Origin: Haloarchaeobius salinus
Lineage (GTDB): Archaea; Halobacteriota; Halobacteria; Halobacteriales; Natrialbaceae
Assembly (NCBI RefSeq): GCF_024464185.1
Contig: NZ_JANHAU010000006.1
Location: 124,001-188,000 of the forward strand
Reading direction: 5' to 3'
Length of the DNA: 64,000 nt
Below the pieces are notes generated by a model, which was not told the DNA's origin, did not search any database, and saw only the letters and a list, made by a program, of their open reading frames with translations. Each line of letters starts with the position of its first letter. Within the stretch, counting starts at the first letter, position 1. Below are positions 1-64,000 of the stretch, piece after piece. Made by a program: the position numbers and the translations under genes.

Positions 1-631
1 CGGTCCCCCCGTCGAACAGCCCGTACGGCGTGAACCGGACGAAGTCGACGCCGGAGACGTAGGCGAGCCCCGCCCCGGCGGCGAGCACGAGCAGGAGCAG
101 GCGGCCCGACGACCCGCGCGTCGACAGTCCGATGGCCGCGAAGGTGATGGTGACGCCGAGCAGGAACATCGCGGTCGTGGTCGCCCACGCCGTCGGGATC
201 GCGAGCAGCGCGAGGTCGCCGGACGCGACGGCCGGCGTGAAGCCGACGGCGATGGGTAGCAGGAAGAGGACGGCGTAGTACACCGCGTCCTTCAGCAGGA
301 AGACGCCGAGCAATCGGCGCTGGGACACCGGCAGGGTACGCGCGCTGAACACCAGCATCGTCACGTCGCCGAGCACGTCCCGCATGGCGTCCTGCCCGAC
401 GAAGCCGGTCGAGCCGGTCCGCAGGCCGAAGAAGAGCGCGAGCCCGTGGACACCCGCGACGACGGCGGCGATGTCGGTGCCGGTCGTCGTCAGCAGGTAC
501 ACCGCCCCCGAGGTCAGCAGCGCGACGAGGACGGGGAACGCGCCGAACCGGCTCCCGCCGAACAGCTCGCTGTGGAGTCGCCACTCCTCCCGGAGCATCT
601 CGACGAACAGCCGGCGGTTCAGGCTAGTCAT
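1..631 (-). CDS. ABC transporter permease, partial (C-terminus beyond window)
   Basis: About 210 residues are visible, starting at the ATG at 629-631 and running off the left edge. The start overlaps the end of the ATPase gene upstream, so the two are translationally coupled. The protein begins MTSLNRRLFVEMLREEW and then shows at least four hydrophobic segments of about 20 residues, as in ABC-2 type permeases. With the neighbouring ATPase it would form an ABC-2 exporter at the cytoplasmic membrane. No substrate can be read from the sequence. The family is inferred from the membrane pattern and the ATPase neighbour, not from a catalytic motif. Confidence 0.75.
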   Translation of the reverse strand, partial: MTSLNRRLFVEMLREEWRLHSELFGGSRFGAFPVLVALLTSGAVYLLTTTGTDIAAVVAGVHGLALFFGLRTGSTGFVGQDAMRDVLGDVTMLVFSARTLPVSQRRLLGVFLLKDAVYYAVLFLLPIAVGFTPAVASGDLALLAIPTAWATTTAMFLLGVTITFAAIGLSTRGSSGRLLLLVLAAGAGLAYVSGVDFVRFTPYGLFDGGT

Positions 632-1379
632 CGCCCGGGGACGCCATCGGTTCGGTCCACTCCTCGTCGCTCCCGACGTTGGCGACGAACGTGTCGAGCA
701 GCGACTCGTCGCCGTCCATCTCGCCCGGTCGCCGGTCGGCGATGAGCCGGCCCTCGTAGACGATGCCGACGCGGGTGCAGATCTCCTCGGCGACCTCGAT
801 GTGGTGCGTCGAGATGAACAGCGTGTTCCCCCGCTCGCGGTAGTCCTGGAGGAACCGCTTCACGCGCTCCTGGACGATGGGGTCGAGGTTGGCCAGCGGC
901 TCGTCGATGAACACGACCTGGGGCTCGTGGAGGAACGCCTGCGTTATCATCACCTTCTGCTGTTGCCCGCGCGAGAGGTCGGTGCTGAGGGTGTCGAGCT
1001 TCTCCGCGAAGGAGAGCCGCTGTGCCCACTGCTCGACGCGCTCGTCGACCACGTCGGGCGGGACGTCCCGCACCGTCGCGACGAAGTCGAAGTACTCCCG
1101 CGGCGTCATGAAGCTCGGCGGCGACTCCTGCTCGGGGAGGATGCCGACGTGCCGGCGGACCTCGACCGGGTCCGCGACCGGGTCGTGGCCGAGCACCGAC
1201 GCGGTCCCCGAGTCGGGCTGGAGCTGCCCGGTCAGGATGCCGATGGTCGTGGTCTTGCCCGCGCCGTTCGGTCCGAGCGCCCCGAACAGCTCGCCGGCCT
1301 CGATGTCGAGCGAGAGGTCCGCGAGCGCGGTGACGTCGCCGTAGGTCTTCCGGAGGTTCTCGGTTCGGATCGCACTCAT
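624..1379 (-). CDS. ABC-2 type transporter ATP-binding protein
   Basis: A 251-residue ABC ATPase that would power the exporter with the permease that follows it. Walker A GPNGAGKT is at residues 36-43, the ABC signature LSRGQQQK at 135-142, and Walker B with catalytic glutamate (VVFIDEP) at 155-161. A switch histidine is present in ISTHH. Length and order are normal for the family. A TATA-like stretch (CTTTATGTTTC, minus strand, about 1404-1413) lies some 30 nt before the ATG, implying a leaderless or very short-leader transcript. The substrate is unknown. Confidence 0.93.
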   Translation of the reverse strand: MSAIRTENLRKTYGDVTALADLSLDIEAGELFGALGPNGAGKTTTIGILTGQLQPDSGTASVLGHDPVADPVEVRRHVGILPEQESPPSFMTPREYFDFVATVRDVPPDVVDERVEQWAQRLSFAEKLDTLSTDLSRGQQQKVMITQAFLHEPQVVFIDEPLANLDPIVQERVKRFLQDYRERGNTLFISTHHIEVAEEICTRVGIVYEGRLIADRRPGEMDGDESLLDTFVANVGSDEEWTEPMASPGDD

Positions 1380-1496
1380 CAGTCGTCCGATGTAACGTAT
1401 CGAAACATAAAGACGGTTCTGCCCGACGAGGTAATCACTCCTTATCCGGCTCTCACGCCGGTAGAACGGCCGAGGGGTCCTCCCGGACCCGCTCGC

Positions 1497-2081
1497 TCAG
1501 TCCGGCCGGCCGCTCCGGAGCCGCCGTCCGAGCCGCTGGAGCGGTCTCGTCCCGGTGTACAGCTGGACCAGGAGCGAGCCGATCATCGCGACCGAGAACA
1601 CGACGGCGACCCCGACCGCGCCCACGTCCGCCAGCAGCGGGACGCCGAGGTCCGCGGCGATGACGGTCGCCATCGCCGCGAGCCCGAGCAGCAGGTAGTG
1701 CTGGTACCACGGGAGTCCCGTGTTGCTCATGACGGTCGTGTACGGCACGAGCTCGTCGGCGAGGTCGGTGAGCGACACCGACTTCGTGTTCGAGTCGTAC
1801 TCCACGATCTCCAGGCCGTCGAGCTTCGGCAGATGGGTCTGGTGCAGGGACGCGTAGACGCTGTCGCGGATGTTCCGCGGTGGCGGTGACTCGCCCGTCT
1901 CCTCCGCCGCGATTGACTCGGAGAGCTCGCGGAGCGTCGAGTCCCCCCCGGTTCGACGGAGCTCCTTGAGCACGAGCCGGCGGCGCTGGTTGCTCAGTAC
2001 GGAATGTATCTCCCCCTCTTCGAGCGCTGTCGCGTTCACAGCGCGTTCGGTACGACTAATCGATGGCGTGCTGATTGACAC
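1497..2081 (-). CDS. Membrane-anchored winged-helix protein (DUF7344-like)
   Basis: A 194-residue protein starting at GTG. Residues about 20-110 form a winged helix of the haloarchaeal DUF7344 kind (EEGEIHSVLSNQRRRLVLKE, then VYASLHQTHLPKLDGLEIVEYD). Two hydrophobic segments follow at about 128-168 (HYLLLGLAAMATVIAADLG and VAVVFSVAMIGSLLVQLY), and the protein ends in a basic tail. It is therefore probably a membrane-tethered transcription regulator. The family assignment is from recall of the pattern; the target genes are unknown. It is transcribed toward the ABC genes but separated from them by about 115 bp. Confidence 0.7.
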   Translation of the reverse strand: MSISTPSISRTERAVNATALEEGEIHSVLSNQRRRLVLKELRRTGGDSTLRELSESIAAEETGESPPPRNIRDSVYASLHQTHLPKLDGLEIVEYDSNTKSVSLTDLADELVPYTTVMSNTGLPWYQHYLLLGLAAMATVIAADLGVPLLADVGAVGVAVVFSVAMIGSLLVQLYTGTRPLQRLGRRLRSGRPD

Positions 2082-2105
2082 CTCTCTTCTCCCCCGCTAT
2101 GAGGG

Positions 2106-2160
2106 AGGGTATCAACCCTAATAGCTCTACGCCCTGTATGGCCAACACGTTTATATACTC
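2106..2160. promoter_or_regulatory. Inverted repeat and TATA box in the 2082-2317 intergenic region
   Basis: A short inverted repeat, AGGGT-ATCA-ACCCT, lies at 2108-2121, and a strong archaeal TATA box (GTTTATATACT) follows at about 2148-2159. The TATA box reads well on both strands. It could serve the DUF7344-like gene to the left or transcripts toward the UspA remnant and antiporter to the right. A second weaker TATA-like stretch, GGTTATTTACG, is near 2228-2238. No gene is visible between 2082 and 2317. Confidence 0.4.
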
Positions 2161-2317
2161 GCCCGTTGGAGGTGGGTGCTTGGCAACGACTCGTTACCGG
2201 GCGGTTTGGTCGCATAATGATTGCTTACGGTTATTTACGTCGGCCACTGACGGTCGGCATCGCTGTCGGTCGACGCGACACCCAACAGTTAACCCTGCCG
2301 CCGACACTGCCACGGAT

Positions 2318-2464
2318 ATGCACGTACTCGTCCCCATCGACGGCTCGGACCCCGGCGTCCGGGCCCTCTCGTTCGGGATCGATCTCGCGGACCGGTTCGA
2401 GGGCGAGCTGGGAGCGCGGCCGAGACGAAGCTCGACGCCCAGCAACGTGACGGTGGTGCCCTGA
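2318..2464 (+). pseudogene. UspA remnant with internal deletion
   Basis: A 48-codon frame begins exactly like a universal stress protein (MHVLVPIDGSDPGVRAL, then about 15 helix-1 residues) and ends SNVTVVP, which matches the last residues of UspA proteins (compare CPVTVVR at the end of the intact copy at 34399). A full UspA domain is about 140 residues, so roughly 90 central residues, including the nucleotide-binding GxxGxxG loop, are missing while both ends are kept in frame. The simplest reading is an internal deletion. It sits 4 bp before the cation antiporter gene, so it may survive only as that gene's leader. It could instead be a real microprotein, which I think less likely. Confidence 0.7.
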
Positions 2465-2468
2465 CAGG

Positions 2469-3488
2469 ATGCTGAACGTCCTGCTGTTCCTCGGACTCGC
2501 AGCGGTCGGAACCGGGGTGACATGGGTCGGTAGCACGTGGTTAGAGCGGGCGAGCGAGCGCATCGGCGTCCACTACGGCCTCCCGCCGGTCGTGCAGGGT
2601 GCCATCGTCGCCGCGGTCGGCTCCAGCTTCCCGGAGCTGTCGAGCGTCCTGCTCTCCGTGCTCGTCCACGGCGAGTTCGAGCTCGGCGTCGCCGCCATCG
2701 TCGGCTCGGCGGTGTTCAACATCCTCATCATCCCCGCCGCCGCCGGCCTGAGCGGGGATATCGGCCTCACCGCCGACCGCGACCTCGTCTACAAGGAGGC
2801 ACAGTTCTACATGCTGTCGGTGGCGACGCTGTTCCTCGCGTTCGCGTTCGCGGTCATCTACTACCCGACCGAGACCGGCACGGCACTGCGGGGGACCATG
2901 ACGCCGCTGCTCGCGCTCATCCCGCTCGCGCTGTACGGGCTCTACATCTTCAACCAGTACCAGGACACCAACGACTACGACGCCAGCCACCACGAGCGCT
3001 CGACGAACATCGGGCGTCGCTGGCTCGAACTGATCGCCGGCCTCGCGGTCATCCTCGTCGGCGTCGAGATGCTCGTCGTCAGCGCCATCGAACTGGGTGA
3101 CGCGCTCGGCACCCCGTCGTTCGTCTGGGGGCTGACCGTCATCGCCGCGGGGACGAGCCTCCCCGACACCGTCGTCAGCGTCCAGGCCGCCCGTGGTGGC
3201 CGCGACTCGACCAGCCTCGCGAACGTCTTCGGGAGCAACATCTTCGACCTGCTCGTCGCCGTCCCGCTCGGCGTCGTCGTCGGCGGTGCCGTCGAGATAA
3301 ACTTCTCGCGGGCCGCCCCGATGATGGCCTTCCTCGTGTTCGCGACGGTGGTGCTGTTCACCCTGATGCGGACCGACATGAACGTCTCCGGCAGGGAGGC
3401 ATGGCTCCTGCTTGGGCTGTACGCCCTGTTCGTCGTCTGGCTCGTCCTGGAGGAACTCGGCGTCACCACCCTGGTCAAGGGCGGCTGA
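2469..3488 (+). CDS. Sodium/calcium exchanger family antiporter (CaCA, YrbG-like)
   Basis: A 339-residue polytopic membrane protein with about 10 hydrophobic segments. It carries the two inverted repeats of the Ca2+/cation antiporter family: GSSFPELSS with GSAVFNILI in the first half, and GTSLPDTVVS with GSNIFDLLVA in the second. The acidic residues in these motifs (E in FPELSS, D in LPDTVVS) are the expected cation ligands. It would exchange Na+ for Ca2+ or another cation at the cytoplasmic membrane. The start lies 4 bp after the UspA remnant stop, which suggests that an intact UspA once preceded it in an operon. The central loop is charged (QYQDTNDYDASHHERSTN), as usual for the family. Confidence 0.92.
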   Translation: MLNVLLFLGLAAVGTGVTWVGSTWLERASERIGVHYGLPPVVQGAIVAAVGSSFPELSSVLLSVLVHGEFELGVAAIVGSAVFNILIIPAAAGLSGDIGLTADRDLVYKEAQFYMLSVATLFLAFAFAVIYYPTETGTALRGTMTPLLALIPLALYGLYIFNQYQDTNDYDASHHERSTNIGRRWLELIAGLAVILVGVEMLVVSAIELGDALGTPSFVWGLTVIAAGTSLPDTVVSVQAARGGRDSTSLANVFGSNIFDLLVAVPLGVVVGGAVEINFSRAAPMMAFLVFATVVLFTLMRTDMNVSGREAWLLLGLYALFVVWLVLEELGVTTLVKGG

Positions 3489-3538
3489 GGGTCCGGTGGC
3501 GGAGACAGCTATTTTTCGGTCCGGTCCACAGTGCGGGC

Positions 3539-4099
3539 GTGGACGCCGTCGAACTATCGACAGTGGTGTACGTGCCCCGCGAGGAGGCGTTCGAGTTCCT
3601 GCTGGACTTCACGAACCACGAGCGCTACTCGGAGTACGTCGCCGACGTCACCAGACGCGGCGACGGCTCCGTCGGCACCCGGTTCGACGTCACGCTCCAG
3701 TGGTGGCGGCTGACCTACACACTCACGCCGGCGGTGACCGGGCTCGACCGCCCGGACCGCATCGACTGGCGGGTCCGGGACGACGTGCACGCTCAGGGCT
3801 ACTGGGCACTGGAGGCGGTCGACGACGACCCCGACGCCGGACACACCGTGGCCGACGGCGGCGAGGGTGACGACCGCCCGGGCACCCGCATCCGGCTCCG
3901 CATCGAGTTCGACCGGCGTCGCTCCCGGCTCGGCCGGCTCCGGCTCCCGCCGATGGTCTCGACCGACTGGGTGCTCCGGCGCATCAAACCGCTGGCCGCC
4001 CGCGAGGCCCAGCGGGTGTTCGAGCGGGCGGTCGCCGACCTGGAGGGCGAGCGTCGGCGCGTCGACCTCGAGTTCCACGTCCGCCCGTCGACCATCTGA
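3539..4099 (+). CDS. SRPBCC family (polyketide cyclase/START-like) protein
   Basis: A 186-residue protein starting at GTG. A TATA-like run, CTATTTTTCGG, lies about 27 nt upstream (3509-3518), so the mRNA is probably leaderless; this is why I reject the longer in-frame extension to 3401. The N-terminus ELSTVVYVPREEAFEFLLD followed by YSEYVADVTRRGDGSVGTRF is typical of the SRPBCC helix-grip fold, which binds lipids or hydrophobic ligands. An insertion rich in D and G near residue 100 (DDDPDAGHTVADGGEGDD) looks like a surface loop. No ligand is known. It stands alone between the antiporter and mutS. Confidence 0.8.
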   Translation: MDAVELSTVVYVPREEAFEFLLDFTNHERYSEYVADVTRRGDGSVGTRFDVTLQWWRLTYTLTPAVTGLDRPDRIDWRVRDDVHAQGYWALEAVDDDPDAGHTVADGGEGDDRPGTRIRLRIEFDRRRSRLGRLRLPPMVSTDWVLRRIKPLAAREAQRVFERAVADLEGERRRVDLEFHVRPSTI

Positions 4100-4166
4100 C
4101 CACAGCCACCCCGACTCCCGCCACAGACCGGGTCGCTCTTGTGGGTCGGCCGCCTGAGCCGCACCC

Positions 4167-6845
4167 ATGGACGGAGCGCTCGGACCGCCGGCGAAGATGG
4201 CCGAGCAGGCCGACGAGCTGACGCCGATGATGCGGCAGTACTTCGAGCTGACCGGGCGCTACGACGACGCGCTCGTGCTGTTCCAGGTCGGCGACTTCTA
4301 CGAGACGTTCTGCGAGGCCGCCGAGGTCACCAGCCGCATCTGCGAGGTGACCCTGACCAAGCGCGAGGACTCGACCGGTCGCTACCCGATGGCCGGCGTC
4401 CCCATCGACAACGCCGAGAGCTACATCGAGTCGCTGCTGGAGGCCGGCTACCGCGTCGCGGTCGCGGACCAGGTGCAGGAGCCCGAGGAGACGACCGGTG
4501 TCGTCGACCGGGCCGTGACCCGGGTCGTCACCCCGGGCACGCTCACCGAGGACGAGCTGCTCGCCTCGGCGGACAACAACTTCGTCGCCTGTCTCACCCG
4601 GAGCGCGGACCCGGACGACGAGCCGGCGACCTCCGGCGAGTACGGCTTCGCGGTGCTCGACGTCTCGACGGGCGACTTCTACGCGACGGCCCCGCCCTCA
4701 CCGGCCGCCGTCGCCGACGAGGTGGGCCGGTTCGACCCCGCCGAGGCCATCGTCGGGCCCGAGGTCGGCACCGACGCCTTCCCGGCCGACTGCATGGTCT
4801 CGCCGTTCGACCGGACCGCCTTCGACCGCGACGCCGCGGCCGGGAAGGTCCGTGAGTACTTCGGCGACCCCGACGCCCTCCTCGCGGGGGCGGCCGAGAT
4901 CCGGGCCTGCGGCGCGCTGCTCGCCTACGCGGAGTACGCTCGCGGCGGTGCCGGCGAGCCCGCGACGGACGACTCCGCGGGTGCAACGGAGTCCGAGGAC
5001 GGGCATCTCGACTACCTGAACCACCTCACCCGGTACGACCCTCGCGAGTACATGGTGCTCGACCCGACCGCACTCGCCAGCCTCGAACTGTTCGAACGCC
5101 GGGCGGTGCGGGGCGTCGAGGGCGCGACGCTCGCCGACGTGCTCGACGAGACCGCCTGCGCGATGGGCCGTCGCCGGCTCACAGACTGGCTCCGCCGTCC
5201 GCTCGTCGACGAGGAGCGCATCGCCGGCCGCCACGACGCCGTCGGCGAACTCGCTCGCGACCCCGCTACGCGGGAGCGGCTCCACGAACTCCTCCGGGAC
5301 GTGTACGACGTGGAGCGGCTCATCGCCCGCGTCTCCCGGGGTCGCGCGAACGCCCGCGACCTCCGCTCGCTGAAGGACACCCTCGACGTGGTGCCCGAGC
5401 TGAAGTCCGCCCTCGGCGACGTCGACTGCGACCGGCTCCGCCACCTCCGAGACGGGCTCGACGAACTCGAGGACGTGCGCGAGCTGATCGGCCGGGCGGT
5501 CCGGTCCGAACCTCCCATCGAGGTAACCGAGGGCGGCGTGATCCGGGAGGGCTACGACGACCGGCTCGACGACCTCCGCGAGACCGAACGCTCGGGCAAA
5601 CAGTGGATCGACGAGCTCGAAGCCGGCGAGCGGGAGCGCACCGGCATCGACTCGCTGAAGGTCGGCCACAACCAGGTCCACGGCTACTACATCGAGGTGA
5701 CGAACCCGAACCTCGATGCGGTGCCCGCGGACTACCAGCGCCGGCAGACGCTGAAGAACTCCGAGCGGTTCTACACGCCCGAGCTGAAGGAGCGCGAGGA
5801 CGAGATATTCCGGGCGGAGCAACGGGCCGACGACCTCGAGTACGAGCTGTTCCGCGAGGTGCGCGAGACCGTGGCCGCCGAGACCGAGCGCGTCCAGCGC
5901 CTCGCGGACCGCGTGGCGGCGCTCGACGTTTTCGTCGCGTTCGCCACGGCGGCCGCCCAGTACGGTTACAGTCGTCCCACCTTCTCCGAGGAGGGCATCG
6001 ACATCGCCGCCGGACGGCACCCGGTCGTCGAGCGCACGCAGGAGTCGTTCGTGCCGAACGACGCCAGCTTCGACCGCGAGGAGTTCCTCGCCGTCGTCAC
6101 CGGCCCGAACATGAGCGGGAAGTCGACGTACATGCGGCAGGTCGCGCTCATCTGCGTGATGGCCCAGGCCGGCAGCTTCGTGCCCGCCGCATCGGCCGAC
6201 CTGCGCATCCTCGACCGGGTGTTCACCCGCGTCGGCGCGAGCGACGACATCGCCGGCGGCCAGTCGACGTTCATGGTCGAGATGACCGAACTCGCCGACA
6301 TCCTCCGGGAGGCCAGCGAGGACTCGCTGGTCCTGCTCGACGAGGTCGGCCGCGGGACCTCGACGGCCGACGGGCTCGCCATCGCCCGTGCCGTCACCGA
6401 GTACGTCCACGACGAGCTCCGGGCGACGACCCTGTTCGCGACGCACCACCACGAGCTAACCGAGACGGCCCGCGGGCTCGACGGCGCGTTCAACCTGCAC
6501 TTCTCCGCGACCGAGACCGACGACGAGGTCCGGTTCAACCACGAGGTCGGTCCCGGTCCCGCCACGGCGTCCTACGGCGTCGAGGTCGCCCGCGCCGCCG
6601 GCGTGCCCAACGCGGTGCTGGACCGCTCGCGGGAGCTGCTCGCGCGGACGACCGCCGAGCCGGTCCCGAACAGTGGCGTCGACGAGCCAGCCGAGGCTTC
6701 GGACGTCGCTGCAGAAGGTGCTGACGGCGTCGAGGCCGAGGACGCCGCGGCCGTCGCCGGCCGGCTCCGACAGCTCAACGTCGCGGACACGACACCGATG
6801 GAAGCGCTGCGGCTCCTCGACGAGCTGCAGCGAGAACTGGAGTAG
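4167..6845 (+). CDS. mutS: DNA mismatch repair protein MutS
   Basis: An 892-residue MutS of the MutS1 type. The mismatch-reading Phe-X-Glu is present (F44-Y45-E46 in VGDFYETF). Connector, lever and clamp regions follow, and the ABC-type ATPase begins about residue 640 with Walker [10 protein letters not shown] and contains the [14 protein letters not shown] Walker B/signature region and ATHHHELTE. The C-terminus (from about 830) is an acidic linker leading to a short helical tail. Halobacteria generally carry mutS genes; the endonuclease NucS lies two genes downstream on the other strand. An alternative start is the Met at codon 11. No mutL is seen in the window. Confidence 0.97.
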
Positions 6846-6853
6846 TCCGGGGC

Positions 6854-7321
6854 CTATACGGGGGCCTCGAACTGGTTGTCGCACTCGGGGCAGCGCAGGT
6901 ACTGCCCGTCCTCCGTCATGAGGAACTGGAGCGTCTCCGACTCCCCACACTCGCGGCACTCCATCGGCACACGGATGTCCTCGCTCGGCGTCGGTGCCCC
7001 GAGCGCGATGACGACCGCGTCCTCGTCACCGTCGTTCACGCTCGTCTGGAAGTCGCCCGGCGCGAAGCGGACGACCTCGTGCTCGCCGACCACGAACTCC
7101 TCCTCCGGCGTCTGGAACGTCACCTCGCCCTCGACCACGTAGAACACCTCCTCCTGGTCGAAGTGGGCGTGCATCCCACCGGAGAGGGACTCGCCGGGCT
7201 CGATGGCGTAGTAGTTGATCGCGAGGTCGTCGGTACCGAGGTGGTCCGACAGGCCGCGCCGGTCGAGGTCCGAGCCGTCCATGAACGCCGGTTCCACGTC
7301 GTCGATGTCGACTTTCTCCAT
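6854..7321 (-). CDS. Cupin protein with C-terminal zinc ribbon
   Basis: A 155-residue protein. Residues about 30-110 are a cupin barrel (GGMHAHFDQEEVFYVVEGE as cupin motif 1, then VVRFAPGDFQTSVNDGDEDA as motif 2). The last 40 residues form a two-CxxC zinc ribbon (CRECG ... CPECDNQF). I chose the Met at 7321 because a TATA-like GACTTTT lies about 28 nt before it; the upstream in-frame Met at 7399 has no cupin-like sequence after it. The cupin could bind a metal and small ligand. The zinc ribbon suggests a nucleic-acid or protein contact. The function is unknown. Confidence 0.8.
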   Translation of the reverse strand: MEKVDIDDVEPAFMDGSDLDRRGLSDHLGTDDLAINYYAIEPGESLSGGMHAHFDQEEVFYVVEGEVTFQTPEEEFVVGEHEVVRFAPGDFQTSVNDGDEDAVVIALGAPTPSEDIRVPMECRECGESETLQFLMTEDGQYLRCPECDNQFEAPV

Positions 7322-7395
7322 GCGCCGGAGTCCGGACGGGAGCGTGAAAAGTCTCCCCGTCCCGGCGAGGGCGTCGCCGGCGTCCCGACTGGTTC

Positions 7396-8187
7396 TCACT
7401 CCCCCTCGGACGGGGGCTCGACCGCCGAGAACTCCAGCCCCCGGTCGGCCAGCATCCGGCGGGCGCGGTCGGTGACCGACGGCGCGACGAGGATGCCCCG
7501 GACCGTGGCGTCGGCGTGCAGGTCCCGCTCCAGCGCGTCGACGTACCGGGTCAGCTGGCCGACCGCGTCCGGCCCGACGCGCTTTCGCTTCAGCTCGACG
7601 ACCACGACGTTGCCGTCGGCGTCCTCGCCGAAGATGTCGACCGCGCCGGCGGCGGTCCGGCGCTCGGTGACGAGCGGCTGGAACCCCGGTTCGACCAGGT
7701 CGGGCGACTCCAGTACTCGCTGGCGGAGGTCCTCCTCGGAGCCGGTGAGCGAGAGCGACTCGCCGTCGTCGACGGCGAACGCGGACACCTGCCGGACCGA
7801 CTCGAAGCTGACGACGAGTTCCTCGTCGGGGCTCTCACGTGTGCTGACCAGCCGAAGCGGGGCGTCGTCGTCCGCGTCTGTCCCCTCGTCCCCGCCTTCG
7901 ACGCGCTCGACGCGCTGTGAACAGCCCGGTGGCTGCCAGTTCACCGGCTGCTGGCCCTCGTCGGTGTGGACCAGCACTGTCCCGTCGGGCTTCGCGGTGA
8001 CGTGGCGGTCGCCCGGGCCGAGCGTGCTCGACGCGCGGCCCTCGTAGTCGACCGAACAGCGGCCGAAGACGGTGAGCAGGTCGCCACGCTCCAGCGCCCC
8101 GGCCATCGCCGCTTCCGCCTCGGAGAGCGTCGGCTCGACGACGGTCCGGACGCCGGTCCCGGTTCGTTCGGTTGTCACTGCCCGCAA
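7396..8187 (-). CDS. nucS: Mismatch/flap endonuclease NucS (EndoMS)
   Basis: A 263-residue NucS. The N-terminal half is the small beta-barrel DNA-binding and dimerisation domain (GRCSVDYEGRASSTLGPGDR ... VNWQPPG). The C-terminal half is the RecB-like nuclease domain with GAVDIFGEDADGN then VVVELKRKR, which supplies the acidic residues and E-x-K of the active site, followed by QLTRYVD. In archaea and actinobacteria NucS cuts mismatched double-stranded DNA independently of MutS/MutL. It is encoded about 550 bp from the mutS stop, on the opposite strand. Length is normal for haloarchaeal NucS. Confidence 0.93.
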   Translation of the reverse strand: MRAVTTERTGTGVRTVVEPTLSEAEAAMAGALERGDLLTVFGRCSVDYEGRASSTLGPGDRHVTAKPDGTVLVHTDEGQQPVNWQPPGCSQRVERVEGGDEGTDADDDAPLRLVSTRESPDEELVVSFESVRQVSAFAVDDGESLSLTGSEEDLRQRVLESPDLVEPGFQPLVTERRTAAGAVDIFGEDADGNVVVVELKRKRVGPDAVGQLTRYVDALERDLHADATVRGILVAPSVTDRARRMLADRGLEFSAVEPPSEGE

Positions 8188-8232
8188 CTCGGGGGCGGCG
8201 GTACAAAAGCCGCACGCGTCGGGGCAGGCGTG

Positions 8233-8808
8233 TCAGGGTGGCAGCAGCACGGTCCGGCCCTCGGCCGCCCACTCCCGCACCCGGGTCCGGAGGTGCTCGC
8301 GGGATGCCGCCCCGTCGAGCCTGCCGGAATCGTGGAGCACGCGCACCGTGTCGGCGACGCCACGGAACCAGGCCGACACGCGTGCGGCGTCGCCGACCGG
8401 GTCGCGGCCACGCCGGAGCGAGACGAGCGCGCCGTCGCCCACGGGTTCGGCGTCGTCCAGCGCCCGGGCGAACCAGCAGGGCTGGAACGCGCGGACGTCG
8501 CCGGTTCGAGAGACCACGAACGCGGCCTCGTACTCGAGGAAGTCGAACCGCCCGGGGAGGGTGTCCAGGCTGGGCACCGAGCCCCGTGGCTGGGGGTCGA
8601 CCGGGGCGTCGTGGTCGGACGGGGTGTCGGGTCGCTCGCCAGCCACGACAGCTTCGTGCGCTGCCTGCTCCCAGCCCGCATTGGCTCCGAACGGGCTGTC
8701 CGGGCCGAGATCGTCGGACAGCGCGAAGCCGAGCGCGCCCCACTGCGAGTGATGCAGCGAGTACGACCCGTCGGCGCGTCCGTAGGCTACGAGCGCGCGG
8801 TGGCCCAT
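8233..8808 (-). CDS. Conserved haloarchaeal protein (DUF6735-like)
   Basis: A 191-residue soluble protein beginning MGHRALVAYGRADGSYSLHH, a start that I recall as typical of the haloarchaeal DUF6735 family. The middle carries FDFLEYEAAFVVSRTGDVRA and the C-terminus is helical (DTVRVLHDSGRLD, LRTRVREWAAEGRTVLLPP). No catalytic motif or membrane segment was recognised. It is upstream of nucS on the same strand, separated by about 45 bp. The function is unknown. Confidence 0.65.
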   Translation of the reverse strand: MGHRALVAYGRADGSYSLHHSQWGALGFALSDDLGPDSPFGANAGWEQAAHEAVVAGERPDTPSDHDAPVDPQPRGSVPSLDTLPGRFDFLEYEAAFVVSRTGDVRAFQPCWFARALDDAEPVGDGALVSLRRGRDPVGDAARVSAWFRGVADTVRVLHDSGRLDGAASREHLRTRVREWAAEGRTVLLPP

Positions 8809-8964
8809 CTGTTCCCCCTCGGCAGTACGTCCATCGGCCGTCCAGCTACGTCGAGTGCTGTCGTCATCCGACCGTCTTTGGTCCCGTCCCCGGCCATAAA
8901 CTGTCGGCTGGGTCGGACCGATGGAAATACCAGTCCGCCGGCAGATCGTCGGGACGTAGGACCG

Positions 8965-9579
8965 ATGCCGAACCTCGAATGGCGATTCGACCGGGGGTCA
9001 TCGCGGTTCCACCGACTCCTGTCGTCGCTCCTGATCGGTTCGTTCGGCGGTGCGACGTTGCTCCTTCTGTACGGGGCGACCGGCTTCACGACGGCAGTCA
9101 TCCTCGGCGGCGGCACCCATCGACCGCTCGCGCTCGCCGTGGTCGGGCTCCTCGTCGGTGGTCTGGCGGCCGTACACGCCGTTCGCGGACTCCGGGTCTG
9201 GCCCGTCGATGTACGCGGGTTCCGGCGGCTGGTGGTCGCCTCGATGGTGGGTGCCGTGTGGTTGTCCGCGGCCGCGACCGTCTCGTTCGACGCGGCTCTG
9301 GTCGCGTTCGGAGGGGTGTTCGTCCCCGCTGCACTGGTCCGTGGGACGTGCCGGTCCGCCGGCTCCGTGGACACGGACACCGGCCGGGTGACCGTTAACG
9401 GGCGAACGACGAGCACCGGGGACATTGTGTCGATCCGGACGCTATCGGTGTTGGGCATCACCGTCGTTCGGTTCGAACCCGCGGCCGACGCTGACGAGGC
9501 GTTGCGGATGCCGTTCGTCTGCTCCACGGAGACGGCACGGGAGGTGCGAGCGCTGCTCGAACCGGAGGCCGACGGCTGA
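8965..9579 (+). CDS. Four-TM membrane protein with PH-like C-terminus, unknown function
   Basis: A 204-residue protein starting at ATG 8965. Hydrophobic segments are seen at about residues 18-50, 53-70, 88-105 and 108-122. The C-terminal 80 residues are soluble and beta-rich (VDTDTGRVTVNGRTTST ... IRTLSVLGITVVRFEP), resembling the PH-like cytosolic tail found in some small haloarchaeal membrane proteins. The in-frame extension upstream of 8965 is antisense to the DUF6735-like gene and is ignored. It converges with the Bat-like regulator gene, with only 5 bp between stops. No function is proposed. Confidence 0.6.
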   Translation: MPNLEWRFDRGSSRFHRLLSSLLIGSFGGATLLLLYGATGFTTAVILGGGTHRPLALAVVGLLVGGLAAVHAVRGLRVWPVDVRGFRRLVVASMVGAVWLSAAATVSFDAALVAFGGVFVPAALVRGTCRSAGSVDTDTGRVTVNGRTTSTGDIVSIRTLSVLGITVVRFEPAADADEALRMPFVCSTETAREVRALLEPEADG

Positions 9580-9584
9580 TCTCC

Positions 9585-10226
9585 TCACCGCAGCCGCGGC
9601 GCGAGCGCACCCAGCAGCTTGTTCTCGGCGCGCCGGAGGTGCTCCTCGGCGGTGCGGCGGTCCACGTCCAGTGCCTCGCCGAGGTCCGCGGTGGTCGCCT
9701 CCCGGGGAATCTCGTAGTAACCCGCCTCGAAGGCGGTGGTCAGGGCCTCGCGCTGGCGTGGGCTGAGGTCGGGGAGGACGGCGTCGAGGTCGACGAGGGG
9801 TGAGCTCCGGCTCGGCCGCGCCCGGTCGTGCTTTGCCTCGACGGTCACGTCGTGGTCGGCCGCGATGTCGCGGTAGAACCCGGTGAGGTTCGCGGGGTCG
9901 AGCGCGAGCACGCGGACGACCTTCGCGCCGCGCTCGTACCGGATCGGCGGGACGAGCAGGCAGTCGTTGGCCGCGACGTACGGCTCGATGGTGTCGTCGT
10001 GCTCGCGGAGGCAGTCGGCGGTGACGAGCAGCAGCTCGTCGTCGTGGGCGACGGCGTCGGAGACGCCCACGGCGGCCTCGACGTGCTCGCGCACGCCCTC
10101 CGCGGGACCGCGCACGTGGAGCAGGTCCCGGTGGTCGTTGCACCAGAGCTCGACCGAGGCGTCCGTGCCGGCGGTGGCGGCGGCGTACGGGCTGTCGTCG
10201 GCGACGCGGGCGGTGACCTCGTGCAT
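9585..10226 (-). CDS. Bat-like HTH-10 transcriptional regulator, probably of hut genes
   Basis: A 213-residue regulator. The C-terminus ([20 protein letters not shown] followed by [20 protein letters not shown]) is the haloarchaeal bacterio-opsin-activator HTH domain. The N-terminal about 150 residues form the usual beta-rich sensor part ([35 protein letters not shown]). The ATG at 10226 is 25 nt from the TTATTTAAAAA box at 10246-10256, which is shared with the divergent hutU promoter. The divergent position against hutUGI makes histidine or urocanate control its likely job; that role is inferred from context only. Confidence 0.85.
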
Positions 10227-10244
10227 CGGTGGCTGTTGGCACGC

Positions 10245-10293
10245 CTTATTTAAAAACACCTCCCATAGCTTGCCATTCTCCCATCGGGCTGGC
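10245..10293 (+). promoter_or_regulatory. Divergent hutU/regulator promoter with hut element
   Basis: The AT-rich box TTATTTAAAAA at 10247-10256 can act as a TATA box in both directions: 25 nt from the regulator ATG on the left, and upstream of hutU on the right. Immediately to its right come CACCTCCCATAG (10257-10268) and, 28 nt after that motif starts, TCGGGCTGGCC (10283-10293). The same arrangement (TATA box, CGCCTCCTATAG, then TCGGGCTGGCC at a spacing of 29) occurs before hutH at 21386-21433. This makes it a strong candidate for the binding site of a shared hut regulator or a shared mRNA leader. Confidence 0.65.
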
Positions 10294-10309
10294 CCCCGTC
10301 TCTCCATGT

Positions 10310-12079
10310 ATGCAACAGCACGGTGACGACGCGAGCGACGACGACGGCCACGACGTCGGCGAGCCGTCCGAACAGTGGCGCGAGTACCAGGGCGCACCGA
10401 CCGGCACCGACATCGAGTGCGAGGGCTGGCGGCAGGAGGCCGCGCTGCGGATGCTGAACAACAACCTGGACCCGGAGGTCGCCGAGAAGCCCGAGGAGCT
10501 GGTGGTGTACGGCGGGACCGGGCGTGCGGCCCGGAGCTGGGACGCCTACGACGCCATCCTCGGGGAGCTCAGGGAGCTCGCGGACGACGAGACGCTGCTC
10601 GTGCAGTCCGGCAAGCCCGTCGGCGTGTTCCGAACCCGCGAGGAGTCACCGCGGGTGCTCATCGCGAACTCGAACATCGTCGGGCGCTGGGACAGCTGGG
10701 AGCACTTCCACGAGCTGGAGGCGAAGGGGCTCATCATGTACGGCCAGATGACCGCCGGCTCGTGGGCGTACATCGGCACGCAGGGCATCATCCAGGGCAC
10801 CTACGAGACGCTCGCCGAACTCGCCAGGCAGCACTACCCCGAGAACGACGGCCTCCGGGGCAAGACCGTCGTCACGGCCGGGCTCGGCGGGATGGGCGGC
10901 GCACAGCCGCTGGCGGTGACGATGAACCACGGCGTCTGCATCGCCGCGGAGGTCGACGAGGAGCGCATCGACCGCCGCATCGAGACGGGCTACTGCATGG
11001 CCAAGACCGACGACCTCGACGAGGCCATCGAGCGCGCCGAGGAAGCCGCCGAGGCCGGCGAGCCGTTCTCCATCGGCGTCCACATGAACGCCGCCGACAT
11101 GTTCGACGGGCTGCTGGAGCGGGGCTGGGTGCCCGACGTCGTCACCGACCAGACCAGCGCACACGACGAACTGGAGGGCTACTACCCGTCGGGCTACACC
11201 GTCGACGAGGCCGACGAACTCCGCGAGCGCGATCCCGAGCAGTACGTCGCGGAGAGCATGGACACGATGGAGCGCCACGTCGACGGCATCCTCCGGCTGC
11301 AGGACGAGGGGGCCATCGCGTTCGAGTACGGCAACAACATCCGCGGGCAGGTCGAGGACCACCGGAACCGGGAGGACGCGTTCGACTTCCCCGGCTTCGT
11401 CCCCGCCTACATCCGGCCGCTGTTCTGCCGCGGGAAGGGCCCGTTCCGGTGGGCCGCGCTCTCGGGCGACCCGGCCGACATCCACCGGACCGACGAGGCC
11501 GTCCTCGAACTGTTCCCCGAGAAGGACCACCTGCGTCGCTGGATCGAGCTCGCACAGGAGCAGGTCCACTTCCAGGGGCTCCCGAGCCGGGTCTGCTGGC
11601 TCGGATACCAGGCAGGAGATGATGACGATGGACTCACCGAGCGCGCCCGGTTCGCGCTCCGTATCAACGAACTCGTCGCCGACGGCGAGATATCGGCACC
11701 GGTCGTCGTCACGCGGGACCACCTCGACGCGGGCTCCGTCGCCAGCCCGAACCGCGAGACGGAGGCGATGCGCGACGGCTCCGACGCGGTCGCCGACTGG
11801 CCCATCCTGAACGCGCTGCTGAACACGGCCGCCGGGGCGGACATCGTGAGCGTCCACGACGGTGGCGGCGTCGGCATCGGCAACTCGCTGCACACGAACA
11901 ACCACGTCGTCCTCGACGGCAGCGAGCAGGCCGCCGAGACGGCGAAGCGCGTGTTCACCACCGACCCCGGCATGGGCGTCATCCGGCACGCCGACGCGGG
12001 CTACGAGGAGGCGCTCGCGGAGGCCCGCGAATCCGACGTGCGAGTCCCGATGCGCGACCGTGGTGAGTCCAACCGATGA
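10310..12079 (+). CDS. hutU: Urocanate hydratase (urocanase)
   Basis: A 589-residue NAD+-dependent urocanase, converting urocanate to imidazolonepropionate, the second step of histidine degradation. The diagnostic region [13 protein letters not shown] holds the active-site cysteine, and [27 protein letters not shown] and [13 protein letters not shown] match the family core. Compared with bacterial urocanases there is a short acidic insertion (QAGDDDDG) right after the catalytic segment. The ATG at 10310 is preferred because upstream in-frame codons run through the promoter. The stop overlaps the hutG start by 4 nt. Confidence 0.96.
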
Positions 12080-13002
12080 CGGCGTTCACCGCGCCGCCCG
12101 ACTGGGCCGGTACCTCGTCGGACCCGAACGACGAGCAGTTCGGCCACGTCGTCGAGGCCACGACGCTCTCGTCCGCCGACGACTACGACGCCGTCCTCGT
12201 CGGCGAGCCGTACGACGGTGCGGTCATCGGCCGCAAGGGGGCAGCCGACGGTCCCGCCGCCATCCGTGACACACTCGCCGGCGTCAAGAGCCACCACTTC
12301 GACGCCGGCCCCGTCTCGGGAGTCGGCGACCTCGGCGACGTTGCCCCCCCCGCGGCGGGCGGCGTCGAGGGCGTGCAGGACGCGGTCGCCGACACCACGG
12401 CCGCGGTCCACGAGGCCGACGCCCTCCCGGTCTTCCTCGGTGGCGACAACTCGCTGACCGTGGCGAACGTCCGGCCGCTGCTCGATTCGGGGAGCGTCGG
12501 CATCGTCAACTTCGACGCGCACCTCGACTGCCGCGAGGTCCCCGACGACGGTCCGACGAGCGGGACACCGTACCGCCAGCTGTTCGAGTCAGGGCTCGAC
12601 GCCTACGCCCCGGTCGGGGTCCGGCACTTCGAGACCTCCACTACGTACCACGACTACCTGCGCGAGCAGGGCGGCGCGGTCGTGACTGCGGAGGAGGTCG
12701 GCGAAGATGCGGTCACAGCCGCGGACCGAGCGCTCGACGGCCTCGGCGACGTGGACCACGTCTACGTCTCCGTCGACGTGGACGTGCTGGACGCGACGGC
12801 CGCACCGGGTGCGAGCGCGCCGACGCCCGGCGGACTGACGACCAGGGAGCTGTACCGGGGACTCAGAATCGTCGCCAGCGACGACCGGATTGTGGGGTTC
12901 GAACTCGTCGAGACAGCTCCGTCGCTCGACGCCGACGACGGCCGAACCGTCGACGCGGCGGCCCGTGCGGTCGCCCACTTCCTCGCGGGGTGGTCGGCGT
13001 GA
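12076..13002 (+). CDS. hutG: Formimidoylglutamase (arginase/agmatinase family)
   Basis: A 308-residue ureohydrolase-fold enzyme that would hydrolyse N-formimidoyl-L-glutamate to glutamate and formamide, the last step of the hut pathway. Metal-site motifs are [15 protein letters not shown] and [16 protein letters not shown]. The first motif has Asn where arginase-family enzymes usually have His (GGDHS). The ATG overlaps the hutU stop and its own stop overlaps the hutI start, so the three genes are tightly coupled. Identity rests on operon context plus fold motifs. Confidence 0.93.
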
Positions 13003-14216
13003 CCGACCTCGTCGTCTACGACATCGGCGAGCTGGCGGTCGGCCCCGGCACGGACGAGCCGATGGAGACCATCGGGAACGCGGCCGTCGCGGTCGACGAT
13101 GGCATGGTCGTCGCGGTCGGCGACACCGACGACGTGACCGACGAGCACCCACCGTCCGCCGCCACCGAAGCCCACGACGCGGTCGGACAGGCCGTCCTCC
13201 CGGGTTTCGTCGACCCGCACACCCACGCGCTGTTCGCCGGCGACCGCTCCGACGAGTTCGAGGCCAAGCTACGCGGGAGGACCTACCAGGAGCTTCTCGC
13301 GGAGGGCGGCGGCATCCTCCGGACGGTCGAGGCGGTCCGGAGAGCCGACGAGGACACCCTGCTCGCGAACCTGCTGTCCCACCTCGACGTGATGCTCGAA
13401 CACGGCACCACGACGGTCGAGGTGAAGTCCGGCTACGGGCTCGACACCGAGACCGAACTGGGGATGCTCCGGGTCATCGGTCGCGCCGACGAGCAGCACC
13501 CGGTCGACGTGGTGCCGACGTTCATGGGTGCCCACGCCGTCCCGCAGGGGATGGACACCGACGACTACGTCGACGAAGTGGTCGAGGAGCAACTTCCCGC
13601 GGTCGCCGAGCAGGGCATCGCGCAGTTCTGCGACGTGTTCTGCGAGGAGGACGTGTTCTCGGTGGCACAGTCCCGGCGCGTGCTCGAAGCCGGGATGGAA
13701 CACGGACTCACGCCGAAGGTCCACGCCGAGGAGCTCGCCCACATCGGCGGCACCCAGCTCGCAGCCGAGATCGGCGCGGCCAGCGCCGACCACCTGCTCC
13801 ACTCGACCGCCGAGGACGTCGACGCGCTCGTCGACGGCGGCGTCGTGCCCGTCCTCCTGCCCGGCACGGCGTTCGGCCTCGGTGCCGAGTACGCCGACGC
13901 CGAGACGATGCTCGACCGCGACGCACCGGTCGCCATCGCGACCGACTTCAACCCCAACTGCCACAGCCACAGCATGGGGTTCGCCCAGTCGCTCGCCTGC
14001 GTCGGCATGGGGATGACCCCCGCCGAGGCGCTGCTGGCGAGCACGTACAACGCCGCCGAGGCGCTCGACCTGCCGGCCCGGCACGGCACGCTCCGGGAAG
14101 GCGCACCCGCCGACCTCGTCGTCGTCGACGCGCCGTCGTTCCGGCACGTGCCGTACCAGTACGGCGTCAATCTGGTGGAGACTGTCTGGAAGGACGGCGA
14201 CCGAGTGCACGGCTGA
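12999..14216 (+). CDS. hutI: Imidazolonepropionase
   Basis: A 405-residue amidohydrolase that opens imidazolonepropionate to N-formimidoyl-L-glutamate. The metal-binding HxH lies in [17 protein letters not shown], and [33 protein letters not shown] and [14 protein letters not shown] match imidazolonepropionases. I place the start at GTG 12999, which overlaps the hutG stop as GTGA; another GTG lies three codons earlier. It is the last gene of the hutUGI operon and converges with an MFS transporter gene 15 bp away. Confidence 0.95.
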
Positions 14217-14231
14217 GCGACCCGACTATCC

Positions 14232-15416
14232 TCACAGCCCCAGCCGGAGCGTCCGGTTCGCCAGCAGCGTCGCGAGCCCGACGGCCATCACGACCGCGAG
14301 CAGGGAGAACGCGGTCAGCCACGTCGTGAAGTCGGCGACGCCGCCGACGACGACGCTGCCGGTCGCGCCGAGTAGCATGTAGGCGGTGCGGACGAGGCCG
14401 AAGCCGACGCCGCGCTCCTCGGCCCCGAGCAGGTCGATGAACCGGGACTGGATGGGTGCACCCCACGACATCGAGAGGCCGACGAGCACGGACGCGACGG
14501 CGAACGTCGGGAGGCCGGCATCCCGGCTCGCGCCGACGACGAGCAGCGAGTAGCCGACGATGCCCGAGCTCATCGTGAGCATCGCCGTGGCGTCCCGGCC
14601 GAACCGGTCCGAGAGCGACCCGGTCAGGGGCTGTGTCGCGCCGTGGACGAGGAAGTACAGCGAGAACAGCAGGCTCGCCTGCGTCGTCGTCAGCCGTCCG
14701 GCCTCGTCGAGGAACGAGGGGAGGAAGGACGCGGTCGCCTGCCAGGTGAACGCGCCGAGGAACGCGAGCAGCGTCGTGTACGCGATGGCCGGCCGCGAGA
14801 GCAGTTCGGCGAGTGGCTCGAACGCGAACCGCTCGCGCATCGGCTGGTCCGGTCGGACCGGCTCGGTCGGCCGGACCTGTGTCGCGAACAGCGCGAAGAC
14901 GGGCACCGCGGTGACGACGCCGAGCGCGATGGCCCAGCGCCAGCCGAACCGTGCGCCGACGAGGGCGGCCACGGGCGGGACGACCAGTCCGGCCATCGGG
15001 CCGCCGGCGACGTGGACGCCGATGGCCCGGCCCACGTCGTCGAACTGCTTCGCGAGGAACGTCGTCGCGACGGAGTAGTGCAGACCCGCCCCGGCACCGA
15101 GGAGCACCGCGCCGACGATGAACACGGGGACAGAGGGCGAGAGCGCGAGCAGGGCGGCGGTGACGCCGGTCGAGCCGACGGCTGCGAGGATGACCCGGCG
15201 CTCGCCGAAGCGGTCGCCGAGCACGCCGGACGGGAACTGCGTGAGCGCGTACGCCGCCCACATCCCGGAGAGCGCGAGTCCGAGGACGCCGTAGCTGACC
15301 CCGAAGTCGTCGACGACGAGCGGGAGCACCGGGCTGATCGCCAGCCGGGCGACCATCGTCGCGGCGAACGCCAGCGTGCAGGCGACGAGTGCGGTGTGTG
15401 CGTACCGCCAGTTCAC
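14232..15416 (-). CDS. MFS transporter
   Basis: A 394-residue protein with 12 hydrophobic segments and the major facilitator motif A in the loop after segment 2 (GVLGDRFGERRV), echoed in the second half (GSLSDRFGRDA). It belongs in the cytoplasmic membrane. The substrate cannot be deduced. Its position between hutI and hutH hints at histidine or urocanate uptake, but it is on the opposite strand and has no copy of the hut promoter element that I can see. Confidence 0.88.
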   Translation of the reverse strand: MNWRYAHTALVACTLAFAATMVARLAISPVLPLVVDDFGVSYGVLGLALSGMWAAYALTQFPSGVLGDRFGERRVILAAVGSTGVTAALLALSPSVPVFIVGAVLLGAGAGLHYSVATTFLAKQFDDVGRAIGVHVAGGPMAGLVVPPVAALVGARFGWRWAIALGVVTAVPVFALFATQVRPTEPVRPDQPMRERFAFEPLAELLSRPAIAYTTLLAFLGAFTWQATASFLPSFLDEAGRLTTTQASLLFSLYFLVHGATQPLTGSLSDRFGRDATAMLTMSSGIVGYSLLVVGASRDAGLPTFAVASVLVGLSMSWGAPIQSRFIDLLGAEERGVGFGLVRTAYMLLGATGSVVVGGVADFTTWLTAFSLLAVVMAVGLATLLANRTLRLGL

Positions 15417-15548
15417 GGGCGAGGTAGCGTGTCGTCGGGAAAGCCGGTTGCGGAAGCGGCCGCGGTCGCCGGTGAGCGCGGGCTATGTCACCGGTGGCCG
15501 TGCGCGGCCGGCGGTGCGTTCATCCCGGACCGGAGCCTATCCGGGGGC

Positions 15549-15827
15549 ATGACCGGTGACGGCGCACTCGCCGACCTGGCCGCGACGCTCCGCCGAACCG
15601 AGGAGTACCCCGTCGACCGCGTGGCCAACCGCTGGCTCGGGGAGGCCGAAGCGGTCGCGGGCGACCTCGCCGACGCGGACCTCCCGGACGAGGTCGTCCA
15701 CGAGCGGCTGGGCCACGTCGAGCACCTGCTCTCGAACGTGGACGGGACGGGCTCCGCGGAGGCCGACGCGCTGGTCGAACGGGCGAAGGCGCTGACTGCG
15801 ACGGCCATCGAGCGGTACGAGGACTGA
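15549..15827 (+). CDS. Small helical haloarchaeal protein, unknown
   Basis: A 92-residue acidic, almost wholly helical protein (starts MTGDGALADLAATLRRTEEY, ends ERAKALTATAIERYED). It contains a histidine in HVEHLLSNVDG but no metal or catalytic motif. The ATG at 15549 is chosen because the frame upstream runs antisense through the MFS gene. I recall similar short proteins across haloarchaea but no function. It converges with the BrkB-type gene, 23 bp away. Confidence 0.6.
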   Translation: MTGDGALADLAATLRRTEEYPVDRVANRWLGEAEAVAGDLADADLPDEVVHERLGHVEHLLSNVDGTGSAEADALVERAKALTATAIERYED

Positions 15828-15850
15828 CGCGAGGGGGTCGAGGGGCGCGG

Positions 15851-16885
15851 TCAGCCGTCGGGCCACCAGCGCAGTTCCAGTCCCACGGAGCCGCCGACGC
15901 CGAACAGCCCGTCCTCCTCGTCGACGACGGCCGACTCGGGGGCCTCGACCGCGACGGTCTCCCCGTCGACGGTGACCGAGAGCGTCGCGTCCTCGCCCTC
16001 GAGGCTGGCCGCGAGCCGTTCGAGGTCCGCCAGCAGCTCCTCGCGGCTGGTGCTGGTCTCGCGGTCGGTCCGGTCCCGTTCGACGCCGCCGAACACCGGT
16101 TCGATGTCCACGTCGCGCGAGCGGTTCGACAGGACGGCGTTGACGGCCGCACCGACCAGGATGAGCAGGCCGACGACGTAGAGCCAGGTCAGCAGCACGA
16201 GGATGCTCGCGACGAGGTTCGCGCCGGTTCCCCCCGATTTGAATGCCGTGAAGACGACCTGCGCGACGGTGATGCCGACCGCGGCGAGCGCGGTGCCGGG
16301 GACGACCTCGACGAGTGAGACGTCCGAGTCGGGGAAGACGTAGTACATCGGATAGAGGACGACGAACAGCCCGGCTGCGGTCGCGATCGCCCGGAGCACC
16401 GTCGCGGGGACGCCGTCGCCGCGCACCGTGACCAGGCTGCCGACGGCGCTCGCGAGCAGGATGGCCAGCGCGACGGTGACGAGCAGGAGCAGCCCGTCGC
16501 CGAGCTGGTCGGCGAACGTGTTCTCGTGTTCGGTCTCGTAGATGTCCGAGAAGGCGGTGTCGAGCCCGCGGAAGATGCGCAGGGTCCCCCAGACGAGGAA
16601 GGCGACCCCGAGGAGGGAGACGGAGGCGTCGGCGTCGGCGAGCCCCTGCTGGATGAGGTCGCTCGACTGCTCGGTGAGCACGGCCTGCATCACCGACACC
16701 ACGGAGTCCTCCAGTGCGACGTTCTGTAGCTGCTGTACGAGGGCGAGCACCAGCAACAGGAGCGGCAGGATGGAGATGAACGCGTGGTAGGCGATGGAGC
16801 CCGCCATGAACGTCAGCTTCTCGGCCCTGATCTCGTGGACCACGGCCGTGCCGACCTCCCGGGCTCGACGGCGACTGACTCGCAT
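15851..16885 (-). CDS. YihY/BrkB family membrane protein
   Basis: A 344-residue integral membrane protein with six hydrophobic segments and the family opening EIRAEKLTFMAGSIAYHAF. The family signature region FLVWGTLRIFRGLDTAFSDI and the segments near GSLVTV, LFVVLYPMYYVFPD and LVASILVLLTWLYVVG follow. The family's transport role is not settled. The last 90 residues are a soluble acidic tail with a coiled-coil-like run. The ATG at 16885 lies about 25-30 nt from a TATA-like GCTATATCCC (16908-16917). Confidence 0.88.
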   Translation of the reverse strand: MRVSRRRAREVGTAVVHEIRAEKLTFMAGSIAYHAFISILPLLLLVLALVQQLQNVALEDSVVSVMQAVLTEQSSDLIQQGLADADASVSLLGVAFLVWGTLRIFRGLDTAFSDIYETEHENTFADQLGDGLLLLVTVALAILLASAVGSLVTVRGDGVPATVLRAIATAAGLFVVLYPMYYVFPDSDVSLVEVVPGTALAAVGITVAQVVFTAFKSGGTGANLVASILVLLTWLYVVGLLILVGAAVNAVLSNRSRDVDIEPVFGGVERDRTDRETSTSREELLADLERLAASLEGEDATLSVTVDGETVAVEAPESAVVDEEDGLFGVGGSVGLELRWWPDG

Positions 16886-17008
16886 GGGGTGACGGAGACG
16901 GGCCGGGGGGATATAGCCCGTGGCCTCCACTGCAGGCGGACTCCCGGGAGTGGGAACGCGGCTGCCACGAGAGGTGCGTTTAGGTACGCCGACCGAGAAG
17001 CCGTCTCC

Positions 17009-17968
17009 ATGACCGACCACCGCGTGCTCGTCGCGGGCGAGACGCTCGTCGACTTCCTGCCCGAGCGCCCCGGCCCGCTGTCCGACGTGGCGTCGTTCGA
17101 CCGGCGGGCCGGCGGTGCGCCCGCGAACGTCGCCGTCGGGCTCGCCCGGCTCGGGCACACGCCGCTGTTCTGGACCCGGGTCGGTGCCGACCCGTTCGGG
17201 GGCTTCCTCGCGGACACGCTCGCTGACGAGGGCATCCCCGGACGGTTCGTGGAGCGCGACCCGGACGCGAAGACGACCCTCGCGTTCGTCACCTCGGACG
17301 AGTCGGGCGACCGCGAGTTCACCTTCTACCGCGACGGCACCGCCGACACCCGTCTGGAGCCGGGAACCGTCCCCGACGACACCCTCGCCGACGTCGAGCG
17401 GGTCGTCTGCGGCGGCGTCCCGCTCGCGTCCGGACGGTCCCGCGAGGCCACGCTCGACCTGCTCGCGCGGGCGAGCGACGCCGGGACCGGGACGTGGTTC
17501 GACCCCAACTACCGGCCCGATCTGTGGCCGGGCGACGATTTCGCGGCCGTCGCCGGCGACGCCCTCGCCGACGTCGACGTGCTGAAGGCGACCGAGGAGG
17601 AGCTCCGGGCGCTGGGCCTCGCGGGCGACTCGCCGCGAGCACTCGCCGAAGCCGCGACCGAGCGCGGCCCCCGCACCGTGCTCGTGACGCTGGGCGGCGA
17701 CGGTGCGCTCGCCCACGCGACGGCCGACGCGCCGTGGGGGCCGGCGACGGTCGAGCACGGGAGCTACGACGTGGACGTGGTCGACACGACCGGAGCCGGC
17801 GACGCGTTCTTCGCCGGGGCCATCGCCCGGACGACCGAGAGCGATGCGTCCCTCGGGTCGGTTCTCTCCTACGCGAACGCGGTGGCGGCCGTGGCGACCA
17901 CCGCCAGGGGGGCGATGGCCGCGCTCCCGTCACACGACACTGTGGTGGCAGTACAGGACTCAGCGTAA
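17009..17968 (+). CDS. PfkB family sugar kinase (fructokinase-like)
   Basis: A 319-residue ribokinase-fold kinase. It has the N-terminal PfkB motif region (GAPANVAVGLARLG), a sugar-binding section (ATEEELRALG), and the C-terminal catalytic motif VDTTGAGDAFFAGAI with the base Asp. It would phosphorylate a sugar such as fructose or 2-keto-3-deoxygluconate; substrate choice cannot be decided by eye. The nearby Gfo/Idh dehydrogenase supports a sugar-related role. Its 3' end overlaps the convergent M24 gene by 9 bp. Confidence 0.88.
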   Translation: MTDHRVLVAGETLVDFLPERPGPLSDVASFDRRAGGAPANVAVGLARLGHTPLFWTRVGADPFGGFLADTLADEGIPGRFVERDPDAKTTLAFVTSDESGDREFTFYRDGTADTRLEPGTVPDDTLADVERVVCGGVPLASGRSREATLDLLARASDAGTGTWFDPNYRPDLWPGDDFAAVAGDALADVDVLKATEEELRALGLAGDSPRALAEAATERGPRTVLVTLGGDGALAHATADAPWGPATVEHGSYDVDVVDTTGAGDAFFAGAIARTTESDASLGSVLSYANAVAAVATTARGAMAALPSHDTVVAVQDSA

Positions 17969-19045
17969 CGGGCCTGGCCGTGACAGGCAGACCTCGTGGC
18001 CGACGGCGTCGTGGTCTCGCGTCGGCCAGTCGTCGGTCCGGGTCAGCACCTCGAAGCCGTCCGCGGTGACGAGGACGGTGTCCTCGCTCTTCGCGCCACG
18101 GACCGTCGGGTTCCAGGCGTAGCCCTGCGGGAGCTGGACGGTGGCCCCGCTCCCGGGCGTGGCGATCCACTCCCGCCCGGCGAAGCCCGCGGCCCCGCCC
18201 TGGTGGTGGTTCCGCCACTCCTCGGGGAAGCCGACGGTCCCGTAGGCGTCCACGATGTCGGCGAACACCTCGCCGGCGGTACCGTCTTCGCGCCCGACAG
18301 CCCGAGTCGCCGCCAGCGCGGTCGTCTCGATGCGGGCCGCCGCGGCGTGCCGTTCGGCGAGCCAGTCCGGTTCGTCGAACGCGACCGTCCGGGTGCAACT
18401 CGCCGCGAGCCCCTCCCGGGTCCCGGTGACGGAGACGAGCGCGTAGCTGTCGAGGCTGGCGTCGGTCGGCGTGCAGTGCCGGTAGGCCTGCGCACGGCGC
18501 TCGCCGCCGACGAGGACGACCGGCGAGTCGATGCCGCGGGCGGTCAGTGCTGCCCGGAGTCGGGCGGCGACCGCGCGCTCGGTGTCCGAGCGAGTGCAGT
18601 CGCGACAGACCGTCTCGACGGCGGCGGCGACGTCGTGACCGAGCTCGCGGTACCGCTCGACGTCGCCGTCGGTCAGCGGCTGTCGCAGTGCGGTGGCGTC
18701 GACCGACTCGAACCCCGGCACGTCGAAGTCCGCCGCGGCGGGGGTCGCGGCGCGGTCGGCGACGGCCGAGGCGAGGTCGTCGGCGTGCCACGGGAACGAC
18801 TCGACCGGCAGCCCGTCGAGCGCCTCGTCGGCCAGCCGGTCGGCCTCGATGTCGTCCGTGACGACCTGGAGCCCGGTGCCGTCGTAGCCGACCGCCGCGA
18901 CGCCGACGTCGTCAGTTCGGTCGACGATGCTGTCGCCGCCGGTGAGCCAGGCGAAGCCGTTCGGGCGGGCGAACCAGACCGATTCGAGCCCGCGCTCGTC
19001 GAGGAACGCGTCCAGCCGCGCCAGCTTCGTCCCGGAGACCGTCAT
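17960..19045 (-). CDS. M24-fold (pita-bread) protein lacking usual metal ligands
   Basis: A 361-residue protein with a creatinase-like N domain (LDAFLDERGLESVWFARPNG) and a C-terminal pita-bread domain (from about residue 130). Where M24 peptidases have two metal-binding aspartates (a D-G-Y-S-D-like segment), this protein reads VSVTGTREGLAASCTRTV, with no aspartate. The histidine region (EEWRNHHQGGAAGF) is kept. It is probably not a standard aminopeptidase and may be a non-metal hydrolase or binding protein. Its start overlaps the end of the Gfo/Idh gene by 4 bp, so the pair is an operon. Confidence 0.75.
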   Translation of the reverse strand: MTVSGTKLARLDAFLDERGLESVWFARPNGFAWLTGGDSIVDRTDDVGVAAVGYDGTGLQVVTDDIEADRLADEALDGLPVESFPWHADDLASAVADRAATPAAADFDVPGFESVDATALRQPLTDGDVERYRELGHDVAAAVETVCRDCTRSDTERAVAARLRAALTARGIDSPVVLVGGERRAQAYRHCTPTDASLDSYALVSVTGTREGLAASCTRTVAFDEPDWLAERHAAAARIETTALAATRAVGREDGTAGEVFADIVDAYGTVGFPEEWRNHHQGGAAGFAGREWIATPGSGATVQLPQGYAWNPTVRGAKSEDTVLVTADGFEVLTRTDDWPTRDHDAVGHEVCLSRPGPLR

Positions 19046-20163
19046 CCGTCGGGGCTCACCCAGCGCCCCGTCTCGTCGCTCTCGGCGATGGCGTCGAGCA
19101 CGCGCTGGACGGCCATCGCGTCGCCGAAGTCCGGTTCGTACGGGTCACCCGACGCGACTGCGGAGAGGAACTCGTAGTTCTCGTGCACGAACGTGTGCTC
19201 CCAGCCGACGACGTGGCCCGGCGGCCACCAGTGATCGACGTATGGGTCGTCTTCGCCGGTGACCAGCACCGTCTCGTAGCCGCGGTCGCCCTCGCGGCAC
19301 ACCTCGAGCTCGTTCAGCCGCTCTAGCGAGAAGCGCAGGCTCCCCTCAGAGCCGTGGACGGCGACGTGGTGGTCGTTCTTGTGTCCGGTCGCGAAGCGCG
19401 AGGCTTCGAACGTCCCCACCGCGCCGCTCGCGAACTCGGCCTGCGCGCTGTAGGCGTCGTCCACGGTGACGGGCCTGGCCTCGCCCGTCTCGGGGTCGGG
19501 TCGCTCCTCGACGAACGTCTGCAGGTGGCCGCTCACGTGCTCGATGGGGCCGGTCCGGTCGCCGACGAGGAAGTTCGCGAGGTCGACCGTGTGTGCACCG
19601 AGGTCGCCCAGCGCCCCCGAGCCGGCGAGTTCGGCGTCGTTGCGCCAGCTCCACGGTGCGTCGGGGTCGACCAGCCAGTCCTGCAGGTACTGCCCACGGA
19701 ACTGGTGTATCTCGCCGAGTTCGCCCGCCTCGATGAGGTTCCGTGCGTACTGGAGCGCCGGCACGAACCGGTAGTTGAACGCACAGCCCGCGGTGGCGCT
19801 GCTGTCCGCGGCGGCCTGTACCATCCGCTCTGCGCCCTCGGTCGTCGGCGCGAGCGGCTTCTCACAGAGCACGTGCGTCCCGGATTCGAGCGCGGCGACG
19901 GAGGGGTCGACGTGCAGGAAGTTCGGGCCGAGGTTGTAGAACACGTCGACCTCGTCGACCACGTCGCGCCAGTCGGTCGCGGTCCGTTCGAAGCCGAGTC
20001 GTTCCTTCGCCTCGGCGAGTGCGTCCTCGTCCGTCCCGACGAGCACGTCGCGTTCGACCGCCGGAGCGTCCGGGAAGAACATCGGCAGGCGGGCCAGCGC
20101 GTTCGCGTGGGCCTTCCCCATGAACCGGTAGCCGAGGAAGCCGACGGAGAGTGGATCGTCCAT
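19042..20163 (-). CDS. Gfo/Idh/MocA family NAD(P)-dependent oxidoreductase
   Basis: A 373-residue dehydrogenase of the glucose-fructose oxidoreductase/inositol dehydrogenase family. It shows the N-terminal dinucleotide fold (VGFLGYRFMGKAHANAL), the family motif CEKPLAP, and the C-terminal beta-sheet domain with GALGDLGAHTVDLANFLVGD carrying catalytic Asp and His. It would oxidise or reduce a sugar or cyclitol; the substrate is unknown. The start at 20163 is preferred over further upstream in-frame codons because the family N-terminus begins there. It is first in an operon with the M24-fold gene. Confidence 0.9.
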   Translation of the reverse strand: MDDPLSVGFLGYRFMGKAHANALARLPMFFPDAPAVERDVLVGTDEDALAEAKERLGFERTATDWRDVVDEVDVFYNLGPNFLHVDPSVAALESGTHVLCEKPLAPTTEGAERMVQAAADSSATAGCAFNYRFVPALQYARNLIEAGELGEIHQFRGQYLQDWLVDPDAPWSWRNDAELAGSGALGDLGAHTVDLANFLVGDRTGPIEHVSGHLQTFVEERPDPETGEARPVTVDDAYSAQAEFASGAVGTFEASRFATGHKNDHHVAVHGSEGSLRFSLERLNELEVCREGDRGYETVLVTGEDDPYVDHWWPPGHVVGWEHTFVHENYEFLSAVASGDPYEPDFGDAMAVQRVLDAIAESDETGRWVSPDG

Positions 20164-20248
20164 ACCGGGGCGACGGCCGACGCCGGGTAAAGCCTTCGCC
20201 CGGGGCGGCGACGACAGGTTTACGCGCGACGACCGACCAGTTTCGGAC

Positions 20249-20815
20249 GTGACTCTCCGCGACTCCGTACGACGGCTGGCCACCAGGCTCGGCCTGGGTA
20301 GCGGCGGCGTCCGGGCGGGCCCCGAAGCCGTCCTCGGAACGGTGGCCGAGGACGACAGCCCGACCGAGACGCTGGTCGATGCCGGTGTGATACGTCCCGT
20401 CGCCGACGGCTACGTGCTCGCCGACGAGTTCGAGAACCGCTGGCTCGACTCGATGGCTCCGTTCCGCGAAGCGACGGCCGAGCAGATCGCCGACGGCATC
20501 CGTGGTGTCCGGCCGGACGCGACGGTCGGAGTCGAGGACCGGGACGGTCGGCCGACGCTCGTCGTCGCCGACGGCTGGGACGGGGGGACGCTCGAACTGT
20601 CGCGGGCGGCTGCGATCGCCGACGTCGCGGCGGTCAACACGCTTGCTGGGTCGGACGTCGCTCCGACCGACCGGCTGGCCTGTCTGTCGGTCCTCAGGCG
20701 GCACCTCGGGGAGTGTCCGGACTGCGGGACGGTGCTGGTCGAGGAGACGGACGTCGACGACGGCAGCACGGTCGTCGCGTGCCCGGACTGCAGGGCCGAG
20801 CTCTCCCGGTCCTGA
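20249..20815 (+). CDS. Zinc-ribbon protein, unknown function
   Basis: A 188-residue protein starting at GTG, 29 nt after a TATA-like GGTTTACGC (20217-20225), so probably leaderless. The middle is mixed alpha/beta (VLADEFENRWLDSMAPFREA, PTLVVADGWDGGTLELSRAA). The last 50 residues form a zinc ribbon (CPDCGTVLVEETDVDDG ... CPDCRAEL). No family was recognised with confidence. It converges with the UspA gene, 11 bp away. Confidence 0.6.
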   Translation: MTLRDSVRRLATRLGLGSGGVRAGPEAVLGTVAEDDSPTETLVDAGVIRPVADGYVLADEFENRWLDSMAPFREATAEQIADGIRGVRPDATVGVEDRDGRPTLVVADGWDGGTLELSRAAAIADVAAVNTLAGSDVAPTDRLACLSVLRRHLGECPDCGTVLVEETDVDDGSTVVACPDCRAELSRS

Positions 20816-20826
20816 CGGCCGCCGAC

Positions 20827-21276
20827 TCACTCGCCGCGGACGAACGTCACCGGACACGGGGCGTTCAGCATGACCGACTGCGCGGTCGACCCGAACACCG
20901 CCTTCCCGGTCGGCGAGCGGCTCCGGCCGCCGACGACGACGAGGTCCGCGTCCTCCTCGCCGGCGAGCTCGACCACGCGGTCGCCGTAGTCGCCGACGCC
21001 ACCCCGCACGACCACGTCGAGGCCGGCGTCGGCGAGCGTCGCTCGGATCTCCCGCACCGTGGAGTATCGCTCGGCGACGTCGTCGGCCGTCACCTCCGCG
21101 GCGGGCTCTATGTCGAGCTTCTCGCGGACGTCCGCGTACTCGTCCTCGCCGAAGACGTGTGCGAGCACGACCGTCGCGCCCGCCGGCCCGGCGATGTCCG
21201 TGACCGTCGCTGTCAGTGCCTCCACCCGTTCCCTGTCCCCGCGGCCGACAGCGAGCAGTACCGTTTCGAGTGCCAT
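20827..21276 (-). CDS. Universal stress protein (UspA family)
   Basis: A 149-residue UspA-fold protein with VLLAVGRGDRERVEAL at the N-terminus and the ATP-binding-type loop VVGGRSRSPTGKAVFGSTAQ near the C-terminus, ending APCPVTFVRGE. A TATA-like ATTTTATG lies about 28 nt upstream (21300-21308), suggesting a leaderless transcript. It sits between the zinc-ribbon gene and hutH and is probably a stand-alone stress gene. Confidence 0.9.
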   Translation of the reverse strand: MALETVLLAVGRGDRERVEALTATVTDIAGPAGATVVLAHVFGEDEYADVREKLDIEPAAEVTADDVAERYSTVREIRATLADAGLDVVVRGGVGDYGDRVVELAGEEDADLVVVGGRSRSPTGKAVFGSTAQSVMLNAPCPVTFVRGE

Positions 21277-21385
21277 TTGTCCCGCCTACGACCCGCCCCG
21301 ACATAAAATCGCGTGGTCGTTTACTCGGTTCTGGATGAAGATTTAGGGCTCCGGGGGCGCCACACCCGTGAGCGCCCGACGCCCA

Positions 21386-21433
21386 AGTATAAATACGCCT
21401 CCTATAGGTGGGGCAGTTCCCTTCGGGCTGGCC
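21386..21433 (+). promoter_or_regulatory. hutH promoter with hut element
   Basis: The TATA box AGTATAAATA is at 21387-21395. It is followed directly by CGCCTCCTATAG (21396-21407) and then TCGGGCTGGCC (21423-21433). Ten of twelve bases of the first motif and all eleven of the second match the hutU promoter, with spacing 29 versus 28. The ATG that follows the second motif here (21449) belongs to a short frame, not to hutH, but sits at the same distance as the hutU ATG does. Confidence 0.65.
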
Positions 21434-21448
21434 GTCGTTGTCCGTGGT

Positions 21449-21502
21449 ATGAACGAGGACCGAGGGCTCGATACCGGACGGACGGCGGGTGACCACGCGT
21501 GA
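21449..21502 (+). CDS. 17-residue upstream ORF before hutH
   Basis: A 17-codon frame, MNEDRGLDTGRTAGDHA, lies between the hutH promoter and hutH. Its stop TGA overlaps the hutH GTG start as GTGA, the arrangement used for translational coupling. Its ATG lies 24 nt after the start of the GGGCTGGCC motif, against 25 nt for the hutU ATG. It could be a leader peptide that drives translation of the GTG-started hutH, or chance. It has no histidine run of the kind seen in attenuators. Conservation is untested. Confidence 0.35.
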   Translation: MNEDRGLDTGRTAGDHA

Positions 21503-23067
21503 CCGTCACGCTGGACAGCGAGACGCTGACGCCGGCCGACGTGGCGGCGGTAGTGCGCGAGGACGAGCCGGTCGCGGTCGCCGACGACGCCCGGGAGCGG
21601 GTGCGCACGGCACGCGAGCGGGTCGAGGACGTGCTCGAGTCCGGCGAGGCGGTGTACGGCCTCAACACGGGGTTCGGCGAGCTCGTCAACGAGCGCATCC
21701 CGCCGGAGCGCGTGGTCGACCTCCAGACGAACCTGCTCCGGAGCCACGCCGCCGGTTCGGGGCGCGAGTGCACACGAGAGGAGGTCCGCGCGATGCTCGT
21801 GACGCGCGTCAACGCGCTGGTCAAGGGTAACTCGGGCGTCCGCGAGACGGTCGTCGACCACCTCGTGACGATGCTGAACGAGGGGGTACACCCGGTCGTC
21901 CGCTCGCGTGGGAGCCTCGGTGCGAGCGGCGACCTGGCCCCGCTGGCGCACATGGCACTGGTCCTGCTCGGCGAGGGCGAAGCCGACCGCGACGGCGAGC
22001 GCCTGCCCGGCGACGAAGCCCTGGCGGCGGCCGGCCTCGAACCGCTCACGCTCGAGGCCAAGGAGGGACTCGCGCTCATCAACGGGACCCAGCTCACGGT
22101 CGGGAAGGCCGCGCTGGCGGTCGTCGACGCCGAGCGCGTCGTCCGCGCCGCCGACGTGGCGGGGGCGCTCACGACCGAGGTGACGATGGGGACGACCGCG
22201 AGCTGTGCGCCGGTGATCCAGGCGGTCCGCCCGCACGACGGGCAGGCGGAGAGCGCCCGGAACGTCCGCCGCTGCTGTGACGACTCGGAGATCGTCGAGT
22301 CACACCGGAACTGCGACCGCGTGCAGGACGCCTACAGCATCCGGTGTCTTCCGCAGGTCCACGGTGCCGTCCGCGACGCGGTCGCCCACCTCCGCGAGGC
22401 CGTCGAGACCGAGCTGAACAGTGCGACCGACAACCCGCTGGTGTTCGACGCGGACGCGACCCACGCCCGCGCCTCGGGCACCGAGACGGCCGCGGTGCTC
22501 TCGGGCGGGAACTTCCACGGCGCACCGCTGGCCCACCGGCTCGACTACCTGACCGCCGCCATGACCGACCTCGCGGCCATCTGCGAGCGCCGCGTCGACC
22601 GCATGGTGAACCCGAACCTGCAGGAGCCCCACCTCCCGCCGTTCCTCACCGCCGAGAGCGGCCTGCGTTCGGGCTACATGATCGCCCAGTACACCGCGGC
22701 CTCGCTGGTCAACGAGTGCCGGTCGCTCGGGCGGAGCGCGACCGACAACACGCCCGTCTCCGGTGGACAGGAGGACCACGTGAGCATGTCGGCACAGGCC
22801 GCACACCACGCTCGTACCGCGGTCGACGACGCGACGGCCGTCGTCGGCGTCGAGCTCCTCTGTGGCGCGCAGGCCATGGAGTTCGTGGACGACGATCTCG
22901 TCCCCGGCGCGGGGACGGGAGCAGCCTACGACGCGGTCCGGGAGCTGGTCGACCCGCTGGACGCCGACCGGGAGCTCGCCCCGGAGATGGACCGGGCCGC
23001 GGCGCTCGTGGAGTCGGGGATGCTCGACGAGGCGGTGGCAGAGGCGCTCCCGGAGCCGCTGGAGTAG
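21499..23067 (+). CDS. hutH: Histidine ammonia-lyase
   Basis: A 522-residue lyase that converts L-histidine to trans-urocanate and ammonia, the first step of the hut pathway. The Ala-Ser-Gly triad that cyclises into the MIO cofactor is in GSLGASGDLAPLAHM. The catalytic tyrosine region YGLNTGFGELVN and ATDNPLVFD, QEDHVSMSAQAA also match the family. The start is GTG at 21499, overlapping the short upstream frame. It lies about 7.3 kb from hutUGI, but its promoter shares their element, so it should be co-regulated. Confidence 0.96.
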   Translation: MTVTLDSETLTPADVAAVVREDEPVAVADDARERVRTARERVEDVLESGEAVYGLNTGFGELVNERIPPERVVDLQTNLLRSHAAGSGRECTREEVRAMLVTRVNALVKGNSGVRETVVDHLVTMLNEGVHPVVRSRGSLGASGDLAPLAHMALVLLGEGEADRDGERLPGDEALAAAGLEPLTLEAKEGLALINGTQLTVGKAALAVVDAERVVRAADVAGALTTEVTMGTTASCAPVIQAVRPHDGQAESARNVRRCCDDSEIVESHRNCDRVQDAYSIRCLPQVHGAVRDAVAHLREAVETELNSATDNPLVFDADATHARASGTETAAVLSGGNFHGAPLAHRLDYLTAAMTDLAAICERRVDRMVNPNLQEPHLPPFLTAESGLRSGYMIAQYTAASLVNECRSLGRSATDNTPVSGGQEDHVSMSAQAAHHARTAVDDATAVVGVELLCGAQAMEFVDDDLVPGAGTGAAYDAVRELVDPLDADRELAPEMDRAAALVESGMLDEAVAEALPEPLE

Positions 23068-23095
23068 GAAAACGACTCGACGTGCGCGACCCACC

Positions 23096-23126
23096 GGGGC
23101 ACCGAGGGGGTGGGGGGAGTTGGGGG
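23096..23126 (+). other. G-quadruplex-type motif after hutH
   Basis: Four runs of at least four guanines (23096-23099, 23106-23110, 23112-23117, 23122-23126) are separated by loops of 6, 1 and 4 nt, fitting the standard G-quadruplex pattern. It is 29 bp after the hutH stop, on the coding strand, so it would also exist in the hutH mRNA. It may stabilise or end that transcript. The remaining gap to 23358 holds a TTAAGGGTTTTACAA stretch near 23184-23198 but no gene that I can support. Confidence 0.45.
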
Positions 23127-23358
23127 AGTGGTGCCTCCGACGCTACACGCCGCGTCGCAACCGTCTGGTGCTCCCTCGCCCACTTAAGGGTTTTACAATC
23201 TCGCACCGCTAGACTACCGTTTTCGACCGTCCGCTTGCGTTTTCGCCATCCCGAACGTGTTCTACGAGTGCTCGCAAAGGCTTCCCGGTAGAATATCGTC
23301 TGGCGTGACAGGCGGCCCCCCGACACGCTTATGCCCGGGCCGGAACCAGTTCGCCGGC

Positions 23359-25503
23359 ATGGAGTTCATCGCGTCCGGCGAGGGGGGCGACCACGCCGGC
23401 GTCGACGCGGAGCGGACGGTCTGGCGGGCGGTCACGCGTGCGTTCGGTCCCGGCGACCGCGGTGTCGCCTACTGGCGCTACCCCATCGTCTCCCCCGGGC
23501 GCGACGCGTTCGACCGGGAGGCCGACTTCGTCCTGCTACACGAGGCGTTCGGGCTGGTCGTGATCGAGTGCAAGGGCTACCGGCTGGACCACGTCGCCGC
23601 CATCGAGGGCGACCGCTGGCGACTGCAGGGCACCCGGCAGTCGACCGCGACGCCGTACACGCAGGCCCGGGACCACGGCTTCCGCCTGTTGAACCACCTC
23701 GACGACGAGCCAGCCCTGACGGACGACCGGGGGAACCCGGCCGTGCCGGCGAACTTCCTCGTCGCGCTCCCGAACGTCGAACGCGACGCCTGGGACGACC
23801 GCTTCGGCTCGGTCCCGTCGGCCCCGCCGGTGCTGACGGCGAGCGAGCTGACGCCGGGGTCGCTGCGCGAGCGCCTGGAGCGGACGGCCGGCGAGCCGCT
23901 GGACTCGGCGACGTACGGGGCGGCACGGGCGGTGTTGAGCGGCGGCCAGCCAATCAGCGGCGAGTCGCGGCCCGAGACCGGAGATGGACCGTCACCCGAG
24001 GACGCGAGTACGAAGGCCGAACTGTACGAGCACGTCGCGGGCGGGCTGAAGCGACTCGACGCGAAGCAGGAGGCGATCGGCCTGCAGGTTCCCGACGGGC
24101 CACAGCAGATCCGGGGCATCGCCGGCTCCGGCAAGTCGGTACTGCTCGCACAGAAGGCCGCCCAGATGCACGCCCGGCACCCCGACTGGCGCGTCGTCGT
24201 CACGTTCCAGACGCGCTCGCTCTACCCGACGGTCATCGAGACCATCAGACGCTACCACGAGCACTACGCCGGGTCGGAGCCGGACTGGGACCGCCTGCAG
24301 GTGCTGCACGGCTGGGGCGGCCGGACCCGGCGCGGGCTCTACTACGAGGTCGCCCAGGCCGCCGGCGTCGAGCCCCGGACATTCGACGACGCGCGCTCGG
24401 CGTTCGACCGCGACGACGGCGACCTGCTCGCCCAGTGCTGTGACGAGGTGCTGGACGCGGGCCCGATTCCGGAGCGGTACGACGCCATCCTCGTCGACGA
24501 GGCGCAGGACTTCGAGCCACCCCTCTTCCGGCTCGCGTACGCCGCGCTCAGACCGCCGAAGCGGCTGGTCTGGGCGTACGACGAGGCCCAGAGCCTCCAG
24601 ACGCTGTCGGCCCCGCGTCCGACCGACCTGTTCGGCACCGAGCCCGACGGCACACCTCGGGTCGACCTCCAGGGCACGTACGAGGGCGGGGTGCAGAAGA
24701 GCGAGGTGATGCGGACGGCGTACCGCACACCTCGACCCGTGCTCATGCTCGCGCACGTGTTCGGGATGGGACTCCTCCGCGACGGCGGCGCGGTCCAGGC
24801 GCTCACCACCCAGTCCGGCTGGGAGGACATCGGCTACGAGGTCGAGGGCGACTTCCGGCAGTACGGCTCGCCGGTCACCCTCCGCCGGCCCGCCGAGCAC
24901 TCGCCACACCCGCTCTCGGGTGTCGACGCCGCGCGACCCTTCGTCGTCACCGAGACGTTCGACGACCGCGGGGCGGAACTGGACGCCGTCGCCGATGCCA
25001 TCGAGCGCGACGTGACCAGGCACCGGCTCGCCCCCGAGCGCATCGCGGTCGTCGTCCTCGGACCCGTCCACGACTCGCGGGACTGGGGCGAGTCGCTCGC
25101 CGACAGACTCCGCCGCCGTGATATCGACCCGAACCTCGTCTGGGAGAGCGACCCCGACGTGTTCGACCGCCAGGGCGCGGTCACCATCTCGCGTGTCAAC
25201 CGCGCGAAGGGGAACCAGGCCGCCCAGGTGTACGTCGTCGGCCTCGACACCGTCTCCGACGGCAGTCGGTCGGCCGACCTGGTCCAGCGCCGGAACGAGG
25301 CGTTCGTCGCGCTGACCCGGACGAAGGCCTGGTGCACCGTCACCGGCGTCGACCGCGACGACGTGGCCACCGACCGCCTGTTCGCCGAACTCGACGACGC
25401 AGTCGCCGGGACCACCGGACGACCCCCCGTCGTGACCTTCCCCGCGCCCGAGCCCGCGAACCTCCAGCGGACGATGGTCGACGCGACGCTGGACGCGTTC
25501 TGA
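23359..25503 (+). CDS. NERD nuclease-related domain fused to UvrD-like helicase
   Basis: A 714-residue protein. Residues about 12-130 form a NERD domain (READFVLLHEAFGLVVIECK: the D56 and E70-x-K72 fit the RecB-like active site). A superfamily 1 helicase follows: Walker A GIAGSGKS near 253, Walker B ILVDEAQD near 378, and the C-terminal motif VALTRTKAW near 650. Such proteins act on DNA ends or in repair and are sometimes linked to defence. The ATG at 23359 is preferred because the NERD domain begins right after it. No partner gene is adjacent: the next gene is an SDR enzyme 140 bp away. Confidence 0.88.
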   Translation: MEFIASGEGGDHAGVDAERTVWRAVTRAFGPGDRGVAYWRYPIVSPGRDAFDREADFVLLHEAFGLVVIECKGYRLDHVAAIEGDRWRLQGTRQSTATPYTQARDHGFRLLNHLDDEPALTDDRGNPAVPANFLVALPNVERDAWDDRFGSVPSAPPVLTASELTPGSLRERLERTAGEPLDSATYGAARAVLSGGQPISGESRPETGDGPSPEDASTKAELYEHVAGGLKRLDAKQEAIGLQVPDGPQQIRGIAGSGKSVLLAQKAAQMHARHPDWRVVVTFQTRSLYPTVIETIRRYHEHYAGSEPDWDRLQVLHGWGGRTRRGLYYEVAQAAGVEPRTFDDARSAFDRDDGDLLAQCCDEVLDAGPIPERYDAILVDEAQDFEPPLFRLAYAALRPPKRLVWAYDEAQSLQTLSAPRPTDLFGTEPDGTPRVDLQGTYEGGVQKSEVMRTAYRTPRPVLMLAHVFGMGLLRDGGAVQALTTQSGWEDIGYEVEGDFRQYGSPVTLRRPAEHSPHPLSGVDAARPFVVTETFDDRGAELDAVADAIERDVTRHRLAPERIAVVVLGPVHDSRDWGESLADRLRRRDIDPNLVWESDPDVFDRQGAVTISRVNRAKGNQAAQVYVVGLDTVSDGSRSADLVQRRNEAFVALTRTKAWCTVTGVDRDDVATDRLFAELDDAVAGTTGRPPVVTFPAPEPANLQRTMVDATLDAF

Positions 25504-25643
25504 GTTCGAGTGATTCCCATGACAGGTGGGGCTTTCCGAACGGTCTCGCGACCACCAGTCCCACGACTAATCACGGGTTCAGCTACCGGAACAGGTCGTG
25601 ACCGATGCGAACAACTAACAATCCCGGGTCCGTTTCCGGGCGC

Positions 25644-26420
25644 ATGGATCTCGGACTCGACGACAGGACAGCACTGATCACGGGTGGTGCGGGCCGTCTC
25701 GGCAGCGAGGACGCGCGGCACCTCGCACAGGAGGGGGCCGAAGTCGTGGTCCTCGACGTGGACGAAGACGGCGCGGAGCGCGTCGTCTCGGAGATCGAGG
25801 ACGACGGCGGCGACGCGATGGCGGTCACCTGCGACCTGACCGACCGCGAGGACGTGCGCGAGAGCGTCGCGGAGGTGCGCGAGGCGACGGGTGGCGTCGA
25901 CATCCTCGTCAACAACGCCGGGTTCGTCGACGCCGTCTCGCGGACGGGCGACTTCCCGGACGAGCTGTGGGACCGCGACGTGGAGCTGAACCTCACCGGC
26001 GCGTACAACATCACGAAGGAGATCTTCCCGGCGATGCGCGAACGCGGCTGGGGCCGGGTCATCACGATGGCGTCCATCGCGGGCACGCACGGGAGCTTCG
26101 GCCAGCTGTCGTACTCGACGACGAAGTCCGGGCTGGTGGGTTTCGGGAAGACGCTCGCGCTGGAGGGGGCGACCGACGGCGTCACGTCGAACGTGCTCGC
26201 GCCGAGCATCGTCGTGAAGGAGCTGGCGGAGATGGACCCGGAGACGCTGGAGCAGTTCCAGCCGTCGTTCGAGCGGGTGCGGCAGGCGACGCCGATGGGC
26301 GAGCTGGGCCGGGAGGACGACGTGGCTCCGATGGTGTGCTACCTCGCCAGCGAGCAGGCCCGGTACGTGACGGGACAGGTCATCGGTATCACCGGCGGCG
26401 CGGACCTGCTGTCGACCTGA
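25644..26420 (+). CDS. Short-chain dehydrogenase/reductase
   Basis: A 258-residue SDR. It has the nucleotide-binding TGGAGRLG motif at the N-terminus, NNAG near residue 87, the catalytic serine in ASIAG, and YSTTK as the Tyr-x-x-x-Lys. The acidic residue after beta-2 (VVLDVDEDG) suggests NAD+ preference. An in-frame ATG exists 13 codons upstream (25605), but the SDR fold starts at MDLGLDDRTALITGG, so I use 25644. The substrate is unknown. Confidence 0.9.
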   Translation: MDLGLDDRTALITGGAGRLGSEDARHLAQEGAEVVVLDVDEDGAERVVSEIEDDGGDAMAVTCDLTDREDVRESVAEVREATGGVDILVNNAGFVDAVSRTGDFPDELWDRDVELNLTGAYNITKEIFPAMRERGWGRVITMASIAGTHGSFGQLSYSTTKSGLVGFGKTLALEGATDGVTSNVLAPSIVVKELAEMDPETLEQFQPSFERVRQATPMGELGREDDVAPMVCYLASEQARYVTGQVIGITGGADLLST

Positions 26421-26432
26421 ACGCCGGTCCCT

Positions 26433-27485
26433 TCAGAACTCCTCTCGCTCGAGCTGCTGGAGGCGCTCGATGCGCTGCTCGGTCGCGGGGTGCGAGCGGG
26501 TCTCCACGGTGAACTGGGTCCCGTCTTCGGGCTCGTCGCCGGTCGAGAAGCCGTGCGGGAGGAAACAGAGGCCGGCGACACCGGCGTACTGGCTGCGCTT
26601 GTCGGCGGTCGGGGTTTCGACGGACCGGTCGAGCGTCCGGAGCGCGGTCGCCATCGCGGTGGGCTGGCCCGCCAGGATGGCCCCCGAGCGGTCCGCGACG
26701 TACTCCCGGTAGGTCGAGAGGTGCTGGCTCAGGCCGAGCACGACCGCGCCGGCGATACCCAGGAAGATGCCGCCGAGGACGGCGGTCACGAGCACCGCGA
26801 ACGCGAACGAGACCGTGTAGCCGAGGGTGAACGGCGGTGCTCCGATGAACGGGGCCGAGAGGACGTACGCGGCCACGACGACCCCGACCCAGACCGCCGT
26901 ACTCGCCGCCCGCGAGCCGAAGGGACTGAAGTCGTCGCTGATGAGGGCGGGGACGAACGACGCGAGCGTCAGCACGACCGCGTCGCGGTTGCGGAGGTGT
27001 GCGAGCTCGTGGGCGAGCACGGCGTCGAGCTCGTCGTCGGAGAGCGCGTCGAGCAGGCCGGTGCTGACGACGACCGTGCCGTCGGTCACGCCGCCGACGG
27101 CGAAGCTGTTGGGTACGTCCGTCCGTGCGACCGCGAGCGAGGGGGCCGCCATGTCCGCGCCGACGGCGAGGCGCTGGAGGCGACCCTGCACGTCGGGGTA
27201 CTCGTCGCCGGAATCCAGGGGGGCGTCGACCTCGTCGAGCAGCTCGCGCCGGCTGTAGCGGAGCTGCGCCCAGCCGAACGCGAGCGCGACCGGCAGGACG
27301 ACGACGGCCCCCCACACGAGCGGCGAGGTGCCCGAGAGCCCGACCGCGTTGGCGACCGACACCTGAAGCGGCGCGAGCCAGGGGGCGACGAGGTAGGCGG
27401 CGGCCGCGACGAGGACGACATCGACGACGAGTATCGCCAGGAGGGCGAGGAGGATGCGCCACGTGAGGGCGGGGTCACGTTCCAT
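26433..27485 (-). CDS. M48 family metalloprotease (HtpX-like)
   Basis: A 350-residue membrane protease. Two hydrophobic segments (about residues 10-35 and 45-75) come first, then the zinc site AHELAHLRNRDAV with the HExxH-type motif, two more hydrophobic segments, and the third ligand glutamate in EYVADRSGAIL. It degrades misfolded membrane proteins in the HtpX model. The ATG at 27485 is about 28 nt from the TATA-like GAATATTTTTG (27511-27521, minus strand), so the message is probably leaderless; this rejects the longer start at 27548. Confidence 0.9.
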   Translation of the reverse strand: MERDPALTWRILLALLAILVVDVVLVAAAAYLVAPWLAPLQVSVANAVGLSGTSPLVWGAVVVLPVALAFGWAQLRYSRRELLDEVDAPLDSGDEYPDVQGRLQRLAVGADMAAPSLAVARTDVPNSFAVGGVTDGTVVVSTGLLDALSDDELDAVLAHELAHLRNRDAVVLTLASFVPALISDDFSPFGSRAASTAVWVGVVVAAYVLSAPFIGAPPFTLGYTVSFAFAVLVTAVLGGIFLGIAGAVVLGLSQHLSTYREYVADRSGAILAGQPTAMATALRTLDRSVETPTADKRSQYAGVAGLCFLPHGFSTGDEPEDGTQFTVETRSHPATEQRIERLQQLEREEF

Positions 27486-27510
27486 CAGTGCCAGTTCGTT
27501 CCCGCGGAAA

Positions 27511-27598
27511 CAAAAATATTCGTGAACTGATGGGAGGGGACGCTGCACACCGATTATTTCGGACCGGGAGGGGACGGTTGAATGGTAATATATTTAAA
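27511..27598. promoter_or_regulatory. Divergent leaderless promoters (M48 and DUF4129 operon)
   Basis: Two separate TATA boxes lie back to back. GAATATTTTTG (minus strand, 27511-27521) serves the M48 gene, and TATTTAAA (plus strand, 27591-27598) serves the DUF4129 gene, whose GTG is at 27622. Each is 24-31 nt from its start codon, which places transcription start at or next to the start codon. Confidence 0.6.
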
Positions 27599-27621
27599 CG
27601 ATTGGACATTTCTTCGTACGT

Positions 27622-28701
27622 GTGGGTTACGACCTGAATCGCGCGGTCCTCGTCGTGCTCTCCGTCCTGACGGTCCTCCTCGCGGCGTCGCTGTTCCCGG
27701 CGTCGGGGTACGGGACGTACCCCGGCTCCGTCGGGGGTGACGCCGCCGGACCGTCGAACCCGACAGCATCGCCCGACGCCGACGAACCTGTCGACGTCGG
27801 AACAGCCACGTCGGAGACGACGGCGACACCGACCGGGACGCCGCGCACGACCGAGGCACCCGAGACGACCCGGACCACGGAGCGACCGGACCCCGCGACC
27901 GGCGACTCCGGCCCGGACCTCGGCGGCGGCTTCCCGGTCTCGTCGTTCCTCACCCAACTCGTCGTGCTGTTCGTCTTCCTGCTCGCTGCCGTCGGCGTCC
28001 TCGGGCTCGTCGCCGAGGTCGAACGCGAACGAACCGACGACTTCGACGGATACGTCGTCGACCTCCCGATGCTGCCGACGTTCCGGATCCGGGCCTCGTT
28101 CCTCGCGATTCCGCAGGGGACGATGTCCGTCCTCGTCGGGCTGACGGCCTCAGCCCCGCGGGTGCTCGACGGCCTCGGGCGCACGGTCGGCGGCGTCTTC
28201 GCCGGCCTCGACGAGCTCGCGTCTGGCATCGGGACGGCGTTCGTCGCCATCCCATCCGCCCTCGGCAGGGGCCTCGCCGCGATCCCCCACGGACTCGTGA
28301 GCGGGCTGGGATCGCTCTCGCTCGGCCTCTCCTCGCTGACCGCCGGCATCTCGGCCCGGGACTGGCTCTCCCGCGGCGACGACAAGCCCGCCGACCCGCG
28401 CGACGGCGCGCGAGCAGGAGACACCGACGACGAGGAGGCAGCCGAATCGGGCCCGGTCAGCATCGACGAGGCCTGGGAGGCGATGGCCGGCTACGTACCG
28501 CTCCGTCGCCCCGAGTCGAAGACCCCAGCCGAGGTCGCCCGCGCGGCCGTCGACGGCGGTCTCCCGCGGTCCGCCGTCGAACGACTGACGGCCGTGTTCC
28601 GTGACGTCCGCTACGGCCGCTACCCCCGGACCGACGACCGGAAACGCACGGCACGCGAGGCGCTCGCCGAGATACGGGAGCGTCTGGAGGGCGACGGATG
28701 A
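27622..28701 (+). CDS. DUF4129 domain membrane protein
   Basis: A 359-residue protein starting at a GTG directly downstream of its TATA box. It has an N-terminal hydrophobic segment (VLVVLSVLTVLLAASLFPAS), a Thr/Pro/Glu-rich stretch at about 40-105 that is probably extracellular and O-glycosylated, a second TM segment (FLTQLVVLFVFLLAAVGVLG), and a cytoplasmic C-terminal DUF4129 domain (EAWEAMAGYVPLRRPESKTP, FRDVRYGRYPRTDD). It is the first gene of a four-gene operon whose partners include DUF58. The function is unknown; such clusters are widespread in haloarchaea. Confidence 0.88.
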   Translation: MGYDLNRAVLVVLSVLTVLLAASLFPASGYGTYPGSVGGDAAGPSNPTASPDADEPVDVGTATSETTATPTGTPRTTEAPETTRTTERPDPATGDSGPDLGGGFPVSSFLTQLVVLFVFLLAAVGVLGLVAEVERERTDDFDGYVVDLPMLPTFRIRASFLAIPQGTMSVLVGLTASAPRVLDGLGRTVGGVFAGLDELASGIGTAFVAIPSALGRGLAAIPHGLVSGLGSLSLGLSSLTAGISARDWLSRGDDKPADPRDGARAGDTDDEEAAESGPVSIDEAWEAMAGYVPLRRPESKTPAEVARAAVDGGLPRSAVERLTAVFRDVRYGRYPRTDDRKRTAREALAEIRERLEGDG

Positions 28702-29351
28702 TACCCCGCGTCCTCGCCGGGTTCGGCATCTCCGTCCGCCGGGCGCTGACCGTCGTCGGGACCGCGTCGCTCGTCGGCGCGCTGGGGCTCGCGTTCCTCC
28801 CGATGCCGCTCGACGCGCTGCGCGGTCCGGTGACGACGGTCGCCAACGGCACCACCATCGTGCTGCTCGCCGTCACCGCCGCCGTCCTCGGCGTCGTCCG
28901 CATCGTCCGGGAGCGAGACGACGCCGCCACGGAGCCGCCGTCGGTCGGCGTGCCCGAGGCGGCGAACTACAACTCGGTCGGCGCGACCGGCCACGATCTC
29001 GACGCGACCATCGAGAAGGTCGACGGGACCCTCCACGACCCCGGTCCGTCCGAGTGGTGGAAGGCCCGCGACCGCGAGCGCGTCGAGGACGAGATCCGGA
29101 CGGCCGCCATCGACGTGCTCGCCCGACGGGAGAACTGCAGCCGCGACGAAGCCGCGGCGATGCTCGAGGCCGGCACCTGGACGGACGACCCCCGGGCCGG
29201 CAGCTTCCTCGGCGACGAGACCGCACCCGAACCATCCCTCAAGATGCAGTTCTACGACTGGCTGTCCGGCGAGGCGTACGACCGCCACGTCGAACACACC
29301 GTCGACGAGATCGTCGCGAGAGCCGACATCGAGGAGGTCGAGACCGAATGA
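28698..29351 (+). CDS. DUF7269-like membrane protein
   Basis: A 217-residue protein with two N-terminal hydrophobic segments (about 14-33 and 48-66) and a charged, helical cytoplasmic part (WWKARDRERVEDEIRTAAID). The ATG overlaps the DUF4129 stop and its stop overlaps the DUF58 start. By position and architecture it matches the haloarchaeal DUF7269 family found between DUF4129 and DUF58 genes. The function is unknown. Confidence 0.75.
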   Translation: MIPRVLAGFGISVRRALTVVGTASLVGALGLAFLPMPLDALRGPVTTVANGTTIVLLAVTAAVLGVVRIVRERDDAATEPPSVGVPEAANYNSVGATGHDLDATIEKVDGTLHDPGPSEWWKARDRERVEDEIRTAAIDVLARRENCSRDEAAAMLEAGTWTDDPRAGSFLGDETAPEPSLKMQFYDWLSGEAYDRHVEHTVDEIVARADIEEVETE

Positions 29352-30694
29352 CGCGGCGGGACACCGGCCGCTGGAACGTCGGCCTCACCGTCGCCCTCGT
29401 CACGGGGACGCTGGGGCTGCTCGTCCAGAACACGGTCGTGTTCAGCGCGGCCGCCATCGGCCTCTGCTACGCGGTGTACGGCTTCGCGAGCCGGCCGCCG
29501 ACGCTCGACCTGGACGTCGAGCGCACGCTCGCCGACACGTCCCCGATGCCCGGCGACGAGGTCGAGGTGACGATCACCGTCCGCAACGCCGCGGACGAAC
29601 CGCTCGCCGACCTGCGGATAATCGACGGCGTCCCCGAGACGCTCGGCGTCGTCGACGGCTCGCCACGGCACATGACCGGCCTCCAGCCGGACGAGAGCGA
29701 GTCGTTCACCTACTCGGTGAAGGTCCGGCGCGGCGTCCACGAGTTCGGCGATCCGACCGCCATCGCGCGGAACGTCAGCGGTGGCGTCGAGGTCACGGAG
29801 ACCGTCTCCCTGCAGAGCCGCCTCTCGTGTCACGCCCCGGTGGAGGACATGCACCTCGCCGACCAGACCATCCCGTACCCCGGTCGCGTCGAGACCGACT
29901 CGACGGGGTCGGGCATCGAGTTCCACTCCATCCGCCAGTACCATCACTCGGACCCGATGAACCGCATCGACTGGCGCGAGTTCGCCCGCAGCGGCGAGCT
30001 CCGCACCGTCGAGTTCCGGACCGACCAGGCGGCGACCGTCGTCGTCGTGGTCGACACGCGCCGCGAGGCACGTGTCTCCCGTCGTGCCGAGGAACCCGAC
30101 GGCGTCGAACTCGGCACCTACGCCGCCGGCCGGATCGCGGGGCACCTGCTCGACGCCGGCAACCGCGTCGGCCTCGCACAGTACGGCAGTTCGCTCGGCT
30201 ACCTGCGCCCCGGCACCGGCGACGCGCAGGCGGCACGCATCCGGAACAACCTCGACGTGCAGTCGGCGACCTCAATCCCGGTCCGCGGGACCGGGAGCGC
30301 GACGGACCCCGGGCGCGACGACCCGGACGGAGACGACCCCGCGCCGTCCTCCGGCGACACCGACTCGGGCGGGCTGGCTGCCACCGACGGCGGCTGGCGC
30401 GTCGACTGGCTCCGTCGCCGAATCCCCAACGGTGCGCAGGTGGTGTTCGTCTCGCCGCTGCTCGACGACGCACCGCTCGAACTGTTGAAACGACTCCGGG
30501 CGTCCGGCCACGCGCTCCGGGTCGTCTCGCCGGACGTGACCGCTACCGAGACGCCAGGGGGCGGCCTCGCTGCCATCCAGCGGCAGGGCCGCGTCTCGGC
30601 GCTCCGGAACCGGACGACGGACGTCGTCGAGTGGTCGCCGGACGAGCCGCTGTACGCCGCCATCGAACGGGCCACGCGGAGGTGGCAGCGATGA
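29348..30694 (+). CDS. DUF58 domain protein (vWA-like)
   Basis: A 448-residue protein. Two hydrophobic segments near the N-terminus are followed by an Ig-like domain (EVEVTITVRNAADEPLADLR), then the DUF58 signature HSDPMNRIDWREFARSGELR and a von Willebrand A-like fold (ATVVVVVDTRREA, VVFVSPLLDDAP). DUF58 proteins usually work with MoxR AAA ATPases as metal- or cofactor-insertion chaperones. A Gly/Asp-rich insertion at about 335-365 is likely disordered. It is coupled by 4-bp overlaps to both neighbours. Confidence 0.9.
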   Translation: MTRRDTGRWNVGLTVALVTGTLGLLVQNTVVFSAAAIGLCYAVYGFASRPPTLDLDVERTLADTSPMPGDEVEVTITVRNAADEPLADLRIIDGVPETLGVVDGSPRHMTGLQPDESESFTYSVKVRRGVHEFGDPTAIARNVSGGVEVTETVSLQSRLSCHAPVEDMHLADQTIPYPGRVETDSTGSGIEFHSIRQYHHSDPMNRIDWREFARSGELRTVEFRTDQAATVVVVVDTRREARVSRRAEEPDGVELGTYAAGRIAGHLLDAGNRVGLAQYGSSLGYLRPGTGDAQAARIRNNLDVQSATSIPVRGTGSATDPGRDDPDGDDPAPSSGDTDSGGLAATDGGWRVDWLRRRIPNGAQVVFVSPLLDDAPLELLKRLRASGHALRVVSPDVTATETPGGGLAAIQRQGRVSALRNRTTDVVEWSPDEPLYAAIERATRRWQR

Positions 30695-32301
30695 CGCCGT
30701 ACGAGTTCGACGACGGGCCGGCACGGTTCACCAGCCGGCTGGCGCTCGCCGTCGCAGGCGTCGCCGTCCTCCTGCTCGGACTCGGGACCGGACCCGGCCT
30801 GCTCGGGCAGGGCCCGGAGCTGTTGCTCGGTCTGCTCGGTGCCGGGGCACTGGTTCACGGTGCGCGCCGCGTCACCGAGGACGGGAGCCGGTCGCGAGCG
30901 GTCGGGAGCATCTGGTTCGTCTTCGGAATCCTCGGTGTCGTGGCCGCCATGGGTGCGTACAAGCCGTCGCTCGCGGCGGCCGGCGTCACGACGTTCGGAA
31001 CGCTCTCCGTGCTGCTGCTCGGCCTCTCGGGCACCGTCGGCATCGACGAGGGGCTCGTCCGGTCGCTCGGCGGTGTGCTCTCGCGGTCGCTCGTGGTGGT
31101 CGTCGCCGGCACGGTCGTGCTGGCCGGGGTCCACGTGGCATTGTTCCGGTCGGCCGCCGTCGTGACCATCGCGGGCTACGGCGCACTCGTCGGCACGGGC
31201 CCGCTGGTCAGCTTCGTCGTACTCCAGCTGGAGGTGCTCCTGCTCGCGGTGCTCGTCGAGCGCGCGCTGGCGGTCGTCGACGGCTGGCTCCCCCGCCGAC
31301 GGTTCGACCGCCGCGGGACCGCGCTCCGCGAGCTCGGCGTCCGCGTCGGCGACGTGCCGACCGGCGTGTACGTCCTGCTCGGGCTCCAGTTCCTGCTGGC
31401 GATGACCGGTACGGGCCAGGCCCTGTTCGCGCGCCTGCTGGTCCAGGCCGGCCCCTTCGGGACGGTCGTGGCGCGGTTCCTCGGGTGGTGGGTGCCACAC
31501 GCGTTGCTCGGTGCCGGCATCCTCCTGTTCGGGAGTGTCGTCGTCGCCCGGCTCGGCCAGCGAGTCGTCGTCGGCTGGATCGGTCGGGAGCCGCCGAAGA
31601 CGCTCGGCTACGCCGCCGGTGGTGTCGTGGTCTCGGTGCTCGTCGGCGTCCTGACGGCGCTCCCGCCGGCCCGGTGGCCGGTCGACCGGCTCGTGGCGGA
31701 CGGCTCGGTGCTCGACGTCTCCTTCGGCACCTACGGCATGGGGACGACGTTCCTCGCGCTCGTCGTCGTCGCGCTGTGTGCCGTCCTCGTCTCGCTGCCG
31801 GTGGTCATGTTCCTGGTGTGGGACGAGTCGACCGCGGCACCCGACGGCGGCCCGACGGCCGGTGCGGGGCTGTTGCTCCTCGCCAGCATCGCGGCCGGCT
31901 TCGGCGACGCACCGGCACCCGTCGTGTTCGTCGGCGTGGCCGCCGCGCTGGCGACGTGGGACCTCTCGGTGAACGCGTCGCTGGTCGGTCGGGAGGTCGG
32001 CCGCGCGGCCGAGACGCGCCGGGGCGAGGTCATCCACGCCGCCGGCGTGCTCGCCGTCGGTGCCGTGGCCGTCCTCCTCACGACGCTCGGCGTCGAGTTC
32101 ATCGGAGCCGCCACGCTGGCCGTCGACGTGCCGAGGTGGCGGGCGGTCGGCGCGCTCGCCCTGCTGCTCCTCGCGCTCGTCTGCTTCGCCGCGCTCGCGT
32201 CCGGTGATGGCGAGGACCGGCTCGGGGACGACGGTGACGGCGGCGGGGACGACCAGCCGGTCGAGTCGCGGGCGTGGTACGCCAGGTTCGACGACCTCTG
32301 A
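30691..32301 (+). CDS. Polytopic membrane protein of DUF58 operon (DUF7519-like)
   Basis: A 536-residue, very hydrophobic protein with roughly 13-14 predicted TM segments and a short acidic C-terminal tail (DDGDGGGDDQPVESRAW). Its start overlaps the DUF58 stop (ATGA). In other haloarchaea a protein of this type closes the DUF4129-DUF7269-DUF58 operon, usually next to a MoxR ATPase gene; the DUF7519 label is from recall. No transport motif was recognised. The next gene is on the opposite strand with its stop directly adjacent. Confidence 0.75.
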   Translation: MTPYEFDDGPARFTSRLALAVAGVAVLLLGLGTGPGLLGQGPELLLGLLGAGALVHGARRVTEDGSRSRAVGSIWFVFGILGVVAAMGAYKPSLAAAGVTTFGTLSVLLLGLSGTVGIDEGLVRSLGGVLSRSLVVVVAGTVVLAGVHVALFRSAAVVTIAGYGALVGTGPLVSFVVLQLEVLLLAVLVERALAVVDGWLPRRRFDRRGTALRELGVRVGDVPTGVYVLLGLQFLLAMTGTGQALFARLLVQAGPFGTVVARFLGWWVPHALLGAGILLFGSVVVARLGQRVVVGWIGREPPKTLGYAAGGVVVSVLVGVLTALPPARWPVDRLVADGSVLDVSFGTYGMGTTFLALVVVALCAVLVSLPVVMFLVWDESTAAPDGGPTAGAGLLLLASIAAGFGDAPAPVVFVGVAAALATWDLSVNASLVGREVGRAAETRRGEVIHAAGVLAVGAVAVLLTTLGVEFIGAATLAVDVPRWRAVGALALLLLALVCFAALASGDGEDRLGDDGDGGGDDQPVESRAWYARFDDL

Positions 32302-33885
32302 TTACCGCAGGAACGGCACCTTCCGCCAGAGCCGGAGCGAGGCCGAAAGCGCCCGGGCGTACCACTCGGACGGGACGCCGAGGGGCGGGGTGACCGGGTA
32401 GTTCCTCGCCGCGATGGTCTGTGACTCCGTGTACCGCATGAGCCCCTCCTCGCCGTGGCGACGACCGATTCCCGAGTCCTTCCGGCCGCCCATCGGTGCG
32501 TCGATGGCCGCCCAGGTCTCGAGGTAGCCGCCGTTGATGGTGACCGTCCCGGTGTCGATGGCCCGGGCGACGGCCCGTCCGCGGTCGCGGTCGGTCGTCC
32601 AGACGCTCGCGTTGAGCCCGTAGTCGGTGTCGTTCGTCCGCTCGATGGCCTCGCGCTCGCCGGAGACCGGTGCGACGCTCACGACCGGGCCGAACGTCTC
32701 CTCGCAGGCGGCCCGGGCGTCGTCAGGCAGGCCGGTGAGGACCGTGGGCTCGTAGAAGTACGGGCCGAGGTCGGGCCGGTGGTCGCCGCCGACGTGGACC
32801 GTCGCACCCCGTTCGCGGGCGTCGGCGACGTGTGCCTCCACGGTCTCGAGCTGGTCTGCCGAGGCGAGCGAGCCAACGTCCACACCGTACCGGTAGCCCG
32901 CCCCGAGCGAGAGGTCGGAGACGGCGGCGACGAACCGCGAGCGGAACTCGTCGTACAGCGACTCGTCGACGAAGACGCGCTCGGTGCCGATGCAGAGCTG
33001 GCCGGCGTTCGTGAAGCACGCGCCGACGACCCCCTCGACGGCCTCGTCGAGGTCGGCGTCGTCGAGCACCACGACCGAGTTCTTCCCGCCGAGTTCGAGG
33101 GAGCAGTCCACGAGGTTGCGGCCCGCGGCGGCGGCGACCTCGCGGCCCGTGGCGGTCGAGCCGGTGAAGCTGACGTAGTCCACCGAGTCGACCAGCGCAG
33201 GCCCGAGTTCCCCGCCGTCGCCGGTGACGACCTGCACGAGGTCGTGGGGGAGGCCCGCCTCGCGCAGGAGTTCGACGAGCGCCAGCGCGGTGTACGGCGT
33301 CGTCTCCGCGGGCTTCAGCACGACGGCGTTCCCGGCGAGCAGCGCGGGGAGCGCGTCGGAGATGGCGAGCGTGATGGGGTAGTTCCAGGGTGCGATGACG
33401 CCGACGACGCCGACCGGATGGTGGACGACCTCGGCCGTCGAGGAGAGCAGGGGGACGGCGGCATCGCGTCGCTCGGTCGCGAGCATCTCCGGAGCGCGGT
33501 AGCCGTAGTAGCGGCTCGTGAGTGCCACGTCGAGCACCTCCTCGAAGGCGTGGGCGCGGGACTTGCCGCTCTCGAGCTGGGCGAGGTCGAGCAGCTCGTC
33601 CTGACGGTCGAGGACGATGTCGTGGAGGCGTTTCACGACGGCGGCGCGCTCCTCGGGCGAGCGGTCGGCCCAGCGTTCCTGCGCCGCGGCGGCCCGCTCG
33701 ACGGCGTACTCGACGTCCGCGGGCTCGCACTCGGTCACGGTCGCAGCGGTCCCACCGGTGAACACCTCGGTGACGGCGCGGCGGTCGCGGTCGTCGTCGG
33801 CCGTCGCCACGAGGCCGTCGAGCCGCTCGAAGCGCGCCCGGGTCAGCGTCGACGGGAGGGCGTCGTCGGCCAGCAGGTCGGTCAT
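32302..33885 (-). CDS. Aldehyde dehydrogenase (succinate-semialdehyde dehydrogenase-like)
   Basis: A 527-residue NAD(P)+-dependent aldehyde dehydrogenase. It has the nucleotide-binding region (GVIAPWNYPI, AVVLKPAETTP, VSFTGSTATGREV), the general-base glutamate in LELGGKNSVVV, and the catalytic cysteine in NAGQLCIGTERV. Overall it resembles the haloarchaeal succinate-semialdehyde dehydrogenase group; the substrate cannot be proven here. A TATA-like GGTTTTACTCC lies about 28 nt upstream (33908-33918). The stop is adjacent to that of the convergent membrane-protein gene. Confidence 0.92.
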   Translation of the reverse strand: MTDLLADDALPSTLTRARFERLDGLVATADDDRDRRAVTEVFTGGTAATVTECEPADVEYAVERAAAAQERWADRSPEERAAVVKRLHDIVLDRQDELLDLAQLESGKSRAHAFEEVLDVALTSRYYGYRAPEMLATERRDAAVPLLSSTAEVVHHPVGVVGVIAPWNYPITLAISDALPALLAGNAVVLKPAETTPYTALALVELLREAGLPHDLVQVVTGDGGELGPALVDSVDYVSFTGSTATGREVAAAAGRNLVDCSLELGGKNSVVVLDDADLDEAVEGVVGACFTNAGQLCIGTERVFVDESLYDEFRSRFVAAVSDLSLGAGYRYGVDVGSLASADQLETVEAHVADARERGATVHVGGDHRPDLGPYFYEPTVLTGLPDDARAACEETFGPVVSVAPVSGEREAIERTNDTDYGLNASVWTTDRDRGRAVARAIDTGTVTINGGYLETWAAIDAPMGGRKDSGIGRRHGEEGLMRYTESQTIAARNYPVTPPLGVPSEWYARALSASLRLWRKVPFLR

Positions 33886-33928
33886 GGCCGGTGCTACGGG
33901 GCGGGGGAGTAAAACCGTGTCCGAGCGG

Positions 33929-34399
33929 TCACTCGGCGTCGGCCGCGGCCTCGCTCGGCATCCGGTCGGAGAAGTCCCAGGTGTACGCCTTCGTCACGTC
34001 GACCGCGATGCGGACCTCCTCGCGGTCGGGGTCGAGCAGGTTCCGCGCGAGGTCGGAGTCGGTGCCGCCGAGGTAGCGGTCGAGGAGGCGACGCAGCAGC
34101 GCCTTCTCCTCGTCGGGCCCGACGGCCGCGATTCCCTGCCCGCGGATGCCGCGGTACGGCGGTCGGTTCGTCGAGATCTCGAACGCGACGGTGTCGTCCT
34201 CGCGGAGGTAGCGCACCACGTCGGCCGACGCGGCCGTCGCGCAGGCCAGCTGGCCCGCCTCGGGGTCGTACTCGAACCAGAGCGACAGCATCCAGAGCCC
34301 GCCCTTCGGCGTGCGACAGGCGAGCCTGACGGGTATCCGGGCGTCGTCCAGGAACGCGGCCACGTCGTCGTGGTCCCACGCCCCGCGGAGCGGGAACAT
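33929..34399 (-). CDS. Pyridoxamine 5'-phosphate oxidase-like flavin protein
   Basis: A 156-residue protein of the split-barrel FMN-binding fold (VRLACRTPKGGLWMLSLWFE, then VRYLREDDTVAFEIS, YRGIRGQGIAAV). Such small proteins reduce or bind flavin-like substrates; no specific role is visible. It starts in the stop codon of the UspA gene upstream (TGATG-type overlap), so the two form an operon. Confidence 0.8.
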   Translation of the reverse strand: MFPLRGAWDHDDVAAFLDDARIPVRLACRTPKGGLWMLSLWFEYDPEAGQLACATAASADVVRYLREDDTVAFEISTNRPPYRGIRGQGIAAVGPDEEKALLRRLLDRYLGGTDSDLARNLLDPDREEVRIAVDVTKAYTWDFSDRMPSEAAADAE

Positions 34400-34833
34400 C
34401 AGCGGACGACCGTCACCGGGCAGTGGGCACGTCGGACGACGGCCTCGGCGACGCTGCCGAGCAGGATGCGGCTGACGCCCGTACGTCCGTGGCTGCCGAT
34501 GAGTATCTGGTCGATGTCGTTCTCGTCGGCGTACTCGTTGATGGAGCGGGCCGGTCGGCCGACGACGACCTCCGTCTCCAGTTCGGCGTCGTACTCGTCG
34601 GCGATCTCCTGGGCCCGGGCGAGCAGCTCCTCGGCCGCCTGCTCCTCCTGCTCGTACCACTCCTCCCAGTAGCCGGGGAGGCCGCCGTCGAACGGGGCGC
34701 TGTACCCCGCCTCCATCAGGTCGATGACGTTCAGGACGACGACCTCGGCGTCCGGGTGGGTCGTCAGCGCGTGCTCCAGTGCCGTCCGTGCCTGTTCGGA
34801 CTCGTCGAAGGGGACCAGGATTCTGTCGACCAT
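34399..34833 (-). CDS. Universal stress protein (UspA family)
   Basis: A 144-residue intact UspA (MVDRILVPFDESEQARTAL, LIGSHGRTGVSRILLGSVAE as the ATP-binding-type loop, ending CPVTVVR). The Met at 34833 is chosen because a TATA-like CATTTTAAGC lies about 27 nt upstream (34857-34866). It is followed immediately by the PPOX-like gene. Its C-terminus provides the comparison that identifies the UspA remnant at 2318. Confidence 0.92.
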   Translation of the reverse strand: MVDRILVPFDESEQARTALEHALTTHPDAEVVVLNVIDLMEAGYSAPFDGGLPGYWEEWYEQEEQAAEELLARAQEIADEYDAELETEVVVGRPARSINEYADENDIDQILIGSHGRTGVSRILLGSVAEAVVRRAHCPVTVVR

Positions 34834-34893
34834 ATCTGAACCCTCACCCGTCAGCCGCTTAAAATGTCGCACGACTCCCGCGGGGTGGGAACG

Positions 34894-35220
34894 TCAGTCG
34901 AGGGCCTCGACGCCGAAGCTCGCGGTGTGAACGTCGCCGTCGACGGCGAACTGCGTCGTCTCCATCTCCCCGTCGACGAACTCGGGAAGGCGGTCGACGA
35001 ACCGCTCGTAGTGGTCCGTCTCGATGTGTGCCTCCGCCGACGCCGCGTCTTCGTACCGCTCGACGAATCGGACGACGTTCGGGTCGCCGATGTCGGTCGC
35101 CGCGTGGTAGGAGAGCACACCGGGTTCCGAACGGCTCCGCTCGGCGAGTTCGTCGCACAGGTCGAGTGCCTCCGCCCGTCGCTCGGGGACGATGGGGATG
35201 CTGGTCAGGACGACGTACAT
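34894..35220 (-). CDS. Antibiotic biosynthesis monooxygenase-like (ABM) protein
   Basis: A 108-residue dimeric ferredoxin-like fold protein (MYVVLTSIPIVPERRAEAL, EPGVLSYHAATDIGDPNVVR, YERFVDRLPEFVDG). ABM-domain proteins act as small cofactor-free oxygenases or in heme and quinone chemistry; the substrate is unknown. A TATA-like ACTTTACGTCC is about 25 nt upstream. Confidence 0.78.
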   Translation of the reverse strand: MYVVLTSIPIVPERRAEALDLCDELAERSRSEPGVLSYHAATDIGDPNVVRFVERYEDAASAEAHIETDHYERFVDRLPEFVDGEMETTQFAVDGDVHTASFGVEALD

Positions 35221-35273
35221 GGCTGGACCGATGGACGGGGACGTAAAGTCGGTTGGGCCGTCGTGGGGGTCAG

Positions 35274-36125
35274 TCACAGGGTCTGCAGGACCCCGACCAC
35301 GTCCCGCTCGATGGTCGGCGACGCCCACTCGTTCGAGAGCTCGGCGACGATGTCGTCGTGGTCGCCGTGTCGCTCGACGGCGTCCTCGACCGCGGCGACC
35401 CACTCGGGCAGGAGGTCGGTGTAGGCCGCCAGCGCGTCGTCGGGGTCGTCGCGCGCCCCGAAGTGGCCGTAGCAGAGCGTCTCGGCGTCGAGCTCCCGAA
35501 GTCGGGCGACGGTCTCGAGGCTCAGTTCGAGGTCGAAGTCGGGCGCGGGCGTCGTCGGGAGCAGCTCGCCGAACAGGTGCATGCCGGCGGCGTCGCCGGC
35601 GAACAGCGCGCCCGTCCGGTCGTCGAGCACGGCGACCTGGTGGGGTGCGTGCCCCGGCGCGTGGACCAGCTCCAGCGACCGGTCGCCGCAGTCGACCGAC
35701 TCGCCGTCAGAGACGACACGACACCGGTCGCGGTCCACGAGCTCGGGGCGGCCGTAGCCCGCCGCCACCTCGTCGCCGACGGCGGCGCGGGCGCTCTCGT
35801 ACAGCCGGTCCCGCTTCGCCTCGTCGGTGAGGTAGTCGACGCCGCGCTCGTGGACGACCACGGTGGCGTTCGGGCAGTGCTCGGCGAGCGCGCCCGTCGC
35901 GCCGGCGTGGTCGAGGTGGACGTGCGTCGGGAGGATGTGGCCGACCTCGTCGGGGTCGACGCCGGCCTCGTCGAGCCCCTCGATGACGTACTCGACACCG
36001 GCGGCTGGACCGGGGTCGACGACGACCGGTTCGGCGGCATCGACGACGTAGGGCGACATCGCACCCGGGGTGTCCATCATCCGGGCGTCGAGGGCGTGGG
36101 TGTCGGGGGCGACCTGCGTGACCAT
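35274..36125 (-). CDS. MBL-fold metallo-hydrolase (glyoxalase II-like)
   Basis: A 283-residue metallo-beta-lactamase-fold hydrolase with the metal-binding motif THVHLDHAG, a further histidine in LVHAPGHAPHQVAV, and DRTGALFAGDAAG supplying the bridging aspartate. The C-terminal histidine is in CYGHFGARDD. The fold fits hydrolysis of thioester or lactone substrates in the glyoxalase II group. It is monocistronic as far as can be seen. Confidence 0.88.
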   Translation of the reverse strand: MVTQVAPDTHALDARMMDTPGAMSPYVVDAAEPVVVDPGPAAGVEYVIEGLDEAGVDPDEVGHILPTHVHLDHAGATGALAEHCPNATVVVHERGVDYLTDEAKRDRLYESARAAVGDEVAAGYGRPELVDRDRCRVVSDGESVDCGDRSLELVHAPGHAPHQVAVLDDRTGALFAGDAAGMHLFGELLPTTPAPDFDLELSLETVARLRELDAETLCYGHFGARDDPDDALAAYTDLLPEWVAAVEDAVERHGDHDDIVAELSNEWASPTIERDVVGVLQTL

Positions 36126-36216
36126 GGGCTCCGTTCGAGTGGGGCCGGGAAAAGTCGGTCGTCCCCGGCGCTGTCGGGAGCAGTCGCACTACCGAAAGAA
36201 TCGACTCGGGAGCCGC

Positions 36217-36471
36217 TCAGTCGAGGTGGCCGGCGTCCTTGAGGTTCTCCATGATGTCGTCGACGAACGACTCCACGTCGTCGTACGGGAAGTCGCCGCC
36301 CGGCAGCTTGGTCTGGAGCTCCATCGCGGTCATCGAGAAGTCGCCGGACTCGAACCGGGTTCCCGGGCCGTTCGGGAGCGCCGGAACGAGGTCCATCGGG
36401 CTGGAGATTGGGTAGTCAGCGCCACCGAAGGCGTCGATCATCTGCTCGCGAAGGTCATCTTCGTCTGCCAT
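36217..36471 (-). CDS. MTH865-like small protein
   Basis: An 84-residue acidic protein (MADEDDLREQMIDAFGGADY then MDLVPALPNGPGTRFESGDF). It matches my recall of the MTH865 family, EF-hand-like small archaeal proteins of unknown function. The ATG is about 25 nt from an AT-rich TATA region (GATTTATTATTTATCC, 36488-36503 minus strand), so it is probably leaderless and well expressed. Confidence 0.75.
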   Translation of the reverse strand: MADEDDLREQMIDAFGGADYPISSPMDLVPALPNGPGTRFESGDFSMTAMELQTKLPGGDFPYDDVESFVDDIMENLKDAGHLD

Positions 36472-36769
36472 GGACTCCCGTTCGGACGGATAAATAATAA
36501 ATCATGGGGTAGTTGGTTCCCCGCCGGCCCCAGTTCGGTCCTACTCCGTCCTCGCGCGGGCCGGACTTGACGCTACCGGTGGATGGAACGCGAGCGGCGG
36601 AACCGCCCGCAGGAGGCGACGAACGGTGGGATGGCAGGCACGGTCGCGGCGGCCTGACGGTGCCGGACCGTCGTCGCGGTCGGTCGTGAGGGCCGTCGTC
36701 GGCGGGGACGGCGTCTGCAATCGCTGGAGGTGACCGCGGGGAGGCGGTCTGGGGGACCGGGCGGCGGCG
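36472..36769. other. Gap without recognised gene
   Basis: The right-hand TATA region of the MTH865-like gene lies at its left end. The rest is GC-rich sequence in which the open frames look antisense-like (Arg/Pro/Ser-rich). I see no promoter, RNA gene or repeat that I can support here. Confidence 0.4.
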
Positions 36770-37090
36770 TTACGCCGTGGCCGCGGTCCTGTTCGCGAGC
36801 GCGACCTCGTGGACGGCCTCGATGCCGGTGCCGTCCTCCAGGTCGGCTCGAACGGTGCTGTCGTCGGGGGCCGCGGAGCGAAGCGTGACGGTCGCACGGA
36901 CGTCGACGACGATGGCGTTGAGGTTGGGCGTGATGCCCGTGATCTCCTCGACGTCGACGTCGTCCAGCGCGTCGATGCGTGCGACGACGGTCGCCGCACC
37001 GGCGAGCAGGTCGCCGGGTGCACCGTCGGGGACGCGGACGCGCAGGTGGACTGTCGCTTCGGTCTCTCGGCCGAGACTGGCCTGTGCCAT
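36770..37090 (-). CDS. Small conserved-looking protein, unknown
   Basis: A 106-residue protein (MAQASLGRETEATVHLRVRV ... TGIEAVHEVALANRTAATA). It alternates beta-like strands (VHLRVRVPDG, IVVDVRATVTLR) with one helix, suggesting a small ferredoxin-like or Ig-like fold. There are no cysteines and no signal peptide. The ATG at 37090 is preferred to the upstream one at 37177, whose extra residues look non-coding. No TATA box is obvious; a 39-nt dyad lies about 105 bp upstream. Confidence 0.5.
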   Translation of the reverse strand: MAQASLGRETEATVHLRVRVPDGAPGDLLAGAATVVARIDALDDVDVEEITGITPNLNAIVVDVRATVTLRSAAPDDSTVRADLEDGTGIEAVHEVALANRTAATA

Positions 37091-37195
37091 ACGCCCCCGC
37101 CGCGAGTCGAACGCGGTGGCCGACGCGAGGTCGGTGGTCGCCGTCCGCGAGGGTGGTGCCCGTGTCGTGAGCCGCACGGGCGGTCGTGTGCTGCG

Positions 37196-37234
37196 GTAGC
37201 GTCGGTCACACCACGTGGTGCGAGCGGACGCTAC
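37196..37234. repeat. 39-nt near-perfect dyad (interrupted palindrome)
   Basis: Outer arms GTAGCGTC (37196-37203) and GACGCTAC (37227-37234) flank an inner perfect 12-bp palindrome CACCACGTGGTG (37209-37220) with almost the same centre. Folding the two halves gives about 17 pairs with two mismatches and one bulge. It could be a dimeric protein's operator, an RNA hairpin or a terminator. No T-run follows on either strand. Confidence 0.6.
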
Positions 37235-37402
37235 AGTCGGTGCTCGGTTCGTGTGGTGGCGCTGCGGTCGAGGTGAAGCGGCGACCCCGCCGGTGGGTCG
37301 GGATGGAACCAGTTCGGTCCGGAGAACCCGACTGCCGGCGCGAGCGGCGGTGCCTAGGAGCCGTGGAAGTCGGCAGAAACACCGCCGAGCCGCGTCAGAC
37401 CG

Positions 37403-37588
37403 TCACGCGGCGCCGGCAGAGACGAACCGAACGGCGGGATACCCCTTCGGATTCCCCGGATCGCTCGGTTCACCATCCCCAGCGCCGCGCTGGCAGCCGG
37501 CGGCGGAGGAACCCTCCACGCCGGGGTTGGCGGCCTCGCCAGTGACCGCGGTGGCGAACGCCGAGATGGTGAACGTCGAGCGGGTCAT
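37403..37588 (-). CDS. Candidate small ORF or decayed gene start
   Basis: A 61-codon frame beginning MTRSTFTISAFATAVTGEAA. The first 25 codons have nearly all G or C at the third position, as real genes here do; the later codons lose that bias. A strong minus-strand TATA box lies upstream, giving a leader of about 45 nt if used. It could be a small protein, the remnant of a longer gene, or part of a non-coding RNA. I found no family match. Confidence 0.25.
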   Translation of the reverse strand: MTRSTFTISAFATAVTGEAANPGVEGSSAAGCQRGAGDGEPSDPGNPKGYPAVRFVSAGAA

Positions 37589-37656
37589 CGTCAGTGGGCA
37601 CCCCGTTCCCGGTCGAGAGTCGGGATTGAGGTGTCAAATCGTAGATTGGACCTTCA

Positions 37657-37667
37657 CTTAAATATAC
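37657..37667 (-). promoter_or_regulatory. Strong TATA box in gene-poor region
   Basis: GGTATATTTAAG on the minus strand is among the best TATA boxes in the window. The expected transcription start is near 37635, inside the gene-poor region, reading toward the candidate small ORF and the dyad. No established gene begins within 30 nt, which is unusual for this genome. Confidence 0.45.
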
Positions 37668-37739
37668 CGATATGAGCACCGGTGTGGCGTCCCCCTCTGT
37701 CGGATACACTGCAGTAATCTCCGTGGGCGGTCGTCGTCC

Positions 37740-38555
37740 TCAGAGGTCGGCGGCGTCCACGACCTCGTAGCCGATGTTGCCGTCGCGGAGCCGGTCGGTG
37801 TGCCGCGAGAGTTCGTCCGTGACGACCACCAGCAGCACGGTCAGGCCCTTCGTCGCCGCCTCGGTGACGGCTTCGGCGGTCCCGAAGCGGATGTCCGGTT
37901 CGAGGTCGGCCTCGGAGCAGGCCACCAGCGACTCCGTGCCCGACACAGCGAGCAGGTCGTGGGTGCCGGCGTGGTCCGCGAGAGCGGCCGGGTCGACGGC
38001 CGACGAGCCGCCCTTGGCGACCCGCGGTACCGAGACGACGGTCACCGTCCCGAGCTCGTAGTCGAGCACGCCCTCGAAGTCCGTCACACCCACGTCCTGG
38101 CCGGGGTCGGCGCTCGTGACCGCCACGGCCGTCGCACTGCCGTCACCGTCGGTCGCGGCCCGCATGACGCCGTCGCGCATCGACATCGTCACCGTCAGTC
38201 CCTCCTCGATGTCGTCGTCCGCGACGGCGGTCTCGGCGTCGACCTGCCCGATGACCTCCTCGGAGACGTGGGTGACGTACTCGCGGAGGTCCTCGGTGCG
38301 CGAGATGAGCCAGTCCACGCCCTCCTTGCTGACCTCGTAGCGGCCGCGTCCGAGCTTGCGGACGTAGTCGCGCTCGACGAGGTCCTGGAGGTAGTCGCTC
38401 ACCGCCTGTGCCGTGACACCGATCTCGTCCGCGATCTCCTGCTGGCTGACCGCGGGCTGGCGCTCCGCGATCTCCGAGAGTATCTGGTAGCGCGTCGCGT
38501 TGCGCTTGCTCTGGAGGACGCTCAGTTCCTCCTCTGGGTCGGCGTCGGGGGCCAT
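37740..38555 (-). CDS. Winged-helix transcriptional regulator with ligand-like C-domain
   Basis: A 271-residue regulator. Residues 10-80 are a winged helix (RNATRYQILSEIAERQPAVS, QEIADEIGVTAQAVSDYLQD, then YEVSKEGVDWLISRTEDLR). The C-terminal 150 residues are alpha/beta with repeated beta strands (VTVVSVPRVAKGG, LLAVSGTESLVACSEADLEP, GLTVLLVVVTDELSRHTDRL). I place the start at Met 38555; a GTG/ATG further upstream lacks support. The family is common in haloarchaea but its effector is unknown. The gene-poor region lies downstream. Confidence 0.75.
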   Translation of the reverse strand: MAPDADPEEELSVLQSKRNATRYQILSEIAERQPAVSQQEIADEIGVTAQAVSDYLQDLVERDYVRKLGRGRYEVSKEGVDWLISRTEDLREYVTHVSEEVIGQVDAETAVADDDIEEGLTVTMSMRDGVMRAATDGDGSATAVAVTSADPGQDVGVTDFEGVLDYELGTVTVVSVPRVAKGGSSAVDPAALADHAGTHDLLAVSGTESLVACSEADLEPDIRFGTAEAVTEAATKGLTVLLVVVTDELSRHTDRLRDGNIGYEVVDAADL

Positions 38556-38641
38556 CGTCGGAGCTTGGGCTGTCGATGACAAGTAGCTTTGCACTAACGG
38601 CCACCTGGGTTGGGTTGCCGTCGGGTCGGTCCGCAGACGGC

Positions 38642-39481
38642 TCAGCCGGTCGTCCCGGCGCAGAACTCGGTCAGCAGCTCGACCATCCGGTCCGGGTCCT
38701 CCCGCGGCGGCCAGTGCGCGCAGTCCTCCAGCACCGTCAGCTCGGCGTCCGGTGCCCGTTCAGCCGCCCGCCCGGCGAGTTCGACCGGGACCACCTCGTC
38801 GTGTCGCCCGTGGACGAACAGCGTCGGGGTGTCGAGCGCGTCGAGCCGCGGCGTGAAGTTCGTCACGTAGCCCTCCCGCGTCATCTCGTGTCTCCGGAAG
38901 TTCCGGAACGCGACGCAGGCGTTGGGTTTGCGGGCGTACTCCCAGACCGCGTCGACGCACTCCTCAGAGAGCGTATCCGTGTCGTGGACGATACCGCCGA
39001 GGCTCGCCTTCGTGAACCCGCGACTCCGCCGGAACAGCGCGACCGCGATCCGGTTGAGGAACGGTAGCCGGGAGAGCACGTACGAGAACGTTCCACGCGG
39101 GAGTTCGGTGCCGAGCCCGAAGCAGCTCGTCGCGACGAGCCGGTGGACCTCGACGTCGGTGTCCAGCGCGAGACCCAGCGCGACCGCACCGCCCAGCGAG
39201 AGCCCGCAGACCGACGGGTCCTCGATGCCGAGTTCGTCGCAGAATCCCGCCATCGTCCGGGCGTGCCGGTCGATTGTGTAGTCGACGTCCGGGACGTCGC
39301 TGTCGCCGTAGCCGAGCAGGTCCGGTGCGTAGACGGTGAACGTCTCCGACAGCGGCTCGATCACCTCGCCCCACGAGACCGGGCCGGCGTCGATGATGCC
39401 GCCGTGGAGCAACAGGAGTGGTGGTCCCTCGCCCGCCTCGACGTACCGGATGTCGTGTCCGTCGACCTCGACCGTCGCCAT
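38642..39481 (-). CDS. Alpha/beta hydrolase
   Basis: A 279-residue alpha/beta-hydrolase-fold protein with the oxyanion-hole HGG (LLLLHGGIIDAG), nucleophile elbow GLSLGG, acid in VHGRHDEVVP and histidine in LEDCAHWPPRED. The triad is complete, so it should be an active esterase or related hydrolase; the substrate is unknown. The ATG at 39481 starts the fold; upstream codons to 39544 are rejected as promoter sequence. Confidence 0.88.
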   Translation of the reverse strand: MATVEVDGHDIRYVEAGEGPPLLLLHGGIIDAGPVSWGEVIEPLSETFTVYAPDLLGYGDSDVPDVDYTIDRHARTMAGFCDELGIEDPSVCGLSLGGAVALGLALDTDVEVHRLVATSCFGLGTELPRGTFSYVLSRLPFLNRIAVALFRRSRGFTKASLGGIVHDTDTLSEECVDAVWEYARKPNACVAFRNFRRHEMTREGYVTNFTPRLDALDTPTLFVHGRHDEVVPVELAGRAAERAPDAELTVLEDCAHWPPREDPDRMVELLTEFCAGTTG

Positions 39482-39576
39482 GGCCCGGCCTTCGCCCACC
39501 GCCGAGATAAATCGGTGGGTCGGAACCGGTCGCGGGAACCACAACCGTTGACGCCCCCCGTCCCCAATCGACTGGT

Positions 39577-40374
39577 ATGCCGACCGTCGCGAGCCTCCGC
39601 GTCTACCCCGTCAAGTCGCTCGACCCGCTCTCACTCGACGCAGTCGACGTCAACAACGGCGCGCTCCGGCACGACCGCGAGTACGCCATCGTCGACGAGG
39701 AGCGCGAGTTCGTCAACGGCAAGCGAGAGCCCGCGCTCCACCGCATCCGGTCGCGGTACGACCCCGAGCGCCGCGAGCTGTCGGTCCGCGAGCACCGCGA
39801 CGACGACTGGGCGACCTTCAGCATGGACGCCGAACGCGGCGCGCTGAACGCCTGGCTGAGCGACTTCCTCGACTATCCGGTCAGCGTCGTCCGCGACGCC
39901 TCCGGCGGGATGCCGGACGATACGGCGGCCGACGGACCGACGGTCATCGCCCGCGAGACGGCCGCCGAGATGGCCGGCTGGTACGACGGTATCGACACCG
40001 CGGAGATGCTCCGCCGACTCCGCCCGAACGTCGTCGTCGAGGCCGGCGAGGCGTTCTGGGAGGACCGGCTGTACGCCGACCGCGGCTCCGTCCGGCAGTT
40101 CACCATCGGTGACGTCGAGTTCGAGGGCGTCCAGCCCTGCCAGCGCTGCGTCGTTCCGACGCGGGACCCCGACACCGGTGCCGAGACGGCCGACTTCCAG
40201 GCGACGTTCGTCGAACGGCGGGAGGCGACGCTGCCCGAGTGGGCCGACCGCGACTGGTTCGACCACTACTTCCGGGTGATGGTCAACACCCGGATTCCGG
40301 AGGCGTCGTGGGGCAACGTGCTCCACGTCGGCGACGCCGTCGAACTGGGCGATTCAAGGTCGGACGCACCGTAG
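39577..40374 (+). CDS. MOSC domain protein (mARC-like)
   Basis: A 265-residue protein with an N-terminal MOSC-associated beta barrel (MPTVASLRVYPVKSLDPLSL) and a C-terminal MOSC domain (FTIGDVEFEGVQPCQRCVVP) whose conserved cysteine would bind a molybdenum cofactor, as in mARC amidoxime reductases. It is probably an oxidoreductase for N-hydroxylated or similar substrates. It is 9 bp upstream of the corrinoid adenosyltransferase gene and may share its transcript. Confidence 0.88.
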   Translation: MPTVASLRVYPVKSLDPLSLDAVDVNNGALRHDREYAIVDEEREFVNGKREPALHRIRSRYDPERRELSVREHRDDDWATFSMDAERGALNAWLSDFLDYPVSVVRDASGGMPDDTAADGPTVIARETAAEMAGWYDGIDTAEMLRRLRPNVVVEAGEAFWEDRLYADRGSVRQFTIGDVEFEGVQPCQRCVVPTRDPDTGAETADFQATFVERREATLPEWADRDWFDHYFRVMVNTRIPEASWGNVLHVGDAVELGDSRSDAP

Positions 40375-40383
40375 GCCGTCACG

Positions 40384-41049
40384 ATGACCGACAGCGAGCA
40401 GACCGGCGACGCGCGACGACCCGCTTCGGGGCCCATCGAGCCGTCGGCACCCGATGAGTTCGGCCTCGTCCAGGCGTTCTGGGGCGACGGGAAGGGGAAG
40501 ACGACCGCGGCGCTCGGCATGGCGTTCCGGGCCGCGGGCCACGGCTACCGCGTCCACGTGCTGCAGTTCATGAAGGGCGGCGCGGACAGCGTCGAGGACG
40601 TCCGCGGCGAGTACAACGCCATCGACGCCATGCCGGGGCTCTCCTACGAGAACACCGGCCACTACGGCTGGCACCGGTTCGCGGACGGCACGGACGACGA
40701 CGAGCACGCTGCGCAGGCGGCGGGAGGGTGGGCGCGGACCCGGGAGATTCTGGACGGCTGTGACGACGCCGACCTGACCGCGCCGCTCGACCTCGACGGC
40801 GACCCGACGGACGGTGTCCACATGCTCGTGCTCGACGAGGTGCTCTATGCGGCGAACCGAGGGTTGCTCGACGCGGACGAGGTCCTCGCACTCGTCGAGG
40901 AGAAACCCGCCGACCTCGAACTCGTGCTGACCGGCGGGCACGAGCGACCGGACTGGCTTGACGACGTGGCCGACCTCGTGACGAACGTCCGGAAGGAGCG
41001 CCATCCAATCGAGGCCGGCCAGCGCGCCCGCAAGGGCACCGAGTTCTGA
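40384..41049 (+). CDS. cobO: Cob(I)alamin adenosyltransferase (CobA/CobO/BtuR type)
   Basis: A 221-residue P-loop enzyme that attaches the adenosyl group to cobalamin. Walker A GDGKGKTTAALG is near residue 38, followed by VHVLQFMKGG and the acidic segment MLVLDEVLYAANRGLLD, then LVLTGGH. These match the CobA/CobO/BtuR family. The N-terminal 20 residues are a haloarchaeal disordered extension. It lies after the MOSC gene and just before the new operon at 41.1 kb, with no sign of functional linkage to it. Confidence 0.93.
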   Translation: MTDSEQTGDARRPASGPIEPSAPDEFGLVQAFWGDGKGKTTAALGMAFRAAGHGYRVHVLQFMKGGADSVEDVRGEYNAIDAMPGLSYENTGHYGWHRFADGTDDDEHAAQAAGGWARTREILDGCDDADLTAPLDLDGDPTDGVHMLVLDEVLYAANRGLLDADEVLALVEEKPADLELVLTGGHERPDWLDDVADLVTNVRKERHPIEAGQRARKGTEF

Positions 41050-41086
41050 GCGGAGAACCGCCCCCGCGAGGGGGAGCGCACGGCCC

Positions 41087-41099
41087 GAAGTATTTTGTC
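41087..41099 (+). promoter_or_regulatory. Promoter of the winged-helix/AAA operon
   Basis: AAGTATTTTGTCG is a TATA-like box 23-35 nt before the ATG at 41122, predicting a leaderless transcript. Choosing 41122 therefore fits better than an in-frame ATG at 41095, which would fall inside the promoter. Nothing similar is seen before the next four genes, consistent with one operon to 48583. Confidence 0.6.
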
Positions 41100-41121
41100 G
41101 CAGATAGGTATAGACGTGTGT

Positions 41122-42240
41122 ATGTCACTGCTGCCGGTCGACACCGACGCCCTCGAAGACATCTGTCGGTCCGTCGCGATGGCGAACTACGGATTTCTGT
41201 ACGTGACGGACAAGCGGGGGACCATCCAGAACCGATACGAGAGCGCAGACACCGGCACGCTCAACGCCCGAAACCTGTCCACGTCGGACCTCAAGAAGGC
41301 GCTCCGTGACCTCACCGAGGACGAGTTCTCCGATCTGGAGCAGATCCGTGACGGCGTCTACTACGTCGACACGTTCAGCGTGGGGAGTTCGGACGCGGTC
41401 ACGAACGAACTGACGAGCGTGTTCAGCCAGCGGATCGTGATCACGTCGGAGACGCTCCGGTCGCGGTTCGACCTGGCCATCGACGACGTGGACTACTTCG
41501 CGAGCGAACTGGAGTCCCGCGACCTCGTGGCGCGCATCACGGCGGGCGAGCGCGACTACTACACCATCGGGCCGCGCCTCAAGGAGCACGCGGGCAACGT
41601 CGGGCTGGACTCCCAGCTCGAACGCAAGGCAGCGCGGGGGAAGATCAGCCACAGCGACCTCGAGAAGGTCATCGACGTGGCGGCGACGACCGACGTTATC
41701 CGCTACCTCGAGCAGGAGGGGTTCGTCGTCGACCTCGACGGCGAGTACCTCGTCAAGAGCGCGCTCGACGAGTTCGCGCGCTACGTCGCCAGCGAGACCG
41801 AGGACGCTGTCGAGTCCCACTTCGAGGGCTCGCAGTACCTCGTCCCCACCCCGGAGTTCCCGGGGGTCGTCCGCTCCGAGATCGAGGCCAGGTTCGACGT
41901 GCTCTCGCAGGCCCACGGGATGCAGGAGGAGATCGTCGAGGCGACACAGGACGCCCTCGCCGACCGGCTTGACCTGGAGGTGGGACGCGAGATGGTGGTG
42001 ATGCGCGACGAGTTCGACTCCTACGTCGACGGCGAGGCCCGACGGGTGCTGACCGACGTGAAGTCCGAACGCGACGTGCTGCCGGCGTCGCCGACGGAGT
42101 TCGAGGAGGCGGCGACCGAGCACGTCGAGGAGATGCAGGTGAGCAACGACCCGTCGGTGAACCGGCACGTCAGGGACGCCGTCGCGGAGCGGTACGCAGA
42201 CGTCGTCGCGGAGCAGGAGTTCGGTGGCGTCGACAGCTAA
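41122..42240 (+). CDS. Multi-winged-helix protein, first gene of the AAA operon
   Basis: A 372-residue cytoplasmic protein. At least two winged-helix-like units are visible: VFSQRIVITSETLRSRFDLA with VDYFASELESRDLVARI at about 105-150, and ISHSDLEKVIDVAATTDVIR with YLEQEGFVVDLDGEYLVKSA at about 180-215. The C-terminal third is helical (EIEARFDVLSQAHGMQEEIV, VRDAVAERYADVVAEQEFGG). There is no signal peptide. Tandem winged helices acting as scaffolds occur in ESCRT-II proteins; the resemblance is architectural only. It could instead be a transcription factor. It is 22 bp from the next gene. Confidence 0.7.
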   Translation: MSLLPVDTDALEDICRSVAMANYGFLYVTDKRGTIQNRYESADTGTLNARNLSTSDLKKALRDLTEDEFSDLEQIRDGVYYVDTFSVGSSDAVTNELTSVFSQRIVITSETLRSRFDLAIDDVDYFASELESRDLVARITAGERDYYTIGPRLKEHAGNVGLDSQLERKAARGKISHSDLEKVIDVAATTDVIRYLEQEGFVVDLDGEYLVKSALDEFARYVASETEDAVESHFEGSQYLVPTPEFPGVVRSEIEARFDVLSQAHGMQEEIVEATQDALADRLDLEVGREMVVMRDEFDSYVDGEARRVLTDVKSERDVLPASPTEFEEAATEHVEEMQVSNDPSVNRHVRDAVAERYADVVAEQEFGGVDS

Positions 42241-42262
42241 CCAGCCAGCAGTATCTCAGACA

Positions 42263-43303
42263 ATGCCACGAAAGTACACGTTCGAGACCACGACCGTCGA
42301 TGGCGTCGACTACGTCATCGCGAACCCGGTGAACGAGACCGACGAGATGGTCCGCATGGAGGCGGACTGGACCAACGGAGACGACGTAGAGGGCGAATGG
42401 GAGCGTGCCGTGCGGGCCATCATCAAGGGGGACCTCCTCGGGGAGATGAACCTGGAGGAGGGCAACGGCCGCATCGACCGGCAGACCGCCGTCGAGACGC
42501 TCGCGGCGGCGGAGGACGAGTACGGCAAGGTCGTCTCCAGCGAGCGCCAGGCCGACGCACTGCTCGAGTACTTCGAGGACCAGGACATCCTCCGATTCGA
42601 CGGCAACGACGTCGTGCTCCTCCAGGACCCGCGCGACGACGAGCTCTCGGGGCGGGCCGCGCTGAACTGGGCGGCCGGCATCGAGGCCTGCGTCGACAAG
42701 ATCGACGAGACGATGGACCGCGTCGAGCGGGCGAAGGACAAGCTGGAGGACAAGATGGACGAGATCGACACCGGGTCGAACCGGATCGACGAGCGCATCC
42801 AGGAGACGGCCCAGGAGCTGAAGGCCATCGGTGACGGCCCGGGCGTGCCGGACGACCCCTCACAGCTGGACGAGAGCGAGCGCAACCGCTACAACCAGCT
42901 CAAGCGCCAGTTCATCTACCACAAGCAGATGAAGGAGGTCGACCAGGAGAACCTGCTCGAGACCGTCGAAGCTGGCACGTCCGAGCTGGCCCACCAGATC
43001 TCCATGCTGAACTCCGCGAAGGAGGCGCTGGTGACGAAGGAACAGGAGATCCGGGTGGTCGCCGTCCAGAAGCGGGAGTTCCCGAACGACGCGACGAACA
43101 TCGTCGAGAACATGGGGACACTGGCGACGAAGCTCGGCGGCGTCGGCGACATCGACGAGAAGATCGACCAGACCTCCGCGACGGACCTGGCGTCGATGGT
43201 CGAGGACACCGTCGGCGACGTGCAGGACGTGGCCGAGACCGCGGAACAGACCGCCGACGAGGAGGTCGAGACGGACGCGGACGCAGTCAACTTCGAGGTG
43301 TAA
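42263..43303 (+). CDS. Winged-helix plus coiled-coil protein with acidic tail (ESCRT-III-like architecture)
   Basis: A 346-residue cytoplasmic protein. Residues 1-70 are of unknown fold, about 75-120 look like a winged helix (AVETLAAAEDEYGKVV, DALLEYFEDQDILRFDG), and about 135-290 are long helices (DKIDETMDRVERAKDKLEDK, YNQLKRQFIYHKQMKEVDQE, LAHQISMLNSAKEALVTKEQ). The last 25 residues are strongly acidic (ADEEVETDADAVNFEV). A basic helical core followed by an acidic C-tail next to an AAA ATPase is how ESCRT-III/Snf7 proteins are built, but no sequence match can be proven by eye. I chose Met 42263 because upstream codons lie in the previous gene's end. Confidence 0.7.
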   Translation: MPRKYTFETTTVDGVDYVIANPVNETDEMVRMEADWTNGDDVEGEWERAVRAIIKGDLLGEMNLEEGNGRIDRQTAVETLAAAEDEYGKVVSSERQADALLEYFEDQDILRFDGNDVVLLQDPRDDELSGRAALNWAAGIEACVDKIDETMDRVERAKDKLEDKMDEIDTGSNRIDERIQETAQELKAIGDGPGVPDDPSQLDESERNRYNQLKRQFIYHKQMKEVDQENLLETVEAGTSELAHQISMLNSAKEALVTKEQEIRVVAVQKREFPNDATNIVENMGTLATKLGGVGDIDEKIDQTSATDLASMVEDTVGDVQDVAETAEQTADEEVETDADAVNFEV

Positions 43304-43315
43304 GGGGGTCGACCC

Positions 43316-43981
43316 GTGTCGGCCACGTCGACCGTGCTCCGCGTCGAATCGTTCTTCGGGACGCTCAGATGCGTCGACGAGCGCGTCGAGACGCTGCTCG
43401 CGGCCCCGACCTACGACGACCCGTCGGTGTACCGGACCGCCGACGAGGCGACCAGCGCGCTGGCGGAACTCGGCGACGCACTCGTCGCCGCCGCGCCGTT
43501 CCCCTCGCAGGTGGGTCGCGACGACGACGGTCTCGGCGAGGCACTGACCGGTGTGCTGGAGGCACAGTACGCGGACCGGACCGCGTGGACCGACGGCGTC
43601 CCGGGTGGCACGGACACCGTGGACGCGCTCGTCGCGGCGCGGCGGATGGAACGTCGGGCGGGCGAACTCGTCGTCCCGTTGGCCACGACGGGTGCGGCGG
43701 CCCGGAACTGGGGACCGACCCTCGCGGTGATGCGGGCGGTGACCGAGGACCTGCTCGCCCGGGCGGAGACGCTGGCGCGACGGAGCCGGGCGGTGGACGC
43801 CCCCGGCGCACGGGCCGCCTGCGAGGGCCTCTCGCGGATGCTCGCGTCGCTGCGTGACGTGCTCGTCCGGGCCAGCTCGGGCGTGGCGTTCGTCGGGAGA
43901 CGCACCGACCGGCGGAGCGACCGGCCGCTCTCGTTCGCGGAGTGGGCGGGCGGACGACTGAACGGAGGAGACAATGCTTAA
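43316..43981 (+). CDS. Helical protein of the AAA operon, unknown
   Basis: A 221-residue protein starting at GTG, almost entirely helical (TADEATSALAELGDALVAAA, AVMRAVTEDLLARAETLARR, CEGLSRMLASLRDVLVRASS) with a basic C-terminal part (VGRRTDRRSDRPLSFAEW). It has no cysteine-rich or catalytic motif and no membrane segment. Its stop overlaps the AAA gene start by 8 nt, so stoichiometric synthesis with the ATPase is likely. It may be an adaptor, but this is only inferred from position. Confidence 0.65.
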   Translation: MSATSTVLRVESFFGTLRCVDERVETLLAAPTYDDPSVYRTADEATSALAELGDALVAAAPFPSQVGRDDDGLGEALTGVLEAQYADRTAWTDGVPGGTDTVDALVAARRMERRAGELVVPLATTGAAARNWGPTLAVMRAVTEDLLARAETLARRSRAVDAPGARAACEGLSRMLASLRDVLVRASSGVAFVGRRTDRRSDRPLSFAEWAGGRLNGGDNA

Positions 43982-45722
43982 TCTGACGCCGATACTGCGA
44001 CAGGACCAGCCGACCTCACACGTAAAGATAGGCGAATCGAAGCTCGGGAACTCGAGCGACGTGGTGGAGATACGCCACAAGAACCGGTCGGCCCACTTCC
44101 TCGCGAAGGCGGTCGACGACGGGCCGCTCGCGGGCGAGACCATCGGGAACAAGGTGCGGATGCACCGGAACGTCGCCGAGCTGTTCGGCGGTATCGACTC
44201 CTCGCGGGACTTCCGTGTGGACCCGAACGCCTCGGTGCACGACGTGGTGGAGTGCGACGCGGTGAAGCTCCACGCCGGCGGCAACGACCCCGAGAAGCTG
44301 GAGTCGTTCCTGCGCTCGACGAGCTACCTGCTGCATCCGTTCGAGGAGGTCGTCAAGCAGGGCGACGGGCTCGCGACGTTCACCGCCGCGAAGGTCGAAC
44401 CGAGCGGCTACACGACGGTGCGGGTGACCGACGACACCGACATCGAGTTCATCGGTGCGGGCGAGCTCCGCGAGCTGAAGGCGACGGAGTCCAGCCGGGC
44501 GAGAGGTGGTGGCGGGCCGACCCACGGCGGCGGCCCGGGCGGGGGCCAGCAGGTCGCCGACGAGGAGGCCGTCGAGGTGAACCTCGAGCCGAAGAAGCCG
44601 ACCGTCTCCTTCGAGGAGGACGTCGCCGGGCTCCCCGAGGTCAAACAGACCGCCAGGATGCTGCTCGCGCTGTTCGACGCCGAGACCCGGAACGAGGTCG
44701 AGCGCCGATACGGCCAGGCGTTCGCCTCGCGGGGGAGCTCGATGATGCTGTACGGTCCACCGGGCTGTGGGAAGACGCTCGTCTCGGAGGCCATCGCCCA
44801 CGAGGCGATGTACAACACGAGCATCGAGGACAACTACGGCGAGGTGAAGTTCCTCGAGGTGCGGGGCTCGGACATCCTGTCGAAGTACTCCGGCGAGTCG
44901 GAGAAGCGCGTCTCGGCGGTGTTCGAGAAGGCCCACGGCATCGCCCAGGAGGGGTTCTGCGTGCTCTTCTTCGACGAGGTGGAGACGCTCATCCCCGACC
45001 GCGGCGACGACTCGCTCCAGCGCCACGAGCGCTCGCTGACGAACGCGTTCCTCCAGGAGATGAACGACGTCGAGGACAACCTGCTCGTCATCGGCGCGAC
45101 GAACATGCCGTTCACCATCGACCCGGCGGCGACCCGCCGGTTCCCCATCCAGCAGTTCATCCCCCAGCCCGACGAGACGGTGATGGCGGAGGTGTGGCGC
45201 AAGCAGCTCGACTCCCTCTCCACGGCGGACGAGATCGACTACGAGCGCCTCGGCGAGGCGTCGGTCGGCTACACCCCGGCGGAGGTCGCCGACCGCATCC
45301 TCGGCAGCGAGTTCCAGCGCGAACTCGTCGAGAGCGTCATCGACGGCGACCCCATCGTTCCCGACACCGACTATCTGCTGGCGAAGCTGGCGGGCTCTGA
45401 GCCGAAGACCGTGCGACAGTACGTCGCCAGCGTCCGCGAGAAGACCGACGAACTGGAGGGCTACCCCGAGATGCAGCGGTACGTCGAGGCCCAGGCGGAG
45501 CGCCTGGATATGAGCCTGGGGGGCCAGCCGAGTGCACTCGAGTCCCTGCTCGGTGCAGGCGGTGCGGACGGCGGTGACGGCACGAGCGCGACCGACGGTG
45601 CGACGGGGGACGACCCGGCCGGCGACGACGGTTCGAGCGGCGATGCTGCGACGGATGGTGGAGCCGCAGGCACGACGCCGGACGGACCGGCAGACGACGA
45701 CGCGGGAGGCGATGCCGTGTGA
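43974..45722 (+). CDS. AAA ATPase with Cdc48-type N domain and a single AAA module
   Basis: A 582-residue AAA+ protein. Residues about 25-165 resemble the Cdc48/VAT N domain (KVEPSGYTTVRVTDDTDIEF is typical of its end). A Gly-rich linker (175-192) leads to one AAA module: Walker A GPPGCGKT 261-268, pore-loop region SKYSGESEK 303-311, Walker B LFFDEVE 331-337, sensor 1 GATN 374-377 and arginine pair RRF 388-390. Cdc48 has two modules; this has one, as Vps4 and katanin do. The last 70 residues are a disordered acidic Gly/Asp tail. It probably remodels or disassembles the coiled-coil products of this operon. Confidence 0.9.
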   Translation: MLNLTPILRQDQPTSHVKIGESKLGNSSDVVEIRHKNRSAHFLAKAVDDGPLAGETIGNKVRMHRNVAELFGGIDSSRDFRVDPNASVHDVVECDAVKLHAGGNDPEKLESFLRSTSYLLHPFEEVVKQGDGLATFTAAKVEPSGYTTVRVTDDTDIEFIGAGELRELKATESSRARGGGGPTHGGGPGGGQQVADEEAVEVNLEPKKPTVSFEEDVAGLPEVKQTARMLLALFDAETRNEVERRYGQAFASRGSSMMLYGPPGCGKTLVSEAIAHEAMYNTSIEDNYGEVKFLEVRGSDILSKYSGESEKRVSAVFEKAHGIAQEGFCVLFFDEVETLIPDRGDDSLQRHERSLTNAFLQEMNDVEDNLLVIGATNMPFTIDPAATRRFPIQQFIPQPDETVMAEVWRKQLDSLSTADEIDYERLGEASVGYTPAEVADRILGSEFQRELVESVIDGDPIVPDTDYLLAKLAGSEPKTVRQYVASVREKTDELEGYPEMQRYVEAQAERLDMSLGGQPSALESLLGAGGADGGDGTSATDGATGDDPAGDDGSSGDAATDGGAAGTTPDGPADDDAGGDAV

Positions 45723-48583
45723 GCGGCTACGCCGAAGTCGCGGCGTTCGAGCTGCCGGCGGTCGAAGCCAGCGACGGCGGGGTCGAAGACGTCGCGCTCG
45801 TCGCCGACGGCGACGTGACCTACGTCCGGGGGGCAGCGCGGTCGACGCTCCGGGTCGACGACGAGCCGGTCGACGTGGCCCTGGGCGAGCTCGTCTACGT
45901 GCTGACGGCCGACTCGCTGGTCGCGCTCTCACCGGAGAACGGTGGCTCGCGGGTCTGGTCGCTCGGCCTCGCCGACGAGGGCGTCGAGGGGGTGGCCGCG
46001 CTCCCGGAGGCCGACGTGGTCTGTGTCCTGACCGAACGGAGCCTCGTCGGCGTGGACGGCGAGCGCGGCTCGCGCCGCTGGACGGTGGACAGACCGTACG
46101 CGGACGTCGGTGGTGAGGCCTCGTTCGTCGCCGCCGACGGTCGGTTCCTGCTCGGCGCGTGGTCGTTCGTCACCGGTGTCGACGCCGACGGCGAGCGGGT
46201 CTTCGACGCGGACATCGGCAGCGCGCTCACCGGCGTCGGCGGCGCTGGCGGGACCGTCGTCGCGGCGCTGAAGTCCGATCAGCTGGTCGGCGTCGACCCC
46301 GACTCGGGCGAGGTCGAGTGGCGCACCGAGATACGACCCACGCAGGTCACGCCACGGGGCGACGACACCCTGCTCGTGCGGACGGCCGACGGCCTGCTCT
46401 CGGTGCGGCCGGACGGCACCTACGAGTCGGTCGACGGCCTGCCACCGGGTGCGGTGTACCCGGCGCGGAGCGGCGACCCCGTCTGTATCTACCGCGAGGA
46501 CACGCTGTCGGTCCACCGACGGAGCGTCGACGTCGACGCGGTGACCGCGGCCCTCGCCGTCGACGCGATCGCCCCGGGCGAGCCGCTCGTCGTCGAGCTG
46601 ACGAGCACGGCCGAGACGGCGGGGAGTGCGACGGTGACCATCGCGGTCGACGGTGCGACGACGGCCCGCCGGAGCGCGACGGTCGACCTGCCGGCGGACG
46701 ACAGCACGACGGCCACCTTCGAGGTGACGAGCGTCGAGGACGTCGACGCGGCGGACGTCCGGGTCTCCGCCGACGGCGTGGCGCTGGCGACCGGGTCGGT
46801 CGACATCGAGCGACCGGACCCGCCTGAGGAGTCCGTCGACGCCGAGGTATCGGTCGATCGTGTCGAGGGGACGACCGTCCACGCGACGCTGTTCGTCCAC
46901 AACGAGGGCGAGGTGCTCCAGGAGCTCCGGGTCCGCGAGGACGACCTCCACGTCGGCTCGGTCGCGCCGGGGGAGACCAGCCGCGTCGAGCTGACCGAGA
47001 GCTACACCCCCGGCGAGCCGGTCGAGCGAACGGTCGTCGACGACACCGGGACGACGGTCGCGACGGCGACGACCACGGCGACCGACGGCTCGGTCGCGGT
47101 GTCGGTCGACCCGACCGTCGGGGAGGCGTTCCTGTTCGTCGACGTGACCGTGGAGAACCCGACCGAGACGCGGGTCGCGGACACGCTCACCCTGGTGGGC
47201 GTCGGCGACGCGGGACCGGTCGAACGCACCGTCGACGCCGCACCGGGCGCGACGTGGACGCTCTCGGTCGCCTTCCCGGGGTACGTCGCCGACGGGCTCG
47301 ACGGGAACGTGCTCCGCGCTCGGCTCGACGGTGCCGGCGTCGAGGACACGCACGAGCTCTCGCTCGGGACCAGCTTCGCCGGGATGGCGGGTCCGTCACC
47401 GGCCGGTGGGCGCGGCCAGTCCAGGGGTGCCGCACAGCCGGGCGGCGGTGCCCAGCACGGCGGAACCACAGGGCAGCAGTCCGTCGGTGGCGGACGGCCG
47501 GGCCACGCCGACAGCGGAGGGGGCGGTCGGGGCGACGCGGCCGGTGACTCGCCGTCCGTGTCGCTCCGGCGCGCCGTCGCGGACGACGAGCCGGCGGCGA
47601 CCGAGGCGTTCCTCGAGTACCTCGCCGTCGACACGGAGGGACCGGTCGACGACCTCACGCTCGCGGTCGACGGCGAGCAGTTCCCGCTCGGCTCCTTCGA
47701 CCGGGGGGAGGAGCGCCGATACCAGCGGGCCCACGCACTCGCCCGGCGTGGCCGCAGCCAGCTCACGCCCGTCGCCGCAACGGCGGGTGGCCACAGCCTC
47801 GCGGAGACCGGCGCGATGGACGTCGAGGTGCGGGACGGGCCGCTCGCGGTGCGTGCGACCGTCGACGCGAGCGCCCCGACGGTCCGGGTCCGTGGCACCG
47901 TCGAGAACCGGACGGACGAGTTCCTCTCGGTCGAGGGGGTCGACGTCACCTGGGTCGGCGGCTGGGACATCGACCCGCGCGGGGACGGGCTCGGCCCCGG
48001 TGAGACGGTCCGCTGGTCGGGCACCGTCCCCCACGAGGAGACCGAGCTGACCGACACCGACGATGTCGTGCCGATCACGGTCGAATACGACGGCAGCGGG
48101 CGGTTCCAGTCGCTCGCACCGGTCGAACGGGACGCCGGGACCGGGGCGTCCGTCGCGAGCCGGCTCGACCCCGGCATCGGCCGTGAGACCCACGTCGCCG
48201 ACACCTACAGCAAGGTCGTCTGCAACCTGCGGAACGTCTCCGAGGAGCCCATCACGGAGCTCCAGCTCGCCGCGACCGGGGACCGGCTGAACGACATGAT
48301 ATACGTCGAGGAGACGATCCAGTCGCTCCAGCCCGGCGAGACGATCGAGCACTACGTCGACGTGAAGCCGGCCGAGAGCGACCGCGAGCTGGCCGTCGAT
48401 CTGGTGGTCACCTGCGACGGCGAGACGGACCGCCTCACGCTCGGCGGGCCGGTCGCGGCCACCCCCGACGAGTGGGCGCGGTCGCACCTCGACGAGTGGA
48501 CGGCGACCTGGGAGGACGACGAACCCGAGACGGAGCTGTCGGTCCCCGCACACCTCTCGACGGCGTTCGAGCAGACGGACTGA
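45719..48583 (+). CDS. Large cytoplasmic beta-propeller and Ig-like repeat protein
   Basis: A 954-residue protein starting at a GTG that overlaps the AAA stop. The first about 260 residues are PQQ-propeller-like repeats (VYVLTADSLVALSPENGG, VLTERSLVGVDGERGSRRW, SDQLVGVDPDSGEVEW). Then come about six CARDB/Ig-like domains (for example SVDVDAVTAALAVDAIAPGE, HATLFVHNEGEVLQELRV, LRNVSEEPITELQLAATGD) around a Gly/Gln-rich linker at about 560-620. There is no signal peptide or TM segment, although such domains are usually extracellular. A cytoplasmic adaptor role, like the ear domains of trafficking proteins, is a guess. Confidence 0.75.
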   Translation: MSGYAEVAAFELPAVEASDGGVEDVALVADGDVTYVRGAARSTLRVDDEPVDVALGELVYVLTADSLVALSPENGGSRVWSLGLADEGVEGVAALPEADVVCVLTERSLVGVDGERGSRRWTVDRPYADVGGEASFVAADGRFLLGAWSFVTGVDADGERVFDADIGSALTGVGGAGGTVVAALKSDQLVGVDPDSGEVEWRTEIRPTQVTPRGDDTLLVRTADGLLSVRPDGTYESVDGLPPGAVYPARSGDPVCIYREDTLSVHRRSVDVDAVTAALAVDAIAPGEPLVVELTSTAETAGSATVTIAVDGATTARRSATVDLPADDSTTATFEVTSVEDVDAADVRVSADGVALATGSVDIERPDPPEESVDAEVSVDRVEGTTVHATLFVHNEGEVLQELRVREDDLHVGSVAPGETSRVELTESYTPGEPVERTVVDDTGTTVATATTTATDGSVAVSVDPTVGEAFLFVDVTVENPTETRVADTLTLVGVGDAGPVERTVDAAPGATWTLSVAFPGYVADGLDGNVLRARLDGAGVEDTHELSLGTSFAGMAGPSPAGGRGQSRGAAQPGGGAQHGGTTGQQSVGGGRPGHADSGGGGRGDAAGDSPSVSLRRAVADDEPAATEAFLEYLAVDTEGPVDDLTLAVDGEQFPLGSFDRGEERRYQRAHALARRGRSQLTPVAATAGGHSLAETGAMDVEVRDGPLAVRATVDASAPTVRVRGTVENRTDEFLSVEGVDVTWVGGWDIDPRGDGLGPGETVRWSGTVPHEETELTDTDDVVPITVEYDGSGRFQSLAPVERDAGTGASVASRLDPGIGRETHVADTYSKVVCNLRNVSEEPITELQLAATGDRLNDMIYVEETIQSLQPGETIEHYVDVKPAESDRELAVDLVVTCDGETDRLTLGGPVAATPDEWARSHLDEWTATWEDDEPETELSVPAHLSTAFEQTD

Positions 48584-48590
48584 GACGGGG

Positions 48591-49301
48591 TCAGTCGGGC
48601 CCCGCTCCCGCGACGAGTTCCGTCTCGATGCGCTCGACGAGGTGGGGGTCGTCGGTCCAGAAGCCGTCGTACGTCTCGTCGAACTCCCGGCCGACGAGCC
48701 CGCAGGCCTGCAGCTCCTCGGTCCCGCCGTCGAACGTGACGACCCAGTACCGTTCGAGCACGTCGTCGCCGTAGCCGTGGAACGTCACCCCGGGTATCTC
48801 CGGTGGCTCCCAGTCCGGCGCGCCGTAGACGTGGATGTCGAGGTCGGTCTCGCCGAGCGTCCAGTACCACTCGACCTGGTCGGCGAACGCCGAGAGGTGC
48901 TGGAAGCTGGCGTGCAACCGCCCGTTGCCGACGCGGCGTGCCCGGTCCTCGATCTCGTGGCTGACCGCGAGGAGCTGGCGGCGGTTCATCGCGGTGAACA
49001 CCGTCTCGTCGAGCACCTCGAACAGCACCCGGTAGCCCGGTGCGATGTTCGTGGGATCGGACGGACGGACGACCGGCGGGGTCAACAGCCACTCGAGCTC
49101 CTCGAGCGGGATGACGCCGACGACCTCGCCGCCCTCCGCGACGACCACGAACGGTTCCGGGCCGTCGGGCGGGAGCTGCTGCCAGTCGACCACCACCGAG
49201 TGTGCCTCGAACTGTCGTTCGATGTCGGTCTCGTCCCCGCGACCGTAGACGGTGAAGCGCTTGTCGCTCCGCGTGACGCGGTCGAGAAGCGAGTCCAGCA
49301 T
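48591..49301 (-). CDS. DICT-like sensory domain protein
   Basis: A 236-residue protein. Its N-terminus (RVTRSDKRFTVYGRGDETDI, PEPFVVVAEGGEVVGVIPLE, LEWLLTPPVV) and C-terminal part (EVLDETVFTAMNRRQLLAVS, VEWYWTLGETDLDIHVYG) fit the DICT sensory domain found in haloarchaeal two-gene regulators. It has no HTH of its own. It is 2 bp after the DUF7344 gene, forming a sensor-regulator pair. The pair lies between the 3' ends of the two convergent operons described here. Confidence 0.65.
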   Translation of the reverse strand: MLDSLLDRVTRSDKRFTVYGRGDETDIERQFEAHSVVVDWQQLPPDGPEPFVVVAEGGEVVGVIPLEELEWLLTPPVVRPSDPTNIAPGYRVLFEVLDETVFTAMNRRQLLAVSHEIEDRARRVGNGRLHASFQHLSAFADQVEWYWTLGETDLDIHVYGAPDWEPPEIPGVTFHGYGDDVLERYWVVTFDGGTEELQACGLVGREFDETYDGFWTDDPHLVERIETELVAGAGPD

Positions 49302-49303
49302 CG

Positions 49304-49696
49304 TCAGCCCCCCGGTGTCGACTCGGCGGCGATGCTCTCGCGGACGAGTTCCTCGACCGCCGGGTCGAGCGGGCCGACCTCGATGCTGCCCGAGTCGTCG
49401 TCGCGGACCACCAGGCCGGCCTCCTCGAGCAACGGCAGATGGACGTGGATGAGTTCGGTCAGGAGCGTCCGACGGGCGTCCGCGGGGACCATCCGACCCC
49501 TGTCGGTGGCGCGCCAGCCGGCGAGGAGCGTCGCCAGCTCGTCGACGGTCGACGGCCCGCGCGTCAGGAGCGAGTAGAGGACGCGCCGCCGCTCGGCCGC
49601 CGCGAGGCCCCGGTAGAGCTGGTCGTCGGCGAGGCCGGCCGCCGTGGTCTCACCTCGCGGGTCGCCTCCGCTCTGGTCCGAGTGGTTCCGGCCCAT
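49304..49696 (-). CDS. Winged-helix regulator (DUF7344-like)
   Basis: A 130-residue protein with a winged helix over residues 22-115 (YRGLAAAERRRVLYSLLTRG, STVDELATLLAGW, ELIHVHLPLLEEAGLVVRDD). It begins at ATG 49696. A dyad, AACG-ATAAA-CGTT, lies 25 nt upstream and coincides with the expected TATA position, so self-regulation is plausible. It is co-transcribed with the DICT gene. Its place next to the tubulin operon suggests, but does not prove, that it controls that operon. Confidence 0.75.
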   Translation of the reverse strand: MGRNHSDQSGGDPRGETTAAGLADDQLYRGLAAAERRRVLYSLLTRGPSTVDELATLLAGWRATDRGRMVPADARRTLLTELIHVHLPLLEEAGLVVRDDDSGSIEVGPLDPAVEELVRESIAAESTPGG

Positions 49697-49720
49697 CGTA
49701 CGTAGAAATCTATCACCATT

Positions 49721-49733
49721 AACGATAAACGTT
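49721..49733 (-). promoter_or_regulatory. AACG-N5-CGTT dyad over regulator promoter
   Basis: AACGATAAACGTT is a 4-bp-arm inverted repeat around an AT-rich core. On the minus strand it reads AACGTTTATCGTT, with TTTAT as a TATA-like core 25-37 nt before the regulator ATG. The overlap of dyad and TATA element is what a repressor operator would look like. Confidence 0.4.
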
Positions 49734-49794
49734 GTTCCGGCCTGGTTTCACGATCGACCCAGTCAGAAGAGGAGTGCCGCGGGGAGTCCCGACG

Positions 49795-52587
49795 TCAGAC
49801 CAGGAACTCGCCGCTGACGGCCTCGTTGGCGTCCGAGACGTACGCCAGCGTCCCCCGGACCAGGTGGACCAGCAACGCGACGAACGCGAGCACGTAGCCG
49901 CCGGTGACGACGAACATCGCGGTCCGGGCGGTCGAGAGCGCGGAGAGCCGCTGGTTCCGCTCCTCGCGGATGGAGTCGGCGGTCTCCCCCTCGCCGGCCG
50001 CCTCGAAGTTCGCGATGGCCTCGTCGTACCGGTCGGCGATGTGTGTGCGCTGGCTGTCGAACGGGCCGAGGTTCGCCGGGTTCAGCAGCAGCGGCGTCCC
50101 CCCGACGGCGGTGAGCATCGACCCGCTCATGTTCTCACGGGCAGTCCGGGCCTCCTGCAGGCTGGCCTGCCCCTGGCTCACGTTCGTCGAGTAGGCCTCG
50201 AACGCGGCGTCCGCGTCCGCCTGCAGCTGGTTCGCCCGCTCGTCCTCCCCCTCGAGGACGGCGATGCGCGCCAGACTGCGCTGGATCATCGCCTCCTCCA
50301 GCAGCGAGGTCTCCTCGCTCGCGAGCCGGTCCTCGTAGTACGACCGCTGGGTCGCGATCTCGTCGTTCAGCACGGCGTTCCCCTCCGTGAGCGCCTGCTG
50401 GCCGAGCTCGCGCAGCTCCGGGTCCTCGAGCTCTGAGACGTACAGCGCGACCGTGTTGTACGTCGAGGCCGCCCTGACGAGCTCCTCCTGGGCCGCCTCG
50501 TTGCCCTCGGCCTCGCGCACCTCCTGTACGCGCTCGGTCGCGTTGAGGAACTCCACGAACGTCTGTGCGGCGGTGAACCCGCGCGAGATGTCCTGCCCGG
50601 AGTCGAGGTCACCCTCCTCTATCTTCTCCTCGAGGCGGGTCAGCATCTCGTCCATCGACCCGGCCGAGGTCGCGAGCGCGTCGTCGTCCTCCGCGAAGGA
50701 CTGGAGACCGTCGTGGGTCGCCTCGCTCTCGATGATGCCGGGCTCGCCGGTGATGGTGAACGTCCGGGGCTCGATATCGTCGCCGTTCACCCGGTAGGTC
50801 CACTCGTAGGGGGTCAACACCTCGGCGTCGGTGTCGAACTGGAGCTGGAACACCGCCTGGCTCTCGGAGCCCGCTGCGAGCTGCTCGGGGAGCCCCCGCT
50901 GTACGGTGAGCCAGCCCTGCTCGGGCCCGTCAACGCGCTGGAGCGTGAGATTCTCGACCGCGTTGTAGCCGAGCAGCTCCGAGACCGTCACCGTCCGGGT
51001 GTCGGTCTGGGTGATCTCCAGTTCACCGAAGTCGGCGGTCTCGGTGTCGAGCCCGAGGTCGGTCTCGTGGTCGACGGTGAGCGGCACCTCGACGGTCTGG
51101 GTGCCTGCGGAGGCGTTGCTGGACGTGAACCGAACGCTCAGCGTGTGGTCGCCCGCCGGGACCTCGCTGTCGAGGGTCACGTCCATGTCGTAGTCGCGGG
51201 TGCTCTGCCCGGGGATCCGGGGCGACGAACGGGTCAGCTCCGCGCTGACGTACTGGTCGTCGAAGTCGGGAGAGCCGACGCTGACGTCCTGCATCTCCAG
51301 TGGCAGGTCACCGGTGTTCTCGATGGTGGTGCTGACCTCCCGGGTGAACGTCGACTCGCCGCGCGGTTCGTCGAACGTGTAGGACGCACCCGTTCCCGTG
51401 GGCTCGCCGAACCGCGCCGGGTAGATGACACGCGCCTCGACGCGGAAGGTCTCCGGGTTGGCGTCGGAATCGTCCGTTTCGAGTCTGACAGTCCAGGACT
51501 TCTCCGCGTGCTGGACCGCGTCGCCGTCGATGCTGACCGTCGCCGTACCGGTCCGGCTGTCGCCCGCACCGAGGGTTCCAGCCAGTCCGGAGACCGACGC
51601 GGAGGCGTTGCGATTGACACCGCCCGGGTCGCTGACGGTCACGTCGACCGAATCGTAGCCGGTCTCCTCTTGTATCGTCACGGGAGCACTGGCACTGGTA
51701 CCGACGAGGACGTCACCCAGGTCCACCACCGACTCGGAAGCGTCGACGGACGTCGCCTTCACGATCTCGACGTCGAAGCTGCCGGACAGGGTGTTGCCGA
51801 GGTTGTCCTCGATGGTCAGGGAGACCGAACGGGTCCCCTCGCGTGCGTCCTCGTCGACCGTCACGTCGACCGTGACCGAGGCGCTGTCGCCGGAGCCCAC
51901 ACGGTTCGGCACGTCGCTCGTACTCGCGGAGACGTAGGTCCCACCCGACGCGGAGGCGGACTCGACGTCCATCTCACCGTTGCCGACGTTCTGGAACTCC
52001 ACGGTGACGCTCGTCGTCTGCTCGTCCTGCCCCTCGAACCGGACCTCGGGGGTACCGTCGACCGAGCCGGAGCCGAACTGCGGTTCGAGGTACTGGACGT
52101 TCGCCTCGAGGTAGCCGGTCATCCCGCCGCTCTCCGAGATGTAGACCGACCTCGTGCCGCTCGTCCCCGTCCTCCCTTCTGACTCGCCGGTGGCCTCGTA
52201 CTCGACCTCGTAGGTCTCACCCTGGGTCAGCGAGAAGGTGTTGCTCGTCCCGCTACTTCCGCCGCCGGACCACCGGTCGAAGCTGAACGTCACCTCCTGA
52301 TCTGTAACCTCTCTCGGAGCGGTGACGGTCGTGTTGCTGTCCGCCGTGAACTCGATGGAGGCGGTGTCGGTGTCCGACTCGCCCTCGAACGCCCGCTCGA
52401 GGTAGAGCTGGGCGGTCTGTGGCGCGGTCGTCTCGGTTGTGTTCGCGTCGGTGGTGGCACTCCCGTCGAGTCTGCCAGAGTCCGTTTCGGTCGCCGCGGG
52501 ATGGTCAGCGGACGCCGGTGCGGCGACGGCTGCCCCGGCGAGCAGGAGCACGACCAGTCCGACCGCGAACACGGTGTTCCTACGCAT
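49795..52587 (-). CDS. Secreted Ig-like repeat protein with coiled-coil stalk and C-terminal TM
   Basis: A 930-residue protein. The signal peptide is MRRNTVFAVGLVVLLLAGAA followed by VAAPASA. Next is an ectodomain of several Ig/CARDB-like repeats (for example DGTPEVRFEGQDEQTTSVTV, VVDLGDVLVGTSASAPV, ENTGDLPLEMQDVSVG). A long helical stalk runs from about 640 to 870, then one TM segment (MFVVTGGYVLAFVALLVHLV) and a short cytoplasmic tail. I use ATG 52587, which overlaps the preceding stop; a GTG 10 codons upstream would place Ser/Arg residues ahead of the signal peptide. It is the last gene of the tubulin operon. Confidence 0.8.
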   Translation of the reverse strand: MRRNTVFAVGLVVLLLAGAAVAAPASADHPAATETDSGRLDGSATTDANTTETTAPQTAQLYLERAFEGESDTDTASIEFTADSNTTVTAPREVTDQEVTFSFDRWSGGGSSGTSNTFSLTQGETYEVEYEATGESEGRTGTSGTRSVYISESGGMTGYLEANVQYLEPQFGSGSVDGTPEVRFEGQDEQTTSVTVEFQNVGNGEMDVESASASGGTYVSASTSDVPNRVGSGDSASVTVDVTVDEDAREGTRSVSLTIEDNLGNTLSGSFDVEIVKATSVDASESVVDLGDVLVGTSASAPVTIQEETGYDSVDVTVSDPGGVNRNASASVSGLAGTLGAGDSRTGTATVSIDGDAVQHAEKSWTVRLETDDSDANPETFRVEARVIYPARFGEPTGTGASYTFDEPRGESTFTREVSTTIENTGDLPLEMQDVSVGSPDFDDQYVSAELTRSSPRIPGQSTRDYDMDVTLDSEVPAGDHTLSVRFTSSNASAGTQTVEVPLTVDHETDLGLDTETADFGELEITQTDTRTVTVSELLGYNAVENLTLQRVDGPEQGWLTVQRGLPEQLAAGSESQAVFQLQFDTDAEVLTPYEWTYRVNGDDIEPRTFTITGEPGIIESEATHDGLQSFAEDDDALATSAGSMDEMLTRLEEKIEEGDLDSGQDISRGFTAAQTFVEFLNATERVQEVREAEGNEAAQEELVRAASTYNTVALYVSELEDPELRELGQQALTEGNAVLNDEIATQRSYYEDRLASEETSLLEEAMIQRSLARIAVLEGEDERANQLQADADAAFEAYSTNVSQGQASLQEARTARENMSGSMLTAVGGTPLLLNPANLGPFDSQRTHIADRYDEAIANFEAAGEGETADSIREERNQRLSALSTARTAMFVVTGGYVLAFVALLVHLVRGTLAYVSDANEAVSGEFLV

Positions 52588-53650
52588 CGTGACCACCCTG
52601 GAGGACGACGATCTCACCGACGTTCGCCGCGTCGACCGTCCGCCGCCAGACGACGAGCCGGTGGGTCACCAGCATCGCCACCAGCGCGACGAGGAGGCCG
52701 TAGCCGACCAGCAACACGCCGCTCGCGAGCGCCAGCGTCGTCCGTGCAGACGAGATGTCGGTCCGGAGGGTCGCGAGCCGACTCTCGCGGTCTGAGAGGG
52801 CGTTCTCGTCCGCCCGCTGTTCGGCGTCGCGGACGTCCGCCAGCGTGCCGCCGGACTCCTGGTAGAGCGCGAACGTCCCGAACAGTTCGCCGCTGGCGAC
52901 CGCACTCACGCCGTCGCAGGACGAGCAGCTGTCGAGGAAGCCGCCCGCCCGCTCCTCGGCGGCGTTCATCGCCGTCACGTCACGCTCGTACTCGCTGCGG
53001 AGTTCCTCGACGCGGAGGTTCACCTGCGAGTACTTCTGGGTCGCCCCGGCCTGCCGGAACGCGGTCGCGGCCTGCCCGAGCAGCTGTATCTTCTCGGGGG
53101 TGCGCGTCACGTCGGAGGCCGACTGCAGCAGGGCGTCGCCCCGGTTCTCGTAGAACCGGCTGAGCGCGAGGTCCGCAAGCGGCGCGTAGGTGAGCCCCTG
53201 CTCCTCGAGCGCGCGGACGTGGTCCGAAGTCCCGTTCGCCGCCGAGAGGCTCTCGCCGACGGAGCCGTTCTGGGCCGCGGTGTAGCTCTCGTTGAACGAC
53301 CGCAACAGCGCGAGCACCGTCCCCATCTCGCGCTCGGTCGCGTCGTCGAACTCGACGACCTGGAGCTTCGAGACCGCGAGCGACCGGATGGTCTCGAACT
53401 CGGTGTACTGCTCGAACGCCGGCGTCCCCGACAGCTGGTTGAACGCCGCGAGGTACTCGTCGGCCGTCTCCGGCGGTGCGTCGTTCTGTGCCTGTCCCAC
53501 CGTCGTGTCGAGCGGGGGCTGCGTCGTCGCGGCCGTGTCCCCGGTCGTCGCCGACGCGGTGGGCGTCCCACCTGCGCTCGCGGCGACGGCCGGCGTCGCG
53601 GTCACGGACGCCAGTACCACCAGCCCGACGAGGAGTTTCAGTCCATCCAT
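52580..53650 (-). CDS. Secreted helical protein with C-terminal TM
   Basis: A 356-residue protein with a signal peptide (LLVGLVVLASVTATPAVAAS), a Thr/Ala-rich stretch, then a mostly helical ectodomain (ADEYLAAFNQLSGTPAFEQY, LGQAATAFRQAGATQKYSQV) containing a CSSC pair (DSCSSCDGV) that may form a disulfide. One TM segment (LASGVLLVGYGLLVALVAML) and a short tail follow. The stalk-TM end resembles that of the 930-residue neighbour. It lies 3 bp after the 1032-residue gene. The function is unknown. Confidence 0.75.
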   Translation of the reverse strand: MDGLKLLVGLVVLASVTATPAVAASAGGTPTASATTGDTAATTQPPLDTTVGQAQNDAPPETADEYLAAFNQLSGTPAFEQYTEFETIRSLAVSKLQVVEFDDATEREMGTVLALLRSFNESYTAAQNGSVGESLSAANGTSDHVRALEEQGLTYAPLADLALSRFYENRGDALLQSASDVTRTPEKIQLLGQAATAFRQAGATQKYSQVNLRVEELRSEYERDVTAMNAAEERAGGFLDSCSSCDGVSAVASGELFGTFALYQESGGTLADVRDAEQRADENALSDRESRLATLRTDISSARTTLALASGVLLVGYGLLVALVAMLVTHRLVVWRRTVDAANVGEIVVLQGGHDA

Positions 53651-53653
53651 CTC

Positions 53654-56600
53654 TCAGAACACCGTCCGCTTCATCCGTTCCCTGAGCTCGCGGCGGTCGA
53701 AGCTGTGCTCGACCGCGTCGAGCAGTCCGGCGACGAGGAGCGCCTGTGCGGCCTTTACGAGCGGCTCGCGCTCGCGTCTGGTCTCCTGGAACAGCTCCCT
53801 GGCGTGCTCCCACATCTCCGTCGCCGGCTCCACCTCGGTCAGGTCCGCCCGTTCGTCGTCGATCCGCGACCGGGTCCGCTCGATGCGGCCGGTCAGGTCG
53901 CTGTCCACGTCGGCATCGACGTAGTCGAAGTACGCCTCGTGGGTGAGCACGTCCCCGTCCCACCGGAGGTCGACGCTCGCCATGTCGGCACACGCGGCGA
54001 ACATGTCGACGTTGCGCTTGGTCGTCATCGCCGTGTTCACCCGCGAGATACCGTCCTCGGCGGCGTCCAGCAGTGCCTCGGCGACCTCGCCCGGCCGGTG
54101 CTCCCCGGTCGCGAACAGGTGGCCGTACTGCGGGAGTGCCTCGACCAGGTCGAGCAGGCGGTCGACGACGCTCCCGTAGTAGCCGGGGAACGCCGTGTCG
54201 CGGCCCGACTGCTCGGAGAGGCCGTCGACCTCGCGACGGAGCCGCCGGACCCGGTCCCGCATCGCCTGGGGCACCGTCCACTCGAACGACGCCTCGACGG
54301 TCACGTTCGTCGGCTCGCCCTCGTGGATGGCGACCTCGGTCGTCCGGGTCCGGAACAGGTCCGACTGCGAGCCGGCGACGTCGAGGCCGACGACGTAGTC
54401 GCCGACGAAGACATCCGACGCCCTGACCCGGCCGCGCTCGTCGGTCCGGCGCGATCCCTGTCGTTCGTCGACGCGGTAGCGGTCGCCCTCGCTGGGTGCG
54501 ATGGAGACCGGGAGCCCCTCGGTCGCCACACCGTCGACCTCCGCGGTCACCGACAGGCGGCCGGTCTTCCGGCTCAGCCCGACGTTCAGTTCGAGCGGGC
54601 CGTCGTCGGCCAGCGAGCAGTCGTTGCTCGCGGCGTTGTACTTCGGGTGGTCGACGCGCACGGTGGCGGTCGAGGCCGCGTACGGGAGCGTCACGCTGAC
54701 ACGGCCGTTCCGGCCGGTCTTGGCGGTCTCGTCGTCGCCCTCGTCCGGTTCGACCGTGACGCGTGCCCCGGGGATGGGTTCCCCGTCCAGCTTGTCGGTG
54801 ATGGTCACCTGGACACCCGGTCGGGGGAACGCGAGCTGGGCCTGCTCCCCGGTGTGCCTGCCGTCCGTCACCTCGAGCTGGTCGGTCCGCTGCTGGGTGC
54901 CGACCGCACCGGTCAGCTGCCAGCCACCGGGTAACAGCGACATGCTCACGACGCCGGAGTCGGTCGACCGCGTGGTCCGCGAGCCGGCACCGCGGGTCGG
55001 TTTGGCGACGACGTCCGCGTCCTCGCGGATGCGGTGGCCGTTGGCGTCGACCAGCGTCACCTTCACGTCGACCGGGTCGGGGGTGGTCGTCCCGGCACCC
55101 TCGCCGAAGTGCCAGAAGCCGAGCCAGGACAGGAGTCCGGCGAGCGCGAGCCCGGCGAGCCCGCCGACGACCGCGCCGACGAGCACGGCAAAGACAATGT
55201 CGATGGCTCCGCTGGAACCGGCGACGAAGAACGCGACGATGAGAGATCCGATCAGCCCGAACAGGCCACCTGCACCGAGCACGACCGCTGCACCCTTCGG
55301 ATTGGTCGGATCGCCGTTCGGGCCGGCGGCACCTGCAATCAACCGCACGACGACGAGGATGAGCGTCCCGATGATACCGCCCAGCAGCCCGACGCCGAGG
55401 AGGAGGCCCCAGTCCACGACTCCGTAGCTCGCGGGGAGGAAGCCACCACCGGCACTGGTGTTCGTCGCGTTCGTCGCGTTCGTCGCGTTCGTCGCAGCGG
55501 TGGTGGTCCCGGCCACCGTGGTCGTGGCCGTCCCCTCACTCCCGTTGCCGTCGGCCTGGTTCGTCGACGACTCGTTCGGCGCACCGGCGACGGTCCTCTC
55601 GACCGTCTGCGCCGAGACGATCCGTTGCTCGCCATCAGTTTCCACGACGAGCAGGACCGTCTGACCCTCCGGCAGCGACGTCCCGTTCTCGACGGCGTAG
55701 TAGCCGTCCTCCCGGGTGGCTCCGAGCCGGTCGACGTCACCGTCGCGCTGGAGCAGCATGGCCGACACGCCGTCCGTCTCGGCCGCGAAGTAGCTCCGGT
55801 CCACGCTCACGTTGATGGGTTCGCTCGCGTACTGTCTCGTCCAGCCGTCGAGGACACGCGGGCCCTCGGCGTCGCCCACCGCCAGCGTCGCAGTCACGCT
55901 CGACGCGAGTGCGGTCCGCGGCAGCTCGATGCCCGTCTCGGTCGCCTCGACGGGGCCGGCGAACTGCCCGTTCGGCGACTCGGTCGTCAGGTCGAGGTGG
56001 TAGCCGCCGGCGTCGAGCACCGACAGCAGGGGGTTCGCGATGGCGACGCTGTCGCCGCTGGCGACGAGCTCGCTCGCGTTCGCGGCGGCGTGACGCACGT
56101 TCACCGAGGTCGGCGACGCCGTCACGCCCTCGTCGGGGGCGACGCGGATGCGGCGGTCCTCGAACAGCGATTGCCGGTCGAGCGACCGGAGCGTCTCGCC
56201 GTCGAGCACCAGCGCGCCGGCGTCGGCGTCGTAGCTCGCGTTCACGGTCGCGTCACCGACGCTCACAGGCACGGGAGCCGTCGTGGCGAACCCGCGCACG
56301 TCGGCGGGCGTGAGGTGGACCGTGCCGTCCTCGAACGTCGTGACCGCCCCGTTCAGCGAGGCGTACCGGAGGTCGACTGCATCGTCGCCGAGCTCGGTCT
56401 CGCCGGCGTTGACCGTCACGGTCGCACCCCCGAGCGGTGCCGTCTCGTCGGGCGGCACGAGTGCCGTGACGGCGAGTTCGCCCTCGTAGGTGCCGGCGTC
56501 GGTCTCGTTCACGGTCGTCTCGGCAGCGGCATCGACGCCGCCGATTTCGAGCGTGACCGTCGAGAGGTTCCCCGTCTCGTTGTCCGGCACGACCGTCACC

Positions 56601-56752
56601 GAGACGGTGTCGGGGGCGGTCCGTTCGACGGAGACGTCCGCCGCGAGCGCCGCACCGTCGTTCGCGGGCGTGACTGCCGCCCCGACGCCGGCCACCGTGG
56701 CGACGAGGACAGCGAGTGCGAGCAGCGCCGTCGCGCGAGTTCCCCACGACAT
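53654..56752 (-). CDS. Large multidomain membrane protein with carboxypeptidase-regulatory-like domains
   Basis: A 1032-residue protein. A signal peptide (TALLALAVLVATVAGVGAAV) leads to an ectodomain of about 430 residues with Ig-like sections, ending in a Thr/Asn-rich linker that holds four tandem NAT units. Then come several TM segments (VDWGLLLGVGLLGGIIGTLI, FGLIGSLIVAFFVAGSSG, VFAVLVGAVVGGLAGLALAG). The C-terminal half should be cytoplasmic: carboxypeptidase-regulatory-like repeats (VQVTITDKLDGEPIPGARVT, LSVTAEVDGVATEGLPVSIA) and a helical end (VDRLLDLVEALPQYGHLFAT). It could link the cell surface to the tubulin-like proteins inside. It begins 2 bp after the 399-residue tubulin-like gene. 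Confidence 0.75.
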   Translation of the reverse strand: MSWGTRATALLALAVLVATVAGVGAAVTPANDGAALAADVSVERTAPDTVSVTVVPDNETGNLSTVTLEIGGVDAAAETTVNETDAGTYEGELAVTALVPPDETAPLGGATVTVNAGETELGDDAVDLRYASLNGAVTTFEDGTVHLTPADVRGFATTAPVPVSVGDATVNASYDADAGALVLDGETLRSLDRQSLFEDRRIRVAPDEGVTASPTSVNVRHAAANASELVASGDSVAIANPLLSVLDAGGYHLDLTTESPNGQFAGPVEATETGIELPRTALASSVTATLAVGDAEGPRVLDGWTRQYASEPINVSVDRSYFAAETDGVSAMLLQRDGDVDRLGATREDGYYAVENGTSLPEGQTVLLVVETDGEQRIVSAQTVERTVAGAPNESSTNQADGNGSEGTATTTVAGTTTAATNATNATNATNTSAGGGFLPASYGVVDWGLLLGVGLLGGIIGTLILVVVRLIAGAAGPNGDPTNPKGAAVVLGAGGLFGLIGSLIVAFFVAGSSGAIDIVFAVLVGAVVGGLAGLALAGLLSWLGFWHFGEGAGTTTPDPVDVKVTLVDANGHRIREDADVVAKPTRGAGSRTTRSTDSGVVSMSLLPGGWQLTGAVGTQQRTDQLEVTDGRHTGEQAQLAFPRPGVQVTITDKLDGEPIPGARVTVEPDEGDDETAKTGRNGRVSVTLPYAASTATVRVDHPKYNAASNDCSLADDGPLELNVGLSRKTGRLSVTAEVDGVATEGLPVSIAPSEGDRYRVDERQGSRRTDERGRVRASDVFVGDYVVGLDVAGSQSDLFRTRTTEVAIHEGEPTNVTVEASFEWTVPQAMRDRVRRLRREVDGLSEQSGRDTAFPGYYGSVVDRLLDLVEALPQYGHLFATGEHRPGEVAEALLDAAEDGISRVNTAMTTKRNVDMFAACADMASVDLRWDGDVLTHEAYFDYVDADVDSDLTGRIERTRSRIDDERADLTEVEPATEMWEHARELFQETRREREPLVKAAQALLVAGLLDAVEHSFDRRELRERMKRTVF
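55460..55495 (-). repeat. Four tandem 9-bp repeats encoding NAT sequons
   Basis: The unit GTTCGTCGC (plus strand) is repeated four times without change. On the coding strand it gives consecutive Asn-Ala-Thr triplets, each an N-glycosylation sequon, in the linker just before the first TM segment of the 1032-residue protein. Identical copies suggest recent slippage. Confidence 0.8.
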
Positions 56753-56754
56753 GG

Positions 56755-57954
56755 CTACCCCTCGTTCTGGTCGCGGTAGTCGGCGAGGTTGTCGAGCACC
56801 GTCTGCACCTCGCGCTCTGTCAGCCCCTCCGCTCCGGCGGTGTTCCCGCGCGCCAGGTTGTCCCTGACCTGTTCGTACTGGTCCAGCGAGTGGTTCAACA
56901 GCGGGCTCAGGTCGAAGCCGCCGAGCAGCAATAGCACGTCCACGTCCGACCCCCGGCCACGCTTCGGCGTCAGGCTGGCCTGCCCGGCGACCGAGAGGTC
57001 GTGCTTGTTCTGCCACTGGTTGAACGCCTGGTACACCTCGGGCTCGGTTATCTCGCCGTTGTCGATCATGCTCTCCGGCGCGCGGACGACCGGGAACACG
57101 ATCTGGGAGGTGGCGACGTCCATCGGGACGAACGGGTTCTCGGCCGCCTTGTCGAACATGTACTCCAGCTCGTAGATGTCGCCGTTCATGTCCGTCGCGA
57201 CGGCCGGCGTGAAGTGGTAGGAGCCGTACTGGCGCGGGATGGTCACCAGGTCCTCGACGTCGATGACGCCGTGGGTCTCGCGGCCCGCCCCGATCATCAG
57301 GTCGACCGCCTCGATGATGAGTTCGTTCACGCGGTCGTAGTCGCTCCCGTTCTCGCCGTCGAGGTGGGAGTTCGCCGCGACCATCACCATGTCGGCGTTC
57401 TGCCCGCCGTCGCGGTTGCGAAGCAGGCGGGAGAGCCCGGACACCGCGTTGAAGTGGCGCTGGTCGGGCTCCCAGTAGTACGGCCAGACCGCCATCGCGA
57501 CGTGGATGACGCTGTCCATCCAGGGCTCGCTCTCGCTCACGTTCAGCCCCTGTTTGAACTCGTCGACGACGAACGGGATGGAGCCGTTACCGGTGCCGCC
57601 GCCGAGCGTCGCCATGTAGAGGAACGCGTCGGCCGTTCCGAACGTCCGCTTGATGCGGTCCGTGATGCGGTCGAGGTCCTGATCCGCGGCCTGCCGGCCG
57701 TAGTAGTACGAGTTCCCGGCACCCTGCTTGTCGCCGAACTCGAGGGCGTGGTTCTCGCCGATGTCGTCGGCGTCGGTGATGCTCGCGTCGATCCGGTCGA
57801 TGGTGTTCCGGATGTCGTTCCGGTTCGTGTTCATCACGAGGATGCGGTCCTCGATGCCCGGGTTCTCCGCCCGGTTGAAGAACTGCGAGGCGATGCGGCC
57901 ACCACCCTCCCCGGAGGCGATGACGGCCCAGCGTGTGTACTGTCCCCTGGACAT
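56755..57954 (-). CDS. Divergent FtsZ/tubulin-superfamily GTPase
   Basis: A 399-residue protein of the FtsZ/tubulin superfamily. Readable loops: T1 region GEGGGRI 15-21, T2 MNTNRND 41-47, T3 GDKQGAGN 74-81 (followed by GRQAA as in FtsZ), and the signature T4 loop GGGTGNGS 118-125. Helix 7 has the nucleotide-binding Asn (N210 in RVNELIIEAVD), and the T7 region GVIDVEDLVTIP (229-240) keeps acidic residues that in FtsZ activate hydrolysis on the next subunit. It lacks the FtsZ C-terminal peptide. It differs from FtsZ1, FtsZ2 and CetZ in its long, wordy T5-T6 part and is likely a filament-forming GTPase. Its start overlaps the 708-residue gene's stop. Confidence 0.85.
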   Translation of the reverse strand: MSRGQYTRWAVIASGEGGGRIASQFFNRAENPGIEDRILVMNTNRNDIRNTIDRIDASITDADDIGENHALEFGDKQGAGNSYYYGRQAADQDLDRITDRIKRTFGTADAFLYMATLGGGTGNGSIPFVVDEFKQGLNVSESEPWMDSVIHVAMAVWPYYWEPDQRHFNAVSGLSRLLRNRDGGQNADMVMVAANSHLDGENGSDYDRVNELIIEAVDLMIGAGRETHGVIDVEDLVTIPRQYGSYHFTPAVATDMNGDIYELEYMFDKAAENPFVPMDVATSQIVFPVVRAPESMIDNGEITEPEVYQAFNQWQNKHDLSVAGQASLTPKRGRGSDVDVLLLLGGFDLSPLLNHSLDQYEQVRDNLARGNTAGAEGLTEREVQTVLDNLADYRDQNEG

Positions 57955-60080
57955 CAGGCCTCACCTCCGGCGGGTTTCTCGATGCTGTCGGCCGTCGTCT
58001 CCACCGAGAGACCGGTGTCGGCCGCGAGCTCCTCGATGACGGTGTCCGGGACCGGCACCGACAGGTAGTTCGACCTGATGCGTTCGTAGCTGAGTCGGTC
58101 CCCCTCGTCGAGGTTGTACTGGATGACGTTCATTATCTCCTGGGAGAGCTGCGAGTCGTCGTAGACGATGACGGTGCCGTCGTCGGTGCGGGTGACGGCG
58201 TACCCCTCCCGGTCCGCCCACTCCGCGAGCAGGCCGGGCACGAAGTCGTCGGTGATGGGGAACTCCATGTCGGTGCTGAGGTAGCCCTCCTCGTCGAAGC
58301 GGTCGCGGAGGCGCGGTGCGAACTCGGTGACGTGCTCGTCGATCTCCTCCTCCCGTCCGTCGACGAGCTGTTCGATCAGCGTGACGGGCTCGAGGTCGAC
58401 CGAGAGCTCGGTGTCGCCCTCGACCTGGACGGTGCGCTCGACGCGGCCGTAGTCGTCCTCGCCGGGGGCGACGACGAGCTCGTACTCGCCGAAGGGGACG
58501 TCCGCGAACGCGGCGGTGCCGACGAGGTGGGTCGCGACGACCTCGCGGCCGTCGTACTCGCCGCCGTCGAGGGTGACCGTGGCGCGTCGCTTCGCCTCGC
58601 TCCCCTCGTCGTAGGAGACGGTGACCTCGACGGTGTACGTCTCGACGTCGCCGCGGTGAAGCGCCGGCGCGTCGGGGTCGAACTCCACGTCGGGGTTGCG
58701 CCGGAAGTAGAGCCCGAAGAACTGGCCGGCGTGGCGCACCGGCAGGTCGTCCGCGGTGACGGTGCCGTTCTGCCGGAGCCGCTCCTCGATGGTCTCGCTC
58801 ACGTCGTCGTACGCCTCGACGACCGTCGCCTTCGTCTTCACCGTGCCGACGGCGTCGACGAGGTCGGCGACGACGGTGTCCCACTCGTGGTCGAGGTCGC
58901 GGACGGGGCCGATGGCCCGAAGGTCGTCCACGTGGTCCTCGTCGACGACGGCCGGCCGGCTGTAGTAGCCGGCGGGGAGCTCCTCGTCGTCGAGCGTCCG
59001 GACGTGGCGGTCGACCTCGGTCTCGAGGGAGGACACGATGTCCAGCGCCGCCGTCCGGACGGTCTGTCGGTGCTCGCTCAGCGAACCCACGTCGAGGGCC
59101 GAGTCGAGCGAGTCGAGCTCGCGTTGGACCGACCGCACCTGGTCGAACAGCTCGGCGTCGACGTACTGCTCCGCCCCGGAGTCGAGGATGGTGTCGACGA
59201 ACGCGTCGAGGTCCTCGCGGTCCTGGTCGAACGAGCCCGAGAGCTCGCTCTCCAGGGTCGCCTGGGCCTCCAGCACCGCGTCGACGGCGTGGCCGTACTC
59301 GCCGTCGCGACGGTCGGCCTCGGCGTCCTCGAGGTGGCGGTCGACGGCGGCCTCGTCGTAGGCGTCGGTCGCGTTGCGCTGGATGTCCCGGACCCGCGCG
59401 ATGGCCTCGTCGACGGTCGCGTCGGCCTCCATGCGGTACTCCTCGAGGTCCTCGCCGACGGCCTCCCAGTAGGCGAGCCCGCTGGGCGGCCCCTCGTCCG
59501 GCGTCGGCGGCTCCGGGGGCTCGGCTGGCTCGGCGGCGATGTCGGCGTCCGCGAGCGCACGCATGTCGGCGTGCAGGGCGTCGAGTTCGTCGCGGACGAA
59601 GTCGTAGAGCTGGTCGTCGCGGTCGGCCGCGAGCGTCGTCACCTCGGCGTCGATGCGCTCCAGCTCCTGCAGCTCGCCGCTCGCCGCCCCCTTGCCGACG
59701 CTGAACGAGCCCGAGTCGCGGTCGAACTCGCCGCCCTGTGCCTCGTAGTCCGAGACGAGCGAGTCCGCTCGGGAGCGGAGCGTGCTCGCGTCGAATCTGG
59801 GGTAGGACTCCTCGACGGTCGAGAGCGACCGCCAGAAGTCCCGCAGCGACTCCCCGACCTGTTTCGTGCGCTGTTCCACGTACTGTCCCGTGTTGTCCTC
59901 GCCGCTGAGGACGCCGCGGACGTACGCGACGGCCACCACCAGCAGGACGACCGGGATGCCACCGACCACGAAGTAGACGCCGAGTTGCGTGCTCGCGAAC
60001 ACGAACAGTCCGGCCCCCACCGCGGCCATCAGTACCGTCAGTGCGCCGATTCCGAGTGCGGCGCGCGTCTGTCCTTTCAT
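57954..60080 (-). CDS. Membrane-anchored cytoplasmic coiled-coil protein with Ig-like and winged-helix-like C-terminus
   Basis: A 708-residue protein. Two adjacent N-terminal TM segments (GIGALTVLMAAVGAGLFVFA and GVYFVVGGIPVVLLVVAVAY) put the rest in the cytoplasm. Residues about 60-400 are long acidic helices (a coiled coil), with a Pro/Glu stretch (PAEPPEPPTPDEGPP). An Ig or carboxypeptidase-regulatory-like domain is near 480-570 (YTVEVTVSYDEGSEAKRRAT, FADVPFGEYELVVAPGEDD). The last about 120 residues look winged-helix-like (PGLLAEWADREGYAVTRTDD, LSYERIRSNYLSVPVP). It is a good candidate for a membrane tether of the tubulin-like GTPases. Start at ATG 60080, overlapping the previous stop. 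Confidence 0.75.
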   Translation of the reverse strand: MKGQTRAALGIGALTVLMAAVGAGLFVFASTQLGVYFVVGGIPVVLLVVAVAYVRGVLSGEDNTGQYVEQRTKQVGESLRDFWRSLSTVEESYPRFDASTLRSRADSLVSDYEAQGGEFDRDSGSFSVGKGAASGELQELERIDAEVTTLAADRDDQLYDFVRDELDALHADMRALADADIAAEPAEPPEPPTPDEGPPSGLAYWEAVGEDLEEYRMEADATVDEAIARVRDIQRNATDAYDEAAVDRHLEDAEADRRDGEYGHAVDAVLEAQATLESELSGSFDQDREDLDAFVDTILDSGAEQYVDAELFDQVRSVQRELDSLDSALDVGSLSEHRQTVRTAALDIVSSLETEVDRHVRTLDDEELPAGYYSRPAVVDEDHVDDLRAIGPVRDLDHEWDTVVADLVDAVGTVKTKATVVEAYDDVSETIEERLRQNGTVTADDLPVRHAGQFFGLYFRRNPDVEFDPDAPALHRGDVETYTVEVTVSYDEGSEAKRRATVTLDGGEYDGREVVATHLVGTAAFADVPFGEYELVVAPGEDDYGRVERTVQVEGDTELSVDLEPVTLIEQLVDGREEEIDEHVTEFAPRLRDRFDEEGYLSTDMEFPITDDFVPGLLAEWADREGYAVTRTDDGTVIVYDDSQLSQEIMNVIQYNLDEGDRLSYERIRSNYLSVPVPDTVIEELAADTGLSVETTADSIEKPAGGEA

Positions 60081-61183
60081 AAGATCACCTGAAGTATCGA
60101 ACGTCCGCCCGTCGCAGCCAGCAGTCCGACGGTCGCCAGCAGGACGAGCACGCCGACGCCGACCGGGAGCCACTGCGCCTTCCGGCTGTACTCCGCCGAG
60201 GAGTCGACCCGGATGCGGCCCTCGGTGCTGGAGGCCGCCACGTACGGGACGATCCCGCCGAGGACGACACCGACCAGCAGCCCGCCGACCAGCCCGACCA
60301 GGAGGTTCGTCCGGACCGTCGACCGGGCGGCGGCCGCCCGTGAATCGAGCGCCGACTCGTAGCTCGCCTTCGCCTCGTTCGCGTCCGCCGCTGCGCTCCG
60401 TTCCTCCTCGCGGGAGGCGTCGATCGCGCCGACCGCGACCCCGGGCGTCGGCGACTCGTCGGCCACACCGAACAGGTACGAGCGGTACTCGCTGCCCGCC
60501 CGGTCGGTCGCGTTGGCCGCCGACGCGAGAGTGCGAAGCGTCTCCGTGGCGTTCGTCGCCCGCGCGTCGGTCAGCCCGCTTTCGTTCACCGCAGTCGAGA
60601 GGGATTCGAGCCGGTCGGCCGCAGCAGTCGTCTCGTTCAGCGACCCCCGGAAGTCCGCCTCGCGCTCGCCGTACGTCCCGACGGCGTCCGCGGTCGGGAG
60701 GAACAGCGTCCCCTCAGTGAACGCCGGCTGGACGATGTTCGGCGACGGCTCGGTGAACGCCGGGCCGGTCTCGGTCTTCCCCGCCGGCCGGACCTGCGCG
60801 GCCACCTGGAGCTGACCGTAGCCCTCCGTCAACCGGATGGTGACGCTGCTGTCCGTCCTGTTCTGCAGCTCGTAGGCGTCGCCGTCCGCGAAGTACCAGG
60901 CCCCGTTCTCGCCGTACGGCGTGACGACGCCGTCGGCGTCACAGAGCCGTATCGTGAGCACCGTCCCGGCGTACAGCGCGCGGTCGTCGCGGATGGGCTC
61001 CTCGCTGCCCGCGAGGGTCGCCACCGCGACCGGGTCGGTGGCCTCGACCGAGTCACAGGCGGCTACGTCGGCCGGTCCCGGCGTGGTCGCAGCCTGGGCG
61101 GCCACACCGCCCCCGGCGACTGGCGCGGCGAACAGCCAGACGGCACACAGCGCGACCAGCGTCGTTCGGAGCGCCCCTGTCAT
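60077..61183 (-). CDS. Secreted protein with helical stalk and two C-terminal TM segments
   Basis: A 368-residue protein with signal peptide TTLVALCAVWLFAAPVAGGG. A beta-rich ectodomain (TVLTIRLCDADGVVTPYGEN, SVTIRLTEGYGQLQVAAQV) has a pair of cysteines at about 43 and 79. A helical stalk with several N-glycosylation sequons follows, then a TM segment (NLLVGLVGGLLVGVVLGGIV), a short loop and a last TM segment (WLPVGVGVLVLLATVGLLAA). It overlaps both neighbours by 4 nt. The function is unknown. Confidence 0.75.
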   Translation of the reverse strand: MTGALRTTLVALCAVWLFAAPVAGGGVAAQAATTPGPADVAACDSVEATDPVAVATLAGSEEPIRDDRALYAGTVLTIRLCDADGVVTPYGENGAWYFADGDAYELQNRTDSSVTIRLTEGYGQLQVAAQVRPAGKTETGPAFTEPSPNIVQPAFTEGTLFLPTADAVGTYGEREADFRGSLNETTAAADRLESLSTAVNESGLTDARATNATETLRTLASAANATDRAGSEYRSYLFGVADESPTPGVAVGAIDASREEERSAAADANEAKASYESALDSRAAAARSTVRTNLLVGLVGGLLVGVVLGGIVPYVAASSTEGRIRVDSSAEYSRKAQWLPVGVGVLVLLATVGLLAATGGRSILQVIL

Positions 61184-61452
61184 TCGTAGGTCCCGTCGAT
61201 CCGCGACTTCTGGATCCGGTACACGACCACGCTCCCGAACACGATGCCCAGCCCGAGTCCGATGCCGCCACCGCCGAGGTACTGCAGCAGCGACTGCTCC
61301 GCGAGGGACTCCATCTCGGCGATACGCTCGGTTCGCTCGACGGCGTCGTCGACGCTCGCACCGTCCTGCGCCGCCACGCTCCCCCCGAGCCCTGCGACGA
61401 CGAGCACCCCGAGCACGACTAGCCCGACGAGGGCGACCCGAGGCGGCCTCAC
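61180..61452 (-). CDS. Small signal-peptide plus TM protein of the tubulin operon
   Basis: A 90-residue protein starting at GTG 61452, overlapping the tubulin-like stop as GTGA. An N-terminal signal peptide (VALVGLVVLGVLVVAGLGGS then VAAQ) is followed by about 28 mostly helical residues (VDDAVERTERIAEMESLAEQ), a Gly-rich TM segment (GIGLGLGIVFGSVVVY) and a basic tail (RIQKSRIDGTYE). It may be a small membrane partner of the preceding GTPase. It is embedded in a longer open frame antisense-like to the tubulin gene and is easily missed by gene finders. Confidence 0.75.
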   Translation of the reverse strand: MRPPRVALVGLVVLGVLVVAGLGGSVAAQDGASVDDAVERTERIAEMESLAEQSLLQYLGGGGIGLGLGIVFGSVVVYRIQKSRIDGTYE

Positions 61453-62966
61453 TGCACCATCGCCTCGGTTCGGTCCTCGTACTCGGCGGCCTTCTCCTCG
61501 ATCTCGGCGAGCCGGGAGATGTCGTCGCGCTCGTAGGTCAGCAGCGTCGTCACCGTCGCGAGGTTGCGGTCGTTGAGTGCGACGCCGAGGTTCACCTCCT
61601 GCAGCGCACACTGCGCCTGGAGGTACTCGCGGATGGTCGACGTCTCGATGCGGTTGCTCCCGCCGGAGAGGTAGCTCGACGGGGCGCGCACGAGCCCGAT
61701 GGCCTTCTGGGCGTCCGACGGGTCGAGGTCGGAGACGGACTGCTTGCTCGTCGCCAGCCGGACGAGCGCGGCGCTGTCGATGTTCTTCTTCCCGACGAAC
61801 GGGACGAGGTAGCCCGAGAGCGAGCGCGTCATCGTCGCGGCCCGCCCGAGCGCGGCGTAGCCCGCCTTCGAGTCGCCCCCACCGACGCCGAACGAGAGCG
61901 ACGTGACCACGTCCTGCACGTCGATGTCGGGCGTGTCGATGTCCGCGTAGTCGCTCGGGTCGATGCCGGAGAGGACGGGCCCGGCGACGAGGTCGTAGAT
62001 GCCGGCCGCGACGTACTCGTTGTACTCCGCGAACTGGCTCTCGGCCGCCGCCTGGTACGAGATGCGCTGGTTGTCCACGAGCACGATGCCGTCGACCTTC
62101 TCCTCCAGCCGGTCGAGGCCGTACCGGGCGTTCCATGCCTGGCGACCAGCGCCGCCACTACCTTCGTCGTCGCCGCCGCTGGTCATCGGTCCCATCGTGT
62201 TCGGGAGGATGGCCAGCGCGACGATGCTCGCGCGGCCGTCGGTGTACTCGTCGATGGCGTCGACGATGTGCGGCGCGATGCCACAGCCGGTACCGCCACC
62301 GAGGCCGAGGCAGACGAACGCGAACTGGATCTCCTCGCTCTCGGTCGCGTCACCCTGCTCGCCGCGGACCTCCGACTCCAGGTCCTCGACCTGGCGGTCG
62401 ACGTCGCCGTCGCCGTCGTCCCAGCCGCCACCGGTGTCGTCGACGGGCTCGTCCTCCCAGCCGCCGCCGGTGTCCTCGGCCCACTCGTCGTCCGGTTCTT
62501 CGGCCCAGCCGCCGTCGCGGTCGTCGACCGGCTCGTCGTCCCAGCCGTCGTCATACTCCTCGGTCCGTTCGTCCTCGTCCCAGCCAGGTCCGCCGCCGTC
62601 GGTCGCGAGTCCGCCAGCAGAGCCGAACCGGCGACGGAGCAGGTCGACCACCTCGTCGACGTGTGCTCCCATCACCTCGTCTGCCTCGACCGGGTCGCGC
62701 CCGAAGCCGCCGGTGACCTGCTCCTCGAACCCGGCGGTGGTCCCGTCGACGATACCGTGCTGGTCGGCGATGCCGAACTGGTCGGACTTGTCGACGTTCG
62801 AGAGGTTCTGCAGGTCCCGAACTGTCGAGTTGAAGACCATGGGTTCGGCGAGCGCCGTGATGTCGTTGCCGCCGAACAGTCCGAGCGTCGAGTCGGACGT
62901 GTACTCGAACACGGCGTCGACGATAGCACTCCCTGCCTGTCCGGCCCCCACGAACAGATACGTCAT
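61449..62966 (-). CDS. Divergent FtsZ/tubulin-superfamily GTPase with acidic Trp-rich insertion
   Basis: A 505-residue protein. The N-terminus FVGAGQAGSAIVDAV (5-19) is a tubulin/CetZ-like first nucleotide loop (GQAG). The signature T4 loop GLGGGTGCG is at 221-229, helix 7 has YNEYVAAGIYDLVAG (N316), and T7 reads DIDVQDVVTSL (347-357) with two aspartates. Between them lies a 67-residue acidic insertion (124-190) with repeated Trp-Asp/Glu units. The C-terminal 100 residues are helical. It is the start of the run of overlapping genes and has its own upstream TATA element. The two GTPases of this operon share little outside the loops, so a heteropolymer or two separate roles are possible. Confidence 0.85.
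   Translation of the reverse strand: MTYLFVGAGQAGSAIVDAVFEYTSDSTLGLFGGNDITALAEPMVFNSTVRDLQNLSNVDKSDQFGIADQHGIVDGTTAGFEEQVTGGFGRDPVEADEVMGAHVDEVVDLLRRRFGSAGGLATDGGGPGWDEDERTEEYDDGWDDEPVDDRDGGWAEEPDDEWAEDTGGGWEDEPVDDTGGGWDDGDGDVDRQVEDLESEVRGEQGDATESEEIQFAFVCLGLGGGTGCGIAPHIVDAIDEYTDGRASIVALAILPNTMGPMTSGGDDEGSGGAGRQAWNARYGLDRLEEKVDGIVLVDNQRISYQAAAESQFAEYNEYVAAGIYDLVAGPVLSGIDPSDYADIDTPDIDVQDVVTSLSFGVGGGDSKAGYAALGRAATMTRSLSGYLVPFVGKKNIDSAALVRLATSKQSVSDLDPSDAQKAIGLVRAPSSYLSGGSNRIETSTIREYLQAQCALQEVNLGVALNDRNLATVTTLLTYERDDISRLAEIEEKAAEYEDRTEAMVQ
62397..62597 (-). repeat. Acidic Trp-containing repeat region in tubulin-like protein
   Basis: Residues 124-190 of the 505-residue GTPase are built from imperfect units of the type GGW(E/D/A)(D/E)EP-x-DD, for example DGWDDEPVDD, GGWAEEPDDEW and GGWEDEPVDD. 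At least five tryptophans lie in an otherwise Asp/Glu/Gly sequence, which is expected to be unstructured and exposed between the first loops and T4. Confidence 0.75.
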
Positions 62967-62999
62967 TGATTCACTCTGGTATCTGTTCCGCTATCTGGA

Positions 63000-63006
63000 A
63001 TAAAAC
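63000..63006 (-). promoter_or_regulatory. TATA-like element before the 505-residue GTPase gene
   Basis: TTTTATT on the minus strand is 34-40 nt before the ATG at 62966. A second one, TTTTATAC (minus strand, about 63095-63103), lies just after the stop of the preceding gene. Either could drive the tubulin operon separately from the upstream helical gene. The 158-bp gap here contrasts with overlaps between all later genes. Confidence 0.5.
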
Positions 63007-63124
63007 AGTACTGGCCACTGAAAAGTTGTTTCACGTCGTCTGGTCTGCGTACGAAACGGGGGCGGCAAGAACTGTCAGCTTCGAGAGTCACCCGGTATAA
63101 AACTCCCGGCCGGTCCGCCGACGG

Positions 63125-64000
63125 CTACCCGCGGAGTCGGCGGAGCATGATGGAGAACTGGTTTCGCTCGTACAGCGCCTCCGTGGCGTCGAGCAGTTCG
63201 AGCGCCGCCTCCAGCGTTCCCGTCGCGCGCGCCGGGTCGCGCGACGCCAGCCGCTCGCCCTCGTCGTGGAGCGAACGCGCCAGCGAGACGAAGTGCCGGG
63301 GGATGGTGTGGTTGTGGTCGTCGCGGAGCTCGTAGTACTCCTCGACCTCGTCGATGCGGTCGCCGACCCGGTCGACGAGCTTGGACGGGGTCTCGGCGGC
63401 TGTCGCATCCGAGCGCGTCGAGGAGAGCGTCGGAAGCAGCGTGTCCCGGTAGAACGAGAGCTCGTGGCGGACGACGTACGGTCGCAGGAGGTCCGACTGG
63501 TCCGCGCGGTCGAGCTCCCCCTGCAGGTCGGCGACCCGCTCCAGGAGCGCGGACTCGACGGGGTCGCTGGGGTCGAGGTCCCGCTTCACCGCGTTGGCGA
63601 GCTCGGTCACCGAGTCGCGGTCGACCCCGGCGACGAGCTGGCGCGTCGTGGCATGCTCGTCGAGCGCGCCCGTGGCCGTCCGTAGCGCCGCCCGGAGGCT
63701 GTCCTCGCCGGTCGTCCCCGCCGACTTCAGCTCGTCCAGCAGGCGGACCGCTGCGGCGCTGTCGGGCGACTGCCGCGACTCCACCGTGGCCGCGACCGTG
63801 GCGACGTCCGACTCGCCCGTACTGAACGAGAGGTCGCCGCCCTCGAGGCGTTCGACGAGGTCGTCCCCGCGGGCGGCGGTGTCGCTCCCGCGGAGTGACA
63901 CCGCGGTGTCGCGCTCCGCTCGGTCGCAGACGTCCGCGAGGGTGCTCGCGTTCGCCGACTGGCTCGAGCGCTCCGCGTCGAGGTCCGACAGCGCGTCGAC
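63125..64000 (-). CDS. Helical protein upstream of tubulin operon, partial
   Basis: At least 291 residues; the frame stays open to the right window edge, so the start is outside. The visible part is almost entirely helical (VESALLERVADLQGELDRAD, PSKLVDRVGDRIDEVEEYYE, LARSLHDEGERLASRDPARA, TLEAALELLDATEALYERNQ) without cysteines or TM segments. An internal GTG at 63901 was not used because coding-like sequence continues upstream of it. Same strand as the tubulin operon, 158 bp before it. Possibly a further operon member. Confidence 0.65.
   Translation of the reverse strand, partial: VDALSDLDAERSSQSANASTLADVCDRAERDTAVSLRGSDTAARGDDLVERLEGGDLSFSTGESDVATVAATVESRQSPDSAAAVRLLDELKSAGTTGEDSLRAALRTATGALDEHATTRQLVAGVDRDSVTELANAVKRDLDPSDPVESALLERVADLQGELDRADQSDLLRPYVVRHELSFYRDTLLPTLSSTRSDATAAETPSKLVDRVGDRIDEVEEYYELRDDHNHTIPRHFVSLARSLHDEGERLASRDPARATGTLEAALELLDATEALYERNQFSIMLRRLRG

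Follow-up and report, generated by a model that had tools for sequence, protein, structure and literature searches.

Three divergent tubulin-superfamily GTPases encoded with membrane proteins and an AAA ATPase in a haloarchaeal system related to the FtsZl1 systems of predicted membrane remodelling

The window analyzed here (64,000 nucleotides of Haloarchaeobius salinus contig NZ_JANHAU010000006.1, positions 124,001 to 188,000) ends in a minus-strand gene row from 62966 to 49795, which raises the question of what system is formed by tubulin-like GTPases encoded in one operon with membrane and surface proteins. The original prediction named two tubulin-signature GTPases, and both were verified (TubA with the loop GGGTGCG, TubB with GGGTGNG, each above the Pfam Tubulin cut-off), as were their six membrane-anchored or secreted partners within the window, of about 89-1035 aa and with predicted signal or transmembrane (TM) segments. 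Most genes overlap or abut, with intergenic gaps of -1, -4, -4, -1, -1, 3 and -23 bases from TubA to g11, confirming the predicted overlapping row. The count of two GTPases held within the window, but the operon begins beyond the window end, where g01, a third tubulin (TubC) and g03 head the gene row, giving three divergent tubulin-superfamily GTPases in all; this third tubulin had been overlooked, as had a second operon on the plus strand (41122-48583), convergent to the first and encoding three soluble proteins, an AAA ATPase and a beta-propeller. All membrane and signal segments given here are predicted, with topology taken from a hydropathy scan. The tubulin operon comprises the following genes.

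66463-68343 (window-equivalent numbering, outside the window), minus strand: g01, 626 aa
64718-66322 (equivalent, outside the window), minus strand: TubC, 534 aa, Pfam Tubulin 3.6e-13
63125-64000 (3' part inside the window), minus strand: g03, 527 aa, N-terminal TM segment, cytoplasmic helical domain
61449-62966, minus strand: TubA, 505 aa, Pfam Tubulin 4.3e-13
61180-61449, minus strand: g05, 89 aa, two hydrophobic segments
60077-61183, minus strand: g06, 368 aa, signal segment, outer domain, two C-terminal TM segments
57954-60080, minus strand: g07, 708 aa, two N-terminal TM segments, long helical region, C-terminal domain
56755-57954, minus strand: TubB, 399 aa, Pfam Tubulin 2.1e-11
53654-56755, minus strand: g09, about 1035 aa, signal segment, outer domain, TM segments
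52580-53650, minus strand: g10, 356 aa, signal segment, helical outer domain, C-terminal TM segment
49795-52602, minus strand: g11, 935 aa, signal segment, Ig-like and helical outer part, C-terminal TM segment

Among the partners, g03 ends in a conserved MLRRLRG-type tail and its Natrinema counterpart contains a bacterial PH domain, relatives carry a gene of ~85-95 aa at the g05 position, and the cytoplasmic tail of g11 is conserved. The AF2 model of g07 (pLDDT 86.0) was used for a fold search, which matched the common prealbumin/CnaB-like domain alone (residues 478-566, Z about 10) and returned no match for the helical part. Prealbumin-like and helical domains also make up the cytoplasmic part of g09, and the Halobaculum g09 orthologue has a carboxypeptidase-regulatory domain. 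HMM names returned for the coiled-coil proteins (SepX/GlpR, DpdH, GvpN, JetC) were marginal or far below cut-off and were discarded.

The three GTPases belong to the tubulin superfamily and are distinct from FtsZ1, FtsZ2 and CetZ, a divergence that had been predicted for TubA and TubB and is borne out by cut-offs and tree. Their scores against Pfam PF00091 were 50.4, 44.9 and 50.7 bits (curated cut-off 33), and the T1, T4 (GGGTG.G), T6 and acidic T7 motifs are kept in 17-20 sequences per family, with KGTGCG as the T4 of TubC. TubA has an acidic Trp/Gly insert that is genus-specific (alignment, n=20), and TubC has an N-terminal C2H2-type motif in 22/22 sequences. A complete tubulin fold, the check proposed with the prediction, was found for TubB by structure model (AF2, pLDDT 83.8, pTM 0.88; Z 37.8 to OdinTubulin over 360 residues), and TubA and TubC were assigned via profile alignment. 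In the tree, TubA, TubB and TubC each form their own clade (support 100/100) outside FtsZ1, FtsZ2 and CetZ, and a group of CetZ with tandem CetZ-like pairs (99/97) excludes all three; branches are long, leaving the deep order unsure. Membership of FtsZ was rejected (NCBIfam TIGR00065 at 24-37 bits vs an equivalog cut-off of 295, and placement outside both FtsZ clades), as was membership of CetZ, from the separate clades, and of FtsZl1 (PF13809, cut-off 27 bits; TubA 21.8, a TubC orthologue 13.9, TubB no match).

By profile comparison CetZ is the nearest known family to all three, with full-length matches at 2.8e-19 (TubA), 9e-18 (TubB) and 4.6e-10 (TubC). The top PDB sequence matches of TubA and TubB were the CetZ-type structures 3zid and 4b46. 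The published cetZ neighbourhoods are nevertheless of another kind (PMC9856176). A CetZ-like group of Halobacterota named Halo.Tub, unplaced and with C-termini unlike those of other families (PMC9871819), is possibly the same set of proteins as TubA, TubB and TubC, a comparison made by description only; the published description includes neither a 16-gene system nor an AAA operon or a zinc-finger motif. BtubAB and OdinTubulin align with the TubB model over nearly its full length (Z 37-38), but they share about 17% identity with it, and TubB differs in being encoded in an operon of membrane-protein genes; Tubulin_C was absent from the Pfam match lists of TubA, TubB and TubC (E 0.1), and the TubB fold resembles eukaryotic-type tubulin despite this. 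No paper describing the system was found in the literature searched.

Conservation of the neighbourhood was the second proposed check, and the same gene order recurs: TubA and TubB occur in an identical set of 18/195 haloarchaeal genomes, TubC and the AAA ATPase in 16 of those 18, and gene order is identical among full loci. Chance neighbours were thereby ruled out, since the whole order recurs in 18 genomes plus named replicons. A single-sequence scan of the named genome collection returned two Haloarchaeobius genomes and no others. Across all families the pairwise distances are correlated (0.81-0.99), though such mirror-tree correlations do not tell functional coupling from shared descent. 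Because gene order is identical, genome sets are shared and distances are correlated, the genes are treated as one unit. Judged from their sequences, the cassette genes are under selection, with dN/dS of about 0.03-0.18 for the tubulins and 0.31-0.56 for g09. The GTPases are always accompanied by the same membrane and surface proteins, and the separate envelope-linked system that had been proposed is therefore still the best reading.

The convergent operon is part of the tubulin system and comprises the following genes.

41122-42240, plus strand: C1, ~372 aa, soluble, first gene of the operon
42224-43303, plus strand: C2, 359 aa, soluble, helical, position kept in relatives
43316-43981, plus strand: C3, 221 aa, soluble, position kept in most relatives, fast evolving
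43974-45722, plus strand: AAA ATPase, 582 aa, N-terminal domain and one classical-clade AAA domain, Pfam AAA 1.3e-31
45719-48583, plus strand: PROP, 954 aa, PQQ-type beta-propeller with C-terminal region, Pfam PQQ_2 7.3e-8

Homologues of C1 are likewise positioned in 13 additional genome loci, in R1 PHS2 (OE_RS12000), and in Natrinema and Halobaculum. PROP is convergent to g11 in every linked locus, has no apparent signal peptide, and in the R1 orthologue its C-terminal region is CARDB/Ig-like. Orthologues of the AAA ATPase are present in 16/16 genomes with the full tubulin operon, and in two of the genomes (G076, G153) the AAA operon lies distant from the tubulins. The AAA domain is generic (NCBIfam ranking CDC48, then proteasome ATPase, then CdvC, all below cut-off), so that its nearest kin may be either CDC48 or the group of katanin, spastin and Vps4, and its putative tie to the tubulins is one of gene neighbourhood only. 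Co-inheritance of such an ATPase with tubulins, outside eukaryotes, points to active polymer turnover. Taken as a whole, the ~16 genes look like a mobile two-operon system encoding an undescribed membrane-linked cytoskeletal machine.

Patchy distribution, varied flanks and plasmid carriage would also fit a system of defence or antagonism, and the PADLOC IetA and TRIP13 models match the AAA ATPase; these matches are generic, however, the remaining tested proteins gave nothing above coiled-coil-level matches to defence models, and phage and viral collections contain no relatives, so that we regard a defence role as very improbable. The same absence from phage records and from viral contigs ruled out a viral origin.

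Kinship was instead found with the FtsZl1 systems (FtsZ-like 1, Pfam Tubulin_2), predicted to act in membrane remodelling (Makarova and Koonin 2010, PMC2875224), which likewise place a tubulin-superfamily GTPase in an operon of lineage-specific membrane and coiled-coil proteins and occur patchily alongside normal FtsZ. FtsZ-like membrane-remodelling families had been named in general terms in the original prediction, but the parts shared with FtsZl1 systems had escaped it. In MCR-encoding archaea FtsZl1 shares a single locus with homologues of g07, g10 and g11 and with a TubA-like protein, and in two haloarchaea without TubC and the AAA ATPase FtsZl1 adjoins the TubA-g11 operon; from these two arrangements the system is placed among the kin of the predicted FtsZl1 systems, as a new and elaborate member. 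The sharing of partners is a link found here, outside the published FtsZl1 definition, and it supplies those systems with concrete conserved membrane and surface components. FtsZl1 systems differ in their linked vWA, P-loop GTPase and OmpA genes, where three tubulins and an AAA ATPase are found here, and Pfam searches of the 16 proteins returned no vWA or P-loop GTPase.

In the MCR-encoding archaea the TubA-like protein keeps its partners but no longer has T4 and T7, so GTPase activity is dispensable for at least one member and a GTP-free scaffold role is possible for the family. A membrane-bound scaffold or signalling complex, with tubulin folds as fixed heteromers and switches in place of cytomotive filaments, would also accommodate a variant (G006) in which a protein kinase domain accompanies the TubC module. 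The T7 acidic pair is an inter-subunit catalytic contact in FtsZ and tubulin, and its invariance, with that of T4, within each of the TubA, TubB and TubC families of haloarchaea argues against this reading, which we consider unlikely.

For a membrane-linked tubulin machine built by the two operons, we see about an even chance that it works as follows. TubA, TubB and TubC would bind GTP and polymerise, probably together, on the cytoplasmic face; g01, g03, g07 and g09, with TM helices and large cytoplasmic helical domains, would tether the polymer to the membrane, and g06, g09, g10 and g11 would carry the link across it to outer Ig-like and helical domains. The AAA ATPase would extract subunits or reset the polymer, and the propeller and C1-C3 would serve as putative cytoplasmic adaptors. 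We infer GTP binding, polymerisation and the cellular role from sequence. Since the same Haloarchaeobius genome also encodes FtsZ1, FtsZ2 and CetZ, the output would most likely not be ordinary division but local envelope remodelling, in the form of a protrusion, vesicle, contact or bridge. An accessory or alternative division apparatus would be in keeping with the CetZ-/FtsZ-type fold and with the CdvC match among those of the AAA ATPase, far below cut-off, but genomes with the system have FtsZ1 and FtsZ2, and its patchy presence in about 9% of sampled haloarchaea makes it dispensable for division; the chance of such a role is slim.

A purely membrane-remodelling role leaves the TubC C2H2 motif unexplained. 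If that motif bound DNA, the system might be a DNA-handling device for TubZ-like plasmid partition or DNA transfer. TubZ and RepX are plasmid-borne tubulin-superfamily GTPases with moderate profile matches to the proteins here, and five named carriers have the system on large plasmids. In many sampled carriers, however, it lies on large chromosomal contigs (e.g. G051, G120), partition has no need of eight membrane or secreted proteins, the neighbourhoods as annotated showed no partition partner, repeat array or regulator of the TubR type, and a single finger may bind protein instead; DNA handling is thus rather improbable. A more specific form of the membrane-linked machine, which we advance tentatively and hold to be possible but doubtful, is an obligate three-component prokaryotic tubulin heteropolymer in which one subunit bears a zinc finger; it would have an AAA ATPase of its own, be membrane-coupled to surface proteins and have evolved from or alongside FtsZl1 by adding or exchanging tubulin subunits. 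Such a heteropolymer, if real, would be a cytomotive envelope machine unlike that of any known cell, and three deeply divergent tubulins in one cluster bear on the origin of tubulin heteromers. Halobacterium salinarum R1, one of the named carriers, has the complete system on its plasmid PHS2, with TubA-g11 at OE_RS12075-OE_RS12025 and the AAA operon at OE_RS12020-OE_RS12000, so that it is testable at once by gene deletion in this model archaeon; by published coordinates the PHS2 block appears to be absent from the corresponding place in the twin strain NRC-1.

Gene calls in the window bore out the minus-strand operon of the original prediction, which had been made from sequence alone and described two tubulin/FtsZ-family GTPases with membrane and surface proteins; both tubulin-like genes were recovered in the predicted span, but the count was incomplete, as a third (TubC) lies just beyond it, and the main operon extends past the window end. 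The window sits in contig C6 of a 3.85-Mb haloarchaeal genome; among named organisms, Haloarchaeobius sp. FL176 and H. iranensis are closest to it (TubA identity 85–87%). From TubA through g11, neighbouring genes overlap or almost touch.

Genes of the main operon (minus strand), by position in transcription order
1, g01, 626 aa, TM and helical
2, TubC, 534 aa, tubulin-superfamily GTPase
3, g03, 527 aa
4, TubA, 505 aa, tubulin-superfamily GTPase, window 61449–62966
5, g05, 89 aa
6, g06, 368 aa
7, g07, 708 aa
8, TubB, 399 aa, tubulin-superfamily GTPase
9, g09, about 1035 aa
10, g10, 356 aa
11, g11, 935 aa

All three GTPases scored above the Pfam Tubulin cut-off (44.9–50.7 bits vs 33), and across alignments of 20 TubA, 20 TubB and 17 TubC sequences, the T4 glycines and threonine, as well as the two acidic residues of T7 (DxxD), were invariant. 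In FtsZ and tubulin, the active site of one subunit is completed by the T7 acidic pair of its neighbour. Structure prediction gave a tubulin fold for TubB (model built from 20 sequences, pLDDT 83.8, pTM 0.88), with residues 3–399 aligning with OdinTubulin and with bacterial and eukaryotic tubulins at Z 37–38, and a target TM-score of 0.85 against CetZ1. By profile comparison, CetZ was the closest known family (TubA 2.8e-19, TubB 9e-18, TubC 4.6e-10), with weaker matches to FtsZ (5.1e-12, 1.8e-9 and 7.8e-9, respectively). A maximum-likelihood tree (63 sequences), which carried a long-branch warning, so that deep fork order is not claimed, put TubA, TubB and TubC in separate 100/100 clades, each with a long stem and all of them outside FtsZ1, FtsZ2, and CetZ plus its tandem relatives. 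These relatives, CetZ-like tandem gene pairs of several haloarchaea (L029, L030, L053, L070/L075, L074/L078), formed their own branch beside CetZ. All 22 TubC sequences, a distant one from genome G006 among them, carry a CxxC...HxxxxH motif at the N-terminus; since a Pfam C2H2 match was found in G006 alone and was sub-threshold, we infer zinc binding from the motif only. Between its T1 and T4 motifs, TubA of the own genome and of the two Haloarchaeobius relatives has a long insert that is acidic and rich in Trp and Gly (residues about 122–205; DGGWAEEPDDEWAEDTGGGWEDEP...); it is limited to these three genomes, other TubA proteins being 387–430 aa long.

Topology of the partners was predicted by hydropathy scan, giving a signal segment with C-terminal TM helices for g06, g10 and g11, a signal segment with internal TM helices for g09, and N-terminal TM helices for g01, g03, g05 and g07. 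In the g07 model (pLDDT 86.0), two N-terminal TM helices are followed by a long helical region, a domain of prealbumin/CnaB-like type and a small domain at the C-terminus. Conservation was seen at the end of g03 (MLRRLRG) and at the cytoplasmic-tail ends of g11 and g09, with weakly conserved protein bodies. The Natrinema g03 homologue (L087:7072–8895) has a bacterial PH domain instead, as well as a zinc ribbon, which suggests that its membrane anchor is exchangeable.

A convergent operon adjoining the main operon was first revealed by annotation of named replicons, and the same five genes, encoding C1, C2, C3, an AAA ATPase (AAA) and a beta-propeller protein, lie on the plus strand of the window (41122–48583). 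AAA is a classical-clade enzyme with a single AAA domain, for which CDC48 was the best curated profile, followed by proteasome ATPase and CdvC, none near cut-off. Between the two operons (48591–49696), a DICT-domain gene and a DUF7344 HTH gene, missing at the equivalent place in the named relatives, are possible local regulators.

Clear TubA orthologues were found in 18 of 195 genomes from the order, counting the own genome, and TubB in the same 18; TubC was present in 16 of these, and a distant one in G006. The neighbourhood was conserved across haloarchaeal genomes, with the same gene order in all loci compared, and the g01–TubC–g03 part was missing from G132 and G138. A separate search of the 195 genomes found AAA orthologues in 17, comprising each of the 16 in which the tubulin operon is complete and one contig-edge fragment from an incomplete genome, and none in the two TubC-less genomes; the AAA–TubB overlap has a hypergeometric probability of about 2e-20 if genomes are taken as independent, which they are not. 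In G076 and G153, the AAA operon is located elsewhere, adjoining a tandem CetZ-like gene pair. Membrane, surface, AAA and propeller proteins are co-inherited with three tubulin-superfamily proteins whose motifs are intact. Identity between loci was about 61–62% for the tubulins and 28–40% for the partners, and dN/dS values of about 0.03–0.18 (tubulins) and 0.31–0.56 (g09) place all of them under purifying selection, with g09, the bearer of the large outer domain, changing fastest. In G006, a TubC module stands alone (g03, TubC, g01; L051, 8403–16666), together with a g09-like protein containing carboxypeptidase-regulatory and protein kinase domains. The coexistence of FtsZ1 and FtsZ2 with the system, and its absence from about nine-tenths of sampled haloarchaea, make a role in division less likely. 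Local envelope remodelling is the most likely outcome: the tubulins would undergo GTP-driven assembly at the membrane, anchored via g01, g03, g07 and g09 and coupled to g06, g10 and g11 on the outside, and AAA would reset the assembly.

The FtsZ-like 1 family (FtsZl1; Pfam Tubulin_2) was predicted in 2010 to be central to membrane-remodelling systems of many components, in which its partners are vWA proteins, kinases and P-loop GTPases (PMC2875224). The Pfam cut-off ruled out FtsZl1 identity for TubA, TubB and TubC, and the present system, unlike those of FtsZl1, is without vWA and P-loop GTPase partners. A phylum-wide profile search found TubA-like proteins in 33 genomes of another family. 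Six genomes of this family were tested, and four encode methyl-coenzyme M reductase; in these archaea, the TubA-like protein has lost T4 and T7. All five loci read have a g07 homologue after the TubA-like gene, with homologues of g10 and g11 transcribed divergently from it; in three (L103, L104, L107) there follow genes for a hydrophobic protein of ~146 aa and an FtsZl1 protein of ~900 aa (Tubulin_2 81–87 bits). G432, also of that family, carries TubA in intact form, and TubB accompanied by homologues of g07 and g09. Since a 1157 aa FtsZl1 gene adjoins the TubA–g11 operon in G132 and G138, where TubC and AAA are missing, gene content indicates that FtsZl1 may replace TubC in some versions of the system. 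The own genome has a separate FtsZl1-type gene (G000:C8:91069–91470; Tubulin_2 32.3 bits; open frame 807 aa). A literature search found no description of the system. Halo.Tub, an unplaced CetZ-like group with several quasi-tandem copies among coiled-coil genes (2023; PMC9871819), may be part of it; non-canonical tubulin-superfamily proteins were counted in a further source (2023; PMC9856176), the available part of which does not describe such operons. We place the system, as a variant new to the literature searched, with membrane systems of several components that are based on a tubulin-superfamily GTPase.

A plasmid protein search located the system in Halobacterium salinarum R1 PHS2, Natrinema sp. 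SYSU A 869 and three Halobaculum species, with TubA and TubC annotated as "FtsZ" and nearly all other genes as hypothetical. Flanks outside both operons vary between the named replicons: H. roseum has oxidase genes there, H. halobium genes for nitrous-oxide reductase and Natrinema a TFIIB gene. This variation fits transfer of the two operons as a single cassette. Because of this plasmid carriage and the TubC finger motif, a role in DNA transfer or partition is a possible alternative to envelope remodelling. The PHS2 stretch with the system has a 100% match in strain 63-R2 and lies in a segment that the NRC-1 plasmid pNRC200 does not share (PMC10264941, Tables 6a, 6b), suggesting that R1 and NRC-1, judged at pNRC200 alone, are laboratory strains that naturally differ in the presence of the system. 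On the Halobaculum halobium plasmid (L088), the annotation splits both TubC and TubA (6233–7854 and 9474–10591) into two reading frames each, so that this copy appears broken, and a second place in the same record has matches to TubB, TubC and AAA.
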